From Caminibacter mediatlanticus TB-2 (GTDB lineage: Bacteria > Campylobacterota > Campylobacteria > Campylobacterales > Nautiliaceae): 64,000 bases of DNA. The stretch's first letter is position 1. Each line of letters opens with the position of its first letter. The stretch covers positions 670,001-734,000 of the forward strand of contig NZ_CP040463.1 of NCBI RefSeq assembly GCF_005843985.1, written 5' to 3'. Position numbers and translations under genes: made by a program. The notes beneath the pieces were generated by a model. The model made no database searches and had not been told where the DNA came from. It saw only the letters and a program-made list of their open reading frames with translations. Positions 1 through 64,000 of this stretch are shown here, piece after piece.

Positions 1-2489
<2,489 letters not shown>

Positions 2490-2535
2490 TAGGCGTGGGC
2501 AAGGCTTTTAACAGCTAACTTAGATTAATAGTGAC

Positions 2536-2658
2536 AAGCGTAGTGGGAAAAGCGTAGGGGAAACACCCTGATTCCATTTCGAACCAGGAAGTTAAGCCCT
2601 ACAGCGCTGATGATACTGCATCCTTACGGATGTGGGAAAGTAGGTCCCTGCTACGCTT
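2536..2658 (+). rRNA. rrf: 5S ribosomal RNA
   Basis: 5S rRNA about 45 bases after the 23S end, as expected in an rRNA operon. The terminal helix is visible as AAGCGTAG (2536-2543) pairing with CTACGCTT (2651-2658). The conserved core CCATTTCGAACCAGGAAGTTAAGCC lies at about 2574-2598. Exact ends are inferred from the terminal helix. Confidence 0.93.
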
Positions 2659-2728
2659 ATCAGTGTTAATTTAAACAATATAACATTAATAGTGCCTGAG
2701 GGTTTGTTTTTATTAAACATCTTATTCC

Positions 2729-2755
2729 CCCTTTATAAGGGTTCTTTTCTTATAT
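2729..2755 (+). terminator. probable rho-independent terminator of the rRNA operon
   Basis: A 5-bp hairpin, CCCTT (2729-2733) with AAGGG (2737-2741) and a 3-base loop, is followed by a T-rich run TTCTTTTCTTATATTTTT. It lies 70 bases after the 5S gene and before the IS remnants. The stem is short, so the call is tentative. Confidence 0.5.
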
Positions 2756-2834
2756 TTTTATTAACTTTTTATCTTCCTATTAATTATATTTTTAACTTAT
2801 ATTGTTATCTATCTTTATCGCTTTTTTATTAGTT

Positions 2835-3215
2835 GTTTTTTAAATGAAAAAACTTTATTATTTAATAATTTACATATTTAGTATAAATTTTATTTTTCTA
2901 ACAACCTATGATATTTTATCTTTTGTGAATTTAAATTTTAAATTAAATATGTATATTTTAACTTTTTAACTTCCTTATTTCTATATACATTTGAATATTT
3001 AAAAGTGTTTATTTGTTTAATATTGTATTTAATTTACAAATTAAAATTAAAGAATAATAAACTATCAATATTTTCTTTTTGATAACAAATAAATATAAAA
3101 TTTCTCCTCGTTTTAGTTACTTTTATAGTACTCCATGCATATATTCTATTGTCTTTTTTCTTATAAAAGGAATAAACTTTATTTAAATATTTAAACAGAA
3201 ATATAAATATATTAT
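2835..3215 (-). pseudogene. remnant of an IS1-like transposase, C-terminal part (older copy)
   Basis: The minus strand still reads like the intact transposase at 3423-3890 but with many stops and shifts. Blocks seen, going down in coordinate: KVYSFYKKKDNRIYAWS and NIDSLLFFNFNL (about 3183-3037), then KYSNVYRNKEVKKLKYT (near 2995-2945), NSQ...KISY...VVRK (near 2935-2895) and a trace of the end KLLNNKVFSF (near 2860). The intact copy has ELYTFYRKKDNRVYVWS, AYSNVYGDKASQKKSKYT and WLDNRLAMFFF at the equivalent places. This is the downstream half of an old element split by the newer one; the upstream half lies at 3916-4079. Non-functional. Confidence 0.8.
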
Positions 3216-3223
3216 ATAATTTT
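3216..3223. repeat. 8-bp target site duplication, left copy
   Basis: ATAATTTT directly outside the left inverted repeat; the same 8 bases stand outside the right one at 3908-3915. IS1-family insertions typically make 8-9 bp duplications. The duplication lies within the older IS copy, so it marks the point where that copy was interrupted. Confidence 0.85.
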
Positions 3224-3277
3224 GGCACTGACCTAAAAGGGAACAAAAGTTGCTTCATAGTAAAAAAAGGTTTTTAA

Positions 3278-3436
3278 ATGAAAAGACGAACTTATAAAAG
3301 GATGACAAAAGAAGAAATAGAATTAATTTTTAAACTTTATGAAGAGAAAATGGAATTAAGGAAGATAGCAAGAGTATTAGGAAGAAGTTTATCTTCAATA
3401 CAATATCAGTTGAGAAAAAAAAATGAAAATGTATAA
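3278..3436 (+). CDS. IS1-like ORF A (InsA-type HTH protein, 52 aa)
   Basis: Starts at ATG 3278 and ends at TAA 3434-3436. The 52 residues form a basic helix-turn-helix: RRTYKRMTKEEIE, then ELRKIARVLGRSLSSIQYQL (about residues 26-45). This resembles the DNA-binding half of InsA and IS30-type N-termini, but the zinc-finger half of classical IS1 InsA is missing. In IS1, InsA binds the ends and represses, and ribosomal slippage fuses it to InsB. Here ORF B overlaps by 14 bases, and a run of nine A (3415-3423) lies just before the ORF B start. ORF B lies in the +1 (or -2) frame relative to ORF A, unlike the -1 slip of IS1. Confidence 0.7.
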   Translation: MKRRTYKRMTKEEIELIFKLYEEKMELRKIARVLGRSLSSIQYQLRKKNENV

Positions 3437-3890
3437 AGAATTATATAACGAATTTTTAGCAATATTAAAAAAAACTCCAATAGTATTTTCATATCTTTGT
3501 TTAGACGAATTATATACTTTTTATCGTAAAAAGGATAACAGGGTATATGTATGGAGTGCAGTAGGAGTTACAAAAACAGGAAGAAAATTTTATTTTTATT
3601 TTTTATCAAAAAAGAAAAATATTGATAGTTTATTATCATTTAATTTTGATTTACCAAAAGTAGAAAAATATTATACAGATGGACATTTTGCATATTCGAA
3701 TGTATATGGGGATAAAGCAAGTCAAAAAAAATCAAAATATACAAATTTAGTTGAGAACTTAAATTCTCAAATGAGAGATAAAATCTCATATCTTGTTAGA
3801 AAAACTAAAGCTCATGCTAAGTCTTTTGATTGGTTAGATAATAGACTTGCTATGTTTTTCTTTAATCTTAATTTAAAAGGTAATAAATAA
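3423..3890 (+). CDS. IS1-like DDE transposase, ORF B (155 aa)
   Basis: Catalytic transposase of the element. The DDE pattern fits InsB: DELYTFYRKKDNRVYVWSAV (first Asp near residue 28), YYTDGHFAYSNVY (second Asp near residue 83), NLVENLNSQMRDKISYLVRKTK (Glu near residue 110) and the C-terminal block SFDWLDNRLAMFF, which parallels SLEMLELSVALF of InsB. The ATG at 3423 lies at the end of a nine-A run. Translation could start there by coupling, or follow a slip on the A run giving an A-B fusion. It ends two bases before the right inverted repeat. Confidence 0.85.
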   Translation: MKMYKELYNEFLAILKKTPIVFSYLCLDELYTFYRKKDNRVYVWSAVGVTKTGRKFYFYFLSKKKNIDSLLSFNFDLPKVEKYYTDGHFAYSNVYGDKASQKKSKYTNLVENLNSQMRDKISYLVRKTKAHAKSFDWLDNRLAMFFFNLNLKGNK

Positions 3891-3907
3891 TGTTTTAGGT
3901 CAGTGCC

Positions 3908-3915
3908 ATAATTTT
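3908..3915. repeat. 8-bp target site duplication, right copy
   Basis: ATAATTTT immediately after the right inverted repeat, identical to 3216-3223. Confidence 0.85.
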
Positions 3916-4079
3916 TTTATACAATTTTTTTTTCTTAATTATATTGTATTAAATACATCTTCTTACTAATAATTTTCTAATTTTTCTAATTCTATTTTCT
4001 TTTTATAAAGTTTAAAAATAATTTTATCTTTTCTTATTTTATTATTCATTTTTATTTTTCTTATTTTTAGGTATTAGAA
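3916..4079 (-). pseudogene. remnant of an IS1-like element, ORF A part and end (older copy)
   Basis: On the minus strand an ATG at 4049-4047 opens MNNKIRKDKIIFKLYKEN, then RIRKIRKLLVRR, a stop, and YNIIKKKKLYKKI. This tracks the intact ORF A (ELIFKLYEEKMELRKIARVLGRS...YQLRKKNENVYKEL). TTTTAGGT at 4065-4072 matches the inner eight bases of the terminal repeat. Joining this piece across the newer insertion to 3215 restores alignment with the intact copy (TATAAAAAAATTATATAAT against TATAAAGAATTATATAACG), so both pieces were once one element. The rest of 4080-4283 holds nothing recognisable beyond the leader of the next gene. Confidence 0.75.
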
Positions 4080-4283
4080 ATCAATAGTAACGTTTGTTCC
4101 TTATTCTGTTTGTGCTAAAAAATAATTACTCGTAAACAATATTTTTAAATAATATTTCTACAAAATATAAACTCATTAATTTGTACTTTAAAAAATTTTT
4201 TTTAAATTAAAAATAATAAAGCAATTTTATCCAAGATTTAAATTTTTAAAATTGATAATATCTCACAAAAACAAAGGTGTAAT

Positions 4284-4685
4284 ATGAAACAAGTAATTAT
4301 ATTAGAGTCAAATCAACCTATTGGTTTGCTTATTAATACTGCTTCTATTTTAGCTATAACTTTAGGAGATAAGATAGAAAATTTAAGAGGAGAAGATACT
4401 ATTGATAAAGATGGTATTCCTCATCCAGGCGTTATATACTCTCCACTACCAATACTTCAAGCTTCAAAAGATGAATTAAGAGAGATTTATAAAAAGGCAT
4501 TAAATGATAATGATATTTTAGTAGCTGACTTTACAACATTAGCTCAAAGTTGTAAAACTTATGATGAGTATATACAAAAATGTATGAATACAAAAAATGA
4601 GGATTTTGAGATTATTGGTTTAGCATTATATGGACCAAAAAAGAAGATAAATAAATTAGTTGGAAATCTAAAGGTTTTAAGATGA
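4284..4685 (+). CDS. DUF2000-family protein
   Basis: 133 residues beginning KQVIILESNQPIGLLINTAS and ending GPKKKINKLVGNLKVLR, the layout of the DUF2000 family (small cytoplasmic proteins with a fold related to type 2 peptidyl-tRNA hydrolase; function unknown). GIPHPGVIYSPLPIL in the middle is typical. SD AAAGGTG precedes ATG 4284. The stop overlaps the start of the cupin gene (ATGA-type overlap at 4682-4685), so it heads an operon with the frameshifted genes that follow. DUF2000 genes often sit beside AraC regulators and EamA exporters, as here. It is intact while its downstream neighbours are broken. Confidence 0.8.
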   Translation: MKQVIILESNQPIGLLINTASILAITLGDKIENLRGEDTIDKDGIPHPGVIYSPLPILQASKDELREIYKKALNDNDILVADFTTLAQSCKTYDEYIQKCMNTKNEDFEIIGLALYGPKKKINKLVGNLKVLR

Positions 4686-5264
4686 GTTTATCATTAGTTG
4701 ACGTTTCAAAAAAGATAAAAAGAAAAGATGGATTTTTTCAAGCAAAATATAATATCAAAGAAAACAACATTCAAATCTTACTACATTATTGTTTAAAAAA
4801 TGTAATTTTAGATAAACATAAACATAAACAAATACAATTTGGTAATAATTTGGGGCAAATATATTTTTAAAATTGGTAAAGATATAACTACGATAATCCC
4901 TAAAAGCAATTATATTATAAATAGTTACATAGAACATGAAGCTAAGGCTATTACTAATTATTACTCTATAGATATTAAATATTATGGTAATTTAAATTCA
5001 AAAAAAAATTTAAATATTCCATATTCAAAAAATAAAAAAATTCAATTAAATACTATTGATAATAAAAGAATTTCAATAACTAAATGCACAAATGGATTAA
5101 AGTTACCCAATAAATCCTTGCTTATAACATCAAAAAAAACAAAAATTGAACTCTCCGGTGAAATTTTTAATTTAGATATGATGAAAATATATCAAATTTA
5201 CAATAGTGAAGAAATCATTTGTGGGGATATAAAAAATGATATTATCGCAATATACATTAACTAA
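4682..5264 (+). pseudogene. frameshifted BacB-like bicupin
   Basis: Two frames cover one gene. Frame 1 (4682-4870) ends soon after LDKHKHKQIQFG; the next frame continues GKYIFKIGKDITTIIPKSNYIINSYIEHEAKAITNYYSIDIKYY and runs to 5264. The run GGGG at 4852-4855 is the likely site; removing one G restores one frame. This half parallels the first cupin of bacilysin BacB (PHQHKEVQIG...GELMMTVGD...PHGARN...IAIDIKR), including the metal pattern H-x-H-x3-Q and a later His in IEHEAK. The C-terminal half would be the second, weaker cupin. BacB isomerises the BacA product in anticapsin synthesis. The homology is inferred from motif order, not from a search. Confidence 0.6.
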
Positions 5265-6111
5265 TATCAGGTATAAAGCACACTTCATGGCTTTTTTGAC
5301 AATATTTATATGGAGTCTTACTTTTGTTCAAACAAAAGTTTTGTTAAAAACTTTATCTCCTGAAGAGATTTTAATTGATAGATTCTTATTAGCTTGGCTC
5401 TTTTTTTTGATAATAAAACCTACAATTATGTTTGGAAATTTTAAAGAGGAATTTTTATTTTTTTTGCTTGGTGCAACTGGTATATTTGGTTATTATATTA
5501 TGGAAAATATAGCACTAAAATATACTACAGCTATAAATGTCGGATTGATTGTTACAACAGCACCTATATTTACATCAATAATAAGTTTTGTTTTTGGTAA
5601 AGAAAATATATAAAAAATATTTTTTTGGGTTTTAGTCTTGTAGTATTGGGGTTAATAGTTATGTATTATAATAAAGTTACACTATTTAAAATAGGTGATT
5701 TATTAGCAATTATTGGGGCAATATGTTTTGGTTTATATTCATTTTTGGTTGGCAAAATTCATAAAAAATTTGATGGTATCTTAATAATTAGAAAAACTCT
5801 TTTTTGGGGATATTTTTATTATTTATCTATACTGTATTTCATAAACATCATTCCATACTATTTCTTATATAAATTATAATACTATATTATTAAATTTACT
5901 TTTTTTAGCAATTATAGCATCTGGTTTATGCTTTTTAATATGGAGATGGTCTATTTCTATTATAGGTGCAAATAAAACAAGCAATTATATCTATTTAGTG
6001 CCATTAATTAACTCTATTGCATCAATTATATTTTTAAATGAATTAATAAATATACATATTATAATAGCATCTATACTTATAATTCTTGGGCTCTATTTTT
6101 CACAAAAATAA
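5236..6111 (+). pseudogene. frameshifted EamA/DMT-family exporter
   Basis: Three successive frames (5236-5613, about 5613-5879, about 5878-6111) together give one multi-TM protein of the EamA (drug/metabolite transporter) family: AFLTIFIWSLTFVQTKVLL, then TAINVGLIVTTAPIFTSIISF, then LVVLGLIVMYYNKV, LLAIIGAICFGLYSFLVGK, and a last part with FLIWRWSISIIGANKTSNYIYLVPL and ASILIILGLYF. At least two indels break it, one near 5613-5625 and one near 5875. The start is uncertain (5236 overlapping the cupin gene, or ATG 5288). In this locus it would have exported the product of the BacA/BacB-like enzymes. Confidence 0.75.
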
Positions 6112-6138
6112 TTTTAAGAGGAAAAAAAGAATTAGTTT

Positions 6139-6749
6139 AAATAAAAGTCTTTTATTATCAAAAAATAGAACTTTAACTATTGTAACAGTCATGAAAGAAT
6201 AAGTAGTCAATATGTAGCGAAAAAAGCATTATATTATTTTAGTTTTAATAGCACAAATATTAAATTGTATAATACTTATGAAGATTCTTATAAAGGTATA
6301 CTTTTAGGAGAAGCTGATTTGTTGTTAGTAGCAAATGCTTATAGTAAAATAGACAATTTTTATATGGATGAAAACATAAAATTATTAATGGCTTTTATTG
6401 AACAAACTCCTCCATATGCAATTGCTATAAGACAAAATTTTACCCCCACCTTTTTTTTTTACATCTGAAAATAAAAAAGAAATATTAATTGCATCCTACC
6501 TGCACATATAAAAAAATTTAACTAATAAAGCAAGATAAAAATTCTTTTTTAAATAACCTAAACTATAAAATTAAACTATGTAATTCAATGAGTATAGCAG
6601 CTAAACTTGTTTCTGATGGTAAAGTTGATTATTGTTTAACAAATTATGAAGCAGTAAAAAAATATAATTTAAAATTTATAACTAATCCTATTTCTATTGA
6701 TATGGTATGGAGTCTATTTGGTAGAAAAGATTACTTTTTATATTCATAA
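6139..6749 (+). pseudogene. frameshifted BacA-like prephenate decarboxylase
   Basis: Fragments in changing frames rebuild a BacA/prephenate-dehydratase-like protein: RTLTIVT, then SHERISSQYVAKKAL (from about 6190), then ILLGEADLLLVANAYSKIDNFYM, LMAFIEQTPPYAIAIRQNF (to about 6440), KEILIAS, then LCNSMSIAAKLVSDGKVDYCLTNYEAVKKYNLKFI and ISIDMVWSLFGRKDYF, ending at TAA 6747-6749. From memory B. subtilis BacA has EGTSSEYAAKHF, TPMYGLAVRPDF, NSTSQAARKVKEGLYDIALTNELARQKYGLTFV and SIPMSWSLFGKG at the same places. BacA decarboxylates prephenate without aromatisation, the first step to anticapsin. At least three frameshifts, plus an in-frame TAA near 6512, make it inactive. It overlaps the 3' end of the convergent AraC gene. 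Confidence 0.65.
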
Positions 6750-7537
6750 GGAGTGCAAGCCGTTATTTGCTTAAAAACTCTATTTAAATGGCTTTGGTCA
6801 TTAAAGCCAGCACTTAGGGCAACTTCGGCAATATTCATACCACTTTTTAAAAGTTCTTTTGTATACTCAACTTTAAGATTTAAAAGGTATGCGTGTGGAG
6901 TTATATTTGTGCTTTGTTTAAATAGCCTAATTAGATGGTATCTGCTAATATTTAAAGCTTTAGATATATCATCGATTGTTGGATTTTGAGTTAAATTTTC
7001 TTTTAAATACTCTTTTATTTTAATAACTTTATTGATATCCTCATAGATAGTTTGAATTTTATTAAATTCACAAAATTGATTTATTATACTTAAAATAAAA
7101 GCCTCTAAAATTTCCTCTTTTTCAAGCAAAAATATATTGCTATCTAATAAATTTTTAGAGAGAACAATAAAATTATTATATAAATTGCTATTTTTAATTA
7201 ATACTTTTAAAAAAGGAGCAAAGTTTTGAATGTTGCAATTTAGAGTTTTTTGAAGATTATAAATCCAATCTTTATCTAAATACAACATATAATAACTGCG
7301 ATTTTGATTGTTGATAGGATTGCAAGAGTGGATAATTTCAGGATTAATTAAAACGATTTCTTCTTTTTGCAAGGTATATTCATTATTGTTTATTCTAAAA
7401 TAAACTTGTCCCTCTTCAATAGCTCCAATAGAAAATGTTTGGTGAAAATGAGGTTTATAGTATAAATTTGAATCTTTTGTATATCTTAGCTCAATAAATG
7501 GTAATCTTTTATCTTTAAAAAAGAGTGTTTTTGGCAT
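6731..7537 (-). CDS. AraC-family transcriptional regulator
   Basis: 268 residues. The N-terminal cupin-type ligand domain (about 20-80) shows YKPHFHQTFSIGAIEEGQVY and INPEIIHSCNP. The C-terminal double helix-turn-helix (about 170-268) shows IDDISKALNISRYHLIRLFK and NIAEVALSAGFNDQSHLNRV followed by the family ending TPYEYK. It is intact and converges on the broken BacA-like gene, overlapping it by 19 bases. Such regulators commonly control an adjacent EamA/DUF2000 set, so it probably governed this accessory locus. It now survives next to mostly dead targets. The ligand is unknown. Confidence 0.88.
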   Translation of the reverse strand: MPKTLFFKDKRLPFIELRYTKDSNLYYKPHFHQTFSIGAIEEGQVYFRINNNEYTLQKEEIVLINPEIIHSCNPINNQNRSYYMLYLDKDWIYNLQKTLNCNIQNFAPFLKVLIKNSNLYNNFIVLSKNLLDSNIFLLEKEEILEAFILSIINQFCEFNKIQTIYEDINKVIKIKEYLKENLTQNPTIDDISKALNISRYHLIRLFKQSTNITPHAYLLNLKVEYTKELLKSGMNIAEVALSAGFNDQSHLNRVFKQITACTPYEYKK

Positions 7538-7611
7538 ATTTCAAATCCTTTTTTAATTTATAATAGCAAATATTAAAAATAAAAAAATTTGCAATAATTT
7601 TCAAAAAACTA

Positions 7612-7640
7612 TTGACATTGGGATGTTTTTTGCTTATAAT
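7612..7640 (+). promoter_or_regulatory. consensus sigma-70 promoter of the tRNA cluster
   Basis: TTGACA (7612-7617), 17 bases, TATAAT (7635-7640): a perfect match to the housekeeping consensus, 30 bases upstream of tRNA-Lys. Such strength is expected for stable RNA and is unusual in this AT-rich window, where most -35 boxes are poor. Confidence 0.9.
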
Positions 7641-7670
7641 TTCATCCACACAACGAAAAGTTGTGAGAAA

Positions 7671-7746
7671 GACCCGTTAGCTCAGTCGGTAGAGCATCTG
7701 CCTTTTAAGCAGAGGGCCGCTGGTTCGAATCCAGCACGGGTCACCA
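7671..7746 (+). tRNA. tRNA-Lys(TTT)
   Basis: Acceptor GACCCGT pairs with ACGGGTC, D-arm AGCTCAGTCGGTAGAGC, anticodon loop CTTTTAA giving TTT, T-arm GGTTCGAATCC, and an encoded CCA. First of four tRNAs 2-4 bases apart and so surely co-transcribed. Confidence 0.97.
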
Positions 7747-7748
7747 TT

Positions 7749-7824
7749 GTCCCCATCGTCTAGTGGTCTAGGATACCGCCCTTTCACGGCGGCGACACGG
7801 GTTCGAATCCCGTTGGGGACGCCA
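7749..7824 (+). tRNA. tRNA-Glu(TTC)
   Basis: Acceptor GTCCCCA with TGGGGAC, anticodon loop CTTTCAC giving TTC, T-loop GGTTCGAATCC, encoded CCA. Confidence 0.97.
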
Positions 7825-7827
7825 CTT

Positions 7828-7903
7828 GGTCGCTTAGCTCAGTTGGGAGAGCACCAGCCTTACAAGCTGGGGGTCGCAGGTTCGAGCCCTGCAGCGACCA
7901 CCA
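7828..7903 (+). tRNA. tRNA-Val(TAC)
   Basis: Acceptor GGTCGCT with AGCGACC, anticodon loop CTTACAA giving TAC, T-loop GGTTCGAGCCC, encoded CCA. Confidence 0.97.
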
Positions 7904-7906
7904 CTT

Positions 7907-7983
<77 letters not shown>

Positions 7984-7989
7984 TTGAAT

Positions 7990-8988
7990 CTACTTATTCG
8001 CTTCTTTAATTCTAAATGAATAAAATGTTTTATTATCTACTTTTACATTAAATTTTACATTTTTAAAATAAAAGCTTTTCCAATTTAGATTAATTCCTTG
8101 ACCAACAACATAACTTCCAGCAGGACCAATAATTTTTAATATTTTTATTTTGCTATTTCTTGGTGCTATAATTGCTTGTGAGTTTTTTATATTATAGGTT
8201 TTGTTATTTATTTTTAAAACAATTTGAGGTTTTGTAGGAGATATATATTTTAAATTATTGATATTTGATTTTATCTTATAATAATTCAAAAAATTTTTTA
8301 TCATTTCCAAATGTGTTTTTATTTTTTCATTAAAAGGAATGTTTTTTGAAGCTTCTATTGAAATAGCTTTTATATTTTGTCTTAATGCCCAATCTGTTAA
8401 CATATAAACTTTTTTGTTAATATCTCTTGGATTTGAAAAAGTTTTTGTGTTTTTAATAGCAACTTTATATTTTAAATTTTTATTTGTTAGTTTTTGTACA
8501 TATTTTGCTTCTTTTAATAGATTGAAATTTTTATATTTTACTTCATCAATTATTATTGCTTGTCCCCAAGCATTTTTATTTTTTGATACAAATCCATAAC
8601 CATCATGTAAAGATAAGAGTAAATCAGGTTGAAATTTTTTTATTATTTTTTTTAATTTAGTTACTATTATATAATCTTTGTCTTTTAAAGAGATATATTT
8701 GAATTTTTGATTCATATCACCATTATATCCTCTTACATTTGCGAGAATTGCAGTAAAGTTAATTCGAGGAATTAATAATATTTCACCATTTTTAATTTTT
8801 AAGTTTCTTAAAATGTCTGCGCTTTTGTATCCACCAATTTCATTACCATGGATACCACCGATTATTAAAATTTTTTTACCTGGTTTTTCTCCTTTGATAT
8901 CAATGATTTCAAAAGGTTTCTCAGGTAATTCCATATATAATTTTGCGTAACTAAGTATTATTAGAAAGAAAAATATAAAAAATCTCAT
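7990..8988 (-). CDS. M99-type metallocarboxypeptidase, Csd4/Pgp1-like (cell shape)
   Basis: 332 residues with a short signal peptide (1-15). The zinc site reads GGIHGNEIGGY (His47, Glu50) and LSLHDGYGF (His128), followed by WGQAIIIDE, the arrangement of H. pylori Csd4 and C. jejuni Pgp1. Those enzymes trim the peptidoglycan tripeptide (DL-carboxypeptidase) and set helical cell shape. From memory Csd4 uses Gln46 instead of the usual His; here the canonical His stands at that place. The protein is about 100 residues shorter than Csd4 (about 438), so part of the C-terminal non-catalytic domains is missing. It acts in the periplasm. A general M14/AstE-like enzyme is the alternative. Converges on the tRNA cluster. 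Confidence 0.75.
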   Translation of the reverse strand: MRFFIFFFLIILSYAKLYMELPEKPFEIIDIKGEKPGKKILIIGGIHGNEIGGYKSADILRNLKIKNGEILLIPRINFTAILANVRGYNGDMNQKFKYISLKDKDYIIVTKLKKIIKKFQPDLLLSLHDGYGFVSKNKNAWGQAIIIDEVKYKNFNLLKEAKYVQKLTNKNLKYKVAIKNTKTFSNPRDINKKVYMLTDWALRQNIKAISIEASKNIPFNEKIKTHLEMIKNFLNYYKIKSNINNLKYISPTKPQIVLKINNKTYNIKNSQAIIAPRNSKIKILKIIGPAGSYVVGQGINLNWKSFYFKNVKFNVKVDNKTFYSFRIKEANK

Positions 8989-9074
8989 ATTTATTACCTT
9001 TATTTTTTTAAAATTATATAATTACAAATGTAAAAAATCATTTACAATTATAAAAATTATTAAAGGAAAAATTT

Positions 9075-9668
9075 TTGGAAAAAGAATTAATTATTTGTCC
9101 TAAGTGTCACCAAATAAATAAAAAAAAAGATATAAATATTGATGAAATAGCGATATGTTTTAATTGTGGGTATGAATTATATAGAAATATAAAAAGTTTA
9201 AAAGAAAAGATTTTGGTAATATCTTTAAGTAGTATAGTATTTTTTATTATTTCAATTTTTTATCCAATAATAAATTTAGAAATTGTAGGTTATTATGGAA
9301 CTTTGAATTTAGTTGAAACTATTTTTTATCTCTTTAAGGAAGGATATGTGTTTTTATCTTTATTTAGTTTTTTTACATTAATTTTTTTTCCATTTTTAAT
9401 ATTAATAAATACAATTTTATTTATTATTTTTTTGAAAACAAAGAAAATCTCAAAGTTTTTTTTAATAAATATAACTTTGCTTAAAGATTTTATCTATTTA
9501 GATATATTTTTTATTGCAATTTTGGTATCAATGATTAAAATTTTAGATTATGGTTATTTAAGTATAAATATCGGATTTTATAGTTTTATAGTAGTATTTG
9601 TAAGTTTTTTTATTTTATTTAAGTTTTATAATATTAAATTATATTGGGAGTTGTATGATAATATATAA
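9075..9668 (+). CDS. PqiA-like membrane protein, first half
   Basis: 197 residues from TTG 9075 (SD AAAGGAAAA). An N-terminal zinc ribbon (CPKC at 8-11, CFNC at 28-31) is followed by four hydrophobic segments and the motif FYPIINLEIVGYYG, typical of the PqiA domain. E. coli PqiA holds two such units in one chain; here they are two genes overlapping by 14 bases. PqiA is the inner-membrane partner of the MCE protein PqiB in lipid traffic between the membranes. First gene of a five-gene operon (9075-12694). Confidence 0.85.
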   Translation: MEKELIICPKCHQINKKKDINIDEIAICFNCGYELYRNIKSLKEKILVISLSSIVFFIISIFYPIINLEIVGYYGTLNLVETIFYLFKEGYVFLSLFSFFTLIFFPFLILINTILFIIFLKTKKISKFFLINITLLKDFIYLDIFFIAILVSMIKILDYGYLSINIGFYSFIVVFVSFFILFKFYNIKLYWELYDNI

Positions 9669-10221
9669 AGTTTGTCCTAAATGTGGAGCTGTTAATAAAA
9701 AAACATCAAAGAGATGTTATAGATGTGGTTTTAAATTAGAATATGATATTAATTTATCTTTATCATTAGCAATAAGTGGATTGATTTTTTATATTCCTGC
9801 TAATCTTTACCCTATAATACAAACAAATAAGTTTTTTACTTCGACTTCTAATACAATAATAGATGGAATTTTTCTTTTATGGCAAAAAGGAGATTATCCA
9901 ATTGCGATAATTGTTTTTTTAGCTTCTGTTTTAATTCCTATTTTAAAATTTATTATTATTTTTTATTTAATTTTTTCTATTAAATTTAGAAGTTGTAAGT
10001 TTTTAAATCTGAAAAAAAGATTTTATAAATTTATAAAAGCCACTGGTCATTGGTCATTATTAGATGTTTTTGTTGTTATTGTTTTAAGTGGTTTAATTAA
10101 TTCCCAAAATGTTAGTATAATACCAAGAGAAGGTGCAATATATTTTTTATTGATGGTAATATTTACAATTTTATCTTCAATGACGCTTGATATTTCAAAA
10201 TTAGGAGAGGAGTGTGGATAA
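9655..10221 (+). CDS. PqiA-like membrane protein, second half
   Basis: 188 residues. Zinc ribbon CPKC (7-10) and CYRC (21-24), then PANLYPIIQTN, IIDGIFLLWQKGDYPIAIIVFLAS and the conserved WSLLDVFVVIVLSGLIN segment found in the second PqiA unit. About four membrane helices. Overlaps the PqiB gene by 8 bases, so it is translationally coupled to both neighbours. Confidence 0.87.
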   Translation: MIIYKVCPKCGAVNKKTSKRCYRCGFKLEYDINLSLSLAISGLIFYIPANLYPIIQTNKFFTSTSNTIIDGIFLLWQKGDYPIAIIVFLASVLIPILKFIIIFYLIFSIKFRSCKFLNLKKRFYKFIKATGHWSLLDVFVVIVLSGLINSQNVSIIPREGAIYFLLMVIFTILSSMTLDISKLGEECG

Positions 10222-11761
10222 TATTAAGGAAGTAAAAGTAAAAAAAAGAGAAACAAATTTTATTATATGGATACTACCAATAATTTCATTGATGGTTGGA
10301 GGATGGCTTATTTATAAATATTATTCAAATTTAGGTCCTTTAATTGAGATTTATTTTAAAAATAGTGGAGGATTGGAGCCTAAAAAATCTTTTGTTAGAT
10401 TTAGAGATGTTAAAGTTGGGGTAGTAGAGGATATTGAACTTTTAAAAAATGGTGTCTTAGTTAAAGTTAGAATGCATAATGATGTTAGACCATTTTTAAA
10501 TAAAACTACAAGATTTTGGATTGTAAAACCAGTTTTAGGTATCAATAAAATACAAGGATTAGAGGCTTTAATTACAGGTCCTTATATTCAAATGTATGCA
10601 AAAGCAGACAAATTTACAAAAAAGAAGTTTATTGGATTAGAAGAGCCACCTCTTGATAGTGCTATTTTAAATGGTAAAATTATTAAATTAATATCAGATA
10701 CTTCTTATGGACTTAAAGAAAAAATGCCAGTTTTTTATAAAGATATTGTAGTTGGAAGTATAATAAAAAAAGAATTAAAAAATGATAAAGTAATTTTTTA
10801 TATTTCTATAAAAAAAGAGTATGAAAAATATATAAATAATACAACTAAATTTTGGAATATTAGAGGTCTTGATATTAGTTTAGATAAAGATAATATTAAA
10901 CTCAAAATTCCTCCACTAAGTGAAATAATAATCGGTGGTATTGCTTTTGATACATTGGAGTTTGATAAAAATTTATCTAAAAAAGAGTTTATTTTATATG
11001 GTTCTAAAAGTGATGCATATGAAAATAAATTAGGAAAAGATAGTAAATATATTGATGTATTATTAAAAATAAAAAATTATAAAAATGCAATGCTTAGAGT
11101 AGGTAAAGGTGTTTATTTTAAAGGCTTTAAAGTAGGGTATATTAATTATTTAAGTTCAAATTTAGATAGTAAATTTAATGTAATAACTAATTGTTATTTA
11201 AAAATTGATGAAAGTGCTTTTAGAGGAAAAAAAGGTTTTGAAAGAGCATTAAAAAATGGATTAAGAGCTACAATACTTACTGATAATCCATTATTTAATA
11301 ATGTTAAAATAAAACTTTTTTTAGAAGGAAAAGGAGTAGTTAAAAAATATCAAAATTATTATGTTATACCAGTAGAGAAAATTAGAGAAGTTAGTTTAAT
11401 TGATAAATTAAATATGATATTTACAAAAATTGAGAAAATAGACTTTGAAAAAATTTCAAATAATTTAAATAGATTTATATTTGATGCTGATATAAGTTTA
11501 AGAGAAGTTTCTAATAATCTAAATAAGGTTATTAATAATTTTAATTATTTAGTAGAAAATAATGAAACAAAAACTTTACCAAAAAATTTAAATAAAACTT
11601 TATTAGAAATTCAAAAATTGTCAAAAAGTTATAACAATAGGTCAATTTTATATATTAAATTGAATGAAATATTAAAAAATATAAATAAGTCTATTTTACT
11701 TTTTGAGAAAATTGAAAAGAAAATTGATAATAAACCAAACGCTTTAATTTTTGGAGATTAG
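10214..11761 (+). CDS. PqiB-like MCE/MlaD-domain protein
   Basis: 515 residues: one membrane anchor (about 17-36, IIWILPIISLMVGGWLIYKY) and three MCE domains, starting near 42 (IEIYFKNSGGLEPKKSFVRF), 155 (GKIIKLISDTSYGLKEKMPV) and 280 (DVLLKIKNYKNAMLRVGKGV). A long helical C-terminus (about 390-510) resembles the needle-forming region of PqiB. PqiB spans the periplasm as a lipid tunnel. From GTG 10214, overlapping the PqiA second half. Length is close to E. coli PqiB (about 546). Confidence 0.88.
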   Translation: MDNIKEVKVKKRETNFIIWILPIISLMVGGWLIYKYYSNLGPLIEIYFKNSGGLEPKKSFVRFRDVKVGVVEDIELLKNGVLVKVRMHNDVRPFLNKTTRFWIVKPVLGINKIQGLEALITGPYIQMYAKADKFTKKKFIGLEEPPLDSAILNGKIIKLISDTSYGLKEKMPVFYKDIVVGSIIKKELKNDKVIFYISIKKEYEKYINNTTKFWNIRGLDISLDKDNIKLKIPPLSEIIIGGIAFDTLEFDKNLSKKEFILYGSKSDAYENKLGKDSKYIDVLLKIKNYKNAMLRVGKGVYFKGFKVGYINYLSSNLDSKFNVITNCYLKIDESAFRGKKGFERALKNGLRATILTDNPLFNNVKIKLFLEGKGVVKKYQNYYVIPVEKIREVSLIDKLNMIFTKIEKIDFEKISNNLNRFIFDADISLREVSNNLNKVINNFNYLVENNETKTLPKNLNKTLLEIQKLSKSYNNRSILYIKLNEILKNINKSILLFEKIEKKIDNKPNALIFGD

Positions 11762-11762
11762 A

Positions 11763-12260
11763 ATGAAATTAGTTTATTTTTTAGTGGTTATTTTTTTTGT
11801 AGGATGTGCACATAAAGAATATGTACATTGGGATAAACCTATAAAAAATATTAAAAAAGAGAGTAAAAAGATTGTTGGTATAAATTTGGAAATACCTGAT
11901 TATTTATTAAGTGGAAATTTTGTTGAAGTTAAAAATAATACTCTTTTATATTTAAAAAAAGAGATATCTGGTATCCCACAAACTTTTTTTGAGAGATATT
12001 TGATTGATTCTTTAAATATAAGATTACCATATAATTTTAAAAGTTATCCATGGGATTTTAATAAAAAAAGTCCTTATAAAATATATAAAATAAAAATTTT
12101 AGATTATTATAAGTATAGGGATAATATATATGTTTTAAATTATAGTATAAATGGAGATAAATTTTATTTGAAAAAAAAGATAAATTCTAATGGATATAAA
12201 AAAATTTACGATATGATGATAAATAATATTTCTGAACAAATTAAAAAGGAGTTTAAATGA
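11763..12260 (+). CDS. PqiC-like outer-membrane lipoprotein
   Basis: 165 residues from ATG 11763, chosen because GGAG stands 6 bases before it; TTG 11751 is an in-frame alternative. Lipoprotein signal LVVIFFVGC with Cys near residue 15. The remainder (YLLSGNFVEVKNNTLLYL, FERYLIDSLNIRL) fits the PqiC/ABC-transport auxiliary lipoprotein pattern but is weakly conserved, so the name rests largely on position after PqiB. PqiC would tether the PqiB needle to the outer membrane. Confidence 0.65.
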   Translation: MKLVYFLVVIFFVGCAHKEYVHWDKPIKNIKKESKKIVGINLEIPDYLLSGNFVEVKNNTLLYLKKEISGIPQTFFERYLIDSLNIRLPYNFKSYPWDFNKKSPYKIYKIKILDYYKYRDNIYVLNYSINGDKFYLKKKINSNGYKKIYDMMINNISEQIKKEFK

Positions 12261-12694
12261 AAAAGGTAGTGTTTTTTGTATTAATTTTTAGTATATTCAT
12301 ATTTTCAGGTTGTACAAAGCTTTATAATTCTAATGAAGTTTCATTATCTGATGTTGATACAGTTTTAAGTTATGAGAGTGGAGTAGTTGAAGATGTTAAA
12401 AATGTTATTATAAAAGATGATGGAAGTGGCGCAGTGATTGGTGCATATACTGGTACTGTTTTTGGAAGTATGATTGGTAAAGGAAATGGGAATATTTTAT
12501 CTACATTATTAGGAGGTTTAACTGGTGCTTTTGTTGGATATGAATTAGATAAAGCCAATGCGCAAGAGCTTTTTATAAAACTTGATAATGGTAAAAGAAT
12601 TGTTGTGATTTCAAAAGGTGTTAATATTCATAAAGGAGATAGAGTTAGACTTATAAAAAAAGGTTCAAAAATAGTTAGAGTAGAAAAAATGTAA
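12257..12694 (+). CDS. glycine-zipper outer-membrane lipoprotein (SlyB/Pcp-like)
   Basis: 145 residues with lipobox IFSGC (Cys19) and a glycine zipper GAVIGAYTGTVFGSMIGKGNG...LLGGLTGAFVGYELD (about 57-98), the hallmark of the SlyB/17-kDa surface antigen family. The C-terminal FIKLDNGKRIVVISKGVNIHKGDRVRLI is the usual small beta domain. Overlaps the PqiC-like gene (ATGA), so it is the last gene of the Pqi operon. Likely a structural outer-membrane lipoprotein. Confidence 0.82.
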   Translation: MKKVVFFVLIFSIFIFSGCTKLYNSNEVSLSDVDTVLSYESGVVEDVKNVIIKDDGSGAVIGAYTGTVFGSMIGKGNGNILSTLLGGLTGAFVGYELDKANAQELFIKLDNGKRIVVISKGVNIHKGDRVRLIKKGSKIVRVEKM

Positions 12695-12766
12695 TTTAAT
12701 TATCATTTTTTGCTTTTTGTGTAAAATTTGTGTAAAATTTTAAGAAACAAGTGTCAGGGAGAAGAG

Positions 12767-13510
12767 ATGGCAAGAAAACCAAGAGTAAACGACCCAGGAT
12801 TTTATCATATAGTAAATAGAGGTGTTAATGAGAGTATAGTTTTTAATGAAAAAGAGGATTATTTTAAGTTTATGGAATTAATGTTAAAAATAAAGTATGA
12901 TTATAATATTACTTTTCATGCATTTACTATATTACCAACTCACTATCATGTTTTAATTGAAACTCATCAACCAAATCTTTCAGAAGCTATGAGGCTTTTA
13001 AATAGTGCATATGCTGCTTGGTATAACTTTAAAAGTGGAAGAATAGGACATTTATGGAAAGGTAGATTTGAGAGTTATATGCTTTTTGATGAAGACCATT
13101 TTTGGAAAGTTGTAAAATATATTGAGAGAAATGCATTAGCTTTAAATTTAGTAGATGATGTTACAAAATGGGAATATCAATCTTTATATTTAAGATTAAA
13201 AAAGAATAAATTTTTTGAGATTATAGATGATAGTAAAATCTTAACAAAACCATTAGATGAATATATTAAGTGGTTAAAAAAACCATTAGAACAATTTGAA
13301 ATAGATGAAATTTATAAAGAGCCAAAAATAATAAAACTTGAAGATGGAAGTATAAAAGTTGTAAGAAAAAAACTTAGTGAGTTTTTTGAGGAGTATAAAG
13401 ATAAAAAAGAGGCTATAAAAGCTGCAAAAGCAAATGGATATAAATATAGTGAAATAGCAAGATTTTTGGGAGTTTCTAACGCATATATTAGTAAATTAGC
13501 TAAAAGCTAA
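12767..13510 (+). CDS. REP-associated tyrosine transposase (RAYT, Y1_Tnp)
   Basis: 247 residues from ATG 12767 with SD AGGGAGAAGAG; an upstream in-frame ATG at 12728 lacks an SD. Starts ARKPRVNDPGFYHIVNRGVN, has the HUH motif THYHVLIETH (His pair near residue 58), then GHLWKGRFESYML and KYIERNALALNLV containing the catalytic Tyr. The C-terminus adds an HTH (YSEIARFLGVSNAYISKLAK). RAYTs are domesticated, single-copy relatives of IS200/IS605 transposases acting on REP palindromes. No terminal ends are visible, as usual. It sits between the Pqi operon and gap. Confidence 0.88.
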   Translation: MARKPRVNDPGFYHIVNRGVNESIVFNEKEDYFKFMELMLKIKYDYNITFHAFTILPTHYHVLIETHQPNLSEAMRLLNSAYAAWYNFKSGRIGHLWKGRFESYMLFDEDHFWKVVKYIERNALALNLVDDVTKWEYQSLYLRLKKNKFFEIIDDSKILTKPLDEYIKWLKKPLEQFEIDEIYKEPKIIKLEDGSIKVVRKKLSEFFEEYKDKKEAIKAAKANGYKYSEIARFLGVSNAYISKLAKS

Positions 13511-13530
13511 GAGGATTTCCTCATAGCTTT
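13503..13530. terminator. palindrome between convergent genes, possible bidirectional terminator
   Basis: AAAGCTA (13503-13509) pairs with TAGCTTT (13524-13530), then an A/A mismatch, then GAGG (13511-13514) with CCTC (13519-13522) and loop ATTT. The stem contains both stop codons, of the RAYT gene and of the convergent gap gene. T-runs after the stem are short on both sides, so termination efficiency is uncertain. A REP-like target of the adjacent transposase is the alternative. Confidence 0.45.
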
Positions 13531-14534
13531 GATGCTACAAGCTCAGCAAGTTCAAGCACTCTTCTTGCGTATCCAAATTCATTATCATACCATGCAAGAA
13601 TTTTAGCTTTATTCCCATCAACTACACTTGTAGATAATGCATCTATTGTGCTTGAATTTGGATTTCCAATCATATCAGTAGACACCACTTCATCATAAGT
13701 GATTCCTAAAATTCCTTTTAATTGATTATTTGAATACTCTTCAAAAGCCTTATTAATTTCCTCAGCTGTTGTTCCTTTTTTTAGAGTTACTGAAATGTCA
13801 GTTACTGCTACATCAGGTACTGGTACTCTTAGCGCCATTGCATGCATTTTTCCTTTAAGAGAAGGAATTACTTCAATAGTTGCTTTTGCAGCGCCAGTTG
13901 TTGTAGGAATGATATTTACAGCAGCTGCTCTTCCTCTTCTATGTTTTCCAGGTTTTTTCTTATCAATTGTAACTTGACTTGAAGTATATGCATGCACAGT
14001 TGTAACTAATGCGCTCTCAACTCCAAAAACTTCTTCTAATACTTTCATAACAGGTGCAAGAGAGTTTGTTGTACAAGATGCATTAGAAATTACATGGTGA
14101 TTTTGTGGGTCATATTCATTATGATTTACACCTAATACAATAGTTTTATCTACATTTTTTCCTGGGGCTGTAATAATTACTTTTTTTGCTCCTGCTTTTA
14201 AGTGTTTTGCTGCATCATCTTTTTTTGTAAATTTTCCAGTTGCTTCAATTACAATATCAACTCCAAGTTCACTCCAAGGTAATTTTTCCGGGTCTCTTTC
14301 GCTAACTATTTTTATCTCTTTTTTGTCTATAATTAATGAATCATCAGTATATTCAACACTTACAGGAAATCTTCCATGAACTGAGTCAAACTTTAACATA
14401 TATGCTAAATCCTCAGGTGTTCCACTTCCTCCATTTGCTACTACTATTTCTATATTTTTAGGTTTTGTAGTAACATAGTGCCACAACACCATTTTACCAA
14501 TTCTTCCAAGACCATTTATAGCAACTTTTTTCAT
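13521..14534 (-). CDS. gap: glyceraldehyde-3-phosphate dehydrogenase
   Basis: 337 residues. NAD-binding start KKVAINGLGRIGKMVLW, catalytic ASCTTNSLAPV with the nucleophilic Cys near 154, then HAYTSSQVTIDKK, the phosphate-binding RRGRAAAVNIIPTTTGAAKA, and WYDNEFGYARRVLELA. Interconverts glyceraldehyde-3-phosphate and 1,3-bisphosphoglycerate; in an autotroph it mainly runs toward gluconeogenesis. SD GGAG precedes the ATG. Stands alone, convergent with the RAYT gene. Confidence 0.98.
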   Translation of the reverse strand: MKKVAINGLGRIGKMVLWHYVTTKPKNIEIVVANGGSGTPEDLAYMLKFDSVHGRFPVSVEYTDDSLIIDKKEIKIVSERDPEKLPWSELGVDIVIEATGKFTKKDDAAKHLKAGAKKVIITAPGKNVDKTIVLGVNHNEYDPQNHHVISNASCTTNSLAPVMKVLEEVFGVESALVTTVHAYTSSQVTIDKKKPGKHRRGRAAAVNIIPTTTGAAKATIEVIPSLKGKMHAMALRVPVPDVAVTDISVTLKKGTTAEEINKAFEEYSNNQLKGILGITYDEVVSTDMIGNPNSSTIDALSTSVVDGNKAKILAWYDNEFGYARRVLELAELVASKL

Positions 14535-14589
14535 TGACTCTCCTTTTTTTTAAAATTATACAATATTATTATTATTATTTATGAAATAC

Positions 14590-14606
14590 CGATATTTATA
14601 TATAAT
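14590..14606 (+). promoter_or_regulatory. candidate promoter of the chemoreceptor/EAL operon (sigma-28 or sigma-70)
   Basis: CGATAT at 14590-14595 fits the CGATWT -10 box described for Campylobacter sigma-28 promoters, and chemoreceptors are common FliA targets. A TATAAT at 14601-14606 could equally be a sigma-70 -10 box. The sequence alone does not separate the two. Confidence 0.4.
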
Positions 14607-14641
14607 GAAATTAACATTAAATTTTAAAGAAAGGGTTAAAA

Positions 14642-15727
14642 ATGTTTAATTCAAAAAAAATTAAACAAGAGTTACAAAAAGTTCTTCAAGAAAATAAAGA
14701 ATTAAAAGAAAAAATTGATGAATTAGAAAAAGAAATTGAACAATTATTAAATGAAAAAAGAGAGTTTGAATATGAGTTAAGTAAATATAATTTGCAAACA
14801 GATAAAATTAATTTATATTCAAGTTATTTACATTATAGTGAAGAAAATATTGAAGAAATTGCTGAAAATGCTGATGAGAATATTTCTCAACTTAGAACTA
14901 TGGTAGAAGAAAACAAAGAAGTAAAAGGAGAAATTGAAGATTTAAGAAATACTTTTGATAAATTTATGAAAGAGATTGAATATTTACTTCAATATGCTGC
15001 TACTTCAAAAGAGAATATTGTTTCACTTAATGAAAGTGTAGATAGCATTGGTAATTTAATTACTTTAATTAAAGATATAGCTGACCAAACTAATCTTCTT
15101 GCATTAAATGCAGCGATTGAAGCAGCAAGGGCTGGTGAGCATGGAAGAGGGTTTGCAGTTGTTGCTGATGAAGTTAGGAAATTAGCTGAACGAACTCAAA
15201 AAGCTACAAATGAAGTAGAAGTTACTATTAATGTATTAAAACAAAACAGCTCTAATATGACAGATGAAGGAGAGAAACTTGATGACATTATTTCTCAGAT
15301 GGAAGAGTTTATGAAAGATTTTAAAGAAGGGTTTGATAAACTTTATGAGATTGATTTAACAATGTTTGATGCATTTGAGAATTTAGCAAATTCTCTAACA
15401 GCCCTTCAACAAAAAATAAATAATTTACTTTATAAAGTCAAAAATTATAAAGAGAAAATCGAAGGTAATAGTGAATTTAGAACTAATACAGGAATTCATA
15501 GTTTTGATGCTTGGCATAGTGGAAGCGGTAGAGAAGCTTTTAGTAATACTGATTCTTATAAAGATATTAAAAAAACACACAATGATTTTGAATTAAATAT
15601 GAAATCAGCAATGAATGCAACAATGAAAGATGCATTAGATGAGTTTAAAAAAGGAGAAGAAAATACTAAAATTATGTATAAAAACTTAGATGATATGATA
15701 AAGGAAGAAAAAAAAATAAGGATGTAA
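14642..15727 (+). CDS. soluble methyl-accepting chemotaxis-type receptor
   Basis: 361 residues with no membrane segment. An N-terminal coiled coil (about 5-60, [20 protein letters not shown]) leads into the signalling hairpin with the diagnostic tip [20 protein letters not shown] followed by [15 protein letters not shown] (about 155-190). After the core comes an unusual tail (about 275-361, [16 protein letters not shown]...DDMIKEEKK). The signalling part would dock to CheA/CheW in the cytoplasm. No sensory domain is recognised. The downstream EAL gene starts 15 bases later, suggesting a joint role in motility signalling. Confidence 0.85.
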
Positions 15728-15742
15728 AAAAGGGAAAATATT

Positions 15743-17908
15743 ATGAAAGAAATTGTAAAAAGTGTTGAAAAAAAATTAAAAGAGTTAAATAAGTATGATA
15801 GTGAAGTTATGAAAATTATCGAAGATAGTTTTGAGAGTTGTGTCTCTTTTTATTCTCAAAGAGATGGGATAATTTTATTAAATAGTGAAAATGAAATTAT
15901 TAGTATTGATGATAGATTTAAAGATTGGTTTAAAATTGATATTGAAAAATTTATAAATAAAAAATTTTGTACATTATTTGATGAGAGTATTTCTGTATTT
16001 GTTGAAGAGTTTTTAAAAGAGGTAGAAGATAAAAGGTTTTTAGAGAAAAACAGTATGTTTATAAAAATTGGTAGGGTAAAAAAGCATTTAGATTTAAAAA
16101 TAGAAATTTTAGAAATTAATAAAAAAGTTTATAAGTTAGTTATTTTTAAAGATAAAGAATTTGATTATATTAATTATCAATTAAGTTTTATTGAAAAAAA
16201 AGTTGATAATATAATAGTAAGAATTAAAGACTTTAAAATATTAATGCAAGAACTTGTAAATATTTTTGTTGAATCAAATTTATTTGATGCTGCTTGGGTT
16301 GGAAAAATTGATAGAGAATTTAAAAAAGTAATACCAATTGTTACTACAATGGAGTATAAAGAGTTTGATTTTGATGAGATATCTCATGTTGTTGAAGTGT
16401 TATTTAAAAAAAATGAAATAATTTTTGAAAATGAGAAAGGATACAAAACAGAGATTATTTTTCCTCTTTTTAAAAGATGGGATTATAAAAATAGTGATGA
16501 AATTGTGTATGTAGTATTAGTTTTTTCAAAAGAAAAGATTATTTTTAAAGATAGCGAAACATATAGACTAAGAGAAATTATTTATAAAATAAATGTTGCA
16601 ATTTCTGATTTAATGCTAAAACAAGAAGCTCAAAACTTAATCTTAAAAGACCCTCTTACTAATACTTATCTTAGAAAAGTTTTAATAGAAAAAATGAAAG
16701 AGTATATTGATGATAAAATACCTTTTGCATTTGTTTTGATTGATATTGATAAATTAAGTAGAGTAAATGACGTATTAGGATTTTGGGCAGGAGATGAGGT
16801 TTTAAAGAAGTTAGCAAATTATTTAAATGATTTAAATGCTTTTATTTCAAGATATGGTAGTGATGAGTTTGGGCTTATTATAAAAGGAGATAAAGAAAAA
16901 GTATATAAAGAACTTGATAAATTAATAAAATTTAATGACAATTTATTAAAAATTAATGGTTCTACTCTTTTTATGCCAATTTCAATTAGTGTAGGTTTTT
17001 TTCCTGAAGATGCCTCAAAATTGGAAGAGCTTATTTTAAAAACAGAAAAAGCTTTAAAAGAAGCAAAGAAAAAAGGTGGAAATAAAATAGAATATGTTAG
17101 TGAAAATCTCAATTTACTTCCAAAAGATTATTTAGAAATTCAAAAAGAGTTAAAAGAAGCTATTATTAATGATGAATATGTTATGTATTATCAACCAATT
17201 ATTGATATTAAAAATAAAAAAGTTTGGGGAGTAGAAGCTCTTCTTAGATGGAAATCAAAAAAAAGAGGATTAGTAAGTCCAGCTAAATTTATTCCTATTT
17301 TAGAAGAGAGTGGATTAATTAATGAAGTAGGAGACATTGTAATTGATAAAGTAATTGATAGTTTAAAAGAATTTGAAGAATATAATTTACATATTGCTTT
17401 TTCACTTAATCTTTCTGTTACCCAGCTTCTTAGTAAAAATATTGCAAGAGAGATTATTAAAAAATGTGATAAGAAAAAAATAAATAAGGAAAAATTAGTA
17501 GTAGAAATTACAGAAAGTGTATTAATGGAGAATTTGGAAATCTTGAATGTCCAACTTGAAGAGTTTAAAAAAAATAATATAAAAGTAGAGATAGATGATT
17601 TTGGGACAGGATATTCTTCATTAGCTTATTTAAAAAGAATCCCTGTTTATGCCTTAAAAATTGATAGAGAATTTGTAAAAGATATTTTAGTAGATGAAGA
17701 GGATTTATCAATTGTAGATGCAATTATTTCTATTGCAAAATCACTAAAAAAAGAAACTATTGCCGAAGGTGTTGAAGAAAAAGAGCAATTTTTAAAATTA
17801 AATGATATGGGAGTTGATAAAATTCAAGGATATTACTTTGCAAAACCAATGCCAAAAGAAGAGTTAATTAAATATTTAGAAGAATTTGATTTTAATAAAT
17901 TTTTATAA
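15743..17908 (+). CDS. GGDEF-EAL protein, probable c-di-GMP phosphodiesterase
   Basis: 721 residues, cytoplasmic. N-terminal PAS-like region (about 40-140, IILLNSENEIISIDDRF), a middle region that may be GAF-like, then GGDEF (about 300-450) and EAL (about 465-715). The GGDEF signature is SRYGSDEFGL, i.e. GSDEF, with the start DPLTNTYLRK; activity as a cyclase is doubtful. The EAL half keeps WGVEALLRWKS, ISFSLNLSV-type Asn (AFSLNLSVTQL), VVEITESVL, IDDFGTGYSSLAYLKRI, KIDREFVKDI and AEGVEEKEQ, so phosphodiesterase activity is likely. Follows the soluble receptor by 15 bases. Confidence 0.9.
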   Translation: MKEIVKSVEKKLKELNKYDSEVMKIIEDSFESCVSFYSQRDGIILLNSENEIISIDDRFKDWFKIDIEKFINKKFCTLFDESISVFVEEFLKEVEDKRFLEKNSMFIKIGRVKKHLDLKIEILEINKKVYKLVIFKDKEFDYINYQLSFIEKKVDNIIVRIKDFKILMQELVNIFVESNLFDAAWVGKIDREFKKVIPIVTTMEYKEFDFDEISHVVEVLFKKNEIIFENEKGYKTEIIFPLFKRWDYKNSDEIVYVVLVFSKEKIIFKDSETYRLREIIYKINVAISDLMLKQEAQNLILKDPLTNTYLRKVLIEKMKEYIDDKIPFAFVLIDIDKLSRVNDVLGFWAGDEVLKKLANYLNDLNAFISRYGSDEFGLIIKGDKEKVYKELDKLIKFNDNLLKINGSTLFMPISISVGFFPEDASKLEELILKTEKALKEAKKKGGNKIEYVSENLNLLPKDYLEIQKELKEAIINDEYVMYYQPIIDIKNKKVWGVEALLRWKSKKRGLVSPAKFIPILEESGLINEVGDIVIDKVIDSLKEFEEYNLHIAFSLNLSVTQLLSKNIAREIIKKCDKKKINKEKLVVEITESVLMENLEILNVQLEEFKKNNIKVEIDDFGTGYSSLAYLKRIPVYALKIDREFVKDILVDEEDLSIVDAIISIAKSLKKETIAEGVEEKEQFLKLNDMGVDKIQGYYFAKPMPKEELIKYLEEFDFNKFL

Positions 17909-17930
17909 TATAATTTCATTTCAAAAAAAG

Positions 17931-17979
17931 TATGCCTCCTTGCTCCGGCATAGGGGCTAAAAAGCCAGAAGGAGATTTA
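17931..17979 (+). promoter_or_regulatory. rpsF leader: candidate S6:S18-binding RNA (translational autoregulation)
   Basis: The leader folds as P1 CTCCTT (17936-17941) with AAGGAG (17969-17974), which is the Shine-Dalgarno sequence of rpsF, and P2 GGCT (17955-17958) with AGCC (17963-17966). An unpaired 5'-side stretch between them holds CCG (17945-17947). This is the arrangement described for the S6:S18 leader motif, where the S6-S18 pair binds a CCG-bearing bulge and represses rpsF. An alternative hairpin, TATGCC (17931-17936) with GGCATA (17947-17952), would free the SD. Confidence 0.7.
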
Positions 17980-18315
17980 ATGAGTTTAAGACATTACGAA
18001 ACTATGGTTATTGTAAAGCCTACATTAACTGATGAAGAAAAAGAAGCAATTATTGAGAATATTAAAAAAGTAATTAGTGAATTTAAAGGTGAAGTTGTTG
18101 CAGTTGATAATATTGGTGTAAGAGAGTTAGCATATCCGATTGAAAAATTTGAAAGAGGACATTATTATATAATTTATTATAAAGCACCAGCAGAAGCTGT
18201 AATTGAACTTGAAAGACAACTAAGATATAATGAAGAAGTTTTGAGATTTATGACAGTTAAATACGAAACAAAAAAAGATATCAAACGCTGGGAAGAGATG
18301 GCAAAAAATGTTTAA
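17980..18315 (+). CDS. rpsF: 30S ribosomal protein S6
   Basis: 111 residues starting MSLRHYETMVIVKPTL. ATG 17980 is chosen because AAGGAG lies 5 bases upstream and the S6 family begins here; an in-frame upstream ATG at 17932 would run through the regulatory leader. Contains NIGVRELAYPIEKFERGHYY and the C-terminal LRFMTVKYE. S6 binds with S18 to the 30S platform. Followed by ssb and rpsR, the classic order, with rpsF and ssb overlapping by 8 bases. Confidence 0.97.
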   Translation: MSLRHYETMVIVKPTLTDEEKEAIIENIKKVISEFKGEVVAVDNIGVRELAYPIEKFERGHYYIIYYKAPAEAVIELERQLRYNEEVLRFMTVKYETKKDIKRWEEMAKNV

Positions 18316-18751
18316 TAAAGTTATTCTCATCGGTAATTTAACAAGAGATGTAGAACTTAGATATACTCCAAATGGAACTGCTATTGCAAAATTTGGACTT
18401 GCTACAAATAGGACATTTAAAGATAATGTAACCGGTGAGAATAAACAAGAAGTAATGTTTATTGATATTACTGTATTTGGTAGAAGTGCTGAAATTGCTA
18501 ATCAGTATTTAGGTAAAGGCAGAAGAGTTTTAATTGAAGGAAGATTAGTTTTTGACCAATGGGTTGATAGTACAGGTCAAAAAAGAAGCAAACATTCAAT
18601 TGTAGCTGAGAGGGTTCAATTTATGGACTCAAAAGCAAGTGCAGATGAAAGTATGAATGCTGGTTATACACCAGCTCCAAAACAAGAGATGCCACAAAAA
18701 AATCAAGACATTCCATCTATTGATATAGATGATGATGAATTACCATTTTAA
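18308..18751 (+). CDS. ssb: single-stranded DNA-binding protein
   Basis: 147 residues: OB-fold start [21 protein letters not shown], then [20 protein letters not shown] and [20 protein letters not shown], a flexible middle, and the acidic tip DIDDDELPF that recruits replication and repair proteins. Binds ssDNA as a tetramer. Sits between rpsF and rpsR as in many bacteria. Confidence 0.97.
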
Positions 18752-18762
18752 AAGGATGTAAC

Positions 18763-19044
18763 ATGGCAGCAGATCCAAAGAAAAAATATGGAAAAAAAAG
18801 ATGTAAATATTGTGAAATGAAAGTTGATTATATTGGGTATAAAGATTTAGAACTAATTAAATATTCTTTATCTGAAAGATATAAAATTATGCCAAGAAGA
18901 TTAACTGGTACTTGTAAAAAACATCAAGATATGGTTCAAAAAGCAATAAAAAGAGCAAGACAAGTAGCATTAATACCTTATGTTGTAGATAGAAAAAGAG
19001 TTATTGAAAATCCATTTGATGCTATTAAGCCACTTAAAGGGTAA
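18763..19044 (+). CDS. rpsR: 30S ribosomal protein S18
   Basis: 93 residues: [18 protein letters not shown], then [20 protein letters not shown] and [13 protein letters not shown]. Two Cys pairs or Cys/His (CKYC, CKKH) suggest the zinc-binding form. Partner of S6 in the ribosome and, with it, in the predicted leader regulation. Third gene of the operon, 11 bases after ssb. Confidence 0.97.
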
Positions 19045-19050
19045 TCCCTT

Positions 19051-20046
19051 GTGGCTACTATTTATTTAAATAAAACAAATCTTTTTTATAATCTACAAAA
19101 AATTTCTTCAATAAATCCAAATATTATAGCTGTTATTAAAGACAATGCATATGGTCATGGAATAATTTCTATTTCAAAACTTTTAAAAGAATATGGAATT
19201 AAAAAGGTATGTGTTAGAAATATTGATGAAGCAAATTTAGTTAGAGGATTTTTTGAAGAGATTTTAATTTTTAATCCTCCAACAAATAGAGGAGCAATAA
19301 ACTTTTCTTATACTATTAATTCTTTAACTCAACTTAAAAAAAATAGACATCCATATATTCATCTAAAAATTGATACAGGTTTTAGAAGAAATGGTATTTT
19401 AGAAAATGAATTAGATGAAGCTTTGGATTTAATGAAAAAAAAAGAGTTTGAGCTAAGAGGTGTATTTAGTCATTTTTGTTGTGCAGATGAGTTTGGATGT
19501 GATACTTTTATTCAATATGATAAGTTTTTAAAGATAAAAGAAAAAATAGTAAAATTTTGCAAAGAAAGTAAATTAAAAATTCCTTATTTTCATATAGCAA
19601 ATTCAGCTGCTTTAAATAAACTCCCTCATACTCTTGATTATGTAAGGCCTGGTATTGCAATATATGGTGGGATTGATGGATATAAGCCTGTTATGAGTTT
19701 AGAGGCAGATGTTGTTAGTGTAAGAGTATTAGATGAAAAAGAGGGGTGTGGGTATAATAAAACTTTTATGAGTGATGAGAAGATAAAAATATCAACTCTT
19801 GATGTTGGATATGCCGATGGAATACCTTATTTTAGAAACGGATGTAAATTAAAAGATACAATAGCCCTTGGAAAAATTTCTATGGATTATATGATAGTTA
19901 AAGGTGAATTTAAAAAAGTAATAATTTTTGATGATGTAAAAGAGTTTGTTAAAAATTTTGACACAATTACTTATGATATTTTAGTGAAAATGTCTCCAAG
20001 AATAAAAAGGAAAATTATTGAAACCAATAACAGTTTCTGGGCTTAA
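19051..20046 (+). CDS. alr: alanine racemase
   Basis: 331 residues from GTG 19051. The PLP lysine lies in IAVIKDNAYGHG (about residue 30); HLKIDTGFRRNGI, IANSAALNK, YVRPGIAIYGG and GCGYNKTF with the second-base Tyr follow, then LDVGYADGIPYF. It supplies D-alanine for peptidoglycan. Shorter than E. coli Alr (359), as is usual in Campylobacterota. Follows rpsR by 6 bases and overlaps xseA by 29 bases, so the run continues as one operon. Confidence 0.95.
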   Translation: MATIYLNKTNLFYNLQKISSINPNIIAVIKDNAYGHGIISISKLLKEYGIKKVCVRNIDEANLVRGFFEEILIFNPPTNRGAINFSYTINSLTQLKKNRHPYIHLKIDTGFRRNGILENELDEALDLMKKKEFELRGVFSHFCCADEFGCDTFIQYDKFLKIKEKIVKFCKESKLKIPYFHIANSAALNKLPHTLDYVRPGIAIYGGIDGYKPVMSLEADVVSVRVLDEKEGCGYNKTFMSDEKIKISTLDVGYADGIPYFRNGCKLKDTIALGKISMDYMIVKGEFKKVIIFDDVKEFVKNFDTITYDILVKMSPRIKRKIIETNNSFWA

Positions 20047-21364
20047 TACTCAAATAAAATCTATTTTAGAATCTCATTTTGAAATTGTTTATGTTGAAGG
20101 TGAAGTTAGCAAAGTAACATACCACTCTTCTGGGCATATGTATTTTACAATTAAAGATGAAAAATCTGCTATTAATTGTGCAATGTGGAAGAGTAACCTC
20201 TCAAAAATGAAATTTAAATTAAAAGTAGGAGATAAAATTTTAGTTTATGGAGCAATTAATTTATACATTCCAAGAGGAGAATATAAATTAATTGCACAAA
20301 GTATTACTCCAAGTGGGATTGGTGAATTACAACTTGCTTTTGAAAGATTAAAAGAAGAACTTTCAAAACTTGGATATTTTGATATTGAAAAGAAAAAACC
20401 TCTGCCAAAGTTTCCTAAAAGAATTGCTTTAATTACTTCTTCAACGGGAGCTGCACTTCAAGATATGTTAAGAGTTGCAAAAAAGAGATGGCTTTTGAGC
20501 AAATTTTATCTTTTTGATGTTTTAGTCCAAGGAGATGGTGCAGCTGAGGATATAGCAAGAAAAATAAAAAAAGCTGATGAATATATTTTTGATGATGGAG
20601 ATGGATTTGATTTGATAATTGTTGGAAGAGGTGGAGGGAGTAAAGAAGACTTATGGGCATTTAATGAAAGAGTCGTAGCTGATGCAATATATGAGGCAAA
20701 AACTCCAATTATTTCAGCAGTAGGGCATGAAATAGATTATTTAATTAGTGACTTTGTGGCTGATAAAAGAGCAGCTACTCCTTCAAATGCAATTGAAATC
20801 GCTTTGCCTGATAAAAATGAGATGTTAATGATGATTGATGAGATGATAAATTCTTTTAATTTTAGATATGAAACAATTTTACATAAAAAAGAAAAAATTC
20901 TCTCTCATTTATTTGAATTATTTGAAGCTAATTCTATTTTTAATAAATTATTAGAAAAACAAAGAGAAATTAAATTTACTAAAAATCAGTATCTGTCTAA
21001 GATTAATTCAATTATCGAAAAAAAAGAAAATAATTTAATAAACCTTAGAAAAGCTTTTGAAATAATGTCTCCTTTAAAAAAATTACACCAACAAAAAGAA
21101 AAAATGGAATTTTTAAAAACAAGTATTAAATCAGTCACATCTGAAATTTTAAAAATGAAAGAGAAACAATTAAATTCTCTAAAAGAATTATTTGAAATTA
21201 GTAATCCAAAAAAAAGAGAAAAAGAAGGATTTGGAGAAATTATAAAAAATAATAAAAGAGTCTCTTTAAATGAAATAAAAATTGACGATATATTTTTTAT
21301 AGAAAACACAAAAATAACTATCAAGGCAAAAGCTCTTGATAAAAAGGAAAGAGATGTTTTGTAA
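20018..21364 (+). CDS. xseA: exodeoxyribonuclease VII large subunit
   Basis: 448 residues from TTG 20018 (SD AAAGGA). N-terminal OB fold ([40 protein letters not shown]), the catalytic core with [35 protein letters not shown] and [20 protein letters not shown], then long coiled coils. Degrades single-stranded DNA together with XseB, which is not in the window. Start lies inside the end of alr; its own end overlaps the next chemoreceptor. Confidence 0.96.
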
Positions 21365-22145
21365 GAAATATATTGAAGAGATTGAAAAATTAAAAGAAGA
21401 AATTGAAAAACTAAAAGAAGAAAATATTGAACTCCAAAGAGAAAATTTAAATTTAGAAAATATTAACACTCAGCTTCATTCTAAAATTAAAGAATTAAAA
21501 CAACAAATTGAGTCTTTAAATAAAGAAAAAAAAGAAGAAAATGAATTAGAAGAGATTGCAAAAGAGAGTGAAGAGAGAGTTTATGAGTTAAAAAAACTTG
21601 ATGAGATGAAAAAAGTAATTAGAGAATTAATAGTTGATTTAAAAGAAACTTTTGATTTATTAAATAGTGAAATAGATAAAATTGTTAATTTCACTAATAC
21701 AACAACAAGCAGTTTTAATGACTTAGAAAATTCTATTGAACAAATCAATAATGTTATCCAGCTTATAAAAGATATTTCCGAACAAACAAACTTACTTGCT
21801 CTAAATGCAGCAATTGAAGCAGCAAGAGCTGGTGAGCATGGAAGAGGGTTTGCAGTTGTTGCTGATGAAGTTAGAAACTTAGCTGAGAGAACACAAGAAG
21901 CAACAAAAGAAGTTGAAATTACTATTAATAGTCTAAAACAAAGTAGCTCTTCAATTACCAATGAGAGCAAAACATTAGTAACAATTACTAATACTATGTA
22001 TGATATTATGAGACAATTTAGAGAAATTTTTGAAAGATTATATAAAACTGATGTAGAATCCATAGAGGAGTTTGAAAATATTTTAAGAAAAATAGAAGAG
22101 TTAAATAAAAAATTACAACAAATAGTAAAACAAATTAAAAAGTAG
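21354..22145 (+). CDS. second soluble chemoreceptor-type signalling protein
   Basis: 263 residues from ATG 21354, preceded by AAAAGGAAAGAG; TTG 21336 is a weaker upstream option. Almost entirely coiled coil: N-terminal [20 protein letters not shown] and the signalling tip [20 protein letters not shown] then [15 protein letters not shown]. No membrane segment or recognised sensor domain. About 45 bases of the tip are identical at DNA level to the receptor at 14642-15727, pointing to duplication or gene conversion. Overlaps the xseA stop by 11 bases. Confidence 0.82.
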
Positions 22146-22160
22146 GAATACTTTTTGCTT
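22145..22160 (+). promoter_or_regulatory. sigma-54 promoter of flgL
   Basis: GGAA (22145-22148), six bases, TTGCTT (22155-22160): the -24 GG and -12 GC are exactly 10 bases apart and the sequence fits the GGAA-N6-TTTGCTT pattern described for Campylobacter RpoN promoters. It lies 27 bases before the flgL ATG, right after the upstream stop. It implies RpoN/FlgSR-type control of flgL. Confidence 0.8.
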
Positions 22161-22186
22161 ATTTTTTAAAACCTTAAAGGTTAAAA

Positions 22187-24766
22187 ATGAGAGTTACACA
22201 ATTTACCTTATATAATAATTTTTTGTTGAATAATCAAACAACTCTAAGTGAATTAAATAAAACACAAACAGAACTTTCGACAGGAAAAAAAATTCAAAAT
22301 TTATATGATAACCCAACAATTTATAATAATTATCTAAAATTAGATACAGAAATAAATACTTTTACTCAAATAAAAAGCTCTGCAAATTTTGCACTTAATT
22401 TTGCAAGAGAAAGTGATACAACATTAAATGATATTGTTTCAACTTTAACAAATTTTAAAACAAAACTTATTAATGCTGCAAATGATACAAATGATATCAC
22501 AAGTAGAGAGGCAATTGTGAGTGAACTAAAAGGAGAGCTTAATCATTTAAAAGATTTAGCAAATTCTTCAATTAATGGCAAATATATTTTTAGTGGAAGT
22601 GCTTTTAATATAAAACCAATAGATGATGATTTTAATTATCAAGGAAATGATAAATATGTAAAAGCTTTTTTAGGAAGCGGGATTGAGAGAGAGTATAATA
22701 TCCCTGGAAGTGAACTTTTCTTAGGTAGAGATAATGATTATAAAAAGACTATGACTGTAAATATTCCACAGTATAATAAAATGAAAGCAAATCCAGAGTT
22801 TGTTGTTATGGGTGCTGATGGCAAATTATATATTGATAAAAATAATCCAAATACTTATTCACAAGATGTAGCTGTGAATGAACCTATAAATGTTAATTCT
22901 AAAATTAGAGAATTAACAGGAGTTGAAGATATTGATAATGGTAATGGAACATATACTTCTGGTACAAGTTACTTTTATATAAAAGGAAGAAGACCAGATG
23001 GGACTACTATTAATACTAAATTTTCATTAAGTAATGATGATAGTGTAAGTGATTTGTTAAATAAAATTGGGGAAATTTATGGTAACACCGTTACAAATAA
23101 AGTAGTTGATGTAAGTTTAAATGATATGGGTGAAATTCAGATAACAGACTTAAATTCAGGTAAAATGATTAGTGATTTTTTTATGGTGGCAAGTAATAAA
23201 GATGAAGCAAGTGTAGAAGATTTGGTTAAAAATGGGGATTATATAGTGGAATTTCAAAAAAGCTATTATCCTTCTGCACCAAGTCTTGATACTATAACAT
23301 CAAATAATTCAAATTTTGATAATAGAGTTTTTAAATTTGGTGCTTATTATTATAATTATAAGGAAAACAGAGAAGCTATTGCACAAGATAAAGTATTTGA
23401 TGTTTTAGGAGATAAAGGTATAGATAGTAATGGTAATGTTAGGGATGTTTTAGGAATTATTATTAGAGGGACTGATACTAATGGAGGAGTTAAAACAATT
23501 CCAATTAAATTAGACTCTACTACAACTTTTGAAGATATAATGAGATCTATTAAAAATAATTTTGGAAATGTAGATGTTAGTTTTGAAAATGGTGAGTTGG
23601 TTGTGACTGATAAAAGTATTAATAAAACTGAACCATCAAAACTTAGCATTACGATGACAGCTTATTGGGATTCAGACAATGATAATGTTTTAGCAACTCA
23701 TGATACACCAATTAAATATTTTACTCCCAAAGATAGCATTAATTTTGATAAATTATGGATGAGTAGAAAAGATAATACAATTTTAGGTAACTATTCTAAT
23801 ATAGAAAAAGATTATAAAATTATCTTTAAAGATGGTGAAAAAATAATAGAAAATAATCCAAACGCACAACAATATATTACTAATAATAGTGTTATAATGG
23901 ATGTAATGGGAAGCGATACATCTCCTCAAACACTTGATATTAAATTTAGAGATATAAATGGAGAATTAAAAACTGCTTCAATTACTCTTGATGATAATGG
24001 TTCATTTTTTACTATTAATGGAAATAGTTATCACATTTATAATACAAATGGTGATATATCACCAGCTCATGATATAATTACAACAACTACCGAATTTGAC
24101 CCTACAACTTGTGAGATTTGTACGAAAGAAAATTTAAATAAAGGTATGACATTTAAACAACTTGGAGATGTTATATCTATGCTTGTTACAAATAATTTGC
24201 CATTAACTGATGATGCTTCTTCTTATAATGAAGCAGTTAAAAATGCAAAAAAAGAAGTAGAGACTGGAATAGATGATAAAGGAAGGTTTTATTTAAAAGA
24301 TTTATCAAACTCTCAAACTAAAATAGATTTATCTATTAGTAATAAAGACTCAAATATCTATTTTCAAGCAAATAATTCTTTAACAATAGATTCACCACAA
24401 GTTGATTTTTTTGAGACATTGCAAAAAGCGATAAGTTCAGTTGAAAATGGAGAAAACTTTGCAAATGCTAACTCTAATAATCCAAGAGATATTGGAATTC
24501 AAGGTGCAATAAAAGCAATTGACCATGTTCTTGATAGAGTTAGACGTTCACATGCAAAAATAGGTGCTGTTAGCAATGAATTTGATATGACAATTCAACG
24601 AGTTGATATGTTAAAAGTTAATGTAGAAACTCTTCAATCTGAAAATATTGATACAGATATTGGAGAAGCTTCAATGAAACTAAATTCATTACAATTATCA
24701 TATCAAGCTTTGCTTGCATCTATTGCTAAAATAAATAATTTGACGCTTCTTAACTATTTAAGATAA
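22187..24766 (+). CDS. flgL: flagellar hook-associated protein 3 (FlgL), enlarged
   Basis: 859 residues. Flagellin-like ends are clear: MRVTQFTLYNNFLLNNQTTL, LSTGKKIQNLYDNPTIYNNY, LANSSINGKYIFSGSAF at the start and GAVSNEFDMTIQRVDML, LQLSYQALLASIAKINNLTL at the end. Between them (about 200-770) lies a large non-conserved, probably surface-exposed region, making it over twice the size of enteric FlgL (317) but in line with long FlgL of Campylobacter (about 750). It forms the hook-filament junction. One CxxC (CEIC, near residue 645) is unusual in a secreted flagellar protein. Driven by a sigma-54 promoter. Confidence 0.92.
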   Translation: MRVTQFTLYNNFLLNNQTTLSELNKTQTELSTGKKIQNLYDNPTIYNNYLKLDTEINTFTQIKSSANFALNFARESDTTLNDIVSTLTNFKTKLINAANDTNDITSREAIVSELKGELNHLKDLANSSINGKYIFSGSAFNIKPIDDDFNYQGNDKYVKAFLGSGIEREYNIPGSELFLGRDNDYKKTMTVNIPQYNKMKANPEFVVMGADGKLYIDKNNPNTYSQDVAVNEPINVNSKIRELTGVEDIDNGNGTYTSGTSYFYIKGRRPDGTTINTKFSLSNDDSVSDLLNKIGEIYGNTVTNKVVDVSLNDMGEIQITDLNSGKMISDFFMVASNKDEASVEDLVKNGDYIVEFQKSYYPSAPSLDTITSNNSNFDNRVFKFGAYYYNYKENREAIAQDKVFDVLGDKGIDSNGNVRDVLGIIIRGTDTNGGVKTIPIKLDSTTTFEDIMRSIKNNFGNVDVSFENGELVVTDKSINKTEPSKLSITMTAYWDSDNDNVLATHDTPIKYFTPKDSINFDKLWMSRKDNTILGNYSNIEKDYKIIFKDGEKIIENNPNAQQYITNNSVIMDVMGSDTSPQTLDIKFRDINGELKTASITLDDNGSFFTINGNSYHIYNTNGDISPAHDIITTTTEFDPTTCEICTKENLNKGMTFKQLGDVISMLVTNNLPLTDDASSYNEAVKNAKKEVETGIDDKGRFYLKDLSNSQTKIDLSISNKDSNIYFQANNSLTIDSPQVDFFETLQKAISSVENGENFANANSNNPRDIGIQGAIKAIDHVLDRVRRSHAKIGAVSNEFDMTIQRVDMLKVNVETLQSENIDTDIGEASMKLNSLQLSYQALLASIAKINNLTLLNYLR

Positions 24767-24796
24767 AATTCCATAAAAAAAGGATATGGAATTTTA
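24764..24796. repeat. 11-bp perfect inverted repeat at the flgL end / ftsK start
   Basis: TAAAATTCCAT (24764-24774) and ATGGAATTTTA (24786-24796) with an 11-base loop AAAAAAAGGAT. The left arm begins with the flgL stop codon and the loop carries an SD-like AAGGA. No T-run follows, so it does not look like an ordinary terminator; it could gate ftsK translation or protect the flgL mRNA end. Confidence 0.7.
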
Positions 24797-24880
24797 AGAA
24801 AAATAGGTTTTAGTTTCCTTTTAGGTGTTTTAATTTTTATATTTTTTTCTACTATTTTTCCAAAATCAGAATTTGTTGGA

Positions 24881-26950
24881 ATGTTTGGTAAATTTATAGG
24901 AGAGAGTAATTTTGAGCTGTTTGGTTACTTTGCATATATAGTTGTGTTATTTTTATTTTTTATTCTTTACCTTTTTTATTTTAATAAATTTGATTATAAA
25001 ATTTCTTTAAAAGTACTTGGAATATTAATACTATTTTTTTCTCTACTCTTTTTACAGTCTTTAATTATAAATAAAGGAGTAATAGGAAATTTATTTATTA
25101 ACACTCTAAAAGGATATATTGGAATTTTTGGTGTTATTATTTTTACTATTGTAATTGGACTTTGGGGGATATTTTTAATTTTTGAAGATTCAATACTGAC
25201 TAAAATAAAAAGTATTTTAAATTCTAAAAAAACTTCACACGAAAATAGCCATGTTTCAAGTAATGAACATTTAAAAGAAGAAATTTATGAAGATAATAAT
25301 GAAGATAATATAGTTTTAGAGAATACAAAAATTGAACAAGAAGAGTTTCCACTATTAGATGAGTCAAAAAAAATAAAATTAGAAAAAGAGCTTAATAAAA
25401 CTACAAAAGAAAAAAAAGTAAAATTAGAAGAAGATAAAAAAGTAGAAGAAGATAAAAAAGATATAAAAGTTAATGAAGAAAAAAAAGTCGCACATGTTGA
25501 AGAACTTGAAGATACCAAAAAGCTTTTATCTCAAATTGAAATAGGAGAGAGAGAAAAACCAAAAGATTGGAAATTTCCTCCAATTAATTATTTGCAAAAA
25601 CCTCCAAAAAAGAAAAAAGAGATAAATGAAGCAGACATTGATAAAAAAATAAAAGTTTTGCTTGAAAAATTAAAGCAATTTAAAATCGAAGGTGATGTAG
25701 TTAGATATTATATAGGCCCAGTCGTTACTACATTTGAATTTAAACCACTTCCTCATATAAAAGTTAGTAAAATTTTAGCTCTTCAAGATGACTTAGCAAT
25801 GGCTCTAAAAGCTAAATCTATAAGAATTCAAGCACCAATTCCTGGAAAAGATGTAGTTGGAATTGAAATTCCAAATGAAAAAATGGAGACTATATATCTT
25901 AGAGAAATATTAGAGAGTGATATTTTTAATAAATCAAAATCTCCTTTAACTCTTGCTTTGGGAAAAGATATTGTTGGAGTGCCTTTTGTTACTGATTTAA
26001 AAAAATTACCTCATCTTTTAATTGCTGGGACAACAGGTAGTGGAAAAAGTGTGGGAATCAATGCAATGATTTTATCTTTACTTTATAGAAATTCACCAGA
26101 TGAACTTAAATTTGTAATGATTGACCCTAAGATGCTTGAATTTTCAATTTATAATGATATACCTCATCTTTTAACACCAGTAATCACTGAACCTAAAAAA
26201 GCAATTACTGCACTTAATGCAATGGTAAAAGAGATGGAGAGACGTTATAAGTTAATGGCAAAAATGAGAGTTAAGAATATTGAAGGTTATAATCAAAAAG
26301 TAAAAAAAGAAGAAAAATTGCCATATATTGTTATTATTATTGATGAATTAGCAGATTTAATGATGACAAGTGGAAAAGATGTAGAGTATTCAATTGCAAG
26401 ACTTGCTCAAATGGCAAGAGCAAGTGGGATTCATTTAATAGTTGCTACTCAAAGACCAAGTGTGGATGTCGTTACAGGTCTTATTAAGGCGAATTTACCA
26501 AGTAGAATTAGTTTTAAGGTAGGGCAAAAAATTGATAGTAAAGTTATTTTAGACCAATTTGGAGCTGAGAGTTTACTTGGGAGAGGAGATATGCTATTTA
26601 CTCCACCAGGAATTACTGGACTTCTTAGACTTCATGCTCCTTTTACCACTGAGGAAGAAATTGAAAAAGTTGTTGAGTTTCTTAAATCTCAAAGAGAACC
26701 AAGTTATGATAATTCTTTTATTAATACAATTGAAAGTGAAACAGAAATGCTTGAAAATATTGATGATGTTGATGAATTGTTTGAAGAAGCAAAAGAAATT
26801 ATTCTAAAAGAGAGAAGAACAAGTATTAGTTATCTTCAAAGAAGACTTCAAATTGGATATAATAGAGCTGCAAATATTATTGAACAAATGGAGAGGGCTG
26901 GAATACTCTCACCTCCAAACTCAAAAGGACAAAGAGAAATTTTAATTTAG
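24881..26950 (+). CDS. ftsK: DNA translocase FtsK
   Basis: 689 residues from the first standard start (ATG 24881). The open frame extends upstream to about 24770 and encodes ILRKIGFSFLLGVLIFIFF, a convincing first membrane helix, but has no ATG/GTG/TTG. ATT 24791 has AGGA 6 bases before it and would give 719 aa. Helices follow to about residue 95, then a charged linker (95-230), the motor with GTTGSGKSVG and VIIIDELADLMM, ATQRPSVDVVTGLIKAN, and the gamma domain (about 630-689, ISYLQRRLQIGYNRAANI). It pumps chromosome dimers toward XerCD at the septum. Confidence 0.95.
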   Translation: MFGKFIGESNFELFGYFAYIVVLFLFFILYLFYFNKFDYKISLKVLGILILFFSLLFLQSLIINKGVIGNLFINTLKGYIGIFGVIIFTIVIGLWGIFLIFEDSILTKIKSILNSKKTSHENSHVSSNEHLKEEIYEDNNEDNIVLENTKIEQEEFPLLDESKKIKLEKELNKTTKEKKVKLEEDKKVEEDKKDIKVNEEKKVAHVEELEDTKKLLSQIEIGEREKPKDWKFPPINYLQKPPKKKKEINEADIDKKIKVLLEKLKQFKIEGDVVRYYIGPVVTTFEFKPLPHIKVSKILALQDDLAMALKAKSIRIQAPIPGKDVVGIEIPNEKMETIYLREILESDIFNKSKSPLTLALGKDIVGVPFVTDLKKLPHLLIAGTTGSGKSVGINAMILSLLYRNSPDELKFVMIDPKMLEFSIYNDIPHLLTPVITEPKKAITALNAMVKEMERRYKLMAKMRVKNIEGYNQKVKKEEKLPYIVIIIDELADLMMTSGKDVEYSIARLAQMARASGIHLIVATQRPSVDVVTGLIKANLPSRISFKVGQKIDSKVILDQFGAESLLGRGDMLFTPPGITGLLRLHAPFTTEEEIEKVVEFLKSQREPSYDNSFINTIESETEMLENIDDVDELFEEAKEIILKERRTSISYLQRRLQIGYNRAANIIEQMERAGILSPPNSKGQREILI

Positions 26951-26958
26951 GAGAAAGT

Positions 26959-27588
26959 ATGAAAAAATATCTATTTTTTATTGGAATTAGTCTATTTTTT
27001 ATAGGTTGTGCGGATAAACCATTAGCAACTAATGTAGTTGATTTAGCTGGTAATAAAAAAGTAATAGGTTGGAACGATAAAAACAATACGCAAAAATGTA
27101 AACCAAAAGTAGTTGTAAAGGAAATTGTTAAATATAAAGAATTGAAAGATAGTGATGGTGATGGAGTGCCTGATATTAAAGATAAATGTCCAAATACACC
27201 AAAAAATCTGACAGTAGACCATAATGGTTGTCCTATTATTACAACTCTTAGAATAAATTTTGATTTTAATAAATGGAATGTAAAAAAGATATATTATCCA
27301 CAAATAAAAAAAGTTGCAGAAATTCTAAAAGCAAATCCTAATTTAAAAATAGAAGTGGCTGGACATACTGATAATATAGGAAGTGCAAAATATAATTTAA
27401 AATTATCTCAAAAAAGAGCAGAGGCAGTTAAAAAGATTTTAGTAAATGTTTATCATATAAATCCAAATAGAATTGTTGCAAGAGGATATGGAGAGAAATA
27501 CCCATTAGTTCCAAATACAACTTCAACTAATAGAGCATTAAATAGAAGAGTAGAAATTATAAATATTACAAACTGGAAAAGAAATTAA
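26959..27588 (+). CDS. OmpA-family peptidoglycan-binding lipoprotein
   Basis: 209 residues. Lipobox LFFIGC (Cys17), a calcium-binding type 3 repeat DSDGDGVPDIKDKCPNTPK (about 58-78), and an OmpA C-terminal domain with IEVAGHTDNIGSAKYNLKLS and RIVARGYGEKYP...NRRVEI. It anchors the outer membrane to peptidoglycan, like Pal or the OmpA-like lipoproteins. Eight bases after ftsK; its stop overlaps that of the convergent amidohydrolase gene by 4 bases. Confidence 0.9.
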   Translation: MKKYLFFIGISLFFIGCADKPLATNVVDLAGNKKVIGWNDKNNTQKCKPKVVVKEIVKYKELKDSDGDGVPDIKDKCPNTPKNLTVDHNGCPIITTLRINFDFNKWNVKKIYYPQIKKVAEILKANPNLKIEVAGHTDNIGSAKYNLKLSQKRAEAVKKILVNVYHINPNRIVARGYGEKYPLVPNTTSTNRALNRRVEIINITNWKRN

Positions 27589-28796
27589 ACTTCTTTTCCA
27601 TTAATATATAGTTTATCAACTTTATTTGTATGAAGAATTATTTGAAGAGGTAAATTTTCAGTTTCTTTTATACTATTTGGTAGTTTAAAAGTAATAATAT
27701 CAGCATCTTTTCCTTTTTCTAAACTTCCATTATTTAAATTCAAAGATTTTGCTGCATTAATAGTTACTGCTTTTAATAAATCTTTTGCTAAGTATTTTGG
27801 ATGTAAAGTAGTATGCATAAGAAGAGCTGCTCTTATTTCTTTAAATAGATTTAATGAATAATTAGAACTAAGTCCATCTGTTGCAACATTATATTCAATT
27901 CCACAATTTTTAATTTTTTCTAAATCAAGAAGTCCAACATTTAAGAGTCGATTTGAAACCGGACAGTGAGAAATATATCCTCCTATCTCTTTAATTTTTT
28001 GGAATTCATTATCATTTGCATGTACACAATGAATGAAGGTAGTGTGTGAATTTTTAAATTTTTCTATAAATTCAATAGGAGAAATTAAAGGTTTTGCATT
28101 TTTAAAATTTTTTTCAAAAAACAATTTAAATTCACCTTCTCCTTTATCAAGCCAGCTTCTTTCAGCTTTACTTTCCATAAAATGAGTTTGAATTGGTAAA
28201 TTATTAATTTTTGCAAGATTGATTACTTTTTCCATTAATATTGGATGTACAGAATATGGAGAATGAATAGAAACTCCAACTTTCAATTTTTCATTTTGTA
28301 ATTTTAAAGACTCTTCAAATCTTGCTAAAAAATCTTGATATAACATATCTACTACCGCTGGATTTGTTCCAATTATTTCATTAAAATAGACTACTTTTAG
28401 TGGAGAGTGTTTAATATATCTTAAATCATCACCTGTTGAGCTTATTTCTCCATAAGCACAAACGCCACTCTCTTTCATCTCTTGAATTGCTTTTTTATAA
28501 CATTCTCCTTTACAATTTATAAATAACTCTTCTCTGTTTTCAATAACTGAATCAAGCCAAATTATAAAATCTCCATATTTTAATAATGTCTTATTATGAC
28601 TAAACTCTAAATGAGTATGAGAATTTATTAGAGCTGGCATAATAACTGAATTTTTTCCAAGATATACTTCTTTTTTAGTTTTTTGCAGATTTATTCCTAT
28701 ATCAATAATTTTTTCATCAAAAATTATTTCACCATTTTTAATAATTGAATATTTAGAATCCATCGTTAAAACATAGTCAGCTTTTAGCTTAATCAT
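27585..28796 (-). CDS. mqnX: amidohydrolase, probable aminofutalosine deaminase
   Basis: 403 residues of the ATZ/TRZ-cytosine deaminase family: metal motif NSHTHLEFSH (about 60), IQTHFMESKAE, the later His in FIHCVHANDNE, ISHCPVSNRLLN and the metal Asp in NVATDGLSSNYS. Ends with a typical composite domain KGKDADIITF. In this lineage such proteins are usually assigned to deamination of 6-amino-6-deoxyfutalosine in menaquinone synthesis (MqnX). An S-adenosylhomocysteine/methylthioadenosine deaminase role is the alternative, so the symbol is tentative. Divergent from aroQ, with about 59 bases between. Confidence 0.7.
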   Translation of the reverse strand: MIKLKADYVLTMDSKYSIIKNGEIIFDEKIIDIGINLQKTKKEVYLGKNSVIMPALINSHTHLEFSHNKTLLKYGDFIIWLDSVIENREELFINCKGECYKKAIQEMKESGVCAYGEISSTGDDLRYIKHSPLKVVYFNEIIGTNPAVVDMLYQDFLARFEESLKLQNEKLKVGVSIHSPYSVHPILMEKVINLAKINNLPIQTHFMESKAERSWLDKGEGEFKLFFEKNFKNAKPLISPIEFIEKFKNSHTTFIHCVHANDNEFQKIKEIGGYISHCPVSNRLLNVGLLDLEKIKNCGIEYNVATDGLSSNYSLNLFKEIRAALLMHTTLHPKYLAKDLLKAVTINAAKSLNLNNGSLEKGKDADIITFKLPNSIKETENLPLQIILHTNKVDKLYINGKEV

Positions 28797-28855
28797 ACTT
28801 TTCCTTATGAGTTTTTTTAAATTATAGTAAAATTACAATAAAAAAAGGAGAATTT

Positions 28856-29332
28856 ATGAAAATTAAAGTAATACATGGGCCAAATTTAAATATGCTTGGA
28901 ATTAGAGAGGTTAATATTTATGGACCAATGAAGCTTGAAGATATAAATAAAAATATGGAAGTAGTAGCAAAACAAAATGGATTTGAGATAGAGTTTTATC
29001 AATCAAATCATGAAGGGGATATTGTAGATGCAATTCAAGAGAGTATAAATGAAAAAGTTGATGGAATAATTATTAATCCAGCAGCATTTACTCATACATC
29101 AATTGCAATTAGAGATGCTATAAAAGCTGTAAATTTACCAACAGTTGAGGTTCATTTAAGTAATATTGCTGCAAGAGAAGATTTTAGAAAAAAATCTTTA
29201 ATTTCTGATATAGTTGCTGGTACTATTACAGGTTTTGGACCATTTAGTTATCATTTAGGACTTCTTGCAATGATGCAAATTTTAAATGAAATAAAAATGT
29301 TAAAAGAACAACAACAAAATCAAGGTAATTAA
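28856..29332 (+). CDS. aroQ: 3-dehydroquinate dehydratase, type II
   Basis: 158 residues: [18 protein letters not shown] with the catalytic Tyr, [32 protein letters not shown] with the catalytic His, [12 protein letters not shown] and the C-terminal [14 protein letters not shown]. Third step of the shikimate pathway. SD AAAGGAG. Shares its stop/start with the peptidase gene (ATGA), as in Campylobacter and Helicobacter, where aroQ precedes pepQ/folK/flhF. Confidence 0.96.
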
Positions 29333-30345
29333 TGAATTTTATTTTGAATAAAGAAAATGAAATTTATTATGAATGTGGTTGGAGTAGCGATAATGCTATT
29401 TTTTTACAAATAGGAGATAATAGATTTGTTATTACAGATGGAAGATATACTCTTGATGCTAATGAAAAAGCAAATGCTGAGGTTATTGAAGCAAGAGATT
29501 TAATTAAAAAAGCAAGAGAGATTATTTTAAAATATAAACCAAAAAATTTAAAAATTGACCCTAATAATTGGAGCTACAAAGATTTTGAATTTTTATCAAA
29601 AGTAGTTTCTTTGCAAAAAGCTCCTTTCTTTTCTCATAAAAAAAGAATGATTAAAAAAGATTATGAGCTTGATTTAATACAAAAAGCTGTTAAAAAAGGG
29701 GCAAAAGCTTTTGAAAAGTTTAAAAAAGAGATTGAAGTAGGTCTTGATGAATTTGAACTTTCATATAGATTTAAAGAAAAACTCACAAAAAGAGGAAAAA
29801 GAGAGCTTAGTTTTGAGCCAATTGTTGCAATAAATAAAAATGCTGCAAAGCCGCATGCCACATTGACTAAAACAAAACTTAAAAAAAATGATTTATTGCT
29901 TCTTGATGCTGGAATTAAATATAAAAGATACTGCTCAGATAGAACAAGGACTATCTCAATTAATAATGAAATTTCAATGTCAAAATACCAAAACTTTAAA
30001 AGTCTAAACAAACAAAAAATTTATGATATTGTTTTAAAGGCACAAGAAGTAGCAATAAAATCAATTAAAGTTGGTATGCCAATTTGTGAACTTGACAAAA
30101 TCGCAAGAGATGTAATAAAAAAAGCAGGGTATGGAAAATATTTTGTACATTCTCTTGGGCATGGAGTAGGGCTTGATATTCATGAATGGCCATATGTAAA
30201 TTCAAGAAATAAAACCCCTATTCAAAATGGTATGGTTTTTACAATCGAACCTGGCATATATATTCCAGGAGAATTTGGTGTTAGAATTGAAGATATGGTT
30301 ATGATAAAAGATGATAAAGTTATTGTTTTATCAGAAGAGATTTAA
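29332..30345 (+). CDS. pepQ: Xaa-Pro aminopeptidase (M24 family)
   Basis: 337 residues. Metal site complete: LLLDAGIKYKRYCSDRTRT (two Asp), HSLGHGVGLDIHE (His), FTIEPGIYI (Glu) and VRIEDMV (Glu). The N-terminal domain is short (about 105). Removes or cleaves residues next to proline in peptides, in the cytoplasm. pepP and pepQ are hard to tell apart at this level, so the symbol is tentative. Overlaps both aroQ and folK by one base. Confidence 0.9.
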   Translation: MNFILNKENEIYYECGWSSDNAIFLQIGDNRFVITDGRYTLDANEKANAEVIEARDLIKKAREIILKYKPKNLKIDPNNWSYKDFEFLSKVVSLQKAPFFSHKKRMIKKDYELDLIQKAVKKGAKAFEKFKKEIEVGLDEFELSYRFKEKLTKRGKRELSFEPIVAINKNAAKPHATLTKTKLKKNDLLLLDAGIKYKRYCSDRTRTISINNEISMSKYQNFKSLNKQKIYDIVLKAQEVAIKSIKVGMPICELDKIARDVIKKAGYGKYFVHSLGHGVGLDIHEWPYVNSRNKTPIQNGMVFTIEPGIYIPGEFGVRIEDMVMIKDDKVIVLSEEI

Positions 30346-30800
30346 TGAAACAAATTATAAAAACAACTTTTTATCCAGCGAAAATAAAAAAAAGCAATAA
30401 AAAAAATAAAGCATTAATTGGAGTGGGATGTAATATAGGGAATTGTGTCAGAAGATTTAAAAAGTTATATCTTTTTTTATCTTCTCATCCTCATATTGAT
30501 ATTTTACAAACTTCTATAATATATAAAAATCCTCCTTTTGGATATTTAAACCAGCCATGGTTTTATAATACAATTATGGTTGTTGCGACTGATTACTCCC
30601 CTTTTGAATTACTTAATTTTTTATTGTATGTAGAGAAAAAATTTGGAAGAAAAAGAAGTTTTAAAAATGCCCCAAGGACTTTGGATTTAGATATAATTTT
30701 GTATAATAATATTAAAATAAAAAGAAAAAAATTAATAATTCCGCACCCATTTTATAAAAAAAGAGATTCAGTGCTTGTACCACTTGCTTTAAAGGATTAA
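30345..30800 (+). CDS. folK: HPPK, dihydropterin pyrophosphokinase
   Basis: 151 residues: ALIGVGCNIGNCVRRFKKLY, SIIYKNPPFGYLNQPWFYNT, ELLNFLLYVEKKFGR, the Asp pair motif RTLDLDIILY and IPHPFYKKRDSVLVPL. Transfers pyrophosphate from ATP to 6-hydroxymethyl-dihydropterin in folate synthesis. Sits between the peptidase and flhF, an arrangement kept in Campylobacterota. Confidence 0.95.
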   Translation: MKQIIKTTFYPAKIKKSNKKNKALIGVGCNIGNCVRRFKKLYLFLSSHPHIDILQTSIIYKNPPFGYLNQPWFYNTIMVVATDYSPFELLNFLLYVEKKFGRKRSFKNAPRTLDLDIILYNNIKIKRKKLIIPHPFYKKRDSVLVPLALKD

Positions 30801-30801
30801 T

Positions 30802-32034
30802 TTGAAATTAAAAACATATACGGCACCAACATATACGGAAGCATTAAATAAAATAAAATCAGAACTTGGGGATGAGGTAGTTATAGTTTCAAGTAAAGAA
30901 TTAAAGAAAAAGACATTAACTTCTCCTGGTTTATATGAGATTGTAGTTGCAATTGAGGATGAAAAAAGTGTAAATAAAGAAAATTCTCAAAATAAAAAAG
31001 ATGAAATTAATGAGGTAATGCTTAAATTATCTAATGTAGCAAAAGAGATAAACAATACAATAAAAGAGCCAGTGACAAAAACTCAAAACTCTACTTTAAA
31101 TAATATAAAAATAAAAAAAGAAAATGATGAAATAAAAGAATTAAAAAAAGAATTTACAAAGCTTGCAGATACTTTAAAGTTTTTACAAGCAACTGTTTGG
31201 GACATTTTACATAAAGATGATTTAGAATTGCCTCCTGAATTTAGTGAAATATATGCTCTCTCACGAGCAAGTGGTATGCATTACAAACATCTTGATGAGA
31301 TGATGAAACTTGTTATTAAGTATATGCCTATAAAAATGAGGCAAAATAGAGAGACTATTAGGAGATATTTTTATACTTTATTAAAAAAAATGATTCCAAT
31401 CAGACTTGAAAGAGAAATTAAACCTCCTCATAAAAAAATTTTAATGTTTGTAGGACCAACTGGTGTAGGTAAAACAACTACTATTGCTAAACTTGCTGCA
31501 AGATATGCTTATAAACTTTTAACTCGTCATAAAGTAGGAATTATTACTCTTGATACATATAGAATTGGTGCTGTTGAGCAATTAATGACATATGCTAAAA
31601 TGATGAAATTGCCAATTGAAACAGTAGTTGACCCAAACGATTTTGAAGAAGCACTTAATTCATTAAGACATAATGATTATATTTTAATAGATACAGTTGG
31701 TAGCTCACAACATGATAAAGAAAAAATTGAAAAATTAAATTCGTTTTTAAAAGTTGATTCATTTGCCGAGATAAATGTAAATTTAGTACTCTCAGCAGTT
31801 ACTAAGTATGAAGATTTGATTGATATTTATAAAAATTTTTCAATTCTGCCAATAGATACATTTGTGTTTACTAAACTTGATGAGACTAAATCTTATGGTA
31901 ATGTCTTTTCTTTACTCTTAGATACAAAAAAACCAATAAGCTACTTTTCGATAGGTCAAGAAGTTCCAGATGATTTAATTGTTGCAAATGCCGATTACTT
32001 AATAAATGGCATTTTAAATAAGGACTTAATTTGA
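30802..32034 (+). CDS. flhF: flagellar biosynthesis GTPase FlhF
   Basis: 410 residues from TTG 30802 (SD AAGGA). Basic/N region KLKTYTAPTYTEALNKIKSELG, then an SRP-type GTPase with GPTGVGKTTTIAKLAARYA (about 220), LDTYRIGAVEQL, the switch DTVGSSQHD and TKLDETKSYG. It sets the polar site and number of flagella and, in Campylobacter, is needed for sigma-54 flagellar genes. Overlaps flhG by 4 bases. Confidence 0.96.
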   Translation: MKLKTYTAPTYTEALNKIKSELGDEVVIVSSKELKKKTLTSPGLYEIVVAIEDEKSVNKENSQNKKDEINEVMLKLSNVAKEINNTIKEPVTKTQNSTLNNIKIKKENDEIKELKKEFTKLADTLKFLQATVWDILHKDDLELPPEFSEIYALSRASGMHYKHLDEMMKLVIKYMPIKMRQNRETIRRYFYTLLKKMIPIRLEREIKPPHKKILMFVGPTGVGKTTTIAKLAARYAYKLLTRHKVGIITLDTYRIGAVEQLMTYAKMMKLPIETVVDPNDFEEALNSLRHNDYILIDTVGSSQHDKEKIEKLNSFLKVDSFAEINVNLVLSAVTKYEDLIDIYKNFSILPIDTFVFTKLDETKSYGNVFSLLLDTKKPISYFSIGQEVPDDLIVANADYLINGILNKDLI

Positions 32035-32894
32035 AAACCCAGGCAGATAAATTAAAAGAATTAATAAAAGATACAACAAAAAAAGATTTAAAAACAAGAG
32101 TAATTGCAATTACAAGTGGTAAAGGAGGTGTTGGTAAAACTACTTTAAGTGCAAATATTGCATATGCGCTAAGTAAACTTGGATTTAAAGTAGCACTTTT
32201 TGATGCAGATATAGGCCTTGCAAATTTAGATGTAATTTTAAGAGTAAATGCTAATAAAACAATATTAAATGTTTTAAAAAACGAGTGCGAATTAAAAGAT
32301 ATAGTTATTAAAATTAATGAAAATTTAGTTTTAATACCTGGGGAAAGTGGTGAAGAGATATTAAATTTTGCTGATGAAATGACTTTAAATAATTTTTTAT
32401 CTCAACTTGAAATTTTTAATGACTATGACTTTTTTATTATTGACACAAGTGCTGGCATTGATAAAAGGGTTTTGATGTTTTTAGAAGCAGCTGATGATGT
32501 AATTGTTGTTACTGTACCTGAGCCAGCTGCAATTACAGATGCATATGCAATGATTAAAATAATTAGTGAGAAAAAAGATATTATTTATATGATATTAAAT
32601 GAAGTTAGTTCAGAAAAAGAAGCAAACAATATTTTTGGTAAAATATTAAAAGTGGTTAAGCAGAATTTAAAAAGTAATTTTAGATTGCTTATGCTTGGGT
32701 ATGTAAAAAGAGATAAAACTATTATGACTTGTTCAACAAAAAGAGAATTATTTGTAAAAGAATTTCCAAATATACAAGTTAGTGAGCAAGTTTTTAACAT
32801 TGCTAAAAAAATTGCAAAGATTTCGGAACGAAAAGTGCTTGATGAGGAAAAAGGACTTGCTAAATTTTTTAAAAGGATTTTTTCCGGATTTTAA
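32031..32894 (+). CDS. flhG: flagellar number regulator FlhG (MinD/ParA-like ATPase)
   Basis: 287 residues from TTG 32031. Deviant Walker A AITSGKGGVGKTTLSANIAYA, switch LFDADIGLANLDVIL, FFIIDTSAGIDKRV, and VTVPEPAAITDAYAMIK. A MinD-like ATPase that restrains FlhF to keep flagellar number low and, in this phylum, also affects division-site choice. An N-terminal stretch (QADKLKELIKD) resembles the FlhF-activating helix of FlhG. Confidence 0.95.
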   Translation: MKTQADKLKELIKDTTKKDLKTRVIAITSGKGGVGKTTLSANIAYALSKLGFKVALFDADIGLANLDVILRVNANKTILNVLKNECELKDIVIKINENLVLIPGESGEEILNFADEMTLNNFLSQLEIFNDYDFFIIDTSAGIDKRVLMFLEAADDVIVVTVPEPAAITDAYAMIKIISEKKDIIYMILNEVSSEKEANNIFGKILKVVKQNLKSNFRLLMLGYVKRDKTIMTCSTKRELFVKEFPNIQVSEQVFNIAKKIAKISERKVLDEEKGLAKFFKRIFSGF

Positions 32895-32905
32895 AAGGGG
32901 AAGGA

Positions 32906-33244
32906 ATGAGAGGAGAAAATTTTATATATTTTGCTACTGTTAGTGGTTTTTTTATAGGGATTATATTTTCAATTCTAAAAAATTTTGATATTGATAGCTT
33001 TTTATTCACTACTTTTATGCTGACAGCTATATTTTATTTAATAGCACTTGCAAGTGTGTCATTTTATATAAAATTTGTTGATTCTAAAAAGCATGTATTT
33101 TTTAATAAACATGAAATAGATAGTATAATTGATATGCAAATAGTTGAAATGGAAAAAAAAGAGGATTTTATATTAGAAAGTTATGAATTTATTAAAAAAA
33201 TAGAACAAGAAGAGTTGGAAATTATAAGAAAGAATAAAAAATGA
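32906..33244 (+). CDS. small membrane protein of the flhG-fliA interval
   Basis: 112 residues with two membrane helices (about 5-24, FIYFATVSGFFIGIIFSIL, and 32-55, FLFTTFMLTAIFYLIALASVSF) and a charged C-terminal tail (60-112, rich in Glu/Lys). No known domain recognised. A protein of the same kind stands between flhG and fliA in Campylobacter (the Cj0062c position), so the gene is conserved by context and may serve flagellar regulation; the function is unknown. Starts 12 bases after flhG with SD AAGGGGAAGG and overlaps fliA by 4 bases. Confidence 0.82.
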   Translation: MRGENFIYFATVSGFFIGIIFSILKNFDIDSFLFTTFMLTAIFYLIALASVSFYIKFVDSKKHVFFNKHEIDSIIDMQIVEMEKKEDFILESYEFIKKIEQEELEIIRKNKK

Positions 33245-33927
33245 GTTCAAAAAATCCTTATAATGATACATTAAAAGCATATAGAGATTCTTTGGCAATA
33301 GATTATATGCCTGCTGTAAAAGCTATGGCTGCAAGGCTTAAAGAGAGACTTCCAAGTAGTGTGGACTTTAATGACTTAGTCTCTATTGGATATGAAGAAC
33401 TTGTAAAGCTTGCTAAAAGATATGATTCATCAATTAATGATAATTTTTGGGGATATGCTCAAAAGAGAATTAATGGAGCAATGCTTGATTTTCTAAGAAG
33501 TTTAGATACTGTAAGTAGGGGTGATAGAAAACTAATTAAAGAAATTGATAAAATTATCGAAAGATATATGTCAAATCATGGATATGAACCTGATGATGAA
33601 GAGATAGCTACTATATTAGATGTTGATGTTTCAAAAGTTAAAAAAGCAAGACAATCAAATGAAATTTATTCAGTAATGCCAATTGAAGACCAGTTAAACT
33701 ATTTTGATGATGTATCAAAAAAAGTAGAACAAGATGAATTAATAGAAAAAATAGAAGAAATATTAAATGATTTAGGAGAAAAAGAGCAATTAATTATTCA
33801 ATTATATTATTTTGAAGAGATGTCTTTAAAAGAGATAAGTGAAATATTAGGAGTAACTGAAAGTAGAGTATCACAAATTCATAAAAAAGTAATTAAAAAA
33901 CTTAGAGAAAGTTTAAAAGATGGCTGA
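33241..33927 (+). CDS. fliA: flagellar sigma factor 28 (FliA)
   Basis: 228 residues. Region 2 with YMPAVKAMAARLKERLPSSV, FNDLVSIGYEELVKLAKRYD and FWGYAQKRINGAMLDFLRSL; region 3 around EPDDEEIATILDVDVSKVKK; region 4 LIIQLYYFEEMSLKEISEIL with HTH VTESRVSQIHKKVIKKLR. Directs late flagellar and chemotaxis genes. Overlaps the upstream small gene and fliM by a few bases, so it is expressed with the flagellar regulatory operon. Confidence 0.96.
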   Translation: MSSKNPYNDTLKAYRDSLAIDYMPAVKAMAARLKERLPSSVDFNDLVSIGYEELVKLAKRYDSSINDNFWGYAQKRINGAMLDFLRSLDTVSRGDRKLIKEIDKIIERYMSNHGYEPDDEEIATILDVDVSKVKKARQSNEIYSVMPIEDQLNYFDDVSKKVEQDELIEKIEEILNDLGEKEQLIIQLYYFEEMSLKEISEILGVTESRVSQIHKKVIKKLRESLKDG

Positions 33928-34990
33928 AATATTATCACAAGAAGAAATTGACGCATTACTTGAAGTTGTTGAAGAAGAAGATATTTCTCCTGATGAACTT
34001 GATAATATTCCAGATATTTTAGAACAAAGACAAGTTACATTATATGATTTTAAAAGACCAAATAGAGTAAGTAAAGAACAATTACGCTCAATTCGTGCTA
34101 TTCACGATAAAATGGTTAGAAATTTAGCAAGTGATATCTCTTCACTTATGAGAAGTATAGTTGAAATTCATCTTCATTCAGTAGACCAAATGACATATGG
34201 CGAATTTTTAATGTCTCTTCCAAGTCCTACTTCATTTAATGTTTTTTCTCTAAAACCACTTGATGGAAAAGGGGTAATTGAACTTAATCCAAGTATTGTT
34301 TTTCCTATGATTGATAGACTTCTTGGAGGGCCTGGACTTCCTTTTGAAAATACAAGAGAATTTACAGATATTGAGCTTAATTTACTTGACCAAATTTTAA
34401 GGACTATTACTCAAAATATGAAAGAAGCTTGGGCTCCTATTATGGAGATGTATCCAGTAATTGAAGCAAAAGAGTCTTCTCCAAATGTTGTGCAAATTGT
34501 TGCTCAAAATGAGATTGTGGTAATGATTGTAATGGAAATTGTAATAGGTCAAACAAGCGGTATGATGAATATCTGTTATCCAGTAATTACAATTGAGAGT
34601 TTACTTCCAAAACTTGCAAGTAGAGATTTAATGCTTAGTGAGACAAGCAGTAGAAAAAGTAGAAATAAAGAACTTAGAGCACTTCTTGGAGGGGCAAAAG
34701 TAGAACTCGAAGCAGTATTAGGATATGCAAATTTAACAATGCAAGAGATTTTAGATTTAGTAGTGGGTGATATTATAAAATTAAATCGTCCAGCTGATGA
34801 TACAGTTGTTGTTAAAGTTGATGGGAGAGAAAAATTTATTGCAGATTTTGGTATTAAAAGATTTAGAAGAGCAATAAAAATAAGAGAAATTTTAAAAACA
34901 GAGCATGATGAGGTTAAAGAAATTTTATCTAAATTAGAAGAGAAAAGAAAAATGAAACTTGAACAAATAACAGGAGAAAATAATGAATGA
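33920..34990 (+). CDS. fliM: flagellar motor switch protein FliM
   Basis: 356 residues. N-terminal CheY-P-binding tip LSQEEIDALLEVVE, then DFKRPNRVSKEQLRSIRAIH, the middle domain with GKGVIELNPSIVFPMIDRLLGG and the C-terminal SpoA domain (ATVELEAVLGYANLTMQEI-type, about 260-330). Part of the C-ring controlling rotation direction. Overlaps fliA by 8 and fliY by 8 bases. Confidence 0.96.
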   Translation: MAEILSQEEIDALLEVVEEEDISPDELDNIPDILEQRQVTLYDFKRPNRVSKEQLRSIRAIHDKMVRNLASDISSLMRSIVEIHLHSVDQMTYGEFLMSLPSPTSFNVFSLKPLDGKGVIELNPSIVFPMIDRLLGGPGLPFENTREFTDIELNLLDQILRTITQNMKEAWAPIMEMYPVIEAKESSPNVVQIVAQNEIVVMIVMEIVIGQTSGMMNICYPVITIESLLPKLASRDLMLSETSSRKSRNKELRALLGGAKVELEAVLGYANLTMQEILDLVVGDIIKLNRPADDTVVVKVDGREKFIADFGIKRFRRAIKIREILKTEHDEVKEILSKLEEKRKMKLEQITGENNE

Positions 34991-35792
34991 TTTTATTAAT
35001 TTATTAGTAGAAGAGATAAAATCTGTAATAGAAGGATTAACAGGTTTTTCTCCTGAGGTAGAGATAAAACAACAGGGTGAGAAAATAGTAGATATTATTC
35101 CTCCTTTTATTAAAGTAAACGTCTCTGTCTCACCAAAAGGAGAAATTGTTTTTATTTTAACTCCTGAGATAGCTACTGCACTTGGTGATATGATGCTTGG
35201 AGGAGAAGGAGAAGCAAGAACAGATATCAATGATGAAGATTTAGATGCGACAAAAGAGATAGTTTCTAATATTTTTGGTTCATTAACTTCTACACTTGAA
35301 GCACAAGATAATATGGAAAATTTAACTTTTAAGGTAGAAGATATTGCTTTTGTTGAAACAAACGAAGATTTTTCTAAATATGCATATTTTTTAGATTTAA
35401 TATGTAAAGTTTCAAGTATTGAAAAAGAGTGTTTTGTTTTATTTGATAAAGATTTTGTTTCAATTTTTAATAATGACATTAAAGATAAAATCAGTGAATC
35501 TTCACATGAATTAAATAAAGAGATTCCTTCACAACTTGATATGTTAATGGATGTCAAACTTCAACTTCGAGTTAGAATAGGTAAAAAAACTATGCTTTTA
35601 AAAGATGTTATATCTATGGATATTGGTAGTATTGTAGAACTTGACCAACTTGCAAATGAACCACTTGATATATTAATTGAAGATAAAAAAATAGGAGAAG
35701 GTGAAGTTGTAATTGTTGATGGTAACTTTGGAATTCAAATAACTTCAATAGGAAGTAAAGCTGATAGACTTAATTCAATGAAGAAAAGTTAA
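34983..35792 (+). CDS. fliY: flagellar motor switch protein FliY (FliN-type)
   Basis: 269 residues: an N-terminal CheC-like part (about 35-170, LTPEIATALGDMMLGGEGEA) and a C-terminal SpoA/FliN domain (about 180-262, KLQLRVRIGKKTMLLKDVIS, SIVELDQLANEPLDILIEDK, VVIVDGNFGIQITSI). In Campylobacterota FliY works beside FliM and FliN in the C-ring. No DPDDxxx-type active CheC phosphatase motif was recognised. Last gene of the flagellar operon. Confidence 0.9.
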   Translation: MNDFINLLVEEIKSVIEGLTGFSPEVEIKQQGEKIVDIIPPFIKVNVSVSPKGEIVFILTPEIATALGDMMLGGEGEARTDINDEDLDATKEIVSNIFGSLTSTLEAQDNMENLTFKVEDIAFVETNEDFSKYAYFLDLICKVSSIEKECFVLFDKDFVSIFNNDIKDKISESSHELNKEIPSQLDMLMDVKLQLRVRIGKKTMLLKDVISMDIGSIVELDQLANEPLDILIEDKKIGEGEVVIVDGNFGIQITSIGSKADRLNSMKKS

Positions 35793-35800
35793 TAAATTTA

Positions 35801-35829
35801 TTGACAATTAAGTATTTTATTTGTTAAAT
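35801..35829 (+). promoter_or_regulatory. candidate sigma-70 promoter for the Fe-S/lgt/PPOX run
   Basis: TTGACA (35801-35806), 17 bases, TTAAAT (35824-35829), 20 bases before GTG 35850. Perfect -35, 4 of 6 at -10. It separates the flagellar operon from the next run of genes. Confidence 0.55.
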
Positions 35830-35849
35830 TGCAATAAAAAAGGAATATA

Positions 35850-37124
35850 GTGTTTAAGTTTAGCGAAATATCAGATATGTGTATTAAATGTGGTAAATGT
35901 ATTCCTGAATGTACAATTCATAGAGTAAATCCTGATGAAGCAACATCTCCAAGAGGATTTTTAGATATTTTAAAAGGAGTAGAGGAAGGAGAAATTAAAA
36001 TTGATAAAAATTTCAAAGATACAGTAGAGAGTTGCTTTTTATGTAATCAGTGTGTTGAAGTTTGTCCAAACTCTTTACCAACAGACTTTATGATAGAAAA
36101 TGCAAGAAATTTAGTAGCTAAAAAATATGGAATTGCTTGGTGGAAGAGGGCATTTTTCTTTTTACTTAAAAATAGATGGGCATATGATTTAGTAAGTAAG
36201 CTTGGATTTTACTTTCAAACTTGTGGTTTTAAAATTGAAGAAGAAAAAAAATCAATTAGAAGTAGATTTTCACTTCCTATGCTTCATAAAGGTAGATTAC
36301 TTCCAGCATTTAGAAAAAAAACATTTTTAAAAAAATATCCTGAAAAAATTGAGGTTAAAAATCCTAAAAAAAGAGTTGCTATATTTATAGGATGTCTTGC
36401 TAATTATAACTATACAGAAGTAGGAGATAGTTTAGTTGAAATTTTAAAATTTTTAGATATTGAGATTTTTATTCCAAAAAAACAATCTTGTTGTGGGGCA
36501 CCTGCTTATTTTACGGGTGATTTTAAAACAACAGAAGAGTTAATAAAAAGAAATATTGAGTATTTTGAGAGTTTTATAAATGAAGTAGATGCTATAATCT
36601 GTCCTGAGGCAACTTGCAGTGCAATGCTAAAAAAAGATTATGAAGAATATATCACTCATCATATGGATAAATCTTGGCTTGATAGACATAAAAAAATAAA
36701 ACAAAAACTATTTGGGACAACTGAGTGGCTTTATAAATATACTGATTTAGAAAAGAGATTATCTAATATTAATAAAACTTCATCTGTTACATATCATGAC
36801 GCTTGTCATTTTGGAAAAGTTTTTGGTATTAAAAATGAACCTCGTGCACTAATTAGTAAAGTTAGTGAGTTAAAAGAGATGAGTAGACCAGATGTTTGTT
36901 GTGGGTTTGGAGGAATTACAATTCAATCTGAAAAGTTTGATTTAGCAAAAAAAGAAGGGATGATCAAAGCTAATATTATAAAAGAAGTAGATGCTGAGGT
37001 TGTTAGTGCTGAGTGTAGTGCGTGTAGAATGCAAATAACTGAAATGCTTGATAAAGTAGGTGATAATAAAAAATTCTTGCATCCACTTGAAATTATTGCA
37101 TCTAAAATTAAGGAATTAAATTGA
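35850..37124 (+). CDS. Fe-S oxidoreductase with two CCG domains (GlcF/GlpC-like)
   Basis: 424 residues from GTG 35850. Two 4Fe-4S motifs, CIKCGKCIPECTIHRV (about 11) and CFLCNQCVEVCPNS (about 62), then two cysteine-rich CCG domains: GCLANYNYTE with QSCCGAPAYF, and YHDACHFGK with DVCCGFGG. This is the layout of glycolate oxidase GlcF, GlpC and heterodisulfide reductase HdrD. It probably passes electrons from a flavin dehydrogenase to quinone at the membrane; the partner is not next door, so the substrate is unknown. Overlaps lgt by 4 bases. Confidence 0.85.
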   Translation: MFKFSEISDMCIKCGKCIPECTIHRVNPDEATSPRGFLDILKGVEEGEIKIDKNFKDTVESCFLCNQCVEVCPNSLPTDFMIENARNLVAKKYGIAWWKRAFFFLLKNRWAYDLVSKLGFYFQTCGFKIEEEKKSIRSRFSLPMLHKGRLLPAFRKKTFLKKYPEKIEVKNPKKRVAIFIGCLANYNYTEVGDSLVEILKFLDIEIFIPKKQSCCGAPAYFTGDFKTTEELIKRNIEYFESFINEVDAIICPEATCSAMLKKDYEEYITHHMDKSWLDRHKKIKQKLFGTTEWLYKYTDLEKRLSNINKTSSVTYHDACHFGKVFGIKNEPRALISKVSELKEMSRPDVCCGFGGITIQSEKFDLAKKEGMIKANIIKEVDAEVVSAECSACRMQITEMLDKVGDNKKFLHPLEIIASKIKELN

Positions 37125-37933
37125 TAGAATATTGGCAACATATATATTCACATTTTAATCCCGTAGCTTTTTCTATTTTTGGTTTTAAAATTCATTGGTA
37201 TGCATTAATGTATATTACTGCGTTAATTGTTGGATATTTAGCAGCAGTGAAGTTTGGGGAAAAGTTTGGATTTGATAAAAAGGTAATTGATGAATATTTT
37301 ATTTGGGCTGAAATTGGAATTATTCTTGGGGCAAGAATTGGTTATTTTATTTTTTATGTACCAAATAATAGTTATTATCTTTTTCATCCTTGGGAGATGT
37401 TTAATCCTTTTGTTGATGGTAAGCTTGTTGGAATTAGAGGTATGAGTTATCATGGGGCTGTTATTGGCTTTATAATCTCTACTCTTATTTTTTGGAAAGT
37501 AAAAAAAATAGATTTGTGGAAGCTTATGGATGTTGTTGCCCTCTCAGTCCCACTTGGATATATTTTTGGAAGAATAGGAAATTTTTTAAATCAAGAACTG
37601 TTTGGAAGAGTTACAGATGTGCCTTGGGGAATTTATGTAAATGGAGTTTTAAGGCATCCATCTCAATTATATGAAGCATTTTTTGAAGGATTAGTGACAT
37701 TTTTAATTATATATTTTTATTATAATAAATGGTATAAATGTAAAGGAGAATTAATAGGTCTTTATCTATTTTTATATGGAGTATTTAGAAGTTTTTGTGA
37801 GATGTTTAGAGAACCTGACCCACAACTTGGATTTATTTTTATGCATTTTACAATGGGAGAGATTTTAAGCAGTTTTATGATAGTAGGTGGTATTTTATTG
37901 TATATAATAAGGAGAAAGTCATGCAAAAGTTAG
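37121..37933 (+). CDS. lgt: prolipoprotein diacylglyceryl transferase
   Basis: 270 residues from TTG 37121, about seven membrane helices. Family hallmarks: WYALMYITALIVGYLAAVKF, WAEIGIILGARIGYFIFY, GIRGMSYHGAVIGF, PLGYIFGRIGNFLNQELFGR (the Lgt signature) and HPSQLYEAFFEGL. Adds diacylglycerol to the lipobox Cys of prolipoproteins, of which several are encoded in this window. Overlaps the PPOX-like gene by 13 bases. Confidence 0.96.
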   Translation: MIEYWQHIYSHFNPVAFSIFGFKIHWYALMYITALIVGYLAAVKFGEKFGFDKKVIDEYFIWAEIGIILGARIGYFIFYVPNNSYYLFHPWEMFNPFVDGKLVGIRGMSYHGAVIGFIISTLIFWKVKKIDLWKLMDVVALSVPLGYIFGRIGNFLNQELFGRVTDVPWGIYVNGVLRHPSQLYEAFFEGLVTFLIIYFYYNKWYKCKGELIGLYLFLYGVFRSFCEMFREPDPQLGFIFMHFTMGEILSSFMIVGGILLYIIRRKSCKS

Positions 37934-39147
37934 CTATTGTAGGAGGAGGGATAAGTGGGCTTAGTTTAGCATATTATTTGCAAGATAGTTTTGAAGTTAG
38001 TGTATTTGAAAAAGATAAATGGGGTGGAAAAGCGTATACTCAAAAAGTTGGAAATTATCTATTTGAAGAGGGAGTTAATGGGTTTTTAAGCAACTCTCCT
38101 AAAACACTTGAATTATGCGAAAAAATTGGAATTAAGACAATTAAGGCTAATGAAAATTCAAAAATTAGATTTATTTATGATGATAAATTAATAAAAATTC
38201 CAACTAACCCATTTGAATTTATTAAAAGTGATATTTTATCTTTAAAAGGAAAATTAAGAGTTTTAAAAGAATTTTTTATAAAACCAGTATGTGATAAAGA
38301 AGAGAGTGTTGAAGAATTTGCAAATAGAAGACTTGGAGAGGAATTTACAAAAAGAATGATGGTCCCAATGCTTGCAGGAATTTATGCTTCAACTCCTGCA
38401 AAAACTTCTATGAATGCAGCTTTTCCTAAGCTTAAAAAAATAGAGTGTGAATATGGTAGTTTATTTAAAGGAATGATAAAATTAAAAAGAGGAGGTCAGC
38501 CAAGTGGTGATTTAACAAGTTTTGAGTGGGGAATGAGCGAATTTATTGAAGTTTTGAAATCAAAAACAAAAGCTAATTTTATTAAAAAAGAGATTAAAAG
38601 TATTGATGAATTAAAAGAGTTTGATAAGGTAGTAATTGCAACTGAGAGCTTTGAAGCAGCTAAAATATTAGGTGGAGATATTGCAAAACTTTTAGAGAAA
38701 ATAGAATATAACCCAGTAGCAGTAGTTGGGTTTGATTTTGATAGTATTACTCCAAAAGGTTTTGGTATATTAACTACAAAAGAAAAAACTCTTGGCATTT
38801 TGATGGATAAATATATTTTCCCTCATAGAAACGGTATTAGATTAATGCTTGGTGGGGCAAGATATCCTGAAATTAAAAATTTAAGTGAAGAAGAAATATT
38901 AGAAATTGCAAAAAAAGATATTTATAAAATTATTAAAAATGCAAATCCAAAAATTGAGTGGGTAAAACTTCATAAAAATGCTATTCCAAATTATTCTCTT
39001 GGTCATCAAAAATTAGTAGAAGATATAATAAATGAAGCAAAAAAAAGAGGAGTTTATCTACTTGGAAATGCTTATAATGGGGTTAGTATGAATGATTGTA
39101 TTAAAAATGCGTTTGATTTGTCTCAAAAAATAAAAGATAATAAATGA
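37921..39147 (+). CDS. hemG: protoporphyrinogen oxidase-like FAD protein
   Basis: 408 residues. Dinucleotide motif LAIVGGGISGLSLAYYL, followed by FEEGVNGFLSNSPKTLELCE, MMVPMLAGIYASTPAKTSMN, GMSEFIEVL, a C-terminal VKLHKNAIPNYSLGHQKLVE and GVYLLGNAYNGVSMNDCI, the pattern of HemY/PPOX-type protoporphyrinogen oxidases. It would perform the penultimate step to protoheme in the membrane. Naming of this class varies (hemY or hemG). PPOX-type enzymes normally use oxygen, so its electron acceptor in an anaerobe is an open point. The rest of the heme pathway lies at 58-64 kb. Confidence 0.85.
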   Translation: MQKLAIVGGGISGLSLAYYLQDSFEVSVFEKDKWGGKAYTQKVGNYLFEEGVNGFLSNSPKTLELCEKIGIKTIKANENSKIRFIYDDKLIKIPTNPFEFIKSDILSLKGKLRVLKEFFIKPVCDKEESVEEFANRRLGEEFTKRMMVPMLAGIYASTPAKTSMNAAFPKLKKIECEYGSLFKGMIKLKRGGQPSGDLTSFEWGMSEFIEVLKSKTKANFIKKEIKSIDELKEFDKVVIATESFEAAKILGGDIAKLLEKIEYNPVAVVGFDFDSITPKGFGILTTKEKTLGILMDKYIFPHRNGIRLMLGGARYPEIKNLSEEEILEIAKKDIYKIIKNANPKIEWVKLHKNAIPNYSLGHQKLVEDIINEAKKRGVYLLGNAYNGVSMNDCIKNAFDLSQKIKDNK

Positions 39148-39533
39148 AAAAGATTATTTTAATATTGGTTGTTTCTTTTATATTTGGATTAAATATAAAT
39201 AATTATGATTATAAAAAAGCTTTTGATATTGCAAAAAAAGAAAATAAGATTGTTTTAGTAAATATAATTAAAAAAGATTGTCGTTATTGTAATTATATGA
39301 AAATTGTAATGAATAAAACTGAAATAAAAAATTTTTTAAATAATTATTTTGTTTTATTAATTTATTATCCTTATGAATTACCAGAAATTTTCAAAAAAGA
39401 GTATTTTAATTTTGTACCTACTTTTCTTTTTTATAATAAAAATGGTAAGCTTATTAAAACTATTTATGGTGCAAGAAGTTATGAAAAATTTTTCAAAGAA
39501 TTAAAAAAGATTAAAAAGGAAAATGATGGATAA
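39144..39533 (+). CDS. periplasmic thioredoxin-fold protein (CRYC)
   Basis: 129 residues with a signal peptide (1-15). The thioredoxin-like domain has active site KKDCRYCNYM (about 50) and cis-Pro region FNFVPTFLFYNKNG, like the DUF255/SoxW type. Overlaps the next CcdA gene by 11 bases, so it is the likely periplasmic partner that receives electrons through CcdA, perhaps to keep cytochrome c apoprotein cysteines reduced. Confidence 0.82.
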   Translation: MKKIILILVVSFIFGLNINNYDYKKAFDIAKKENKIVLVNIIKKDCRYCNYMKIVMNKTEIKNFLNNYFVLLIYYPYELPEIFKKEYFNFVPTFLFYNKNGKLIKTIYGARSYEKFFKELKKIKKENDG

Positions 39534-40224
39534 TTTAGTATATTCCTTATTTGATTATTTTGATAAGATGCCATTTATAATAAGCTATATTGCAGGTCTT
39601 TTATCTTTTTTATCTCCTTGTGTGTTACCTCTTGTGCCAATATATTTTTTTTATATAGCAGGAATTAGTGCAAAAGAACTTGAAAATAAAGTTTTATCAA
39701 AAAAAGAAAAAATAAAAATTTTTATTGAATCTTTATTATTTGTATTAGGTTTTAGTATAGTGTTTATTTTAATTGGAGTAGCATCTGCAAAATTAATAGG
39801 AAATATTTTTGCTTATAAATGGGTAAATATATTAACAGGCATTATAATTATAATTTTTGGTATTCATCTTGGTGGATTTTATAGATTTAAATTTTTAAAT
39901 AAAGAGAAAAGATTGCATTTAGAAAATGTAGGTAGTTTTATGCTTGGTTTTTCATTTGCATTTGGATGGACTCCTTGTATTGGACCTATTTTTGGTACAA
40001 TTGTTGGAATTGCTGCAAGTGAGCCAGAGAGGGCTATTTTTATGATGATTTTATATACATTAGGTCTTGCAACTCCTTTTATATTAATGGCTTTATTTAG
40101 TGTTATAAGTTTAAAACTAATAGAGAAAATGAAAAAATATTTAGGAATTATAGAAAAAATTAGTGGTGGTCTTTTGATTGTAGTAGGTTTGTATTTTGTT
40201 TTTAAGTCATTAAACTTTAATTAA
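39523..40224 (+). CDS. ccdA: CcdA/DsbD-type thiol-disulfide electron carrier
   Basis: 233 residues, six membrane helices. Two redox Cys sites: LSPCVLPLVPIYF (about 30) and GWTPCIGPIFGT (about 152). CcdA moves electrons from cytoplasmic thioredoxin to periplasmic thioredoxin-fold proteins for cytochrome c maturation. Its thioredoxin partner is encoded just upstream and a small cytochrome c just downstream. Confidence 0.93.
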   Translation: MMDNLVYSLFDYFDKMPFIISYIAGLLSFLSPCVLPLVPIYFFYIAGISAKELENKVLSKKEKIKIFIESLLFVLGFSIVFILIGVASAKLIGNIFAYKWVNILTGIIIIIFGIHLGGFYRFKFLNKEKRLHLENVGSFMLGFSFAFGWTPCIGPIFGTIVGIAASEPERAIFMMILYTLGLATPFILMALFSVISLKLIEKMKKYLGIIEKISGGLLIVVGLYFVFKSLNFN

Positions 40225-40271
40225 TATTGAATTGATAAAATGTTATGTTTAAAAAATTAAAAGGAGAATAT

Positions 40272-40508
40272 ATGAAAAAAATATTAGGAATTATTGCAAT
40301 TTCTGGATTAGCTTTTGCTTATCAAAACTGTGCAATGTGTCATAATGGAAGTATGGCTATTAAATTAGATAAATTAACTCCACAAGAGATTATTGCTAAA
40401 TTGAAAGAATTTAAAGCAGGCAAAGGCAGTCCAATGATGGTAAATATTGCAAAAGGAATGAGTGATAAAGAAATAGAAGAAGCTGCTAAAAAATACGGAA
40501 AAAAATAG
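40272..40508 (+). CDS. small monoheme c-type cytochrome
   Basis: 78 residues from ATG 40272 (SD AAAAGGAG); an ATG at 40245 lacks a good SD. Signal peptide MKKILGIIAISGLAFA, then heme motif CAMCH and the C-terminal Met ligand candidate in GSPMMVNIAKGMSDKEIEE. A class I, c553-like periplasmic electron carrier. The following 215 bases hold no gene beyond the terminator of the convergent hao gene. Confidence 0.9.
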   Translation: MKKILGIIAISGLAFAYQNCAMCHNGSMAIKLDKLTPQEIIAKLKEFKAGKGSPMMVNIAKGMSDKEIEEAAKKYGKK

Positions 40509-40724
40509 TTTCTTTCTTTTTTTCTTCTTTAAATAGTTGTCTTTTAAAATTTTTTATCTTTATTTTTTATAATATTGAAAATTTAAAATAGTTAGTTTAT
40601 TTCGTTTAATTAGTATTTTTAAATAAAAAGGTTTTAATTATTTACTCATTATTTACTCTACAAAGTAAAAATTAATAATTAAAATAAATCATAATAGCTG
40701 ATACTTTTTTTATCTCAAAAAATA

Positions 40725-40738
40725 CGCCCGAAGGGGCG
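40725..40738 (-). terminator. rho-independent terminator of the hao gene
   Basis: On the minus strand, directly after the hao stop, CGCCC pairs with GGGCG (loop CTTC) and is followed by TATTTTTT. A strong G+C-rich stem in an AT-rich spacer. Confidence 0.85.
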
Positions 40739-40743
40739 AATAA

Positions 40744-42276
40744 TTATTCGTGAGTAACAACAGGCATTGGAGGTTCGTTTTCAAGAACTTTTTTAGGGTC
40801 TTTATATTTTTTAAGCATTTTCATTCTATAATCATAAATGTCTTTCATTTCTCTAATGTCTTGCATCACTTGGAATACTCCATGCCAATGTGCATAATCT
40901 GGGCTTCCCATTACAGCAGCTTGTCTCATTCTTCTACCTTCATGATGCCATAGGTAGTAATATAGTTTGAAGAATGGGTCGCTCCATAAATCTGCTTTCA
41001 TTAAACCTTTTGCTTTTAATTCTTTTAACATTTTAGTTGCAAATGCTTTATATTGATTATAAACTTTTACATGTGCATCTGCTCTTTGGAAAAAGTTATT
41101 TGTAAATGTTGCTGCGTGGCATGCCATACAAACTTGTTTCATTTGAGCTCTTGCAGCTTCTGGCCCATTTGGATTACCAGCTTTTGGATTTCCTCTTGTA
41201 ACTGTGTTTTCAGTTACCTTTCCTCCACCATTCCAGAATGCCCAACCAGCTGTTTCATTTCCACCAGTTCTTAAAAAGCTTGCTGGTGCCCAAAGATTCC
41301 ATTTAAGTCTAAGTGAAACGTTATGAGTTGCTTTAAGACCATTGATTCCACTCATATGACAAGTAAAACATGTAGCAGCTCTTAGAGTTTTTCCAGGAAT
41401 TTGTTCACCTGTTTTGAAATTATAATCTTCTTCATTTGTATCAAAAATGTGTCCATGAACACTTGATTCAAAAATTTCTTTATCTGGATGATCAGGTCCT
41501 AAGTGACAGTTACTACATGCCATTGGATGTCTTGATTCTGCTGCTGAAAATTTATGTCTGCTATGACAAGAAAGACAATTTCCAACACCACCATCAGGAT
41601 AAAGTGATGCTATACCATCATTTGGCCAAGTAGCTGCATCAGGTTTACCATTTTTATCAAGTTTAATTATAGTACCATGACATTGAATACAAATATTTGC
41701 TACTGATAAATCTGATAATCTTGGATTTTTTTCATTTGCTCTGAAGAATTTGTCATCTTTTCTAATACCTTTTGTTAATGTTTTACCATCAGCAAGATAT
41801 TTTGGATGATTTCCTCTTAAAGTTTCATATCCATAAGCAAGTCTTGTCATAGCAATACCATGTGGATTTTTAGGAGTTGCAAGCCATTGAGCAGCACCTC
41901 TTGCATGACCTGAGTTTAAAAATTCAGTTACTTCTTTTGCGTGACATTTTGCACAAGTTACAGAAGATACTGCAATTTGAACTGTCCAATTAGCACCTTG
42001 CATTGGATGTGACTTAAATGCAGTTGGATAGTCTTTTGGTACAACGTGACATTCAACACATCCAACACCAGCTTTTGCGTGTTTTGAATGTTGCCAATCA
42101 GCAACAATTCCTGGGTCAGTTGTTTTATGACACATTAAACATTGGTCAGTGCTTACACCTTTTGGTTTGAAGTTTTTAAGTTTTACATAGTTAGGATTAG
42201 AATCTAAGCTGTTTGCTGCAAAAGCTAATGAGCTTATTGCTGCTAAGCTTAACCCTGCGCTTAACACTTTTTTCAT
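40744..42276 (-). CDS. hao: octaheme c cytochrome, hydroxylamine oxidoreductase-like (epsilon Hao)
   Basis: 510 residues with a signal peptide (1-20). Eight CxxCH motifs are seen in order: CLMCH, CVECH, CAKCH, CIQCH, CLSCH, CSNCH, CFTCH, CMACH, the number and spacing of the HAO family. Campylobacterota members are thought to lack the cross-linking Tyr and to work as reductases, turning nitrite into hydroxylamine or ammonium. This one is next to nap and has its own promoter with 11-bp repeats. A NapC/NrfH-type quinol oxidase carrying the same repeats lies at 54213. Acts in the periplasm. No nrfA is present in the window. Confidence 0.9.
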   Translation of the reverse strand: MKKVLSAGLSLAAISSLAFAANSLDSNPNYVKLKNFKPKGVSTDQCLMCHKTTDPGIVADWQHSKHAKAGVGCVECHVVPKDYPTAFKSHPMQGANWTVQIAVSSVTCAKCHAKEVTEFLNSGHARGAAQWLATPKNPHGIAMTRLAYGYETLRGNHPKYLADGKTLTKGIRKDDKFFRANEKNPRLSDLSVANICIQCHGTIIKLDKNGKPDAATWPNDGIASLYPDGGVGNCLSCHSRHKFSAAESRHPMACSNCHLGPDHPDKEIFESSVHGHIFDTNEEDYNFKTGEQIPGKTLRAATCFTCHMSGINGLKATHNVSLRLKWNLWAPASFLRTGGNETAGWAFWNGGGKVTENTVTRGNPKAGNPNGPEAARAQMKQVCMACHAATFTNNFFQRADAHVKVYNQYKAFATKMLKELKAKGLMKADLWSDPFFKLYYYLWHHEGRRMRQAAVMGSPDYAHWHGVFQVMQDIREMKDIYDYRMKMLKKYKDPKKVLENEPPMPVVTHE

Positions 42277-42305
42277 TTCTACTCCTTTTTTATTTTCTCT
42301 ATATA

Positions 42306-42337
42306 ATTCTATAAAAAGAGAGTGTTAAAAAAGTGCT
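42306..42337 (-). promoter_or_regulatory. hao promoter with tandem 11-bp operator
   Basis: Reading the minus strand: AGCACTTTTTT (42337-42327), AACACTCTCTT (42326-42316), 4 bases, TAGAAT (42311-42306) as -10 box. The two repeats occupy the -35 region, as for OmpR/PhoB-type activators. The same layout and spacing occur at 54161-54192. Confidence 0.6.
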
Positions 42338-42360
42338 TTTTAGAAGAATTAAGAAGTAAA

Positions 42361-42705
42361 TTAATATTTTCCTTTTAAAGAACCAAAGTATTTAATTTCT
42401 TCTATTTTCTTATCTTTATTTATATCTTCCACTACATTATCAATATTCATCTCTTTCATCATTTCTTCTAATTCTTCTTCACAATAGCTCATATGCATAT
42501 CAGCACTAATAATAAAAGGCATCTCTTCAATTTGTCTTAGTTTTTCAATTTCTTCTTCAACACATTCACCTTCTATTGTTATGATAATAATTCCTTTTTC
42601 TTTATCCCCAAAATGAACTTCACATAATGGTGATTCTTGTAAATTAAGCCATACTGCATCATAGTTTTTTGGTAATGTTTTAACAATAATACTTGAAATA
42701 TTCAT
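42361..42705 (-). CDS. napD: NapD, maturation chaperone of periplasmic nitrate reductase
   Basis: 114 residues: MNISSIIVKTLPKNYDAVWL, CEVHFGDKEKGIIIITIEGE and EMPFIISADMHMSYCEEEL, the ferredoxin-like NapD fold that binds the Tat signal of NapA. The C-terminal 30 residues form an acidic extension. Last gene of the nap operon, one base after napL. Confidence 0.9.
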   Translation of the reverse strand: MNISSIIVKTLPKNYDAVWLNLQESPLCEVHFGDKEKGIIIITIEGECVEEEIEKLRQIEEMPFIISADMHMSYCEEELEEMMKEMNIDNVVEDINKDKKIEEIKYFGSLKGKY

Positions 42706-42706
42706 T

Positions 42707-43660
42707 TTACTCCTTTATTTTCCAAATTAAAATTTCCGATGGAGAGTAGCTTATTAGTGTAGTTGAGTTAATATACTTCATTCCATTTAAAGGCATTGTA
42801 TGACCTTTTAGTAAATAGAGAGGTTTATTATATTGTGAATAAACCATAATATTATTTTTTTCATCATATTGAATTGCAAAAGTTTTTAAAGTAGGAGAAA
42901 GTGCTGCTGCATATGGTAAAAACTTTGCATCTAATGTATTTATAATTTTTCCATTTTCTGTGTAAATTCCAACTCTTTTATCGTTACTTGCATTAATGAT
43001 TTCGTTTTTTTGATAATCAAGTGATAGTGTTTTATCTTTATTAAATCCAATTATTGTAGCAATTTTTTTACCAGTTATTGTATTAGCTATTTTTATATTT
43101 CCACTCTCATCTCCAAGGGCTATTTTAGTTTTATCGTTATTTAGAGCATATGTTGAAAAAACATAACTATCAAGTTGAGTTGTGTATATGAATTTCTTTT
43201 TAGTTAAATCATAAAGTGTGATTTCATCACTTAGTTTTGCAAAAAAGATTTTTTTATTATCAATAAAATTTGCTTTCATTAATGTTTGATTTATAGTAAA
43301 TATTTTTTTTAATGTTTTAGTATTTAAATTATATATAAAAAGTGTTCTTTTAGCATTTTCATCTTCGGTTAATATTAAAACTTCTTTATTATCAGGTGAA
43401 ATATCAATTGAATATATTGGCATAGGAATTTTATCCCCCATAAAATCGTGAATTTTAGGAAGATTGATAGTTATTAAAGTTTTTAAATTATTAAAGTTTT
43501 TAATTATTATTGAGCCATTTTCAAGCCCAGCAATTAAATATTTGTTATTAAATGCAATTTTTGAGATGTAATAATCATATGTAATTTTTTTATGTGGTGT
43601 AATTACTTCATATCCAAATAACAAAATAGTTGTTATTATAAAAAATATAACTTTTTTCAT
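42707..43660 (-). CDS. napL: NapL, periplasmic beta-propeller protein of the nap operon
   Basis: 317 residues with a signal peptide (1-16) followed by WD40-like blades (LIAGLENGSIIIKNF, KTKIALGDESGNIKIAN, LILEDENA-type repeats). No catalytic residues recognised. The napF-napL-napD position is characteristic of Campylobacterota, where napL is kept but its role in nitrate reductase maturation or activity is unclear. The name rests on context plus the propeller character. Confidence 0.8.
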   Translation of the reverse strand: MKKVIFFIITTILLFGYEVITPHKKITYDYYISKIAFNNKYLIAGLENGSIIIKNFNNLKTLITINLPKIHDFMGDKIPMPIYSIDISPDNKEVLILTEDENAKRTLFIYNLNTKTLKKIFTINQTLMKANFIDNKKIFFAKLSDEITLYDLTKKKFIYTTQLDSYVFSTYALNNDKTKIALGDESGNIKIANTITGKKIATIIGFNKDKTLSLDYQKNEIINASNDKRVGIYTENGKIINTLDAKFLPYAAALSPTLKTFAIQYDEKNNIMVYSQYNKPLYLLKGHTMPLNGMKYINSTTLISYSPSEILIWKIKE

Positions 43661-43668
43661 TTTTTCTC

Positions 43669-44145
43669 CTAAACTATTTTTACTTCAATTGCATTTGTTG
43701 GGCATACACTTATGCAAAATCCACAAGCTGTGCATTTTTCTAAATCAATAATTGGATTAAACATTCCTTTATATATTGTAGCATTTTCTTCGCATATATC
43801 TTGACAAGAAAAGCAGATTGTTTGATTGTGAGCAATACACTTTTTTGGATTTATTAAAATCTCAGCATTTAATTTATTTTTTTTATGATGAATGTTTAAT
43901 ACATCATTAGGACATGCATTTGCACAATCATCACAAAAAGTACATCCGTTAATTCCAAATTTTATTATAGGTTTTTCTTCTTCAATATAAATAATTTTTT
44001 CATTGCAAGCAATCAAACAATCTTTACTCTTACACTCATTGCATTTTAAAAAGTCTTCTTTTTTTTCATAGTAAGGAGGAAAGATAAAAGATTTAAAAGG
44101 AGAGTTTTTAACTCTCCTAAAAAAGTTTCTTCTTGATTTATCCAT
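43669..44145 (-). CDS. napF: NapF, polyferredoxin of the nap operon
   Basis: 158 residues, no signal peptide: RRNFFRRVKNSPF start, then four cysteine clusters, CNECKSKDCLIAC, CTFCDDCANACPND, CIAHNQTICFSCQDIC and CTACGFCISVCPTN. A cytoplasmic iron-sulfur protein thought to help assemble Fe-S/NapA. Overlaps napB by one base (ATGA). Confidence 0.9.
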   Translation of the reverse strand: MDKSRRNFFRRVKNSPFKSFIFPPYYEKKEDFLKCNECKSKDCLIACNEKIIYIEEEKPIIKFGINGCTFCDDCANACPNDVLNIHHKKNKLNAEILINPKKCIAHNQTICFSCQDICEENATIYKGMFNPIIDLEKCTACGFCISVCPTNAIEVKIV

Positions 44146-44624
44146 TATTTGTTTTTTAAACTTTCAAACTTATTTTCAATTACTGGGTCAAGTTTAGCTT
44201 GTGGGGTATGACATAAAGTACAAAAATATCTACTACCAGCTACTTTATGAACAACTTTTCCATTTTCAAAATTATCAACAAAATGGTCTCTTGGCATTGG
44301 AATTACACCTAATGCTTTTGCATTTTGAGGCATATGACAATTTAAACACATATTATTATTTTTTGTAATTGGAACCATTCCTTCTACACTATGAGGTATC
44401 ATTGGAGGCGCAGTTACAAAAGATTTCTTAAATGGTTTTACTTTTCCCGGAATTGGTGCTTGGTCATTGTATTTAACTATTGGTAAATTTTGACTACCCT
44501 CAGTTAAAGGTGCTTTTCTAACACCTGTTATTTCAACATCTTTTTTTTGAGTTTGCATAGTTTGTTGGCATCCTGCAAAAAGAAATCCAGCTAATGCAAT
44601 AGTACTAATTAATAGTTTTTTCAT
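44145..44624 (-). CDS. napB: NapB, diheme cytochrome subunit of nitrate reductase
   Basis: 159 residues. Two heme motifs, CLNCH (about 92) and CTLCH (about 136), and the family stretch MIPHSVEGMVPITKNNNMC. It delivers electrons to NapA in the periplasm. Odd point: the signal ends LAGFLFAGCQQT, a good lipobox, so this NapB may be lipid-anchored, whereas NapB is normally soluble. Start overlaps the end of napH by 20 bases. Confidence 0.93.
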   Translation of the reverse strand: MKKLLISTIALAGFLFAGCQQTMQTQKKDVEITGVRKAPLTEGSQNLPIVKYNDQAPIPGKVKPFKKSFVTAPPMIPHSVEGMVPITKNNNMCLNCHMPQNAKALGVIPMPRDHFVDNFENGKVVHKVAGSRYFCTLCHTPQAKLDPVIENKFESLKNK

Positions 44625-45450
44625 TTTTTTCTCCTTTTTTTGAAATTATGTATCTTAGTGAAAATTTTAAAGCATTATCATTACACACTTCTATACATCT
44701 ACCACAATTTGTGCATTCTATTCCAGAGATAAAATCACTTTTTTTATTAATTACAGGTGCTAATACTTGATTTTCAGGACATATTTCTAAGCAATTACCA
44801 CAATTAGTGCAATTTTCTTTATTATGATAAACTCTAATTATATTTTTGCTACCAATTAATGAATAAGTTGCACCAAGAGGACAAATATGTCCACACCATC
44901 CGTTTTTTAAAACAAATGCATCAAATAAAAATATTGCTAAAAGCCATACCCAGCTAAATCCAACCCCAAAAGCAACTGCTCTTGTAAACATTCCAATAGG
45001 GCTAATAAATTCAAATGCCGCTGCACCTATAATGGCTGAAAGTATTAATAGAATAACCATAAATACATATCTAAATTTTTTAATTCTTTGAGTACTTACT
45101 AAGTTGTCTTTTTCATGATGTGTTTTTCTTCTAACAAATGCTGCTAAATCAGTAATTAAATTAACAGGACATACCCAACTACAATATGCTCTACCGCCAA
45201 TTACTCCATAGATAAAAAGTACTATTAATACACCAATAATTAAATTAGAGCTAATTACAGTACCAGCAAATACCATTTGTAATACCGCATAAGGGTCAGC
45301 CATTGGGATAGTATTTAAAATTTTAGAAAAACTAAGATTTCCTACTAATATTTTCCATCCATAATAATTTGCAGCAAAATATAAAAATAATATTGTAAAT
45401 TGAGAAACTCTTCTTAGGATTAGAAATCTATTTTTAATTATTGATCCCAT
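44605..45450 (-). CDS. napH: NapH, membrane quinol dehydrogenase subunit
   Basis: 281 residues: four membrane helices, the two conserved Cys motifs YCSWVCPVNLITD and CGHICPLGATY on the membrane face, and two ferredoxin sites CTNCGNCLEICPEN and CTNCGRCIEVCNDN at the C-terminus. With NapG it oxidises menaquinol for NapB/NapA, replacing NapC in this phylum. Overlaps napG by 13 bases. Confidence 0.94.
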   Translation of the reverse strand: MGSIIKNRFLILRRVSQFTILFLYFAANYYGWKILVGNLSFSKILNTIPMADPYAVLQMVFAGTVISSNLIIGVLIVLFIYGVIGGRAYCSWVCPVNLITDLAAFVRRKTHHEKDNLVSTQRIKKFRYVFMVILLILSAIIGAAAFEFISPIGMFTRAVAFGVGFSWVWLLAIFLFDAFVLKNGWCGHICPLGATYSLIGSKNIIRVYHNKENCTNCGNCLEICPENQVLAPVINKKSDFISGIECTNCGRCIEVCNDNALKFSLRYIISKKGEKNEKTIN

Positions 45451-46259
45451 TGTATGCCTTCATTTAAACTTTCAATTGCACTTTTTTGGCTTCTGCCAGT
45501 TTCAGTTGTTGTTTTTGTAGAGGCATTTTTTACTCTATTTTCATCTTTTTTATCCCATCCTTTAACATACCTATCTCCTGCTTTTCCTAAGAAGACTTCT
45601 CTTGGGAATACTTTTATTGCTGCTTTTTCAGTTACACACGCCATTTCACACATTCCACATCCAGTACATGCTTCTTCATGTACTACTGGAATTCTGTAAG
45701 CGTGTTTTCCTGTCCTTTCATTTTTTCTCCATTCAATGGTAATTGCTTTATCAAGCTCAGGACAAGCTCTATAACAAGCTGTACATTGTAATCCCCAAAA
45801 AGCTATACAACTACTTGGGTCAATTACTGCAACTCCCATTTTTGCAAAATCTATTGCTACTTCACCTTTATCGTTTTTACACATATCAGGAGTTAAAGCT
45901 CCTGTTGGGCAAGCAAATAAACATGGTATATCATCACACATAAAACAAGGTCCACTCCTTGGTATAAAATAAGGAGTACCAATTGGTTTTTTGTCTCCTG
46001 GTGCTGCAAGTTTTAGGGTTTCAATTTCTTTTCCATCAATAATTACTTTATTTTCTCTATTTTTACAAGCTTCAACACATAGACCGCATCTAATACATGT
46101 TTTTAAAAAATCCTCTTCTTTTAAAGCCCCAGGAGGGCGAAGAGTTAATGGTTTGTCTTTATTTTCTTCAACAAAAGCGCCAACTATACTTCCTCCAACA
46201 GCTGCTGCAGCAGTTGCTTGGATTAAGTTTGTTAAAAATGTGCGTCTTTTATTATCCAA
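45438..46259 (-). CDS. napG: NapG, periplasmic ferredoxin-type quinol dehydrogenase subunit
   Basis: 273 residues. Tat-type start KRRTFLTNLIQATAAAAVGG, then four Cys clusters: CIRCGLCVEACKN, CFMCDDIPCLFACPTG, CTACYRACPE and CTGCGMCEMACVTEKA. Exported folded with its Fe-S clusters and paired with NapH. Nine bases after napA. Confidence 0.95.
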   Translation of the reverse strand: MDNKRRTFLTNLIQATAAAAVGGSIVGAFVEENKDKPLTLRPPGALKEEDFLKTCIRCGLCVEACKNRENKVIIDGKEIETLKLAAPGDKKPIGTPYFIPRSGPCFMCDDIPCLFACPTGALTPDMCKNDKGEVAIDFAKMGVAVIDPSSCIAFWGLQCTACYRACPELDKAITIEWRKNERTGKHAYRIPVVHEEACTGCGMCEMACVTEKAAIKVFPREVFLGKAGDRYVKGWDKKDENRVKNASTKTTTETGRSQKSAIESLNEGIQWDQ

Positions 46260-46268
46260 AATATTTCC

Positions 46269-49103
46269 TTATGCTTTATAAATTTTTACTGCTGCTTTTT
46301 TATAATCGGTCTCTTTACTTAATGGACATGTTGCATCAAGACAAACTTTATTAATTAGAATTTTTTCATCAAACCAAGGAACCATTACAAGACCTCTTGG
46401 TGGTTTGTTTCTTCCTCTTGTCTCAATTCTTGCTTTAACTTTACCTCTTCTACTTTCAATTACCACTAAATCAAATCTTTGAAGTCCTAATTCTTTTGCA
46501 TCTTCTGGGTTCATATAACATAATGCTTCTGGCATTGCACGATAAAGCTCTGGTACTCTCATTGTCATAGTTCCAGTATGCCAATGTTCAAGTACTCTTC
46601 CTGTACATAGCCAGAAGTTATATCCATTTTTATCATATCTTGGGTCTTCTGGGTGAACCATAAATGGTCTAAAGAATATTTTTGCTTTATTTTTAAGATT
46701 AATTTTGCCTTTGCTTGCAACAGGTCCTTGAAGATTACCTCTTTTAATTGTTTTTAGAAGTGGGCCATAAAATGCAAATTTTTCACCTGGTTTTGCATAT
46801 TTTCTTGCATATGGGTCATAATCTACATTAAATCTCCATTTTGTCTCTTTACCATTAACAACTGGCCATCTAAGACCTCTTACTTTATGATATGTATCGA
46901 AATCTGCTAAGTCGTGAGCATGACCTAATCCAAATTTTCTATATTCTTCCCATAATGCTTTTTGAATAAAGAATCCATATCCTTTAAATGGTTTTCCATC
47001 ACTTCCTATAATTTCTCTTCCATCACCTGCTGCTTCTGTATTTGGATGAAGTTTGCCAGTTTGTGGGTTTTTAGCGATTGGATCTGGCCAAGGGAAATTT
47101 TTTCTATATTCTGGTCTATTAAATAGCACATCAAATAGTGTATCATCAGGTGAATATCCCATCTCTTTTGCTTTATCAAGCACATTTGGAAGTACTGTTC
47201 CATCAGGAAGTTTATGTTCTTTCCATACTTCTTTTAATTTAAATCTTTTTGAAAATTCTGCAATTGTCCATAAGTCTGGCATTGCAATTCCAGGTGCTAC
47301 TACTTGTTGTCTCCAATGTTGAGTTCTTCTTTCTGCATTACCATAAGCTCCCCATTTTTCATAAATCATAGCTATTGGTAAAATTAAATCAGCTACTCTT
47401 GCAGAAACACCAGGGTAACATTCATTTACAACAATAAAGTTATCCATAGTCCTTGCAGTTTTTAGCCAATGATTTGCATTTGCAGTATTTTGCCATGGGT
47501 TATTTACATGGACCCATACCCATTTAATTTTTCCTTCTTCCATATCTCTCATTATTTTTAGGAAGTGGCTACCAACTTTTGGATTTATAGTTCCTTCTGG
47601 AAGTTTCCATAATTTTTCAGTAATTTTTCTATGTTTTGGATTTGCTACAAGCATATCTGATGGAAGTCTATGAGCAAATGTTCCAACTTCTCTTGCAGTT
47701 CCACATGCACTTGGTTGACCTGTAAGAGAAAACGCTCCGTTTCCAGGAAGTGATTGTTTTCCAAGTAATAGATGAATCATATAAATTTGTTCATTAACCC
47801 AACTTCCTCTATAATGTTGGTTAAATCCCATAGTCCAGAAACTCACAACTTTTCTATTAGGGTCACAATAAAGGTCAGCTAATCTTTTAAGTTTAGTTTT
47901 AAAGCTATCAAGTGATTCTTTTTCATCACCTTTTGCAATTTTTGCTACATAATCAAGTGTATATGGCTCAACTGCTTTTTTGAAATCTTCAAAACTAATT
48001 TCCCAATGTAATACAGGTCCTTTTCCTTTATTGTGTTTCATCTCCATTATATCACCAGCTTTCCATTTACCAATTGCACTAAGTGCTATTGCTTCTTCTT
48101 CTGTTACCACTTTTGCATCTTGTTTTTTAATAGTTTGCATCTCTTTATCGCTATAACCAAGGGCTTTTGCTTTTTTAGGATTTCTTAATCCATATCCAAT
48201 ATCAGCATGTCCTGTTGCAAAAATTGTATGTTTTTTTACAAAATCTGAGTTTATAGCATTTCTATGTAAAATTTCTCTTGCTATGTAGTTTTGAATTGCA
48301 AGGTCAGTACCTGGTCTAAAAATAATTTCAATATCTGCTAAGTTAGAGCATCTATTTCTGTAAGTTGATAGGTTAACTACTATATATTTATCAGGATTAT
48401 TTAATTTTGCATCAGATACTCTTGCCCATAAAATTGGGTGGTTTTCTGCCATATTAGAACCCCAAGCAACAACAGTATCAGTAAGTTCAATATCATCATA
48501 ACATCCAGCAGGTTCATCAATTCCAAATGTTTGATAAAATCCAACAACTGCACTTGCCATACAGTGTCTTGCATTTGGGTCTATATTATTACTTCTCCAT
48601 CCACCTTTAACAAGTTTAACTGCTGCATATCCTTCTTGGATTGTATATTGTCCAGAACCAAAAATTGCAACACCAGTTGGTCCTAATTCATTATAGTATT
48701 TTTTAAATTGTTTCTCCATTTCATCAAATGCTCTTTTCCAGCTAACAGGTCTAAATTTACCATTTTTGTCAAATTCACCTTTATCATTCATTCTAAGAAG
48801 TGGTTGAGTCAATCTATCAGCACCATACATAATTTTAGCGTTAAAATAACCTTTAATACAGTTAATACCTCTGTTTACAGGAGAATAAGGGTCACCTTTT
48901 ACTGCTACTACTTTATTGTCTTTTGTAGCAAGCATAATTCCACATCCTGTCCCACAAAATCTACAAACAGCTTTATCCCATTGCCAATCTTGTTGTGTAT
49001 TTTCAGCTGCAGCTTTTGCTTCTTGTGGAATAGCAATTCCTGCTGCACTTGCAGCTGCTACTGCTGCTGTGGTTTTTAGAAAATCTCTTCTATTCATTGA
49101 CAT
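46269..49103 (-). CDS. napA: NapA, catalytic subunit of periplasmic nitrate reductase
   Basis: 944 residues. Tat signal [19 protein letters not shown], 4Fe-4S site [20 protein letters not shown], molybdopterin-binding [15 protein letters not shown] and [13 protein letters not shown], and the C-terminal [20 protein letters not shown] that is typical of nitrate reductases. Binds Mo-bis-MGD with a Cys ligand in [12 protein letters not shown]. Reduces nitrate to nitrite in the periplasm. Longer than enteric NapA (828), as in other Campylobacterota. First gene of napAGHBFLD; the molybdate transport genes diverge upstream. Confidence 0.98.
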
Positions 49104-49156
49104 TTTCTCTCTCCTTTTTTAATTTCCTTTTTACAATATAAATAATATCACTTTTT

Positions 49157-49174
49157 TTGTCGTATATGGTACAA
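49157..49174. promoter_or_regulatory. palindromic site between napA and modA
   Basis: TTGT-N10-ACAA (TTGTCGTATATGGTACAA) between the divergent nap and mod operons. Spacing differs from the Fnr/Crp box (TTGAT-N4-ATCAA). It could be bound by a Crp/Fnr relative or a molybdate regulator; nothing in the sequence decides. Confidence 0.3.
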
Positions 49175-49186
49175 TTTGACATAAAT

Positions 49187-49219
49187 TTAACTTTTTAAGC
49201 ACTTTTTTAGCACTTTTTT
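49187..49219 (+). promoter_or_regulatory. tandem 11-bp repeats between napA and modA
   Basis: TTAACTTTTTA (49187-49197, partial), AGCACTTTTTT (49198-49208), AGCACTTTTTT (49209-49219): two perfect and one degenerate 11-bp tandem copies. They end at the SD of modA (GGAGGG) and lie about 95 bases upstream of napA in inverted orientation. A single further copy, ATCACTTTTTT, stands at 49147-49157. Probably an upstream activator site for nap and/or a roadblock for mod. The 11-bp period matches OmpR/PhoB-family binding. Confidence 0.6.
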
Positions 49220-49230
49220 AGGAGGGTTTA

Positions 49231-49944
49231 ATGAGACTATTTTTTATTATATTTTTATCTACATTTGTATTTGCAAAAACTTTATACATAGCAGCATCAT
49301 CAAACATTAGTTATGCTATGAAAGACTTAATAAATGAATATAAAAAACAATATAAAAATACGTATATTAAAATAATTTATGCAAGTAGTGGAAAGCTTAC
49401 TGCTCAAATATTACATAATGCTCCGTATGATATATTTTTATCAGCTAATATGAAATATCCAGAAGTTTTGTATAAAAATAAAAAAGCCCTAACAAAACCA
49501 AAAGTATTTGCAAGAGGATTAATCTCTCTTTTTAGTGTGAAATATGATAATCTATCAATAAAATCTTTACTAACTGCAAAACAAATAGCAATAGCAAATC
49601 CAAAATTTGCACCATATGGAAAAGCTGCGATAGAAATGATGAAAAATGCAAAAATTTATAATAAGATTAAAGATAAATTAATATATTCAGAAACAGTTAC
49701 AGGAGTAATACCATATGTAATAAATTCAGCAGATATAGGTATAATTGCAAAATCATCACTTTATTCTAAAAAAATAAAAAATTTAGGAAAATATTATTAT
49801 AAAGATGTTAATATTTCACTTTATTCTCCTATAAATCAAGGAGTTGTTTTACTTACAAATAAAAAAGAAGCAAGGAATTTTTATAATTTTTTATTTACTA
49901 AAAAAGCAAAAAATATTTTTAAAAGGTATGGATATCTTGAATGA
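49231..49944 (+). CDS. modA: molybdate ABC transporter, periplasmic binding protein
   Basis: 237 residues with a signal peptide (1-15). Start of the mature protein LYIAASSNISYAMKDLINEY, then IKIIYASSGKLTAQILHNAP with ligand-binding Ser and YDIFLSANMKYPEVLY, and GVIPYVINSADIGII: the ModA fold. Captures molybdate (or tungstate) for the Mo cofactor of NapA, which is encoded divergently. SD AGGAGGG. Confidence 0.93.
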   Translation: MRLFFIIFLSTFVFAKTLYIAASSNISYAMKDLINEYKKQYKNTYIKIIYASSGKLTAQILHNAPYDIFLSANMKYPEVLYKNKKALTKPKVFARGLISLFSVKYDNLSIKSLLTAKQIAIANPKFAPYGKAAIEMMKNAKIYNKIKDKLIYSETVTGVIPYVINSADIGIIAKSSLYSKKIKNLGKYYYKDVNISLYSPINQGVVLLTNKKEARNFYNFLFTKKAKNIFKRYGYLE

Positions 49945-50311
49945 AATAGTTTGCAATTTAAAAGAGATCAAATCAAAAGATAATATAAATTTATTAACTT
50001 TTGAGAAAGATAATAATTTAATACAGGTTTTAATTTTACAAATGAATGTAGGTTTGAAACTTGGAGATAAAGCAGTTTTATATATAAAACCAACTAAAAT
50101 TTTTTTATCAAAGGAAAAATATTTATTTGATAATGTTTTACCTGTTAATATTTTAGATATAAAAAAAGGAAAAATAGTTTCATTAATAAAAGCAAAGTTT
50201 ATAGACTCTGTTTTTGAAGTTGTTATGTTGAATGAATATATAAATTTTGAAAAAAAAGCATTTATGCTATTTAAAGCCAGTGATATTTCAATTAGGAGAA
50301 AAGTTGATTGA
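49928..50311 (+). CDS. TOBE-domain molybdate-binding protein
   Basis: 127 residues from ATG 49928, preceded by AAAAGG; overlaps modA by 17 bases. Two TOBE-like halves can be seen: EIVCNLKEIKSKDNINLLTF...VGLKLGDKAVLYIKPTKIFLS and LPVNILDIKKGKIVSLIKAK...NFEKKAFMLFKASDISI, the Mop/ModE C-terminal fold that binds molybdate. It has no DNA-binding HTH, so it is a Mop-like storage or transport accessory protein rather than ModE. Its place between modA and modB is typical of Campylobacter-type mod operons. Confidence 0.75.
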   Translation: MDILNEIVCNLKEIKSKDNINLLTFEKDNNLIQVLILQMNVGLKLGDKAVLYIKPTKIFLSKEKYLFDNVLPVNILDIKKGKIVSLIKAKFIDSVFEVVMLNEYINFEKKAFMLFKASDISIRRKVD

Positions 50312-50984
50312 TTTTACTCCTTTTATTTTATCTTTTAAATTAGCATTTATTGTAACTGTTATTTTACTTATAATTTCTATCCCATATGCTTATTTTCTCT
50401 CAAATACAAAATCTAAAATAAAACCTTTTTTAGAAGCAATTACAGCCCTTCCTATTGTTTTACCACCCTCAGTCCTTGGTTTTTATCTTCTTATTTTATT
50501 ATCTCCAAATTCATTAATTGGAAGTGTTTTTTATGACTTATTTAATATTAAACTTGTTTTTAGTTTTGAGGGGTTAGTAGTTGCAAGTTGTATATATTCT
50601 TTTCCTTTTATGACCCAACCAATTCAAAGTGGGTTTGAGAGTATTCCAAAAAGTTTAATTGAAGCTTCGTATGTAAGTGGAAAAGGCAAAGTTATTACTC
50701 TTTTTAGAGTAATTCTTCCTAATATGAAACCGTTTTTATTAACTGCTATTGTTATAACTTTTGCTCATACTATTGGTGAATTTGGAGTTGTGTTGATGAT
50801 TGGAGGTAGTATTCCTGGAAAAACTGAGGTTGCAAGTGTTGCAATTTATAATTATGTTGAAATGCTTGATTATAAAAGCGCACATATTTATAGTGCAATT
50901 ATGCTTTTTATTAGCTTTATTGTGTTATTTATTGTTTATTTTATAAATTACAAAATTAAAAGAAAAGTAAATGATTTATATTGA
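50304..50984 (+). CDS. modB: molybdate ABC transporter, permease
   Basis: 226 residues. TTG 50304 is chosen because AGGAG is 6 bases upstream and the family N-terminus (IDFTPFILSFKLAFIVTVIL) follows; an upstream frame from 50247 overlaps the TOBE gene. Five to six helices with the permease motif EASYVSGKGKVITLFRVILP and AHTIGEFGVVLMIGGSIPGK. Overlaps modC by 14 bases. Confidence 0.92.
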   Translation: MIDFTPFILSFKLAFIVTVILLIISIPYAYFLSNTKSKIKPFLEAITALPIVLPPSVLGFYLLILLSPNSLIGSVFYDLFNIKLVFSFEGLVVASCIYSFPFMTQPIQSGFESIPKSLIEASYVSGKGKVITLFRVILPNMKPFLLTAIVITFAHTIGEFGVVLMIGGSIPGKTEVASVAIYNYVEMLDYKSAHIYSAIMLFISFIVLFIVYFINYKIKRKVNDLY

Positions 50985-51828
50985 TGTAGAGAAAAAACTT
51001 TTTAGTAGCAGTGGAGAGATAGATTTAAAAGTTAATGTAAAAATTAAAAAAGGTGAATTTATTGCTATTAAAGGAAGTAGTGGCAGTGGAAAAACTACAC
51101 TTTTAAGAATTATTGCAGGACTTGAAAAATCAAAAGGAGAGATAATAGTTTTTGATAAAGTTTGGCAAAATGAAAAAATATTTTTACCTCCTCAAAAAAG
51201 AGAAGTTGGATTTGTATTTCAAGATTATGCTCTTTTTCCAAATATGAGTGTGTTAGATAATTTATTGTATGTAAATAAAGATAAAAAGTTTGCATTAAAA
51301 CTGCTTGAAATGGTAGATTTAATTTCTCTAAAAGATAGATATCCTCAAATGTTAAGTGGTGGTCAAAAGCAAAGAGTTGCTTTAATTAGGGCTATAATAA
51401 AAAAACCAAAAATATTATTGCTTGATGAGCCTTTTTCAGCATTAGACCCTATAATGAGAGAAAAACTTCAAAATGATTTAATTTTAATTCATAAAGAGTT
51501 TAAATTAACTACTATTATGGTTTCTCATATGCCAAGTGAAATTTATAAACTTGCAAATAGAGTAGTTACTATTGAAAAAGGGGAAATATTAAACATCTCT
51601 TCTGCTATTAATTCACTTTTAGGATGTAAAGGTAGTGAAAAATTCTCAATAGAAGGAAAAATTATTGATATAATAAAAGCTGATATATTAAATATTGCTA
51701 TAATTGATATAGGAAATAAATTAGTTGAAGTTGTTATTTCAGAATATGAAAAAGAACAATTAAAAATAGGAGATATAGTAAGTATATCAACAAAAGCATT
51801 TAATTTAAATATTTCAAAAAAGGGTTAA
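50971..51828 (+). CDS. modC: molybdate ABC transporter, ATP-binding protein
   Basis: 285 residues. Walker A AIKGSSGSGKTTLLRIIAGL, Q-loop VFQDYALFPNMSV, signature MLSGGQKQRVALIRA, Walker B ILLLDEPFSALDP, His switch TIMVSHMPSEIY. A C-terminal TOBE domain (about 220-285) would bind molybdate and feed back on transport. Two bases upstream of the response regulator gene, so the two-component system is probably co-transcribed with mod. Confidence 0.94.
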   Translation: MIYIDVEKKLFSSSGEIDLKVNVKIKKGEFIAIKGSSGSGKTTLLRIIAGLEKSKGEIIVFDKVWQNEKIFLPPQKREVGFVFQDYALFPNMSVLDNLLYVNKDKKFALKLLEMVDLISLKDRYPQMLSGGQKQRVALIRAIIKKPKILLLDEPFSALDPIMREKLQNDLILIHKEFKLTTIMVSHMPSEIYKLANRVVTIEKGEILNISSAINSLLGCKGSEKFSIEGKIIDIIKADILNIAIIDIGNKLVEVVISEYEKEQLKIGDIVSISTKAFNLNISKKG

Positions 51829-51829
51829 A

Positions 51830-52477
51830 TTGAAAATTTTAGTTGTAGAAGATGATATTTTTATTGGAGAGAGTATAAAAGATTACTTTGAACTTCAAGG
51901 AAATAGGGTTGATTATTATTCATCCCCTCTAAAAGCATTAGAAGAGATATATCCAAGTAATTATGATATTTTTTTAATTGATATTAATATGCCGGAGATG
52001 AATGGATATGAATTTTATAACGAGTTAAAAAATTATGCTTCTGATGTACCTGTTATTTTTATTACTGCATATTCAGATATTGAACATATAGAAAAAGCAT
52101 TTGATTTAGGTGCTGCTGATTATATTAAAAAACCTTTTGAACTTAAAGAGCTTGAACTTAGAGTAAAAAGATTAGTATTTAAAAAGACTAACTGTGTTGA
52201 AATTACAGAAAATTATAAGTTTGATTTAGGCAAACTAAAACTTTTTTACAAAAATAAAGAAGTGGATTTAACTCAAAATGAAAAATATTTTTTAGAACTT
52301 TTAGTAAAAAATATTGGTCAAGTTGTTGATACTACTACTCTTAGAGATTATGTTTGGGATGGAAAGGATATTTGTAATAATACGATAAGGACTCATGTAA
52401 AAAAACTTAGAAGCAAACTTAAAGAAAATTTTATAAAAAATGTAAGAGGAAGTGGGTACAAAATTGAGAAACAGTAG
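51830..52477 (+). CDS. OmpR-family response regulator
   Basis: 215 residues from TTG 51830. Receiver domain with acidic pocket VEDD (7-9), phospho-acceptor Asp51 in FLIDINMPEMNGYEF, Thr in IFITAYSD and Lys in YIKKPFELKE. C-terminal winged helix (about 125-215) with LTQNEKYFLELLVKNIGQVV and IRTHVKKLRSKL...VRGSGYKI. Such regulators bind pairs of 11-bp direct repeats; repeats of that kind precede hao, nap/mod and the tetraheme gene in this window. Overlaps the kinase gene by 26 bases. Confidence 0.93.
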   Translation: MKILVVEDDIFIGESIKDYFELQGNRVDYYSSPLKALEEIYPSNYDIFLIDINMPEMNGYEFYNELKNYASDVPVIFITAYSDIEHIEKAFDLGAADYIKKPFELKELELRVKRLVFKKTNCVEITENYKFDLGKLKLFYKNKEVDLTQNEKYFLELLVKNIGQVVDTTTLRDYVWDGKDICNNTIRTHVKKLRSKLKENFIKNVRGSGYKIEKQ

Positions 52478-54071
52478 AGACTTTAAATTTGATTTAATTT
52501 TTGCATTTGTTATTTTTGCTTTTTTAATTGTTGTAAGTGTAACATATACGGCTATTTATATTTTTAGTGATTTAACGACAAAAGAATTTAAAGAAAAAAT
52601 AAAATTAATTGCTAATAACACATACATAAACTATAAAAATAAAGAAAAAACAATTGAAAAAACTCTCGAAGCTTTAACATCAAATGATATTTTTAATTCT
52701 ACTTTTAATGTGAATGATTTAGTCATAAAATCTCTTTTTAAAACTATGCTTGTATCTAATTCTGATTTAAAAGAGATAAATTTTTATAATAAATCTGGAC
52801 GACTTGTTTTTAGTTGTGGTAAGTATAGGAATGAAATTTTTTGTTTAACAAAAAATTTAACTTTAAAATTAGAGGATTTTGATATTGATAAAGTTTTAAT
52901 TAAAGAAAAATTGAACAAAAAGGGAATAGAATTTATTGCAATTAGTCCTTTAAGAACGAAAAATAATGGTTTTTTAGAGGTAAAAGCAGACTTTGTTTTT
53001 CCCAAAAAGCTTAATACTTTTTATGATTTAATAATAATTAATAATAAAGGAGATATATTTTATTCGAGTATAAAAAATTATTATGTCAAAAATATTTTTG
53101 ATTTATATAATTATTTATTAGCAAATAAAATTTTAAAGACAAATGAAGGATTTGTAAGTGATGATATTTATGTAAAAAGTTTTTCTAAAACAATAAAGTT
53201 TATTTTTTTACAAAATAAAAATGTAATTGCAAAAACTGATACAGCATCTCAAAAAATGGCTTTTATATTATTAATAATTTCTATTGTTATTGCAATTCCT
53301 CTTGGAGTCTTTTTTTCTAAGCCTTTATATACTTTTTATGAGGAATTAGATAAAAGAGTAAAAAAAGAGATAGAAAAAAGAAGAAAAAAAGAAGAAATTT
53401 TAGCCCATCAAAGTAAGCTTGCAGCTCTTGGTGAAATGCTTGGAAATATTGCTCATCAGTGGAGGCATCCTTTAACAAGGCTATCTTTACTTATTCAAAA
53501 TTTAGAAATGGCTTATAAGATGAATAAATTAGATGAGAATAGATTTAATAATTTTAAAGAAAATGCAATTTATCAGATAAATTATATGTCACAAACTATT
53601 GATGATTTTACAAATTTCTTTAAAAAAGATACTAAAAAAATAGAGTTTTGTCCAAAAGATATTATTAATGATGCTTTAAAGTTACTTGAAGCAAGAATTA
53701 AGCAAAATGGAGTCGAAATAGTGTTAGATATTAAAAAAATTGAACCTATTTATGGATACAAAACAGAATTTTCACAAGTTATTTTAAATATTATTAATAA
53801 TGCAATTGATGTGCTAAAAGAAAGGAATATTGAAAATAAAAAAATTTTTATAAGAATTAATGGAAAAAAAATAGAAATTGAAGATAATGCGGGGGGAATA
53901 CCTGAGAATATAAAAGATAAAATATTTGAACCATATTTTACAACAAAATTTCAATCCCAAGGCACAGGAATTGGTCTTTATATGAGTAAAGTTATTATAA
54001 CAGAACATTTCAATGGAAAACTTTATGCATATAATTCACAAAATGGTGCAGTTTTTGTTATAGAGGTGTAA
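52452..54071 (+). CDS. membrane sensor histidine kinase
   Basis: 539 residues counting from GTG 52452 (TTG 52464 is possible). Two membrane helices (about 14-38 and 270-295) enclose a 230-residue periplasmic sensor with no recognised domain but two Cys near 118 and 127 (FSCGKYRNEIFC). HisKA follows with LAALGEMLGNIAHQWRHPLT (phospho-His about 335), then HATPase_c with N box ILNIINNAIDVLK, G1 IEDNAGGIP and GTGIGLYMSK. Its placement between mod/nap and the tetraheme gene suggests nitrate, nitrite or a related anaerobic signal; the stimulus is not visible in the sequence. Confidence 0.9.
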   Translation: MGTKLRNSRDFKFDLIFAFVIFAFLIVVSVTYTAIYIFSDLTTKEFKEKIKLIANNTYINYKNKEKTIEKTLEALTSNDIFNSTFNVNDLVIKSLFKTMLVSNSDLKEINFYNKSGRLVFSCGKYRNEIFCLTKNLTLKLEDFDIDKVLIKEKLNKKGIEFIAISPLRTKNNGFLEVKADFVFPKKLNTFYDLIIINNKGDIFYSSIKNYYVKNIFDLYNYLLANKILKTNEGFVSDDIYVKSFSKTIKFIFLQNKNVIAKTDTASQKMAFILLIISIVIAIPLGVFFSKPLYTFYEELDKRVKKEIEKRRKKEEILAHQSKLAALGEMLGNIAHQWRHPLTRLSLLIQNLEMAYKMNKLDENRFNNFKENAIYQINYMSQTIDDFTNFFKKDTKKIEFCPKDIINDALKLLEARIKQNGVEIVLDIKKIEPIYGYKTEFSQVILNIINNAIDVLKERNIENKKIFIRINGKKIEIEDNAGGIPENIKDKIFEPYFTTKFQSQGTGIGLYMSKVIITEHFNGKLYAYNSQNGAVFVIEV

Positions 54072-54160
54072 AAATACTATTTCTAAAAATTTAATTTAAA
54101 AAAGTCTTGCAATCGCACAATTTTATTATTTTCATAATACATTATTACATTTTAACTAAT

Positions 54161-54192
54161 AGCACTTTTTTAGCACTTAAATTATTTATAAT
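54161..54192 (+). promoter_or_regulatory. promoter of the tetraheme gene with tandem 11-bp operator
   Basis: AGCACTTTTTT (54161-54171), AGCACTTAAAT (54172-54182), 4 bases, TATAAT (54187-54192). The repeats replace the -35 box. Geometry is identical to the hao promoter. Confidence 0.65.
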
Positions 54193-54212
54193 CCAAATAA
54201 AAAAGGTAATAC

Positions 54213-54782
54213 ATGAAAAAAGCAACACTTGGTGCATTAATTGCTGGTGCTGTAATTGGTCTTGGTATTTCTTATGTAACTGCAATTATGGTAGATAAAA
54301 CATCTACTCCTGAGTTTTGTGCAAGTTGTCATACTATGAAACCAATGGTAGATAGTTTTAAATTTAGTGTTCATGGTGGAAATAATCCTCAAGGTTTTGC
54401 AGCAACTCATTGTACTGATTGCCATTTGCCTCATAATTCTTTAATTGGGTATTTAATTGCAAAAGGAATAAGTGGTACTAGAGATGCATTAGCAGAATTT
54501 GGAATTATTAAAAAAGTTGATTTTAAAGATAATTTTTGGGAAATGGATAAATATGTTTATGATAGTGGGTGTTTAAAATGTCATAAAGGAATTGAAAAAT
54601 TAAAAGATAAAAATGTAGGAGAAGTAATTGGTTTAACTCTTAATTCACAAAAAGTACATAAAGAGTTTTACTGGAATAAAAAAGAAAGAGGTGAAAAAGT
54701 TAGTTGTGTAGCTTGTCATAATGATAATACAATGACTCATTTTGCTCATCCAAATCTACTTGAAACTTTACAATCTGAATAA
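54213..54782 (+). CDS. NapC/NrfH-family tetraheme cytochrome c (quinol dehydrogenase)
   Basis: 189 residues. N-terminal anchor GALIAGAVIGLGISYVTAIM, then four CxxCH: CASCH, CTDCH, CLKCH and CVACH, with THFAHPNLLE at the end. Size and motif pattern match NrfH/NapC/CycX. These oxidise menaquinol and pass electrons to a periplasmic reductase. Nap has its own NapGH, and no nrfA is present, so the likely partner is the Hao-like cytochrome, whose promoter shares the same operator. Confidence 0.9.
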   Translation: MKKATLGALIAGAVIGLGISYVTAIMVDKTSTPEFCASCHTMKPMVDSFKFSVHGGNNPQGFAATHCTDCHLPHNSLIGYLIAKGISGTRDALAEFGIIKKVDFKDNFWEMDKYVYDSGCLKCHKGIEKLKDKNVGEVIGLTLNSQKVHKEFYWNKKERGEKVSCVACHNDNTMTHFAHPNLLETLQSE

Positions 54783-54858
54783 CTATTCTTTTTTTTCCTC
54801 ATTTTTGCTTATTTATTAATAATTTTTTGATACAATATTCATCAAAAAAAGGCTGCTT

Positions 54859-55281
54859 ATGAAGAAAATTTTGCTTACTTTTTTTATGGCGATATCAATG
54901 TTTGCATTTGAATGGAGTGGTAAAGTTAATTGGGCAATGAGTTATGACTTGGCAAAACAGATTGCTTTAAAAGAAAATAAGTTAATTATGGTGGATATAG
55001 CTCTTACTAATTGTCCTCCTTGTAGATATCTTGCTAAAAATGTATATACAAATGATGAGGTAGCGAATTATATTAACAAAAATTTTTTACCTCTGTTTTA
55101 TTTAGCAGATAAGGATGAATTACCACCAATAGTTCAAAATTATTTTACAGGTTCTACTCCTACAATTTTATTTTTAAAACCAAGTGGTGAACTTGTTTAT
55201 TCATTCATTGGTGCAAGGCCTCCAAAAACATTTTTATCTATTTTAAAAGAAGTAAATTCAAAATATAAAGGAAAAAAATGA
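54859..55281 (+). CDS. periplasmic thioredoxin-fold protein (CPPC), CcsX/ResA-like
   Basis: 140 residues, signal peptide 1-16 (LLTFFMAISMFAFEW). Active site TNCPPCRYLAK (about 54), cis-Pro loop GSTPTILFLKPSGE. Overlaps ccsBA by 4 bases, so it probably keeps the CxxCH cysteines of apocytochromes reduced for heme ligation. A related protein with CRYC stands beside ccdA at 39144. TACAAT at 54831-54836 may be its -10 box. Confidence 0.83.
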   Translation: MKKILLTFFMAISMFAFEWSGKVNWAMSYDLAKQIALKENKLIMVDIALTNCPPCRYLAKNVYTNDEVANYINKNFLPLFYLADKDELPPIVQNYFTGSTPTILFLKPSGELVYSFIGARPPKTFLSILKEVNSKYKGKK

Positions 55282-57761
55282 ATACTACACTAAAAAAAAT
55301 TTATAATGTCTTTTTTTCGCTTGAAGTTGCAGTTATATTATCTTTGATTTTTATGGCAGGTCAAATATATGCAACTCTTGGGTTTAATACTTTACAAGAA
55401 GCATGGGGTGGAGTTTATGAGACTAAGTGGTTTGAAGCTATTATGTGGCTTCTTGGAATAAATTTAATTGGCGTTATGTTTAAATATAAAACTTATAAAA
55501 AAACACCAATCTTTATTTTGCATTTATCTATTATCGTGATTTTAATAGGGGCGGCCATAACAAGATATTTTGGATATGAAGGTACTCTTCATTTAAGAAA
55601 TGGTGAAACTAAAAATTACATTATGGTAGAGCGCTCAAAAGCAAATCCTGCTGATGTATATAAAAAAGATTTAGGATTTAGTATAAAACTTGATAAATTT
55701 GTTTTAAAACATTACCCTGGAAGTATGCAGCCAAGTAGTTATGAGAGTTTTATAGAAGTAATTGATAAAAATAAAAGTTTTAAATATCATATCTATATGA
55801 ACCATATTTTAGTTTATAAAGGATATAGGTTTTATCAGGCAAGTTATGATATGGATGGTAAAGGCAGTATATTATCTGTAAATCATGACCCAGGTATGTG
55901 GGTTGCTTATTTTGGATATATTTTAATGGCTATTGGATTTTTATGGAGTATGATATATAAAAAGTCAAGGTTTATGATGACAGTTAGAAAATTAAAACAG
56001 AGTGGACTTTTTGCATTTTTATTATTTATTCTTTTTAGTGGAGTTAATGTAAGGGCATTTGACTTAGGTGAGTTTGCAAAAAAAAGCAAAGCAGTTAGTG
56101 ATGAATGGGCTAAAGTATTAGTCCAACAACGTGGTAGAATTGAGCCAATGGATACATTAGATTTAGATATAGTTCATAAATTAACACTAAAATCAAAACT
56201 TTATGGGCTTAACTATAATCAAATAGTAGCTGGAATGGTTGCATATCCAGAAGAGTTTCAAAAACTTCCTTTGATTTATGTAGGTCATCCTGCTATTAGA
56301 AAGCTTCTTGGAATTGAAGGAAAGTATGCTCCATATAATGCGTTTTTTATGCCAAATGGAGATTTTAAATTTACAAAAGAAATTGATAAAGCATTTAAGA
56401 TTCCTGATAAAGATAGAACAGTTTTAGATAGAGAGTGGATAAAACTAAATGAGAGAGTATATATCGCATTTGAAGTATATACAGCAAAAATTTTTAAAAT
56501 TTTTCCAACTCCTAATTCAAAAATGATGAATTACAGATGGTTTAGTATAGCTGATTTACAAAATGCGGTAAAAAGCGGGATGATGAATCCTATTGATGCT
56601 CAATTTTATTTTAATTTATTTAAAAATTTAGCAGATGGTATTAAAACATATAATGTCGAATTAGAGAAAAAAACAAGAGAAAAAATATATGAACTTCAAA
56701 AAACATATTCTGGTGAAATTTTGCCAAGTGAAAGTAGAATTAAATGGGAGATTTTTTATAACAGAGCTCAAATTTTTCCAATGTTAATTGGTATTTATTC
56801 AACTCTTGGCTTAATAGCTATGTTTTTAGGATTTTTTGAGATTATTAGACAAAAAAGATTTAAAAAAATTGAAACTTTAATAGTTGGACTTGGATGGTTA
56901 GCGTTAATTTTACATACAGCTAATATGCTTCTTAGATGGTATATCTCAGGTCATGCTCCTTGGTCAGATGCTTACGAATCAATTATATTTATTGCTTGGG
57001 GTAGTGCATTTGCATCAGTATTCTTTTTTAGAAAATCAATGCTTGCACTTGGGGCTGGTCTTTTTGTAGCAGGTATGTTTATGATGGTAGCACATCTTAA
57101 TAATATTAATCCTCAAATTACAAATTTAGTACCAGTTCTTAAAAGTTATTGGTTATTAATTCATGTTGCTGTAATTACTTCAAGTTATGGATTCTTAGCA
57201 GTTGGTGGAATGCTTGGATTTTTAAACCTTATTTTATTTGCAATGAATAAAAAATATAATCTTGAAAATCAAATTAAACAACTTAATAATGTAATATATC
57301 TTGCTTTATACATTGGTCTTGCATTACTTAGTGTTGGAACATTTCTTGGTGGAGTTTGGGCAAATGAGAGTTGGGGTAGATATTGGTCTTGGGACCCAAA
57401 AGAGACTTGGAGTTTAATTAGTATGATAGTTTATGCAATTACAATTCATGGAAAAATGATTCCAAAACTAAGAGGTGAATTTATATTCTCACTTCTTTCA
57501 TTTTTAGCATTTTTCTATATTTTATTTACATATTTTGGGGTAAATTTCTATATTGCACAAGGTCTTCATAGTTATGGTCAAGGTGTAGCTGATGGTTATG
57601 GTTGGGTAAATATTTTATTTGCTGGAATGGGTGCATGGTTTGTAGTAGTTTTAGTTTCAATATTTATGGCAATTTCAAGTAAAATATCAAAACCTGTTGT
57701 AATTAAAGAAGAAAATAAAAATAATGATTATCATCCACAAGGGGAAAATAATGGTATGTGA
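55278..57761 (+). CDS. ccsBA: cytochrome c synthase CcsBA (ResB-ResC fusion)
   Basis: 827 residues. N-terminal CcsB/ResB part (about 1-240, helices near 15-35, 50-70 and 200-220 with a periplasmic domain containing LHLRNGETKNYIMVERSK), a linker, then CcsA/ResC (about 490-800) with the heme-handling WWD stretch WANESWGRYWSWDPKETW, and conserved His in ILHTANMLLRW, LLIHVAVITSSYG and YAITIHGKM. It exports heme and attaches it to CxxCH motifs (system II). The fusion is typical of Campylobacterota. It serves the many cytochromes encoded here. Followed by hem genes. Confidence 0.95.
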   Translation: MNTTLKKIYNVFFSLEVAVILSLIFMAGQIYATLGFNTLQEAWGGVYETKWFEAIMWLLGINLIGVMFKYKTYKKTPIFILHLSIIVILIGAAITRYFGYEGTLHLRNGETKNYIMVERSKANPADVYKKDLGFSIKLDKFVLKHYPGSMQPSSYESFIEVIDKNKSFKYHIYMNHILVYKGYRFYQASYDMDGKGSILSVNHDPGMWVAYFGYILMAIGFLWSMIYKKSRFMMTVRKLKQSGLFAFLLFILFSGVNVRAFDLGEFAKKSKAVSDEWAKVLVQQRGRIEPMDTLDLDIVHKLTLKSKLYGLNYNQIVAGMVAYPEEFQKLPLIYVGHPAIRKLLGIEGKYAPYNAFFMPNGDFKFTKEIDKAFKIPDKDRTVLDREWIKLNERVYIAFEVYTAKIFKIFPTPNSKMMNYRWFSIADLQNAVKSGMMNPIDAQFYFNLFKNLADGIKTYNVELEKKTREKIYELQKTYSGEILPSESRIKWEIFYNRAQIFPMLIGIYSTLGLIAMFLGFFEIIRQKRFKKIETLIVGLGWLALILHTANMLLRWYISGHAPWSDAYESIIFIAWGSAFASVFFFRKSMLALGAGLFVAGMFMMVAHLNNINPQITNLVPVLKSYWLLIHVAVITSSYGFLAVGGMLGFLNLILFAMNKKYNLENQIKQLNNVIYLALYIGLALLSVGTFLGGVWANESWGRYWSWDPKETWSLISMIVYAITIHGKMIPKLRGEFIFSLLSFLAFFYILFTYFGVNFYIAQGLHSYGQGVADGYGWVNILFAGMGAWFVVVLVSIFMAISSKISKPVVIKEENKNNDYHPQGENNGM

Positions 57762-58221
57762 TTTATGCGGAAGTGATAAAAATGTTGAAGCTTATAGAGT
57801 TGAGCCAAAAGATGAGTATATTAATTTATGTGAATTATGTAGAAATCAAATTGAGAGTGGAAATTTAGATGAAAACCACTTTCAATGTTTAAATGATTCA
57901 ATGTGGAGTGAAAAGAGTGCAGTAAAAGTTTTAACTTATAGACTTCTTAAAAAATTAGGTAGAGGTGATTTAATAGATATGATGTATCTTGAAAATGATG
58001 AATTAGCTTGGGCAGAAGATGAAAAAGAAGAAAAGTTTGATAGTGTAGGAAATAAGCTTAAAGATGGTGATAATGTAATGGTAATTAAAGATTTAAATGT
58101 AAAAGGTGGTAACACAATAAAAAGAGGAGAGATATTTAAAAATATTAGGCTTGGAGATACACCTGGGCATATTTTATGCAAAAATATTTATATAAAAACG
58201 GAGTTTGTAAAAAAGGTGTAA
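57751..58221 (+). CDS. PhnA-like zinc-ribbon protein
   Basis: 156 residues from ATG 57751, preceded by GGGGAAAA; overlaps ccsBA by 11 bases. Zinc ribbon CDLCGSDK...CELCRNQIESG, then SMWSEKSAVKVLTYRLLKKL and the C-terminal PhnA domain DSVGNKLKDGDNVMVIKDLN, VKGGNTIKRGEIFKNI. PhnA/YjdM proteins are widespread, and their true function is unsettled despite the phosphonate name. One base before hemA, so in the same operon. Confidence 0.82.
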   Translation: MVCDLCGSDKNVEAYRVEPKDEYINLCELCRNQIESGNLDENHFQCLNDSMWSEKSAVKVLTYRLLKKLGRGDLIDMMYLENDELAWAEDEKEEKFDSVGNKLKDGDNVMVIKDLNVKGGNTIKRGEIFKNIRLGDTPGHILCKNIYIKTEFVKKV

Positions 58222-58222
58222 G

Positions 58223-59482
58223 ATGTATTTTATTTTAAGTTTTAATTATAGAAATTCAGATGTAACACTTAGAAGTAAATTAGCAAATCTTAAATTAGAA
58301 GATTTTGCAGATTTTAAAGAAGTTATGCTTTTATCTACTTGTAATAGAATAGAAATTATTTTTGATAAAAAATGGGATTTGAATGAACTTTATGATAAAG
58401 TTTTTTATAAAGTTATTACTCCTGAGGAGATGATAAAAGCAGAGATTTATGAAGAAGACGAGGCAATTGAACATATTTTTAAAGTTGCTGCATCATTAGA
58501 TTCTATGGTTGTTGGTGAAACTCAAATTACAGGTCAATTAAAAGAAGCTTTTTATGAAGCCTATGAAAAACATTTTATAGGAAAAGATTTAACAAGACTT
58601 ATTCATTTTTCTTTTAAATGTGCAAAAAAAATTAGAAATCAAACAAATATTTCTTCTGAGCCTGTTAGTATTGCAAGTATTGCAGTTAAAAAAGCAAAAG
58701 AAGAGCTTAATGATTTAAGTGGGTATAGTGCAATAGTAGTAGGAGTTGGGGATACTGCAAGAATTGTTTGTAAAAATTTAATCAAAGAGGGTGTAAATAT
58801 AATTTTAGTTAATAGAACAGTTGAGAATGCTTTTTCTTTAAAAGAAGAACTTGGAGATGAAGTAAATATTGATGTCCATTCATTAGATTCACTTCCAAAA
58901 TTAATTAATAATTATCGTTTATTATTTACTGCAACTGCTTCAAATGAGCCAATTATAAAAAAAGAGTTTATAAAAGAGACAAAATTTAAAAGATTATGGT
59001 TTGATTTAGCTATCCCAAATGATATTGAGGATATAAGTTGTATAAATATAAAAATCATAAAAGTAGATGATTTAAAAGAGATAAGTGAAAAAAATTTAAA
59101 AAAAAGAGAAAATGAATTAAAAAATGCAAATCGTATTATAAAAAAATGTGTAGAAGAGTATAAAAAATATTTAAATTCTGTATCAGTAGAACCTACTATA
59201 AAATTTCTTCAAGATAAAGCGCATGAATGTGCAAAAAGAGCTTTAAAAAATGCTGTAAAAAAACATTATATTCCAGCTGAGCTTGAAGAAGAAGTCGAAA
59301 AAGTTTTACATAATGCCTTTAAAAGATTTTTACATCATCCAAATATGACTTTAAGAAAAATGTCAGATTCACCAGAAGTGGATTTATTTATATCAGTAAT
59401 AAAAAGACTATTTGGAGAGAATGATTTAAAAATGGATATGAATAAATGTGAGTATCATATGGAAAAAGGTATTTTTAAATAA
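58223..59482 (+). CDS. hemA: glutamyl-tRNA reductase
   Basis: 419 residues. Catalytic Cys in [10 protein letters not shown] (about 38), [15 protein letters not shown], then NADPH domain [15 protein letters not shown] and VNRTVENA, and a C-terminal dimerisation helix bundle. First committed step of C5-route heme synthesis. Starts a run hemA-hemE-hemB-hemC-hemN downstream of the cytochrome c synthase. Confidence 0.96.
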
Positions 59483-59495
59483 AAAAGGAGAAAAA

Positions 59496-60536
59496 ATGAG
59501 CAATATTTTTATTGATGCCTGTTTTGGAAGAGAAACTCCCTATACTCCTGTTTGGATGATGAGACAAGCTGGAAGATATTTGCCTGAATATATGGAAGTT
59601 AGAAAAAAAGTTGGTAATTTTTTAGATATGACAAGAAATCCTGAAATAGTAGCAGAAGTAACTCTTCAACCAATTGAAATTTTAGATGTAGATGCAGCTA
59701 TTTTATTTAGTGATATTCTTAATCTTCCAATGGAAATGGGACTTTCTTTAAGATTTGAAAAAGGAGTAGGGCCTGTTTTTGATAAAACAATTGATAGTGA
59801 AAAAGATATTGATAATTTAGACCCAAATGCTGATGAAAAACTTTTTTATGTATATGAAGGAATTAAAAAAATAAAAGAGAGATTGCCTAAGAATAAAGCA
59901 CTAATTGGGTTTGCTGGGTCTCCTTGGACAATTGCTACTTATATGGTAGAAGGAAGAGGTAGCAAACAATATGCAAAAATAAAAAAGATGGTCTATTCAA
60001 ATCCAATGCTTCTTCATAGACTTTTAGCATTTAATACAAAAGAGACAATTGAATATTTATCTAAACAAATTGAAGCTGGGGCAGATGCTGTAATGATTTT
60101 TGATAGTTGGGGAAGTGCATTAGAGAAAGAAAAGTTTTTTGAGTTTTCTTGGAATTATATGAAAGAGATAGCTAAAAATATTAAACAAAATTATCCAACT
60201 ATTCCTGTAATTGGATTTAGCAAAGGAGTTGGGCTTTATTATCCTGATATGGACGGTGAGTTTGATGTAATAGGTGTTGATTGGTCAGTACCAATGGATT
60301 ATGCCCTTGGGATTTTTAAAGATAATTATACTCTTCAAGGAAATATGGACCCTACAAGACTTTATTCAAAATCTGCAACAAAAGAAGCAGTTGAGAAAAT
60401 TGCAAAAATTATGAAAGGTCATAGACATATTTTTAATTTAGGTCATGGAATTTTGCCTGATGTACCTGTTGAGAATGCTAAATATTTTGTTGATTTGTGT
60501 AAAGAAGTTAGCAGAAAATTAAAGGAAGAGGAATGA
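59496..60536 (+). CDS. hemE: uroporphyrinogen decarboxylase
   Basis: 346 residues from ATG 59496 with SD AAAAAGGAG; an upstream in-frame start lies inside hemA. Signatures [35 protein letters not shown] with the catalytic Asp, [16 protein letters not shown] and [13 protein letters not shown]. Converts uroporphyrinogen III to coproporphyrinogen III. Overlaps hemB by 4 bases. Confidence 0.97.
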
Positions 60537-61513
60537 ATCTTAGAAGATTAAGGCTTAATTCTAATATTAGAGATTTAATAAGAGAAAATTATGTAACAAA
60601 AAATGATTTAATAATGCCTATCTTTATTAAAGAAGAGTTAGATGGTAAAAATGAAATAAAATCAATGCCTGGAATTTATCAATTTGGAGAAAATGCTTTT
60701 TTAGATGAAGTAGCTGAATGTATAGATTTAGGAATTAAAGCCGTTATTTTATTTGGAATTCCAAAGCTTAAAGATAGTTGCGGGTCTGATGCATTAGATG
60801 AAGAGGGACTTATAGCAAGAAGTGTAAGAAAAATAAAAGAGACTTTTGGTGATAAAATAGCTGTAATTACTGATTTATGTTTTTGTGAATTTACTGACCA
60901 TGGACATTGTGGAATAATAAATCCGAAATTAAAAACAGTTGATAATGATGCTACTCTTGAAATTAGCAAAAAACAAGCTTTAATTCACGCGAGTGCTGGG
61001 GTTGATATGATAGCACCAAGTGGAATGATGGATGGAATAATTAAGGCATTAAGAGAAGTCCTTGATAATAATGAATTTAGTCATATTCCAATAATGAGCT
61101 ATTCTACAAAATTTGCATCATCATTTTATGGACCTTTTAGAGATGCGGCTGAGAGTGCACCAAGTTTTAATGAGTATATTCCAAAGGATAGAAAAACATA
61201 TCAAATGGATATTGCAAATTCAAGAGAAGCTTTACTTGAAAGTTTAATTGATCAAGAAGAAGGTGCTGATATACTAATGGTAAAACCAGCATTAGCTTTT
61301 TTAGATATTGTAAAAACTATAAAAGAAAAAACTCTTAGACCACTTTGTGTTTATAATGTTAGTGGTGAATATTCTATGGTAAAAGCGGCAAGTCTTAGTG
61401 GATGGATGGATTATGAGAGTTTAATGATGGAGATTTTAACTTCATTTAAAAGAGCTGGGGCTGATATGATTATAAGTTATCATAGTAAAGATGCTGCAAA
61501 AATATTAAATTAA
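60533..61513 (+). CDS. hemB: delta-aminolevulinic acid dehydratase
   Basis: 326 residues. [20 protein letters not shown] start, metal-site cysteines in [29 protein letters not shown], first Lys in [18 protein letters not shown] and Schiff-base Lys in [13 protein letters not shown]. Condenses two ALA to porphobilinogen. The Cys triad implies the zinc-dependent form. Confidence 0.97.
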
Positions 61514-61545
61514 TGTATAATTAACTTTAAAAAAGGATTGTGTAG

Positions 61546-62433
61546 ATGAAATTAACAATTGCAACTCGCGGAAGTAAATTAGCATTATGGCAAGCTGAGT
61601 GGGTAAAAAAAAGGTTAGAAAATTTAGGTCATGAAGTTGATTTAAAAATTGTAACAACAACAGGTGATAAGATTTTAGATAAACCCTTAGCAAGTATTGG
61701 AGGAAAGGGACTTTTTATTAAAGAAGTTGAAGAAGCATTGCATAGAGGTGAAGCTCAAATTGCTGTGCATTCTCTAAAAGATTTTCCAACTGAATATAAT
61801 AAAGAACATTTTACTCTTGCAGCAGTTCCTAAAAGAGAAGCAGTAGAAGATGTATTTTTATCTGAAACATTTGAGACATTAGCAGAATTGCCTCATAATG
61901 CTGTTGTTGGTACAAGTTCGATTAGAAGAGCAATGCAACTTAAAGCGTTTAGAGAAGATTTAGTAATAAGTGATCTAAGAGGAAATGTGGATACAAGAAT
62001 TAACAAACTAAAAAAAGGCGAATATGATGCAATAATCTTAGCTTATGCAGGAGTTAAGAGACTTAATATGATTAAAGAAGTAAAATATTTTGAGATTTTA
62101 GATACAGATATAATGATTCCGGCAATGGGACAGGGAGCATTAGGAATTGAGACAATAAAAGATGAGAAAGTAATAGAAGCGGTAAAACCTTTAAATGATT
62201 TGTGGACAAAAATTGAAGTTACTATTGAGAGAGATTTTGTAGATGAGTTAAATCTTGGATGTCATGCACCAGTTGGGGTAAATGCAAAAATTATGGTTGA
62301 TGATTCTATTAAAATAAAAGCTGCAATTTTAGATAAAAACAATAAAGTGATTAAAAAAGAGATGGTAGTGTCATTTGATGAATGGGAAAATGCAGGAAGA
62401 GAATTTGCAGAGGAATTTAAGGAATACTTATGA
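61546..62433 (+). CDS. hemC: hydroxymethylbilane synthase
   Basis: 295 residues. TIATRGSKLALWQAEWVKKR, HSLKDFPTEY with the catalytic Asp, GTSSIRRAMQLKAFR, LRGNVDTRINKLKKGEYDAI, and the dipyrromethane-bearing Cys in LNLGCHAPVGVNA. Polymerises porphobilinogen. Overlaps hemN by 4 bases. Confidence 0.97.
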   Translation: MKLTIATRGSKLALWQAEWVKKRLENLGHEVDLKIVTTTGDKILDKPLASIGGKGLFIKEVEEALHRGEAQIAVHSLKDFPTEYNKEHFTLAAVPKREAVEDVFLSETFETLAELPHNAVVGTSSIRRAMQLKAFREDLVISDLRGNVDTRINKLKKGEYDAIILAYAGVKRLNMIKEVKYFEILDTDIMIPAMGQGALGIETIKDEKVIEAVKPLNDLWTKIEVTIERDFVDELNLGCHAPVGVNAKIMVDDSIKIKAAILDKNNKVIKKEMVVSFDEWENAGREFAEEFKEYL

Positions 62434-63782
62434 TCGATTTTAAAAAATATGCTAAATTTTCAAGACACGCACCAAGATATACATCATATCCTACTGCTAT
62501 TGAATTTAAAGAGTTAGCACCAGAAGATATTTATGAAGATTTAAAAAGTAATAAGCCTATTAGTCTTTATTTTCATCTTCCTTTTTGTAAAAGTGCTTGT
62601 TATTTTTGTGGATGTAATGTAATTTATACAAGTAAAGCTGATAAAAGAAGAAGGTATATTGATTATTTAAAAAAAGAACTCAAACTTTGGTCAGAATATC
62701 TTGATACTAATAGATTAGTTAGGCAACTACATTTTGGAGGTGGGACTCCTACCTTTTTTACTCCGCAAGAATTAGAAGAGATTTTTGAATTAATTTATTC
62801 ATATTTTAAAAATTTTGAAAGTGATGCAGAAATTAGTGTTGAAATTGATCCAAGATTTTTTGATGAAAATCATATGAAAGTTTTAAAAAAATATGGTGTT
62901 AATAGAATAAGTTTTGGAGTTCAAGATTTTAATGAACAAACTCAAAAAGCGGTAAATAGGATTCAGCCTTTCGATTTAACCAAAAAAGCAGTAGATATTG
63001 CAAGAAATTATGGAATAAATTCTATAAATATTGATTTGATTTATGGGCTTCCATATCAAAATTTAGAAACTTTTAAAAATACTCTTAAATTAGTAAAAGA
63101 ACTTAATCCAGATAGACTTGCGGTGTTTAATTATGCACATGTCCCTTGGCTTAAAAAAGGAATGAGAAAAATTGATGAAACTACTCTTCCAGCTCCTGAG
63201 GAGAAACTTAAAATTTTTAAATATACAATAGACTTCTTTGAAAATAATGGCTACAAAATGATTGGTATGGACCATTTTGCAAAAGAAGATGATGAATTAT
63301 TTAAGGCTATTGAAAAAGGCGAACTTCATAGAAATTTCCAAGGATATACCACAAAAGGTGGAGCAGATTTAATAGGAATTGGGCTAACTTCTATAAGTGA
63401 AACAGATAAAGCATATTTTCAAAATTATAAAGATTTAAAAACTTATGAAAAAGCAATTGATGAAGAAAAACTACCAATATTTAGAGGTGTTAAATTAAAT
63501 GAAGAAGATTTAATTAGAAAATATGTAATTATGGAGATGATGGCAAATTTTAGTTTTGATATACAAAGATTTGAAGAAAAATTTGGTATTAATTTTTTTG
63601 AAAAGTTTGAAGAAGAGATAAAAGAACTTGAAGAGTTTATAAAAGAAGGTTTAGTAGAAATTACGCCTAAAAAAATTAATGTGAGCAAAACAGGAAGTTT
63701 ATTAATTAGAAATATTGTTTTGCCATTTGATGAATATTTTAAGAAAATGAAAAATCAAAAAGTTTTTTCTAAAACTATTTAA
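62430..63782 (+). CDS. hemN: oxygen-independent coproporphyrinogen III oxidase
   Basis: 450 residues. Radical-SAM motif FHLPFCKSACYFCGCN (the CxxxCxxC set plus the extra Cys of HemN), RHAPRYTSYPTAIEF at the start, QLHFGGGTPTFFTPQEL, RISFGVQDFNEQTQKAVNRI and NIDLIYGLPYQ. Oxidative decarboxylation of coproporphyrinogen without oxygen, fitting anaerobic growth. True HemN rather than HemW by length and the extra Cys. Confidence 0.95.
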   Translation: MIDFKKYAKFSRHAPRYTSYPTAIEFKELAPEDIYEDLKSNKPISLYFHLPFCKSACYFCGCNVIYTSKADKRRRYIDYLKKELKLWSEYLDTNRLVRQLHFGGGTPTFFTPQELEEIFELIYSYFKNFESDAEISVEIDPRFFDENHMKVLKKYGVNRISFGVQDFNEQTQKAVNRIQPFDLTKKAVDIARNYGINSINIDLIYGLPYQNLETFKNTLKLVKELNPDRLAVFNYAHVPWLKKGMRKIDETTLPAPEEKLKIFKYTIDFFENNGYKMIGMDHFAKEDDELFKAIEKGELHRNFQGYTTKGGADLIGIGLTSISETDKAYFQNYKDLKTYEKAIDEEKLPIFRGVKLNEEDLIRKYVIMEMMANFSFDIQRFEEKFGINFFEKFEEEIKELEEFIKEGLVEITPKKINVSKTGSLLIRNIVLPFDEYFKKMKNQKVFSKTI

Positions 63783-63793
63783 AGGCAAAAAAA

Positions 63794-64000
63794 ATGAGAA
63801 TTTCAATAGGAAATCTTCCATTAAAAAATATTAAAGCTGATATTTTTATGCATCCAATTAAATATAAAGATAGCATAATTTACGAACCAATGAGTGAAGA
63901 AGCTGTAATTGCTTTAATAACTAAACATTTTACATATGATAAGGTCCCAGAATATATAAATGATTATTTTGATGAAATGGATGATGGATATTTATTTAGT
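63794..64000 (+). CDS. unidentified protein, cut by the window end
   Basis: 69 codons visible from ATG 63794 (preceded by AAAGGCAAAAAA), 11 bases after hemN: RISIGNLPLKNIKADIFMHP...PMSEEAVIALITKHF...YINDYFDEMDDGYLFS. No domain recognised. Its tight spacing puts it in the heme operon. Confidence 0.7.
   Translation, partial: MRISIGNLPLKNIKADIFMHPIKYKDSIIYEPMSEEAVIALITKHFTYDKVPEYINDYFDEMDDGYLFS

Follow-up and report, generated by a model that had tools for sequence, protein, structure and literature searches.

The window analyzed here, a stretch of 64,000 nucleotides from Caminibacter mediatlanticus TB-2, carries the genes for ribosomal proteins S6 (rpsF) and S18 (rpsR), with ssb lying between them. 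The genes of the locus and the likely promoter are as follows:

15743-17908, GGDEF-EAL gene, the upstream neighbor of the rpsF leader
17886-17914, + strand, likely rpsF promoter TTGATT-17-TATAAT, with the -10 box TATAAT at 17909-17914 (pattern scan, 10 of 12 consensus positions)
17980-18315, + strand, rpsF, ribosomal protein S6 (Pfam PF01250, 2.8e-32)
18308-18751, + strand, ssb (Pfam PF00436, 1.1e-36)
18763-19044, + strand, rpsR, ribosomal protein S18 (Pfam PF01084, 6.7e-22)

The Pfam matches bear out the original prediction of an autoregulatory leader at this site insofar as it placed both rpsF and rpsR in the downstream operon. The rpsF and ssb genes overlap by 8 bases, and a gap of 11 bases separates ssb from the start of rpsR. 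The comparison set consisted of 103 rpsF leaders of the Campylobacterota order to which the host belongs, including 20 of its own family, Nautiliaceae. At all 103 loci ssb is found downstream of rpsF, and at 100 of them rpsR is as well; of the three without it, at least two run into a contig end. The window's 23S gene seems to have no 16S gene upstream of it, but this proved to be an effect of masked sequence in the genome record.

The leader region comprises the 71 bases between the end of the GGDEF-EAL gene (17908) and the rpsF ATG at 17980, and the sequence between the promoter and rpsF reads CCTCCTTGCTCCGGCATAGGGGCTAAAAAGCCAGAAGGAGATTTA. A TATAAT-like box is present 21–34 nt 5′ of the CCTTGC motif in each of the 20 Nautiliaceae leaders. 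Judging from the position of the promoter, transcription of rpsF would begin near 17921, with a predicted 5′ UTR of approximately 58–60 nt made up mostly of the leader motif. Within this 5′ UTR the motif lies immediately upstream of rpsF, whose operon includes rpsR.

An in-frame ATG at 17932 would lengthen S6 by 16 residues and could mislead gene callers. If S6 started there the region would be coding rather than leader, and the frame is indeed open from 17932 to 18315. This reading is hardly credible, given that no Shine-Dalgarno (SD) sequence lies upstream of 17932, that the relatives examined either lack the upstream ATG or have it in another frame, and that the pairing in this region covaries.

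The two helices of the leader

The leader of the window is composed of the following elements:

17936-17941, + strand, 5′ strand of helix H1, CUCCUU (anti-SD), pairing with the SD; these pairs are kept across 75 distinct leaders
17942-17946, + strand, 5′ strand of helix H2, GCUCC, covarying with 17953-17957 and matching it in the arm-matching test
17947-17952, + strand, H2 loop GGCAUA, which varies in length and sequence between species (alignment A4)
17953-17957, + strand, 3′ strand of H2, GGGGC, covarying with 17942-17946 and matching it in the arm-matching test
17958-17968, + strand, bulge of the 3′ strand, UAAAAAGCCAG, the proposed S18-binding element, from the conservation of CC(A) and the same placement in Escherichia coli
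17969-17974, + strand, Shine-Dalgarno AAGGAG, the 3′ strand of H1, from its sequence and the H1 pairing

H2 directly adjoins H1, and the bulge is situated between the 3′ strand of H2 and the SD. Almost all of the 103 leaders share this layout: an anti-SD CCUU (UCUU in some families), then a hairpin of the form GCUC...GGGC, then a bulge of about 6–12 bases ending in CCA plus one base, and finally the SD. Two families have longer leaders. Those of f4 (L035, L041, L042, L064, L067, L068 and L074) have the anti-SD CUCUUU and a sub-hairpin inside H2. Those of f16 (L069, L076, L079 and L098) have extra hairpins, and in them an AAGAGG-type SD seems to be paired with a more distant CUCUU.

The fold made up of H1 and H2 is conserved and covaries. 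In a covariance-model alignment of 77 leaders (75 of them distinct), which leans towards the model, there were 120 double-changed cells over the 14 pairs of H1 and H2, nearly all of them in H2, compared to 38.4±4.5 in shuffled controls and at most 41 in slid versions. An unfitted MAFFT alignment of 20 leaders gave 26 double-changed cells for the two helices, compared to 10.0±2.7 for shuffles and no more than 9 for slid versions. In a test that is free of alignment, the mean run of H2 was 6.45 pairs, and it fell to 3.69±0.14 when arms were swapped between leaders. H1 shows four double changes from C-G to U-A at one pair, and in family f6 there is a compensatory change in which UUCUU is accompanied by AAGAA. 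The window leader taken alone folds no better than its shuffles (z from -0.6 to -1.2); the case therefore rests on comparison.

The strings named in the original prediction are all present. CTCCTT (17936-17941) is the complement of AAGGAG (17969-17974), which stands a short way 5′ of the ATG at 17980; GGCT (17955-17958) can pair with AGCC (17963-17966); CCG occurs at 17945-17947; and TATGCC (17931-17936) is perfectly complementary to GGCATA (17947-17952). With the H1 pairs kept across relatives, the sequences support the core of that prediction, a probable S6:S18-type autoregulatory leader in which the SD is paired. Covariance support in related genomes, on which the prediction had staked itself, was found, and it falls on H2 and not on the inner helix GGCT/AGCC that had been proposed. 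H1 together with the latter gave 10 double-changed cells compared to 8.1±2.3 in shuffles, and a second test gave 1 compared to 0.7. The right arm of this hairpin contains the true conserved CC at 17965-17966.

Covariance searches and known S6:S18 leaders

A search of the host genome with the covariance model R1 returned one match, exactly before rpsF (E 3.1e-8). Across the order, 68 of 100 genomes had R1 matches, and the strongest of these lay immediately 5′ of rpsF; on the scale of whole genomes the model misses f4, most of f9, f15 and f16. Two further matches were discarded. One, a second R1 match in the window at 35100-35150 (18.3 bits, E 0.053), is attributed to chance, as it aligned without H2 in what appears to be coding sequence; the other, a further hit of the DNA sequence elsewhere in the host genome, consists of just an SD and a gene start before a frame resembling serine hydroxymethyltransferase (glyA). 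The plasmid collection that was searched gave no match. In the 5 kb around E. coli rpsF, R1 matched nothing but the proven leader of that gene (13.2 bits, E 0.056), a weak match that is exactly placed.

The original prediction had proposed a search with the Rfam model of the S6:S18 leader. That model, RF02893 (RpsF_leader; gathering threshold 37 bits), finds neither the window leader nor anything else in the host genome, and it also misses 20 other loci of the order, although the layout of its E. coli member is that of the window leader. The E. coli leader, which served as the positive control, scored 110 bits, and among 14 control genomes E. coli was the only one with matches. RF02893 is silent on the window leader because the model is narrow, and the missing Rfam match therefore says little.

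An S6:S18 leader, or S6:S18 complex-binding motif, was reportedly described by Matelska in 2013 and by Fu in 2014. The published consensus for the class was taken here from PMC4647458, PMC10931766 and PMC7247131. The S6:S18 leader of rpsF is widespread, and regulation by the E. coli leader is abolished or weakened by mutation of a cytosine pair, of the H1 pairing or of H2 (Babina, 2015; PMC4647458). The parts of the E. coli leader occur in the order UCCUU, H2, UGAAUAAUCCG and UAAGGAG, which matches the window leader. The UCCG that precedes UAAGGAG in E. coli is taken to contain the two cytosines that, when mutated, abolish regulation (PMC4647458).

The Campylobacterota leader shares with the widespread one its position directly before rpsF, the SD within H1, the H2 hairpin, the operon containing rpsF and rpsR, a cytosine pair in a 3′-strand bulge that adjoins H1, and a likeness to the S18 site of 16S rRNA. 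It differs in having A in place of G as the third base of this bulge motif, which holds for nearly all of the Campylobacterota leaders that were checked, in the short H2 of the window, and in an operon that carries ssb and not priB. As far as its sequence tells, the window leader is a member of the widespread S6:S18 class: apart from the G of CCG, it shows every structural feature tested. The S6:S18 leader of the Chlorobi has the same predicted ligand and lies in the same type of operon (rpsF, ssb, rpsR), but it has been described as unlike the rRNA site, which the window leader does resemble (Eckert et al., 2020; PMC7247131). No description of the Campylobacterota form was found in the literature searched, a search from which Matelska 2013 and Fu 2014 fell outside.

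H1 covers the SD and might by itself act as an RNA thermometer or as a passive brake that has no protein ligand. The Nautiliaceae are a thermophilic family, which would suit a thermometer. H2 and the CC(A) bulge, however, are both conserved, and neither of them touches the SD. The motif is, moreover, found at rpsF throughout an order and has the layout of the proven E. coli leader, and this alternative is considered quite improbable.

The bulge and the S18 site of 16S rRNA

The conserved cytosine pair of the window leader, at 17965-17966, is on the 3′ strand and is followed by A. The bulge has this CCA in approximately 96 of the 103 leaders, a figure made up of 88 counted directly and eight leaders of f6 and f16, with an offset SD, that were read by eye. 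The remainder comprises five leaders of f9 with CUA, one UCA and one CCG, so that the pair itself is lost in these f9 leaders (CU) and in the single UC. The full CCG trinucleotide of the consensus is not present in the bulge of the window, which has CCA instead. The experimental weight, in the literature consulted (PMC4647458), is on the CC pair; the missing CCG is for this reason regarded as variation inside the class and not as a defining failure.

The original prediction had S18 read a different CCG, that at 17945-17947, as an open site in the 5′ strand. These three bases are the last two of the 5′ strand of H2 and the first of its loop, and the trinucleotide has been lost in most of the closest relatives, where CCA or CCU is found.

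Residues K60 and R63 of S18 contact the CC pair, which imitates C719/C720 of 16S rRNA (PMC4647458). In the host, the 16S sequence GGAGGAACACCAGUGG may be set against the leader bulge AAAAGCCAG; CCAG is common to the leader and the host 16S (AACACCAGUGG), and by this comparison the bulge resembles the S18 site. By analogy, the cytosines at 17965-17966 are proposed to correspond to C719/C720 of 16S rRNA and to the two that were mutated in the leader of E. coli. The S18 of the window keeps the residues matching E. coli K60, R61, R63, Y23 and K24 (AIKRAR and YKD in the alignment).

The idea that the third base of the bulge motif tracks the third base in 16S rRNA was considered and dropped. It holds for the host (CCA in both) and for E. 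coli (CCG in both), but breaks in other families; in f4 and f20, for example, the 16S has CCG and the leader CCA. The letters of leader and 16S do not track across families, and no co-evolution is therefore claimed. In f9 (L032, L033, L044, L065 and L073) the bulge is mostly CUA and the sampled 16S has CCG, a natural exception to the CC pair. In f14 (L142 and L143) the 16S has AAUACUCAUUG at the S18 site, where the other sampled families have ACC; its triplet is CUC, and the leader has CCA.

Alternative folds and the proposed mode of repression

The SD of the window leader can also be left free, in an alternative fold of about equal stability (-14.4 vs. -14.0 kcal/mol). In the original prediction the SD-free state was a hairpin of TATGCC with GGCATA that covered the CCG at 17945-17947 and served as the on-state, opposed to an off-state with the inner hairpin GGCT/AGCC. 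The component strings can all pair, and an SD-free fold is, as noted, near-degenerate in energy. The competing hairpin reaches its full 6 bp only in the window; L020 has 5 bp of it, and none of the other 18 Nautiliaceae leaders has more than 3 bp. When the loop and the upstream flank of the window leader were shuffled, 33% of the versions had an SD-free state that equaled or bettered the real one. This two-state switch is therefore unsupported. Together with the lack of covariation in the inner hairpin and the loss of the CCG in most close relatives, these results make the leader as first drawn very improbable.

A different two-state element, specific to the Nautiliaceae, has been considered as an addition to the H1 and H2 reading and not as a replacement. 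Here the anti-SD would pair with the 3′ strand of H2 (GCCUC/GGGGC, enclosing a UUGC(U)/(A)GCA(A) hairpin) and so leave the SD free; S6:S18 would tip the RNA towards the form with H1 and H2. At 37°C most Nautiliaceae leaders are predicted to have this alternative as their best fold or nearly so, about as stable as H1 with H2, and in most of them the H2 loop contains a GC-containing complement of UUGCU. The mean on-minus-off free energy is 0.25 kcal/mol for the real Nautiliaceae leaders compared to 1.48 with shuffled loops. On the other side, a mean of 0.27 of the shuffles are at least as good, the leaders are those of close relatives, L007 shows the opposite trend, and pairing with a G-rich H2 strand is open to any anti-SD. 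From these folding predictions the Nautiliaceae leader may be bistable, though we regard an element of this kind as unlikely. The combination of a true bistable switch in Nautiliaceae with a shift from CCG to CCA in Campylobacterota and a matching change in the way S18 reads the bulge is less likely still. In L022, another member of Nautiliaceae, the alternative fold is a continuous hairpin of 9 bp with a UCCG loop: about 45 bases before rpsF, GCUCCUUGC-UCCG-GUAAGGGGC would compete with H1 and H2, and it is the strongest candidate for bistability in the set.

The reading preferred here is that the leader with H1 and H2 is a site at which the S6:S18 complex represses the translation of rpsF and, by coupling, of ssb and rpsR, with a probability of roughly 0.87. 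For the window leader we infer binding, repression and coupling as follows. In the repressed form H1 would sequester the rpsF SD, with H2 stacked alongside, while the cytosine pair 17965-17966 would be on display in the bulge that separates H2 from the SD. An S6:S18 dimer present in excess over 16S rRNA would bind the leader as an imitation of its rRNA site and would stabilize H1, blocking initiation at rpsF. Through translational coupling, the expression of ssb and rpsR would be lowered too.

These findings extend the S6:S18 leader class, with evidence from covariation, over an order of Campylobacterota that is invisible to the current Rfam model, and the leader alignment could seed a broader one. 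With the putative S18-recognition element now placed on the proper strand, it is clear which mutant an experiment should use. The difference between CCA and CCG, along with the family that has CUA, provides natural variants with which the reading of the bulge by S18 may be tested.

Follow-up and report, generated by a model that had tools for sequence, protein, structure and literature searches.

Described systems closest to the locus

The E. coli regulator PhoB, a member of the OmpR family, acts through pho boxes whose 11-bp direct repeats replace the -35 element, as at phoA. Within the Campylobacterota, the OmpR-family regulator PceP of the Sulfurospirillum two-component system controls a respiratory reductase. 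Its direct repeats overlap the -35 region at the majority of promoters, but one divergent promoter pair has them about 50 bp further upstream (PMC7755780). The two-component system RacRS of Campylobacter jejuni is linked to electron-acceptor choice (PMC6682613). Nitrate ammonification by the reverse-HURM pathway is nitrate-inducible in Nautilia profundicola (PMC3701875), and the genes considered here are expressed at a higher level in nitrate-grown cells of that organism (PMC2628731, PMC3701875); however, the 2013 paper (PMC3701875) contains none of the words promoter, operon, two-component or regulat-. In N. profundicola only har/hcp has been tied to an FNR-like box (PMC2628731). Our literature search for a Nautiliales regulator or operator of nap, hao or cycB found none described, in line with the first-pass annotation of this DNA, which knew of no description of the element.

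We analyzed a 64,000-nt stretch of the Caminibacter mediatlanticus TB-2 genome (the window), in which tandem 11-bp repeats lie upstream of hao, nap and cycB (Table 1). The phoA promoter, GTCAT-N6-GTCAC-N10-TATAGT (sequence confirmed), has the same spacing as the Nautiliaceae arrangement RRCAC-N6-RRCAC-N10-TANAAT. Unlike PhoB, which recognizes GTCA half-sites, the system proposed here would use RRCAC, with different targets and a different sensor, and its regulator is not a PhoB orthologue. PceP differs in its CTATW half-site, in repeats described as 17 bp apart and in its tetrachloroethene regulon (PMC7755780), and RacRS has different targets and is reported to repress fumarate use with nitrate or TMAO (PMC6682613).

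Table 1. Genes, operator sites and -10 boxes of the locus (window coordinates)
Feature	Position	Strand	Remarks
hao, octaheme hydroxylamine oxidoreductase-like cytochrome (reverse-HURM nitrite reductase)	40744..42276	-	pathway role from PMC3701875
hao -10 box TAGAAT	42306..42311	-	4 nt past second 11-mer, 10 nt past second RRCAC
hao operator	42316..42337	-	tandem AGCACTTTTTT (42337-42327) and AACACTCTCTT (42326-42316)
nap operon: napA, napG, napH, napB, napF, napL-like, napD	42361..49103	-	
Probable nap -10 box TATTAT	49142..49147	-	50 nt from nap operator
nap operator	49198..49219	+	two perfect AGCACTTTTTT copies (49198-49208, 49209-49219); inverted relative to nap
modABC, molybdate transporter genes	49231..51828	+	upstream of regulator, probably cotranscribed with it; not a supported target
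OmpR/PhoB-family response regulator	51830..52477	+	receiver D51 and K101; recognition helix CNNTIRTHVKKLRSKL
Sensor histidine kinase	52452..54071	+	periplasmic double-Cache domain (invariant C122/C131), HisKA with H335, HATPase
cycB (tetraheme gene) operator	54161..54182	+	tandem AGCACTTTTTT (54161-54171) and AGCACTTAAAT (54172-54182)
cycB -10 box TATAAT	54187..54192	+	4 nt past second 11-mer, 10 nt past second RRCAC
cycB, NapC/NrfH/cM552-type tetraheme quinol oxidase, Hao partner	54213..54782	+	N. profundicola orthologue CycB (PMC3701875)
Thioredoxin-like protein and CcsBA-type cytochrome c assembly protein	54859..57761	+	probably same operon as cycB; order conserved in relatives

Probable operator sites, their conservation and their candidate targets

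The arrangement that the first-pass annotation had proposed for the hao and tetraheme promoters, a tandem followed by 4 bases and a -10 box, was present at both. In the nap/mod spacer its two perfect copies held up; the partial third copy (49187-49197, TTAACTTTTTA) matched the repeat at 7/11 positions, which is weak, and was not conserved. A search of the window operator sites for Rfam RNA elements found none. Lone AGCACTTTTTT with up to one mismatch was not enriched in the window (12 observed versus 8.1 expected, with 14 of 100 shuffles reaching 12), and the signal therefore sits in the tandem. The tandem pattern ARCACTTNNNNARCAC (AGCACTTTTTT followed by A(A/G)CAC) had three matches in the 1.686-Mb genome, namely the hao, nap and cycB sites, and none in the reversed control; for this pattern, the absence of other tandems noted in intergenic DNA holds for the whole genome. 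All three sites fall inside 12 kb and flank the two-component system. The expectation for AGCACTTTTTTARCAC under independent bases was 0.003 in 1.686 Mb. When the -10 box was included (RGCACTY-N4-RRCAC-N10-TANNNT), exactly two genome matches were obtained, hao and cycB, with a reversed control of zero here and in 11 relatives.

Comparison of relatives revealed that the site is kept upstream of hao, cycB and nap across at least five genera of Nautiliaceae, which supports one operator common to hao, nap and the NapC/NrfH-type gene. The tandem form was retained; the A(A/G)CAC version of the 11-mer had to be widened to R(G/A)CAC-N6-R(G/A)CAC (generalised as RRCAC-N6-RRCAC), often GGCAC/GACAC, with a T-run that is typical and not obligatory. 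The operator was conserved in 20 hao promoters (hao orthologues occur in 19 of the 21 family genomes) and 18 cycB promoters, and the -10 box lay exactly 10 nt downstream in all 38. No evident -35 hexamer was present in these promoters, and the OmpR/PhoB-type geometry over the -35 region, proposed earlier from two promoters, is supported. The nap site is inverted, and all 18 Nautiliaceae nap promoters have a TATNAT box 49-50 nt from it. In a sister-family genome (G030) the site at nap is likewise inverted but, counted from the sequence, is separated from the box by 39 nt, which brings it one helical turn nearer; the nap promoter of G113 has class II geometry. T-runs are common, a lone 11-mer shows no enrichment across the window, and ARCAC-N6-ARCAC by itself occurs at chance level genome-wide (5 observed versus 6 in the reversed control), all of which would suit sites that are promoter texture or coincidence. 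Against this stand the fixed 10-nt spacing, the reversed-pattern controls of zero in Nautiliaceae genomes and above all the conservation, by which we regard coincidence as already refuted and its residual probability as negligible.

The spacer between nap and mod could in principle serve either side. On the evidence of spacing it is a nap site and not a mod site, because it stays 49-50 nt from the nap -10-like box, whereas relative to modA or the regulator gene its position ranges from -31 to -110 or more. No -10 box follows it on the modA side in the window. The copies might nevertheless control modABC, and with it the regulator operon, for instance through a roadblock or translational control beside the modA Shine-Dalgarno sequence: the window has the repeats immediately ahead of this AGGAGG, and G075 has the same arrangement ahead of the regulator gene. 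We consider this unlikely, given the wide variation in spacing to modA or the regulator beside the fixed spacing to the nap -10, and given one genus (g52) in which the site is placed well upstream and mod has a Moco riboswitch before it instead. Several relatives that keep the operator lack modABC at this locus; together with the variable distance, this leaves molybdenum uptake, suggested earlier as a possible part of the regulon, unsupported, and it was rejected as a target.

The response regulator and its sensor kinase

Domain analysis placed the regulator in the OmpR/PhoB family (Response_reg, 98 bits; Trans_reg_C, 60 bits), with D8, D9, D51, T79 and K101 invariant in 26 sequences. Its scores fell below the curated cut-offs for PhoB orthology (RespRegPhoBBctds, the PhoB model with the highest score, 117.7 versus 270 bits; TIGR02154, 94.8 versus 296.2). 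The pair is also not of the NarXL/NarQP type, which has a LuxR/GerE regulator: here the regulator carries Trans_reg_C, the kinase HisKA and the sensor a dCache fold. Of 399 genomes sampled, 44 carried the regulator subfamily, whose occurrence tracked the motif. The unfiltered pattern, with Nautiliaceae left out, gave counts of 19/6/46/307 (Fisher P = 2e-11), the strict pattern gave 16/9/2/351 (P = 5e-20) and a control with the pattern reversed gave P = 0.82, values that ignore phylogeny and, for the strict filter, follow a choice made after the sites had been seen. Nine of the 44 regulator genomes had no strict full site; two of them, G044 and G084, nonetheless have a core site ahead of the cytochrome gene. 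Members of this subfamily from other families (helix (C/N)(D/S)NTLRTxIKKLRxKL) accompany the same site at an operon for a 12-heme cytochrome, a protein for which a PDB search returned no match. Regulator and kinase genes adjoin cycB wherever contigs allow. Taken together, the conserved adjacency and the co-occurrence in families with a different target indicate that the repeats are very probably the operator of the adjacent sensor/regulator pair, the putative regulator already named in the first-pass annotation.

The sensor domain of the kinase, modelled alone (pLDDT 85), had 2p7j and 3lid as its best PDB matches (TM about 0.72), consistent with a dCache fold; Pfam dCache_1 scored 17.5 bits against a cut-off of 45, and a fold search with the whole kinase returned mainly the kinase core. 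C122 and C131 lie on neighbouring strands, are invariant in 17/17 hao-type kinases checked and are absent from four sister kinases of 12-heme-cytochrome operons. Nitrate is only one candidate for the inducing signal; one genome (G012) without napA has retained the regulator, hao and cycB together with both operator sites, and nitrite fits as well as nitrate does. More speculatively, the kinase, with its cysteine pair, may be a sensor of a new type, for nitrogen oxides or redox state, that responds to nitrite, hydroxylamine or periplasmic redox state and not to nitrate, a reading we hold to be possible but doubtful. If true, the entire periplasmic pathway would have its expression coupled to the toxic intermediate.

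A proposed regulon and competing explanations

We propose, with good confidence, that the repeats are the operator of the regulator at 51830-52477 and define a single regulon. The dCache sensor kinase would phosphorylate the regulator upon an N-oxyanion or redox signal, and the regulator would bind as a head-to-tail dimer, one subunit per RRCAC half-site. At hao and cycB, where the site replaces the -35 element, PhoB-like class II activation is predicted, and nap would be activated in inverted orientation from about 50 nt upstream of its -10 box. The regulon would serve periplasmic nitrate-to-hydroxylamine reduction and comprise Nap, Hao, CycB and the thioredoxin/CcsBA assembly genes.

The sites might instead bind another regulator, for example of the FNR/CRP type, with the adjacent two-component system acting on other targets. 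NssR and NnrR/HcpR-type proteins control nitrate respiration in other Campylobacterota; in three other families, five genomes have TTGAC-N4-GTCA boxes at their nap promoters, and TTGAC-N4-GTCAA, first reported for N. profundicola (PMC2628731), is found at hcp in several Nautiliaceae. However, the hao, cycB and nap promoters of Nautiliaceae contain no credible palindrome, a search for TTAAC/TTGAC-N4 palindromes there yielding only two-mismatch matches at scattered positions, and control of these targets by FNR/NssR was rejected for lack of boxes. The element is moreover a direct repeat with an 11-bp period and accompanies a response-regulator subfamily even where the target gene differs, making a different regulator very unlikely. 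Also to be weighed is the sign of control, since a regulator bound over the -35 region could repress, or act both ways, by keeping RNA polymerase off hao and cycB until it is displaced by a signal; RacR of C. jejuni, a two-component regulator, represses fumarate use in the presence of nitrate (PMC6682613). Repression is nonetheless unlikely. The spacing is that of PhoB-activated phoA at promoters that lack an evident -35 hexamer, at nap the distance upstream is too great for polymerase to be blocked, and expression of the three genes goes up in concert on nitrate (PMC3701875): the increases in N. profundicola (G048) were 4.6-fold for napA, 8.5-fold for haoA and 7.1-fold for cycB, in a qPCR that compared nitrate plus sulfide with ammonium plus polysulfide and so confounds the nitrate effect.

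Activation by the adjacent pair would give the nitrate-to-ammonium route of deep-sea vent Nautiliaceae a candidate regulator, an operator, a spacing rule and a three-promoter regulon. It also suggests regulatory rewiring, with nap behind FNR-type boxes in the other Campylobacterales families sampled and behind a two-component operator in Nautiliaceae and their sister family. The wider subfamily and its operator, common to the uncharacterised 12-heme cytochrome operon, offer a handle on that operon. We rejected hcp/har as a member of the tandem regulon: of the 11 hcp loci checked, 10 had no tandem, and one tandem match was found (G012). A few further sites were observed in G100, G062, G015 and G088.

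Tandem operators at hao, nap and cycB

All three tandem sites described in the first-pass annotation were re-found where it had placed them, which confirmed the observation. Single 11-mers resembling AGCACTTTTTT showed no enrichment in the window (8.1 expected, 12 found with at most one mismatch), and the bare core ARCAC-N6-ARCAC occurred at chance level in the genome (five matches versus six for the reversed pattern). In contrast, the specific tandem ARCACTTNNNNARCAC matched three times in the 1,685,887 bases of the genome, each match being one of the three sites, while its reversed control gave no match in the same genome; the iid expectation for AGCACTTTTTTARCAC was 0.003. When the -10 box was included (RGCACTY-N4-RRCAC-N10-TANNNT), exactly two genome matches were identified, at hao and at the NapC/NrfH-type tetraheme gene, which is cycB of N. 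profundicola.

Features of the operator system in the window and in related loci
Feature	Position	Strand	Description
hao operator	42316-42337	-	hao encodes an octaheme HAO-like cytochrome
nap operator	49198-49219	+	
cycB operator	54161-54182	+	
napAGHBFLD		-	operon upstream of hao
Gene order		+	modABC, OmpR-type regulator, HisKA kinase, NapC/NrfH-type tetraheme protein, thioredoxin-like protein, CcsBA-type assembly protein
Regulator	51830-52477	+	OmpR/PhoB family
Kinase	52452-54071	+	dCache sensor
Invariant cysteine pair	kinase residues 122, 131		in dCache sensor
12-CxxCH operon	L255, L256, L259, L262, L268, L270-L272, L277, L278, L283, L284		loci of relatives
RF01055 riboswitch	L171, L172, L175, L176, L177, L179 (e.g. 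L179:17007-16889)		between napA and modA

Conservation upstream of hao and nap orthologues, which the annotation had proposed as a check, was also found: almost all Nautiliaceae genomes in which the regions are assembled have a site before hao, cycB and nap. Half-sites varied (GGCAC, GACAC, AGCAC or AACAC), and the second RRCAC was separated from the TANAAT box by exactly 10 nt in 38/38 hao and cycB promoters. This geometry is identical to that of the E. coli phoA promoter (GTCAT-N6-GTCAC-N10-TATAGT; matched identically in E. coli genomes). Across the 21 Nautiliaceae genomes searched, the order regulator, kinase, cycB, thioredoxin, ccsBA was kept wherever the locus was assembled; nap was divergent from it in most and mod was there only in some, while hao was located ~10 kb from it or, as in N. 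profundicola, at another chromosomal position. One genome carried a second hao copy (G062:C1:62113-63698; 72-78% identical), split across two frames, with a degenerate tandem site still upstream. No description of this operator was found in the papers searched, the closest published system being PceP of Sulfurospirillum (PMC7755780); the regulon and operator appear new, inside the known OmpR/PhoB kind.

The regulator that probably reads the operator

Within the order, 399 genomes were searched for the pattern RRCAC-N6-RRCAC-N10-TANAAT and with a regulator profile. The regulator subfamily separated cleanly (at least 261 bits, next 240) and was present in 44 genomes. Counts for both, regulator only, site only and neither were 35/9/3/352 with a strict filter chosen after the sites had been seen (P = 2.5e-38), 16/9/2/351 without Nautiliaceae (P = 5e-20) and 19/6/46/307 for the unfiltered pattern without Nautiliaceae (P = 2e-11), all ignoring phylogeny; the reversed-pattern control gave P = 0.82.

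The site might instead be read by some factor tied to the target genes. In families f9, f10 and f20, however, the gene behind the site encodes a ~770-aa protein containing 12 CxxCH motifs; two thioredoxin-like genes come next, and the regulator is encoded either within that operon or divergently. Most recognition helices in these families read (C/N)(D/S)NTLRTxIKKLRxKL, similar to the window's CNNTIRTHVKKLRSKL, while those of other paralogues resemble DNATIRAEISRLKK. The pairing of a single operator with one regulator subfamily, but with two different targets, argues for the regulator as the reader of the site. The proposal that the adjacent OmpR-type two-component regulator acts on hao, nap and cycB is right as far as sequence can show.

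The 12-CxxCH operon is uncharacterised; it lies behind the same operator and includes a two-component system belonging to the same subfamily. Its ~770-aa protein is ExtM-like by NCBIfam, but far under cut-off. In G338, a second full site (L272:4775) lies before a CcsBA-type cytochrome assembly gene close to the regulator, a parallel to the ccsBA gene that follows cycB in the window. Two genus-g2 genomes keep a full site before a 98-aa protein without Pfam match (L248:2327, L249:2315). Genus g56 of family f6, in which the regulator subfamily is absent, has a related tandem, (G/A)(G/A)CACATTTTTG(G/A)CAC-N10-TANAAT, before genes for LemA-like and signal-peptide-bearing products (L263-L266, L275, L276, L286); these probably form a further OmpR-type regulon whose half-site is related.

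Assignment of the nap site

At nap, the site has the inverted orientation with respect to the gene; a TATNAT box lies 49 or 50 nt off in 18/18 Nautiliaceae, and the napA ATG is ~86 nt away in most, whereas the spacing to the divergent gene varies. It is therefore a nap site, and mod, which had been suggested as a further target, is unsupported. G030, from a sister family, has an inverted site at 39 nt from the box by direct count on the sequence, one helical turn nearer. G113 has a class II arrangement at nap instead, and G088 four tandem copies. The modABC-regulator-kinase leader of genus g52 contains the Moco/tungsten riboswitch RF01055 (72-81 bits), which is absent from the window.

Signal and other nitrogen control

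The model of the kinase's periplasmic domain has a double Cache fold (pLDDT 85; 2p7j and 3lid, TM ~0.72). Cys122 and Cys131 were invariant in 17/17 hao-type kinases, among them that of G012 in the sister family; four 12-heme-type kinases lack them. In G012, a 99% complete genome, no napA was matched at E<=1e-100, yet the regulator, hao, cycB and both sites are retained, so the conserved regulon core is the nitrite-reducing module. As the signal, nitrite or a redox cue is no less likely than nitrate. In N. profundicola, napA, haoA and cycB transcripts increased 4.6-, 8.5- and 7.1-fold with nitrate and sulfide compared with ammonium and polysulfide, conditions in which the donor also differs (PMC3701875).

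Several relatives have an FNR-type palindrome at hcp (cytoplasmic hydroxylamine reductase), and no tandem was found at 10 of the 11 hcp loci checked, the exception being a match in G012; the cytoplasmic hydroxylamine-reduction step thus seems to be separately controlled. The nap promoters of five genomes from three other families have TTGAC-N4-GTCA boxes upstream of napA (L345-L349) and no tandem. Regulation of nap in those families apparently differs from that in Nautiliaceae, which points to a regulator change in this lineage.
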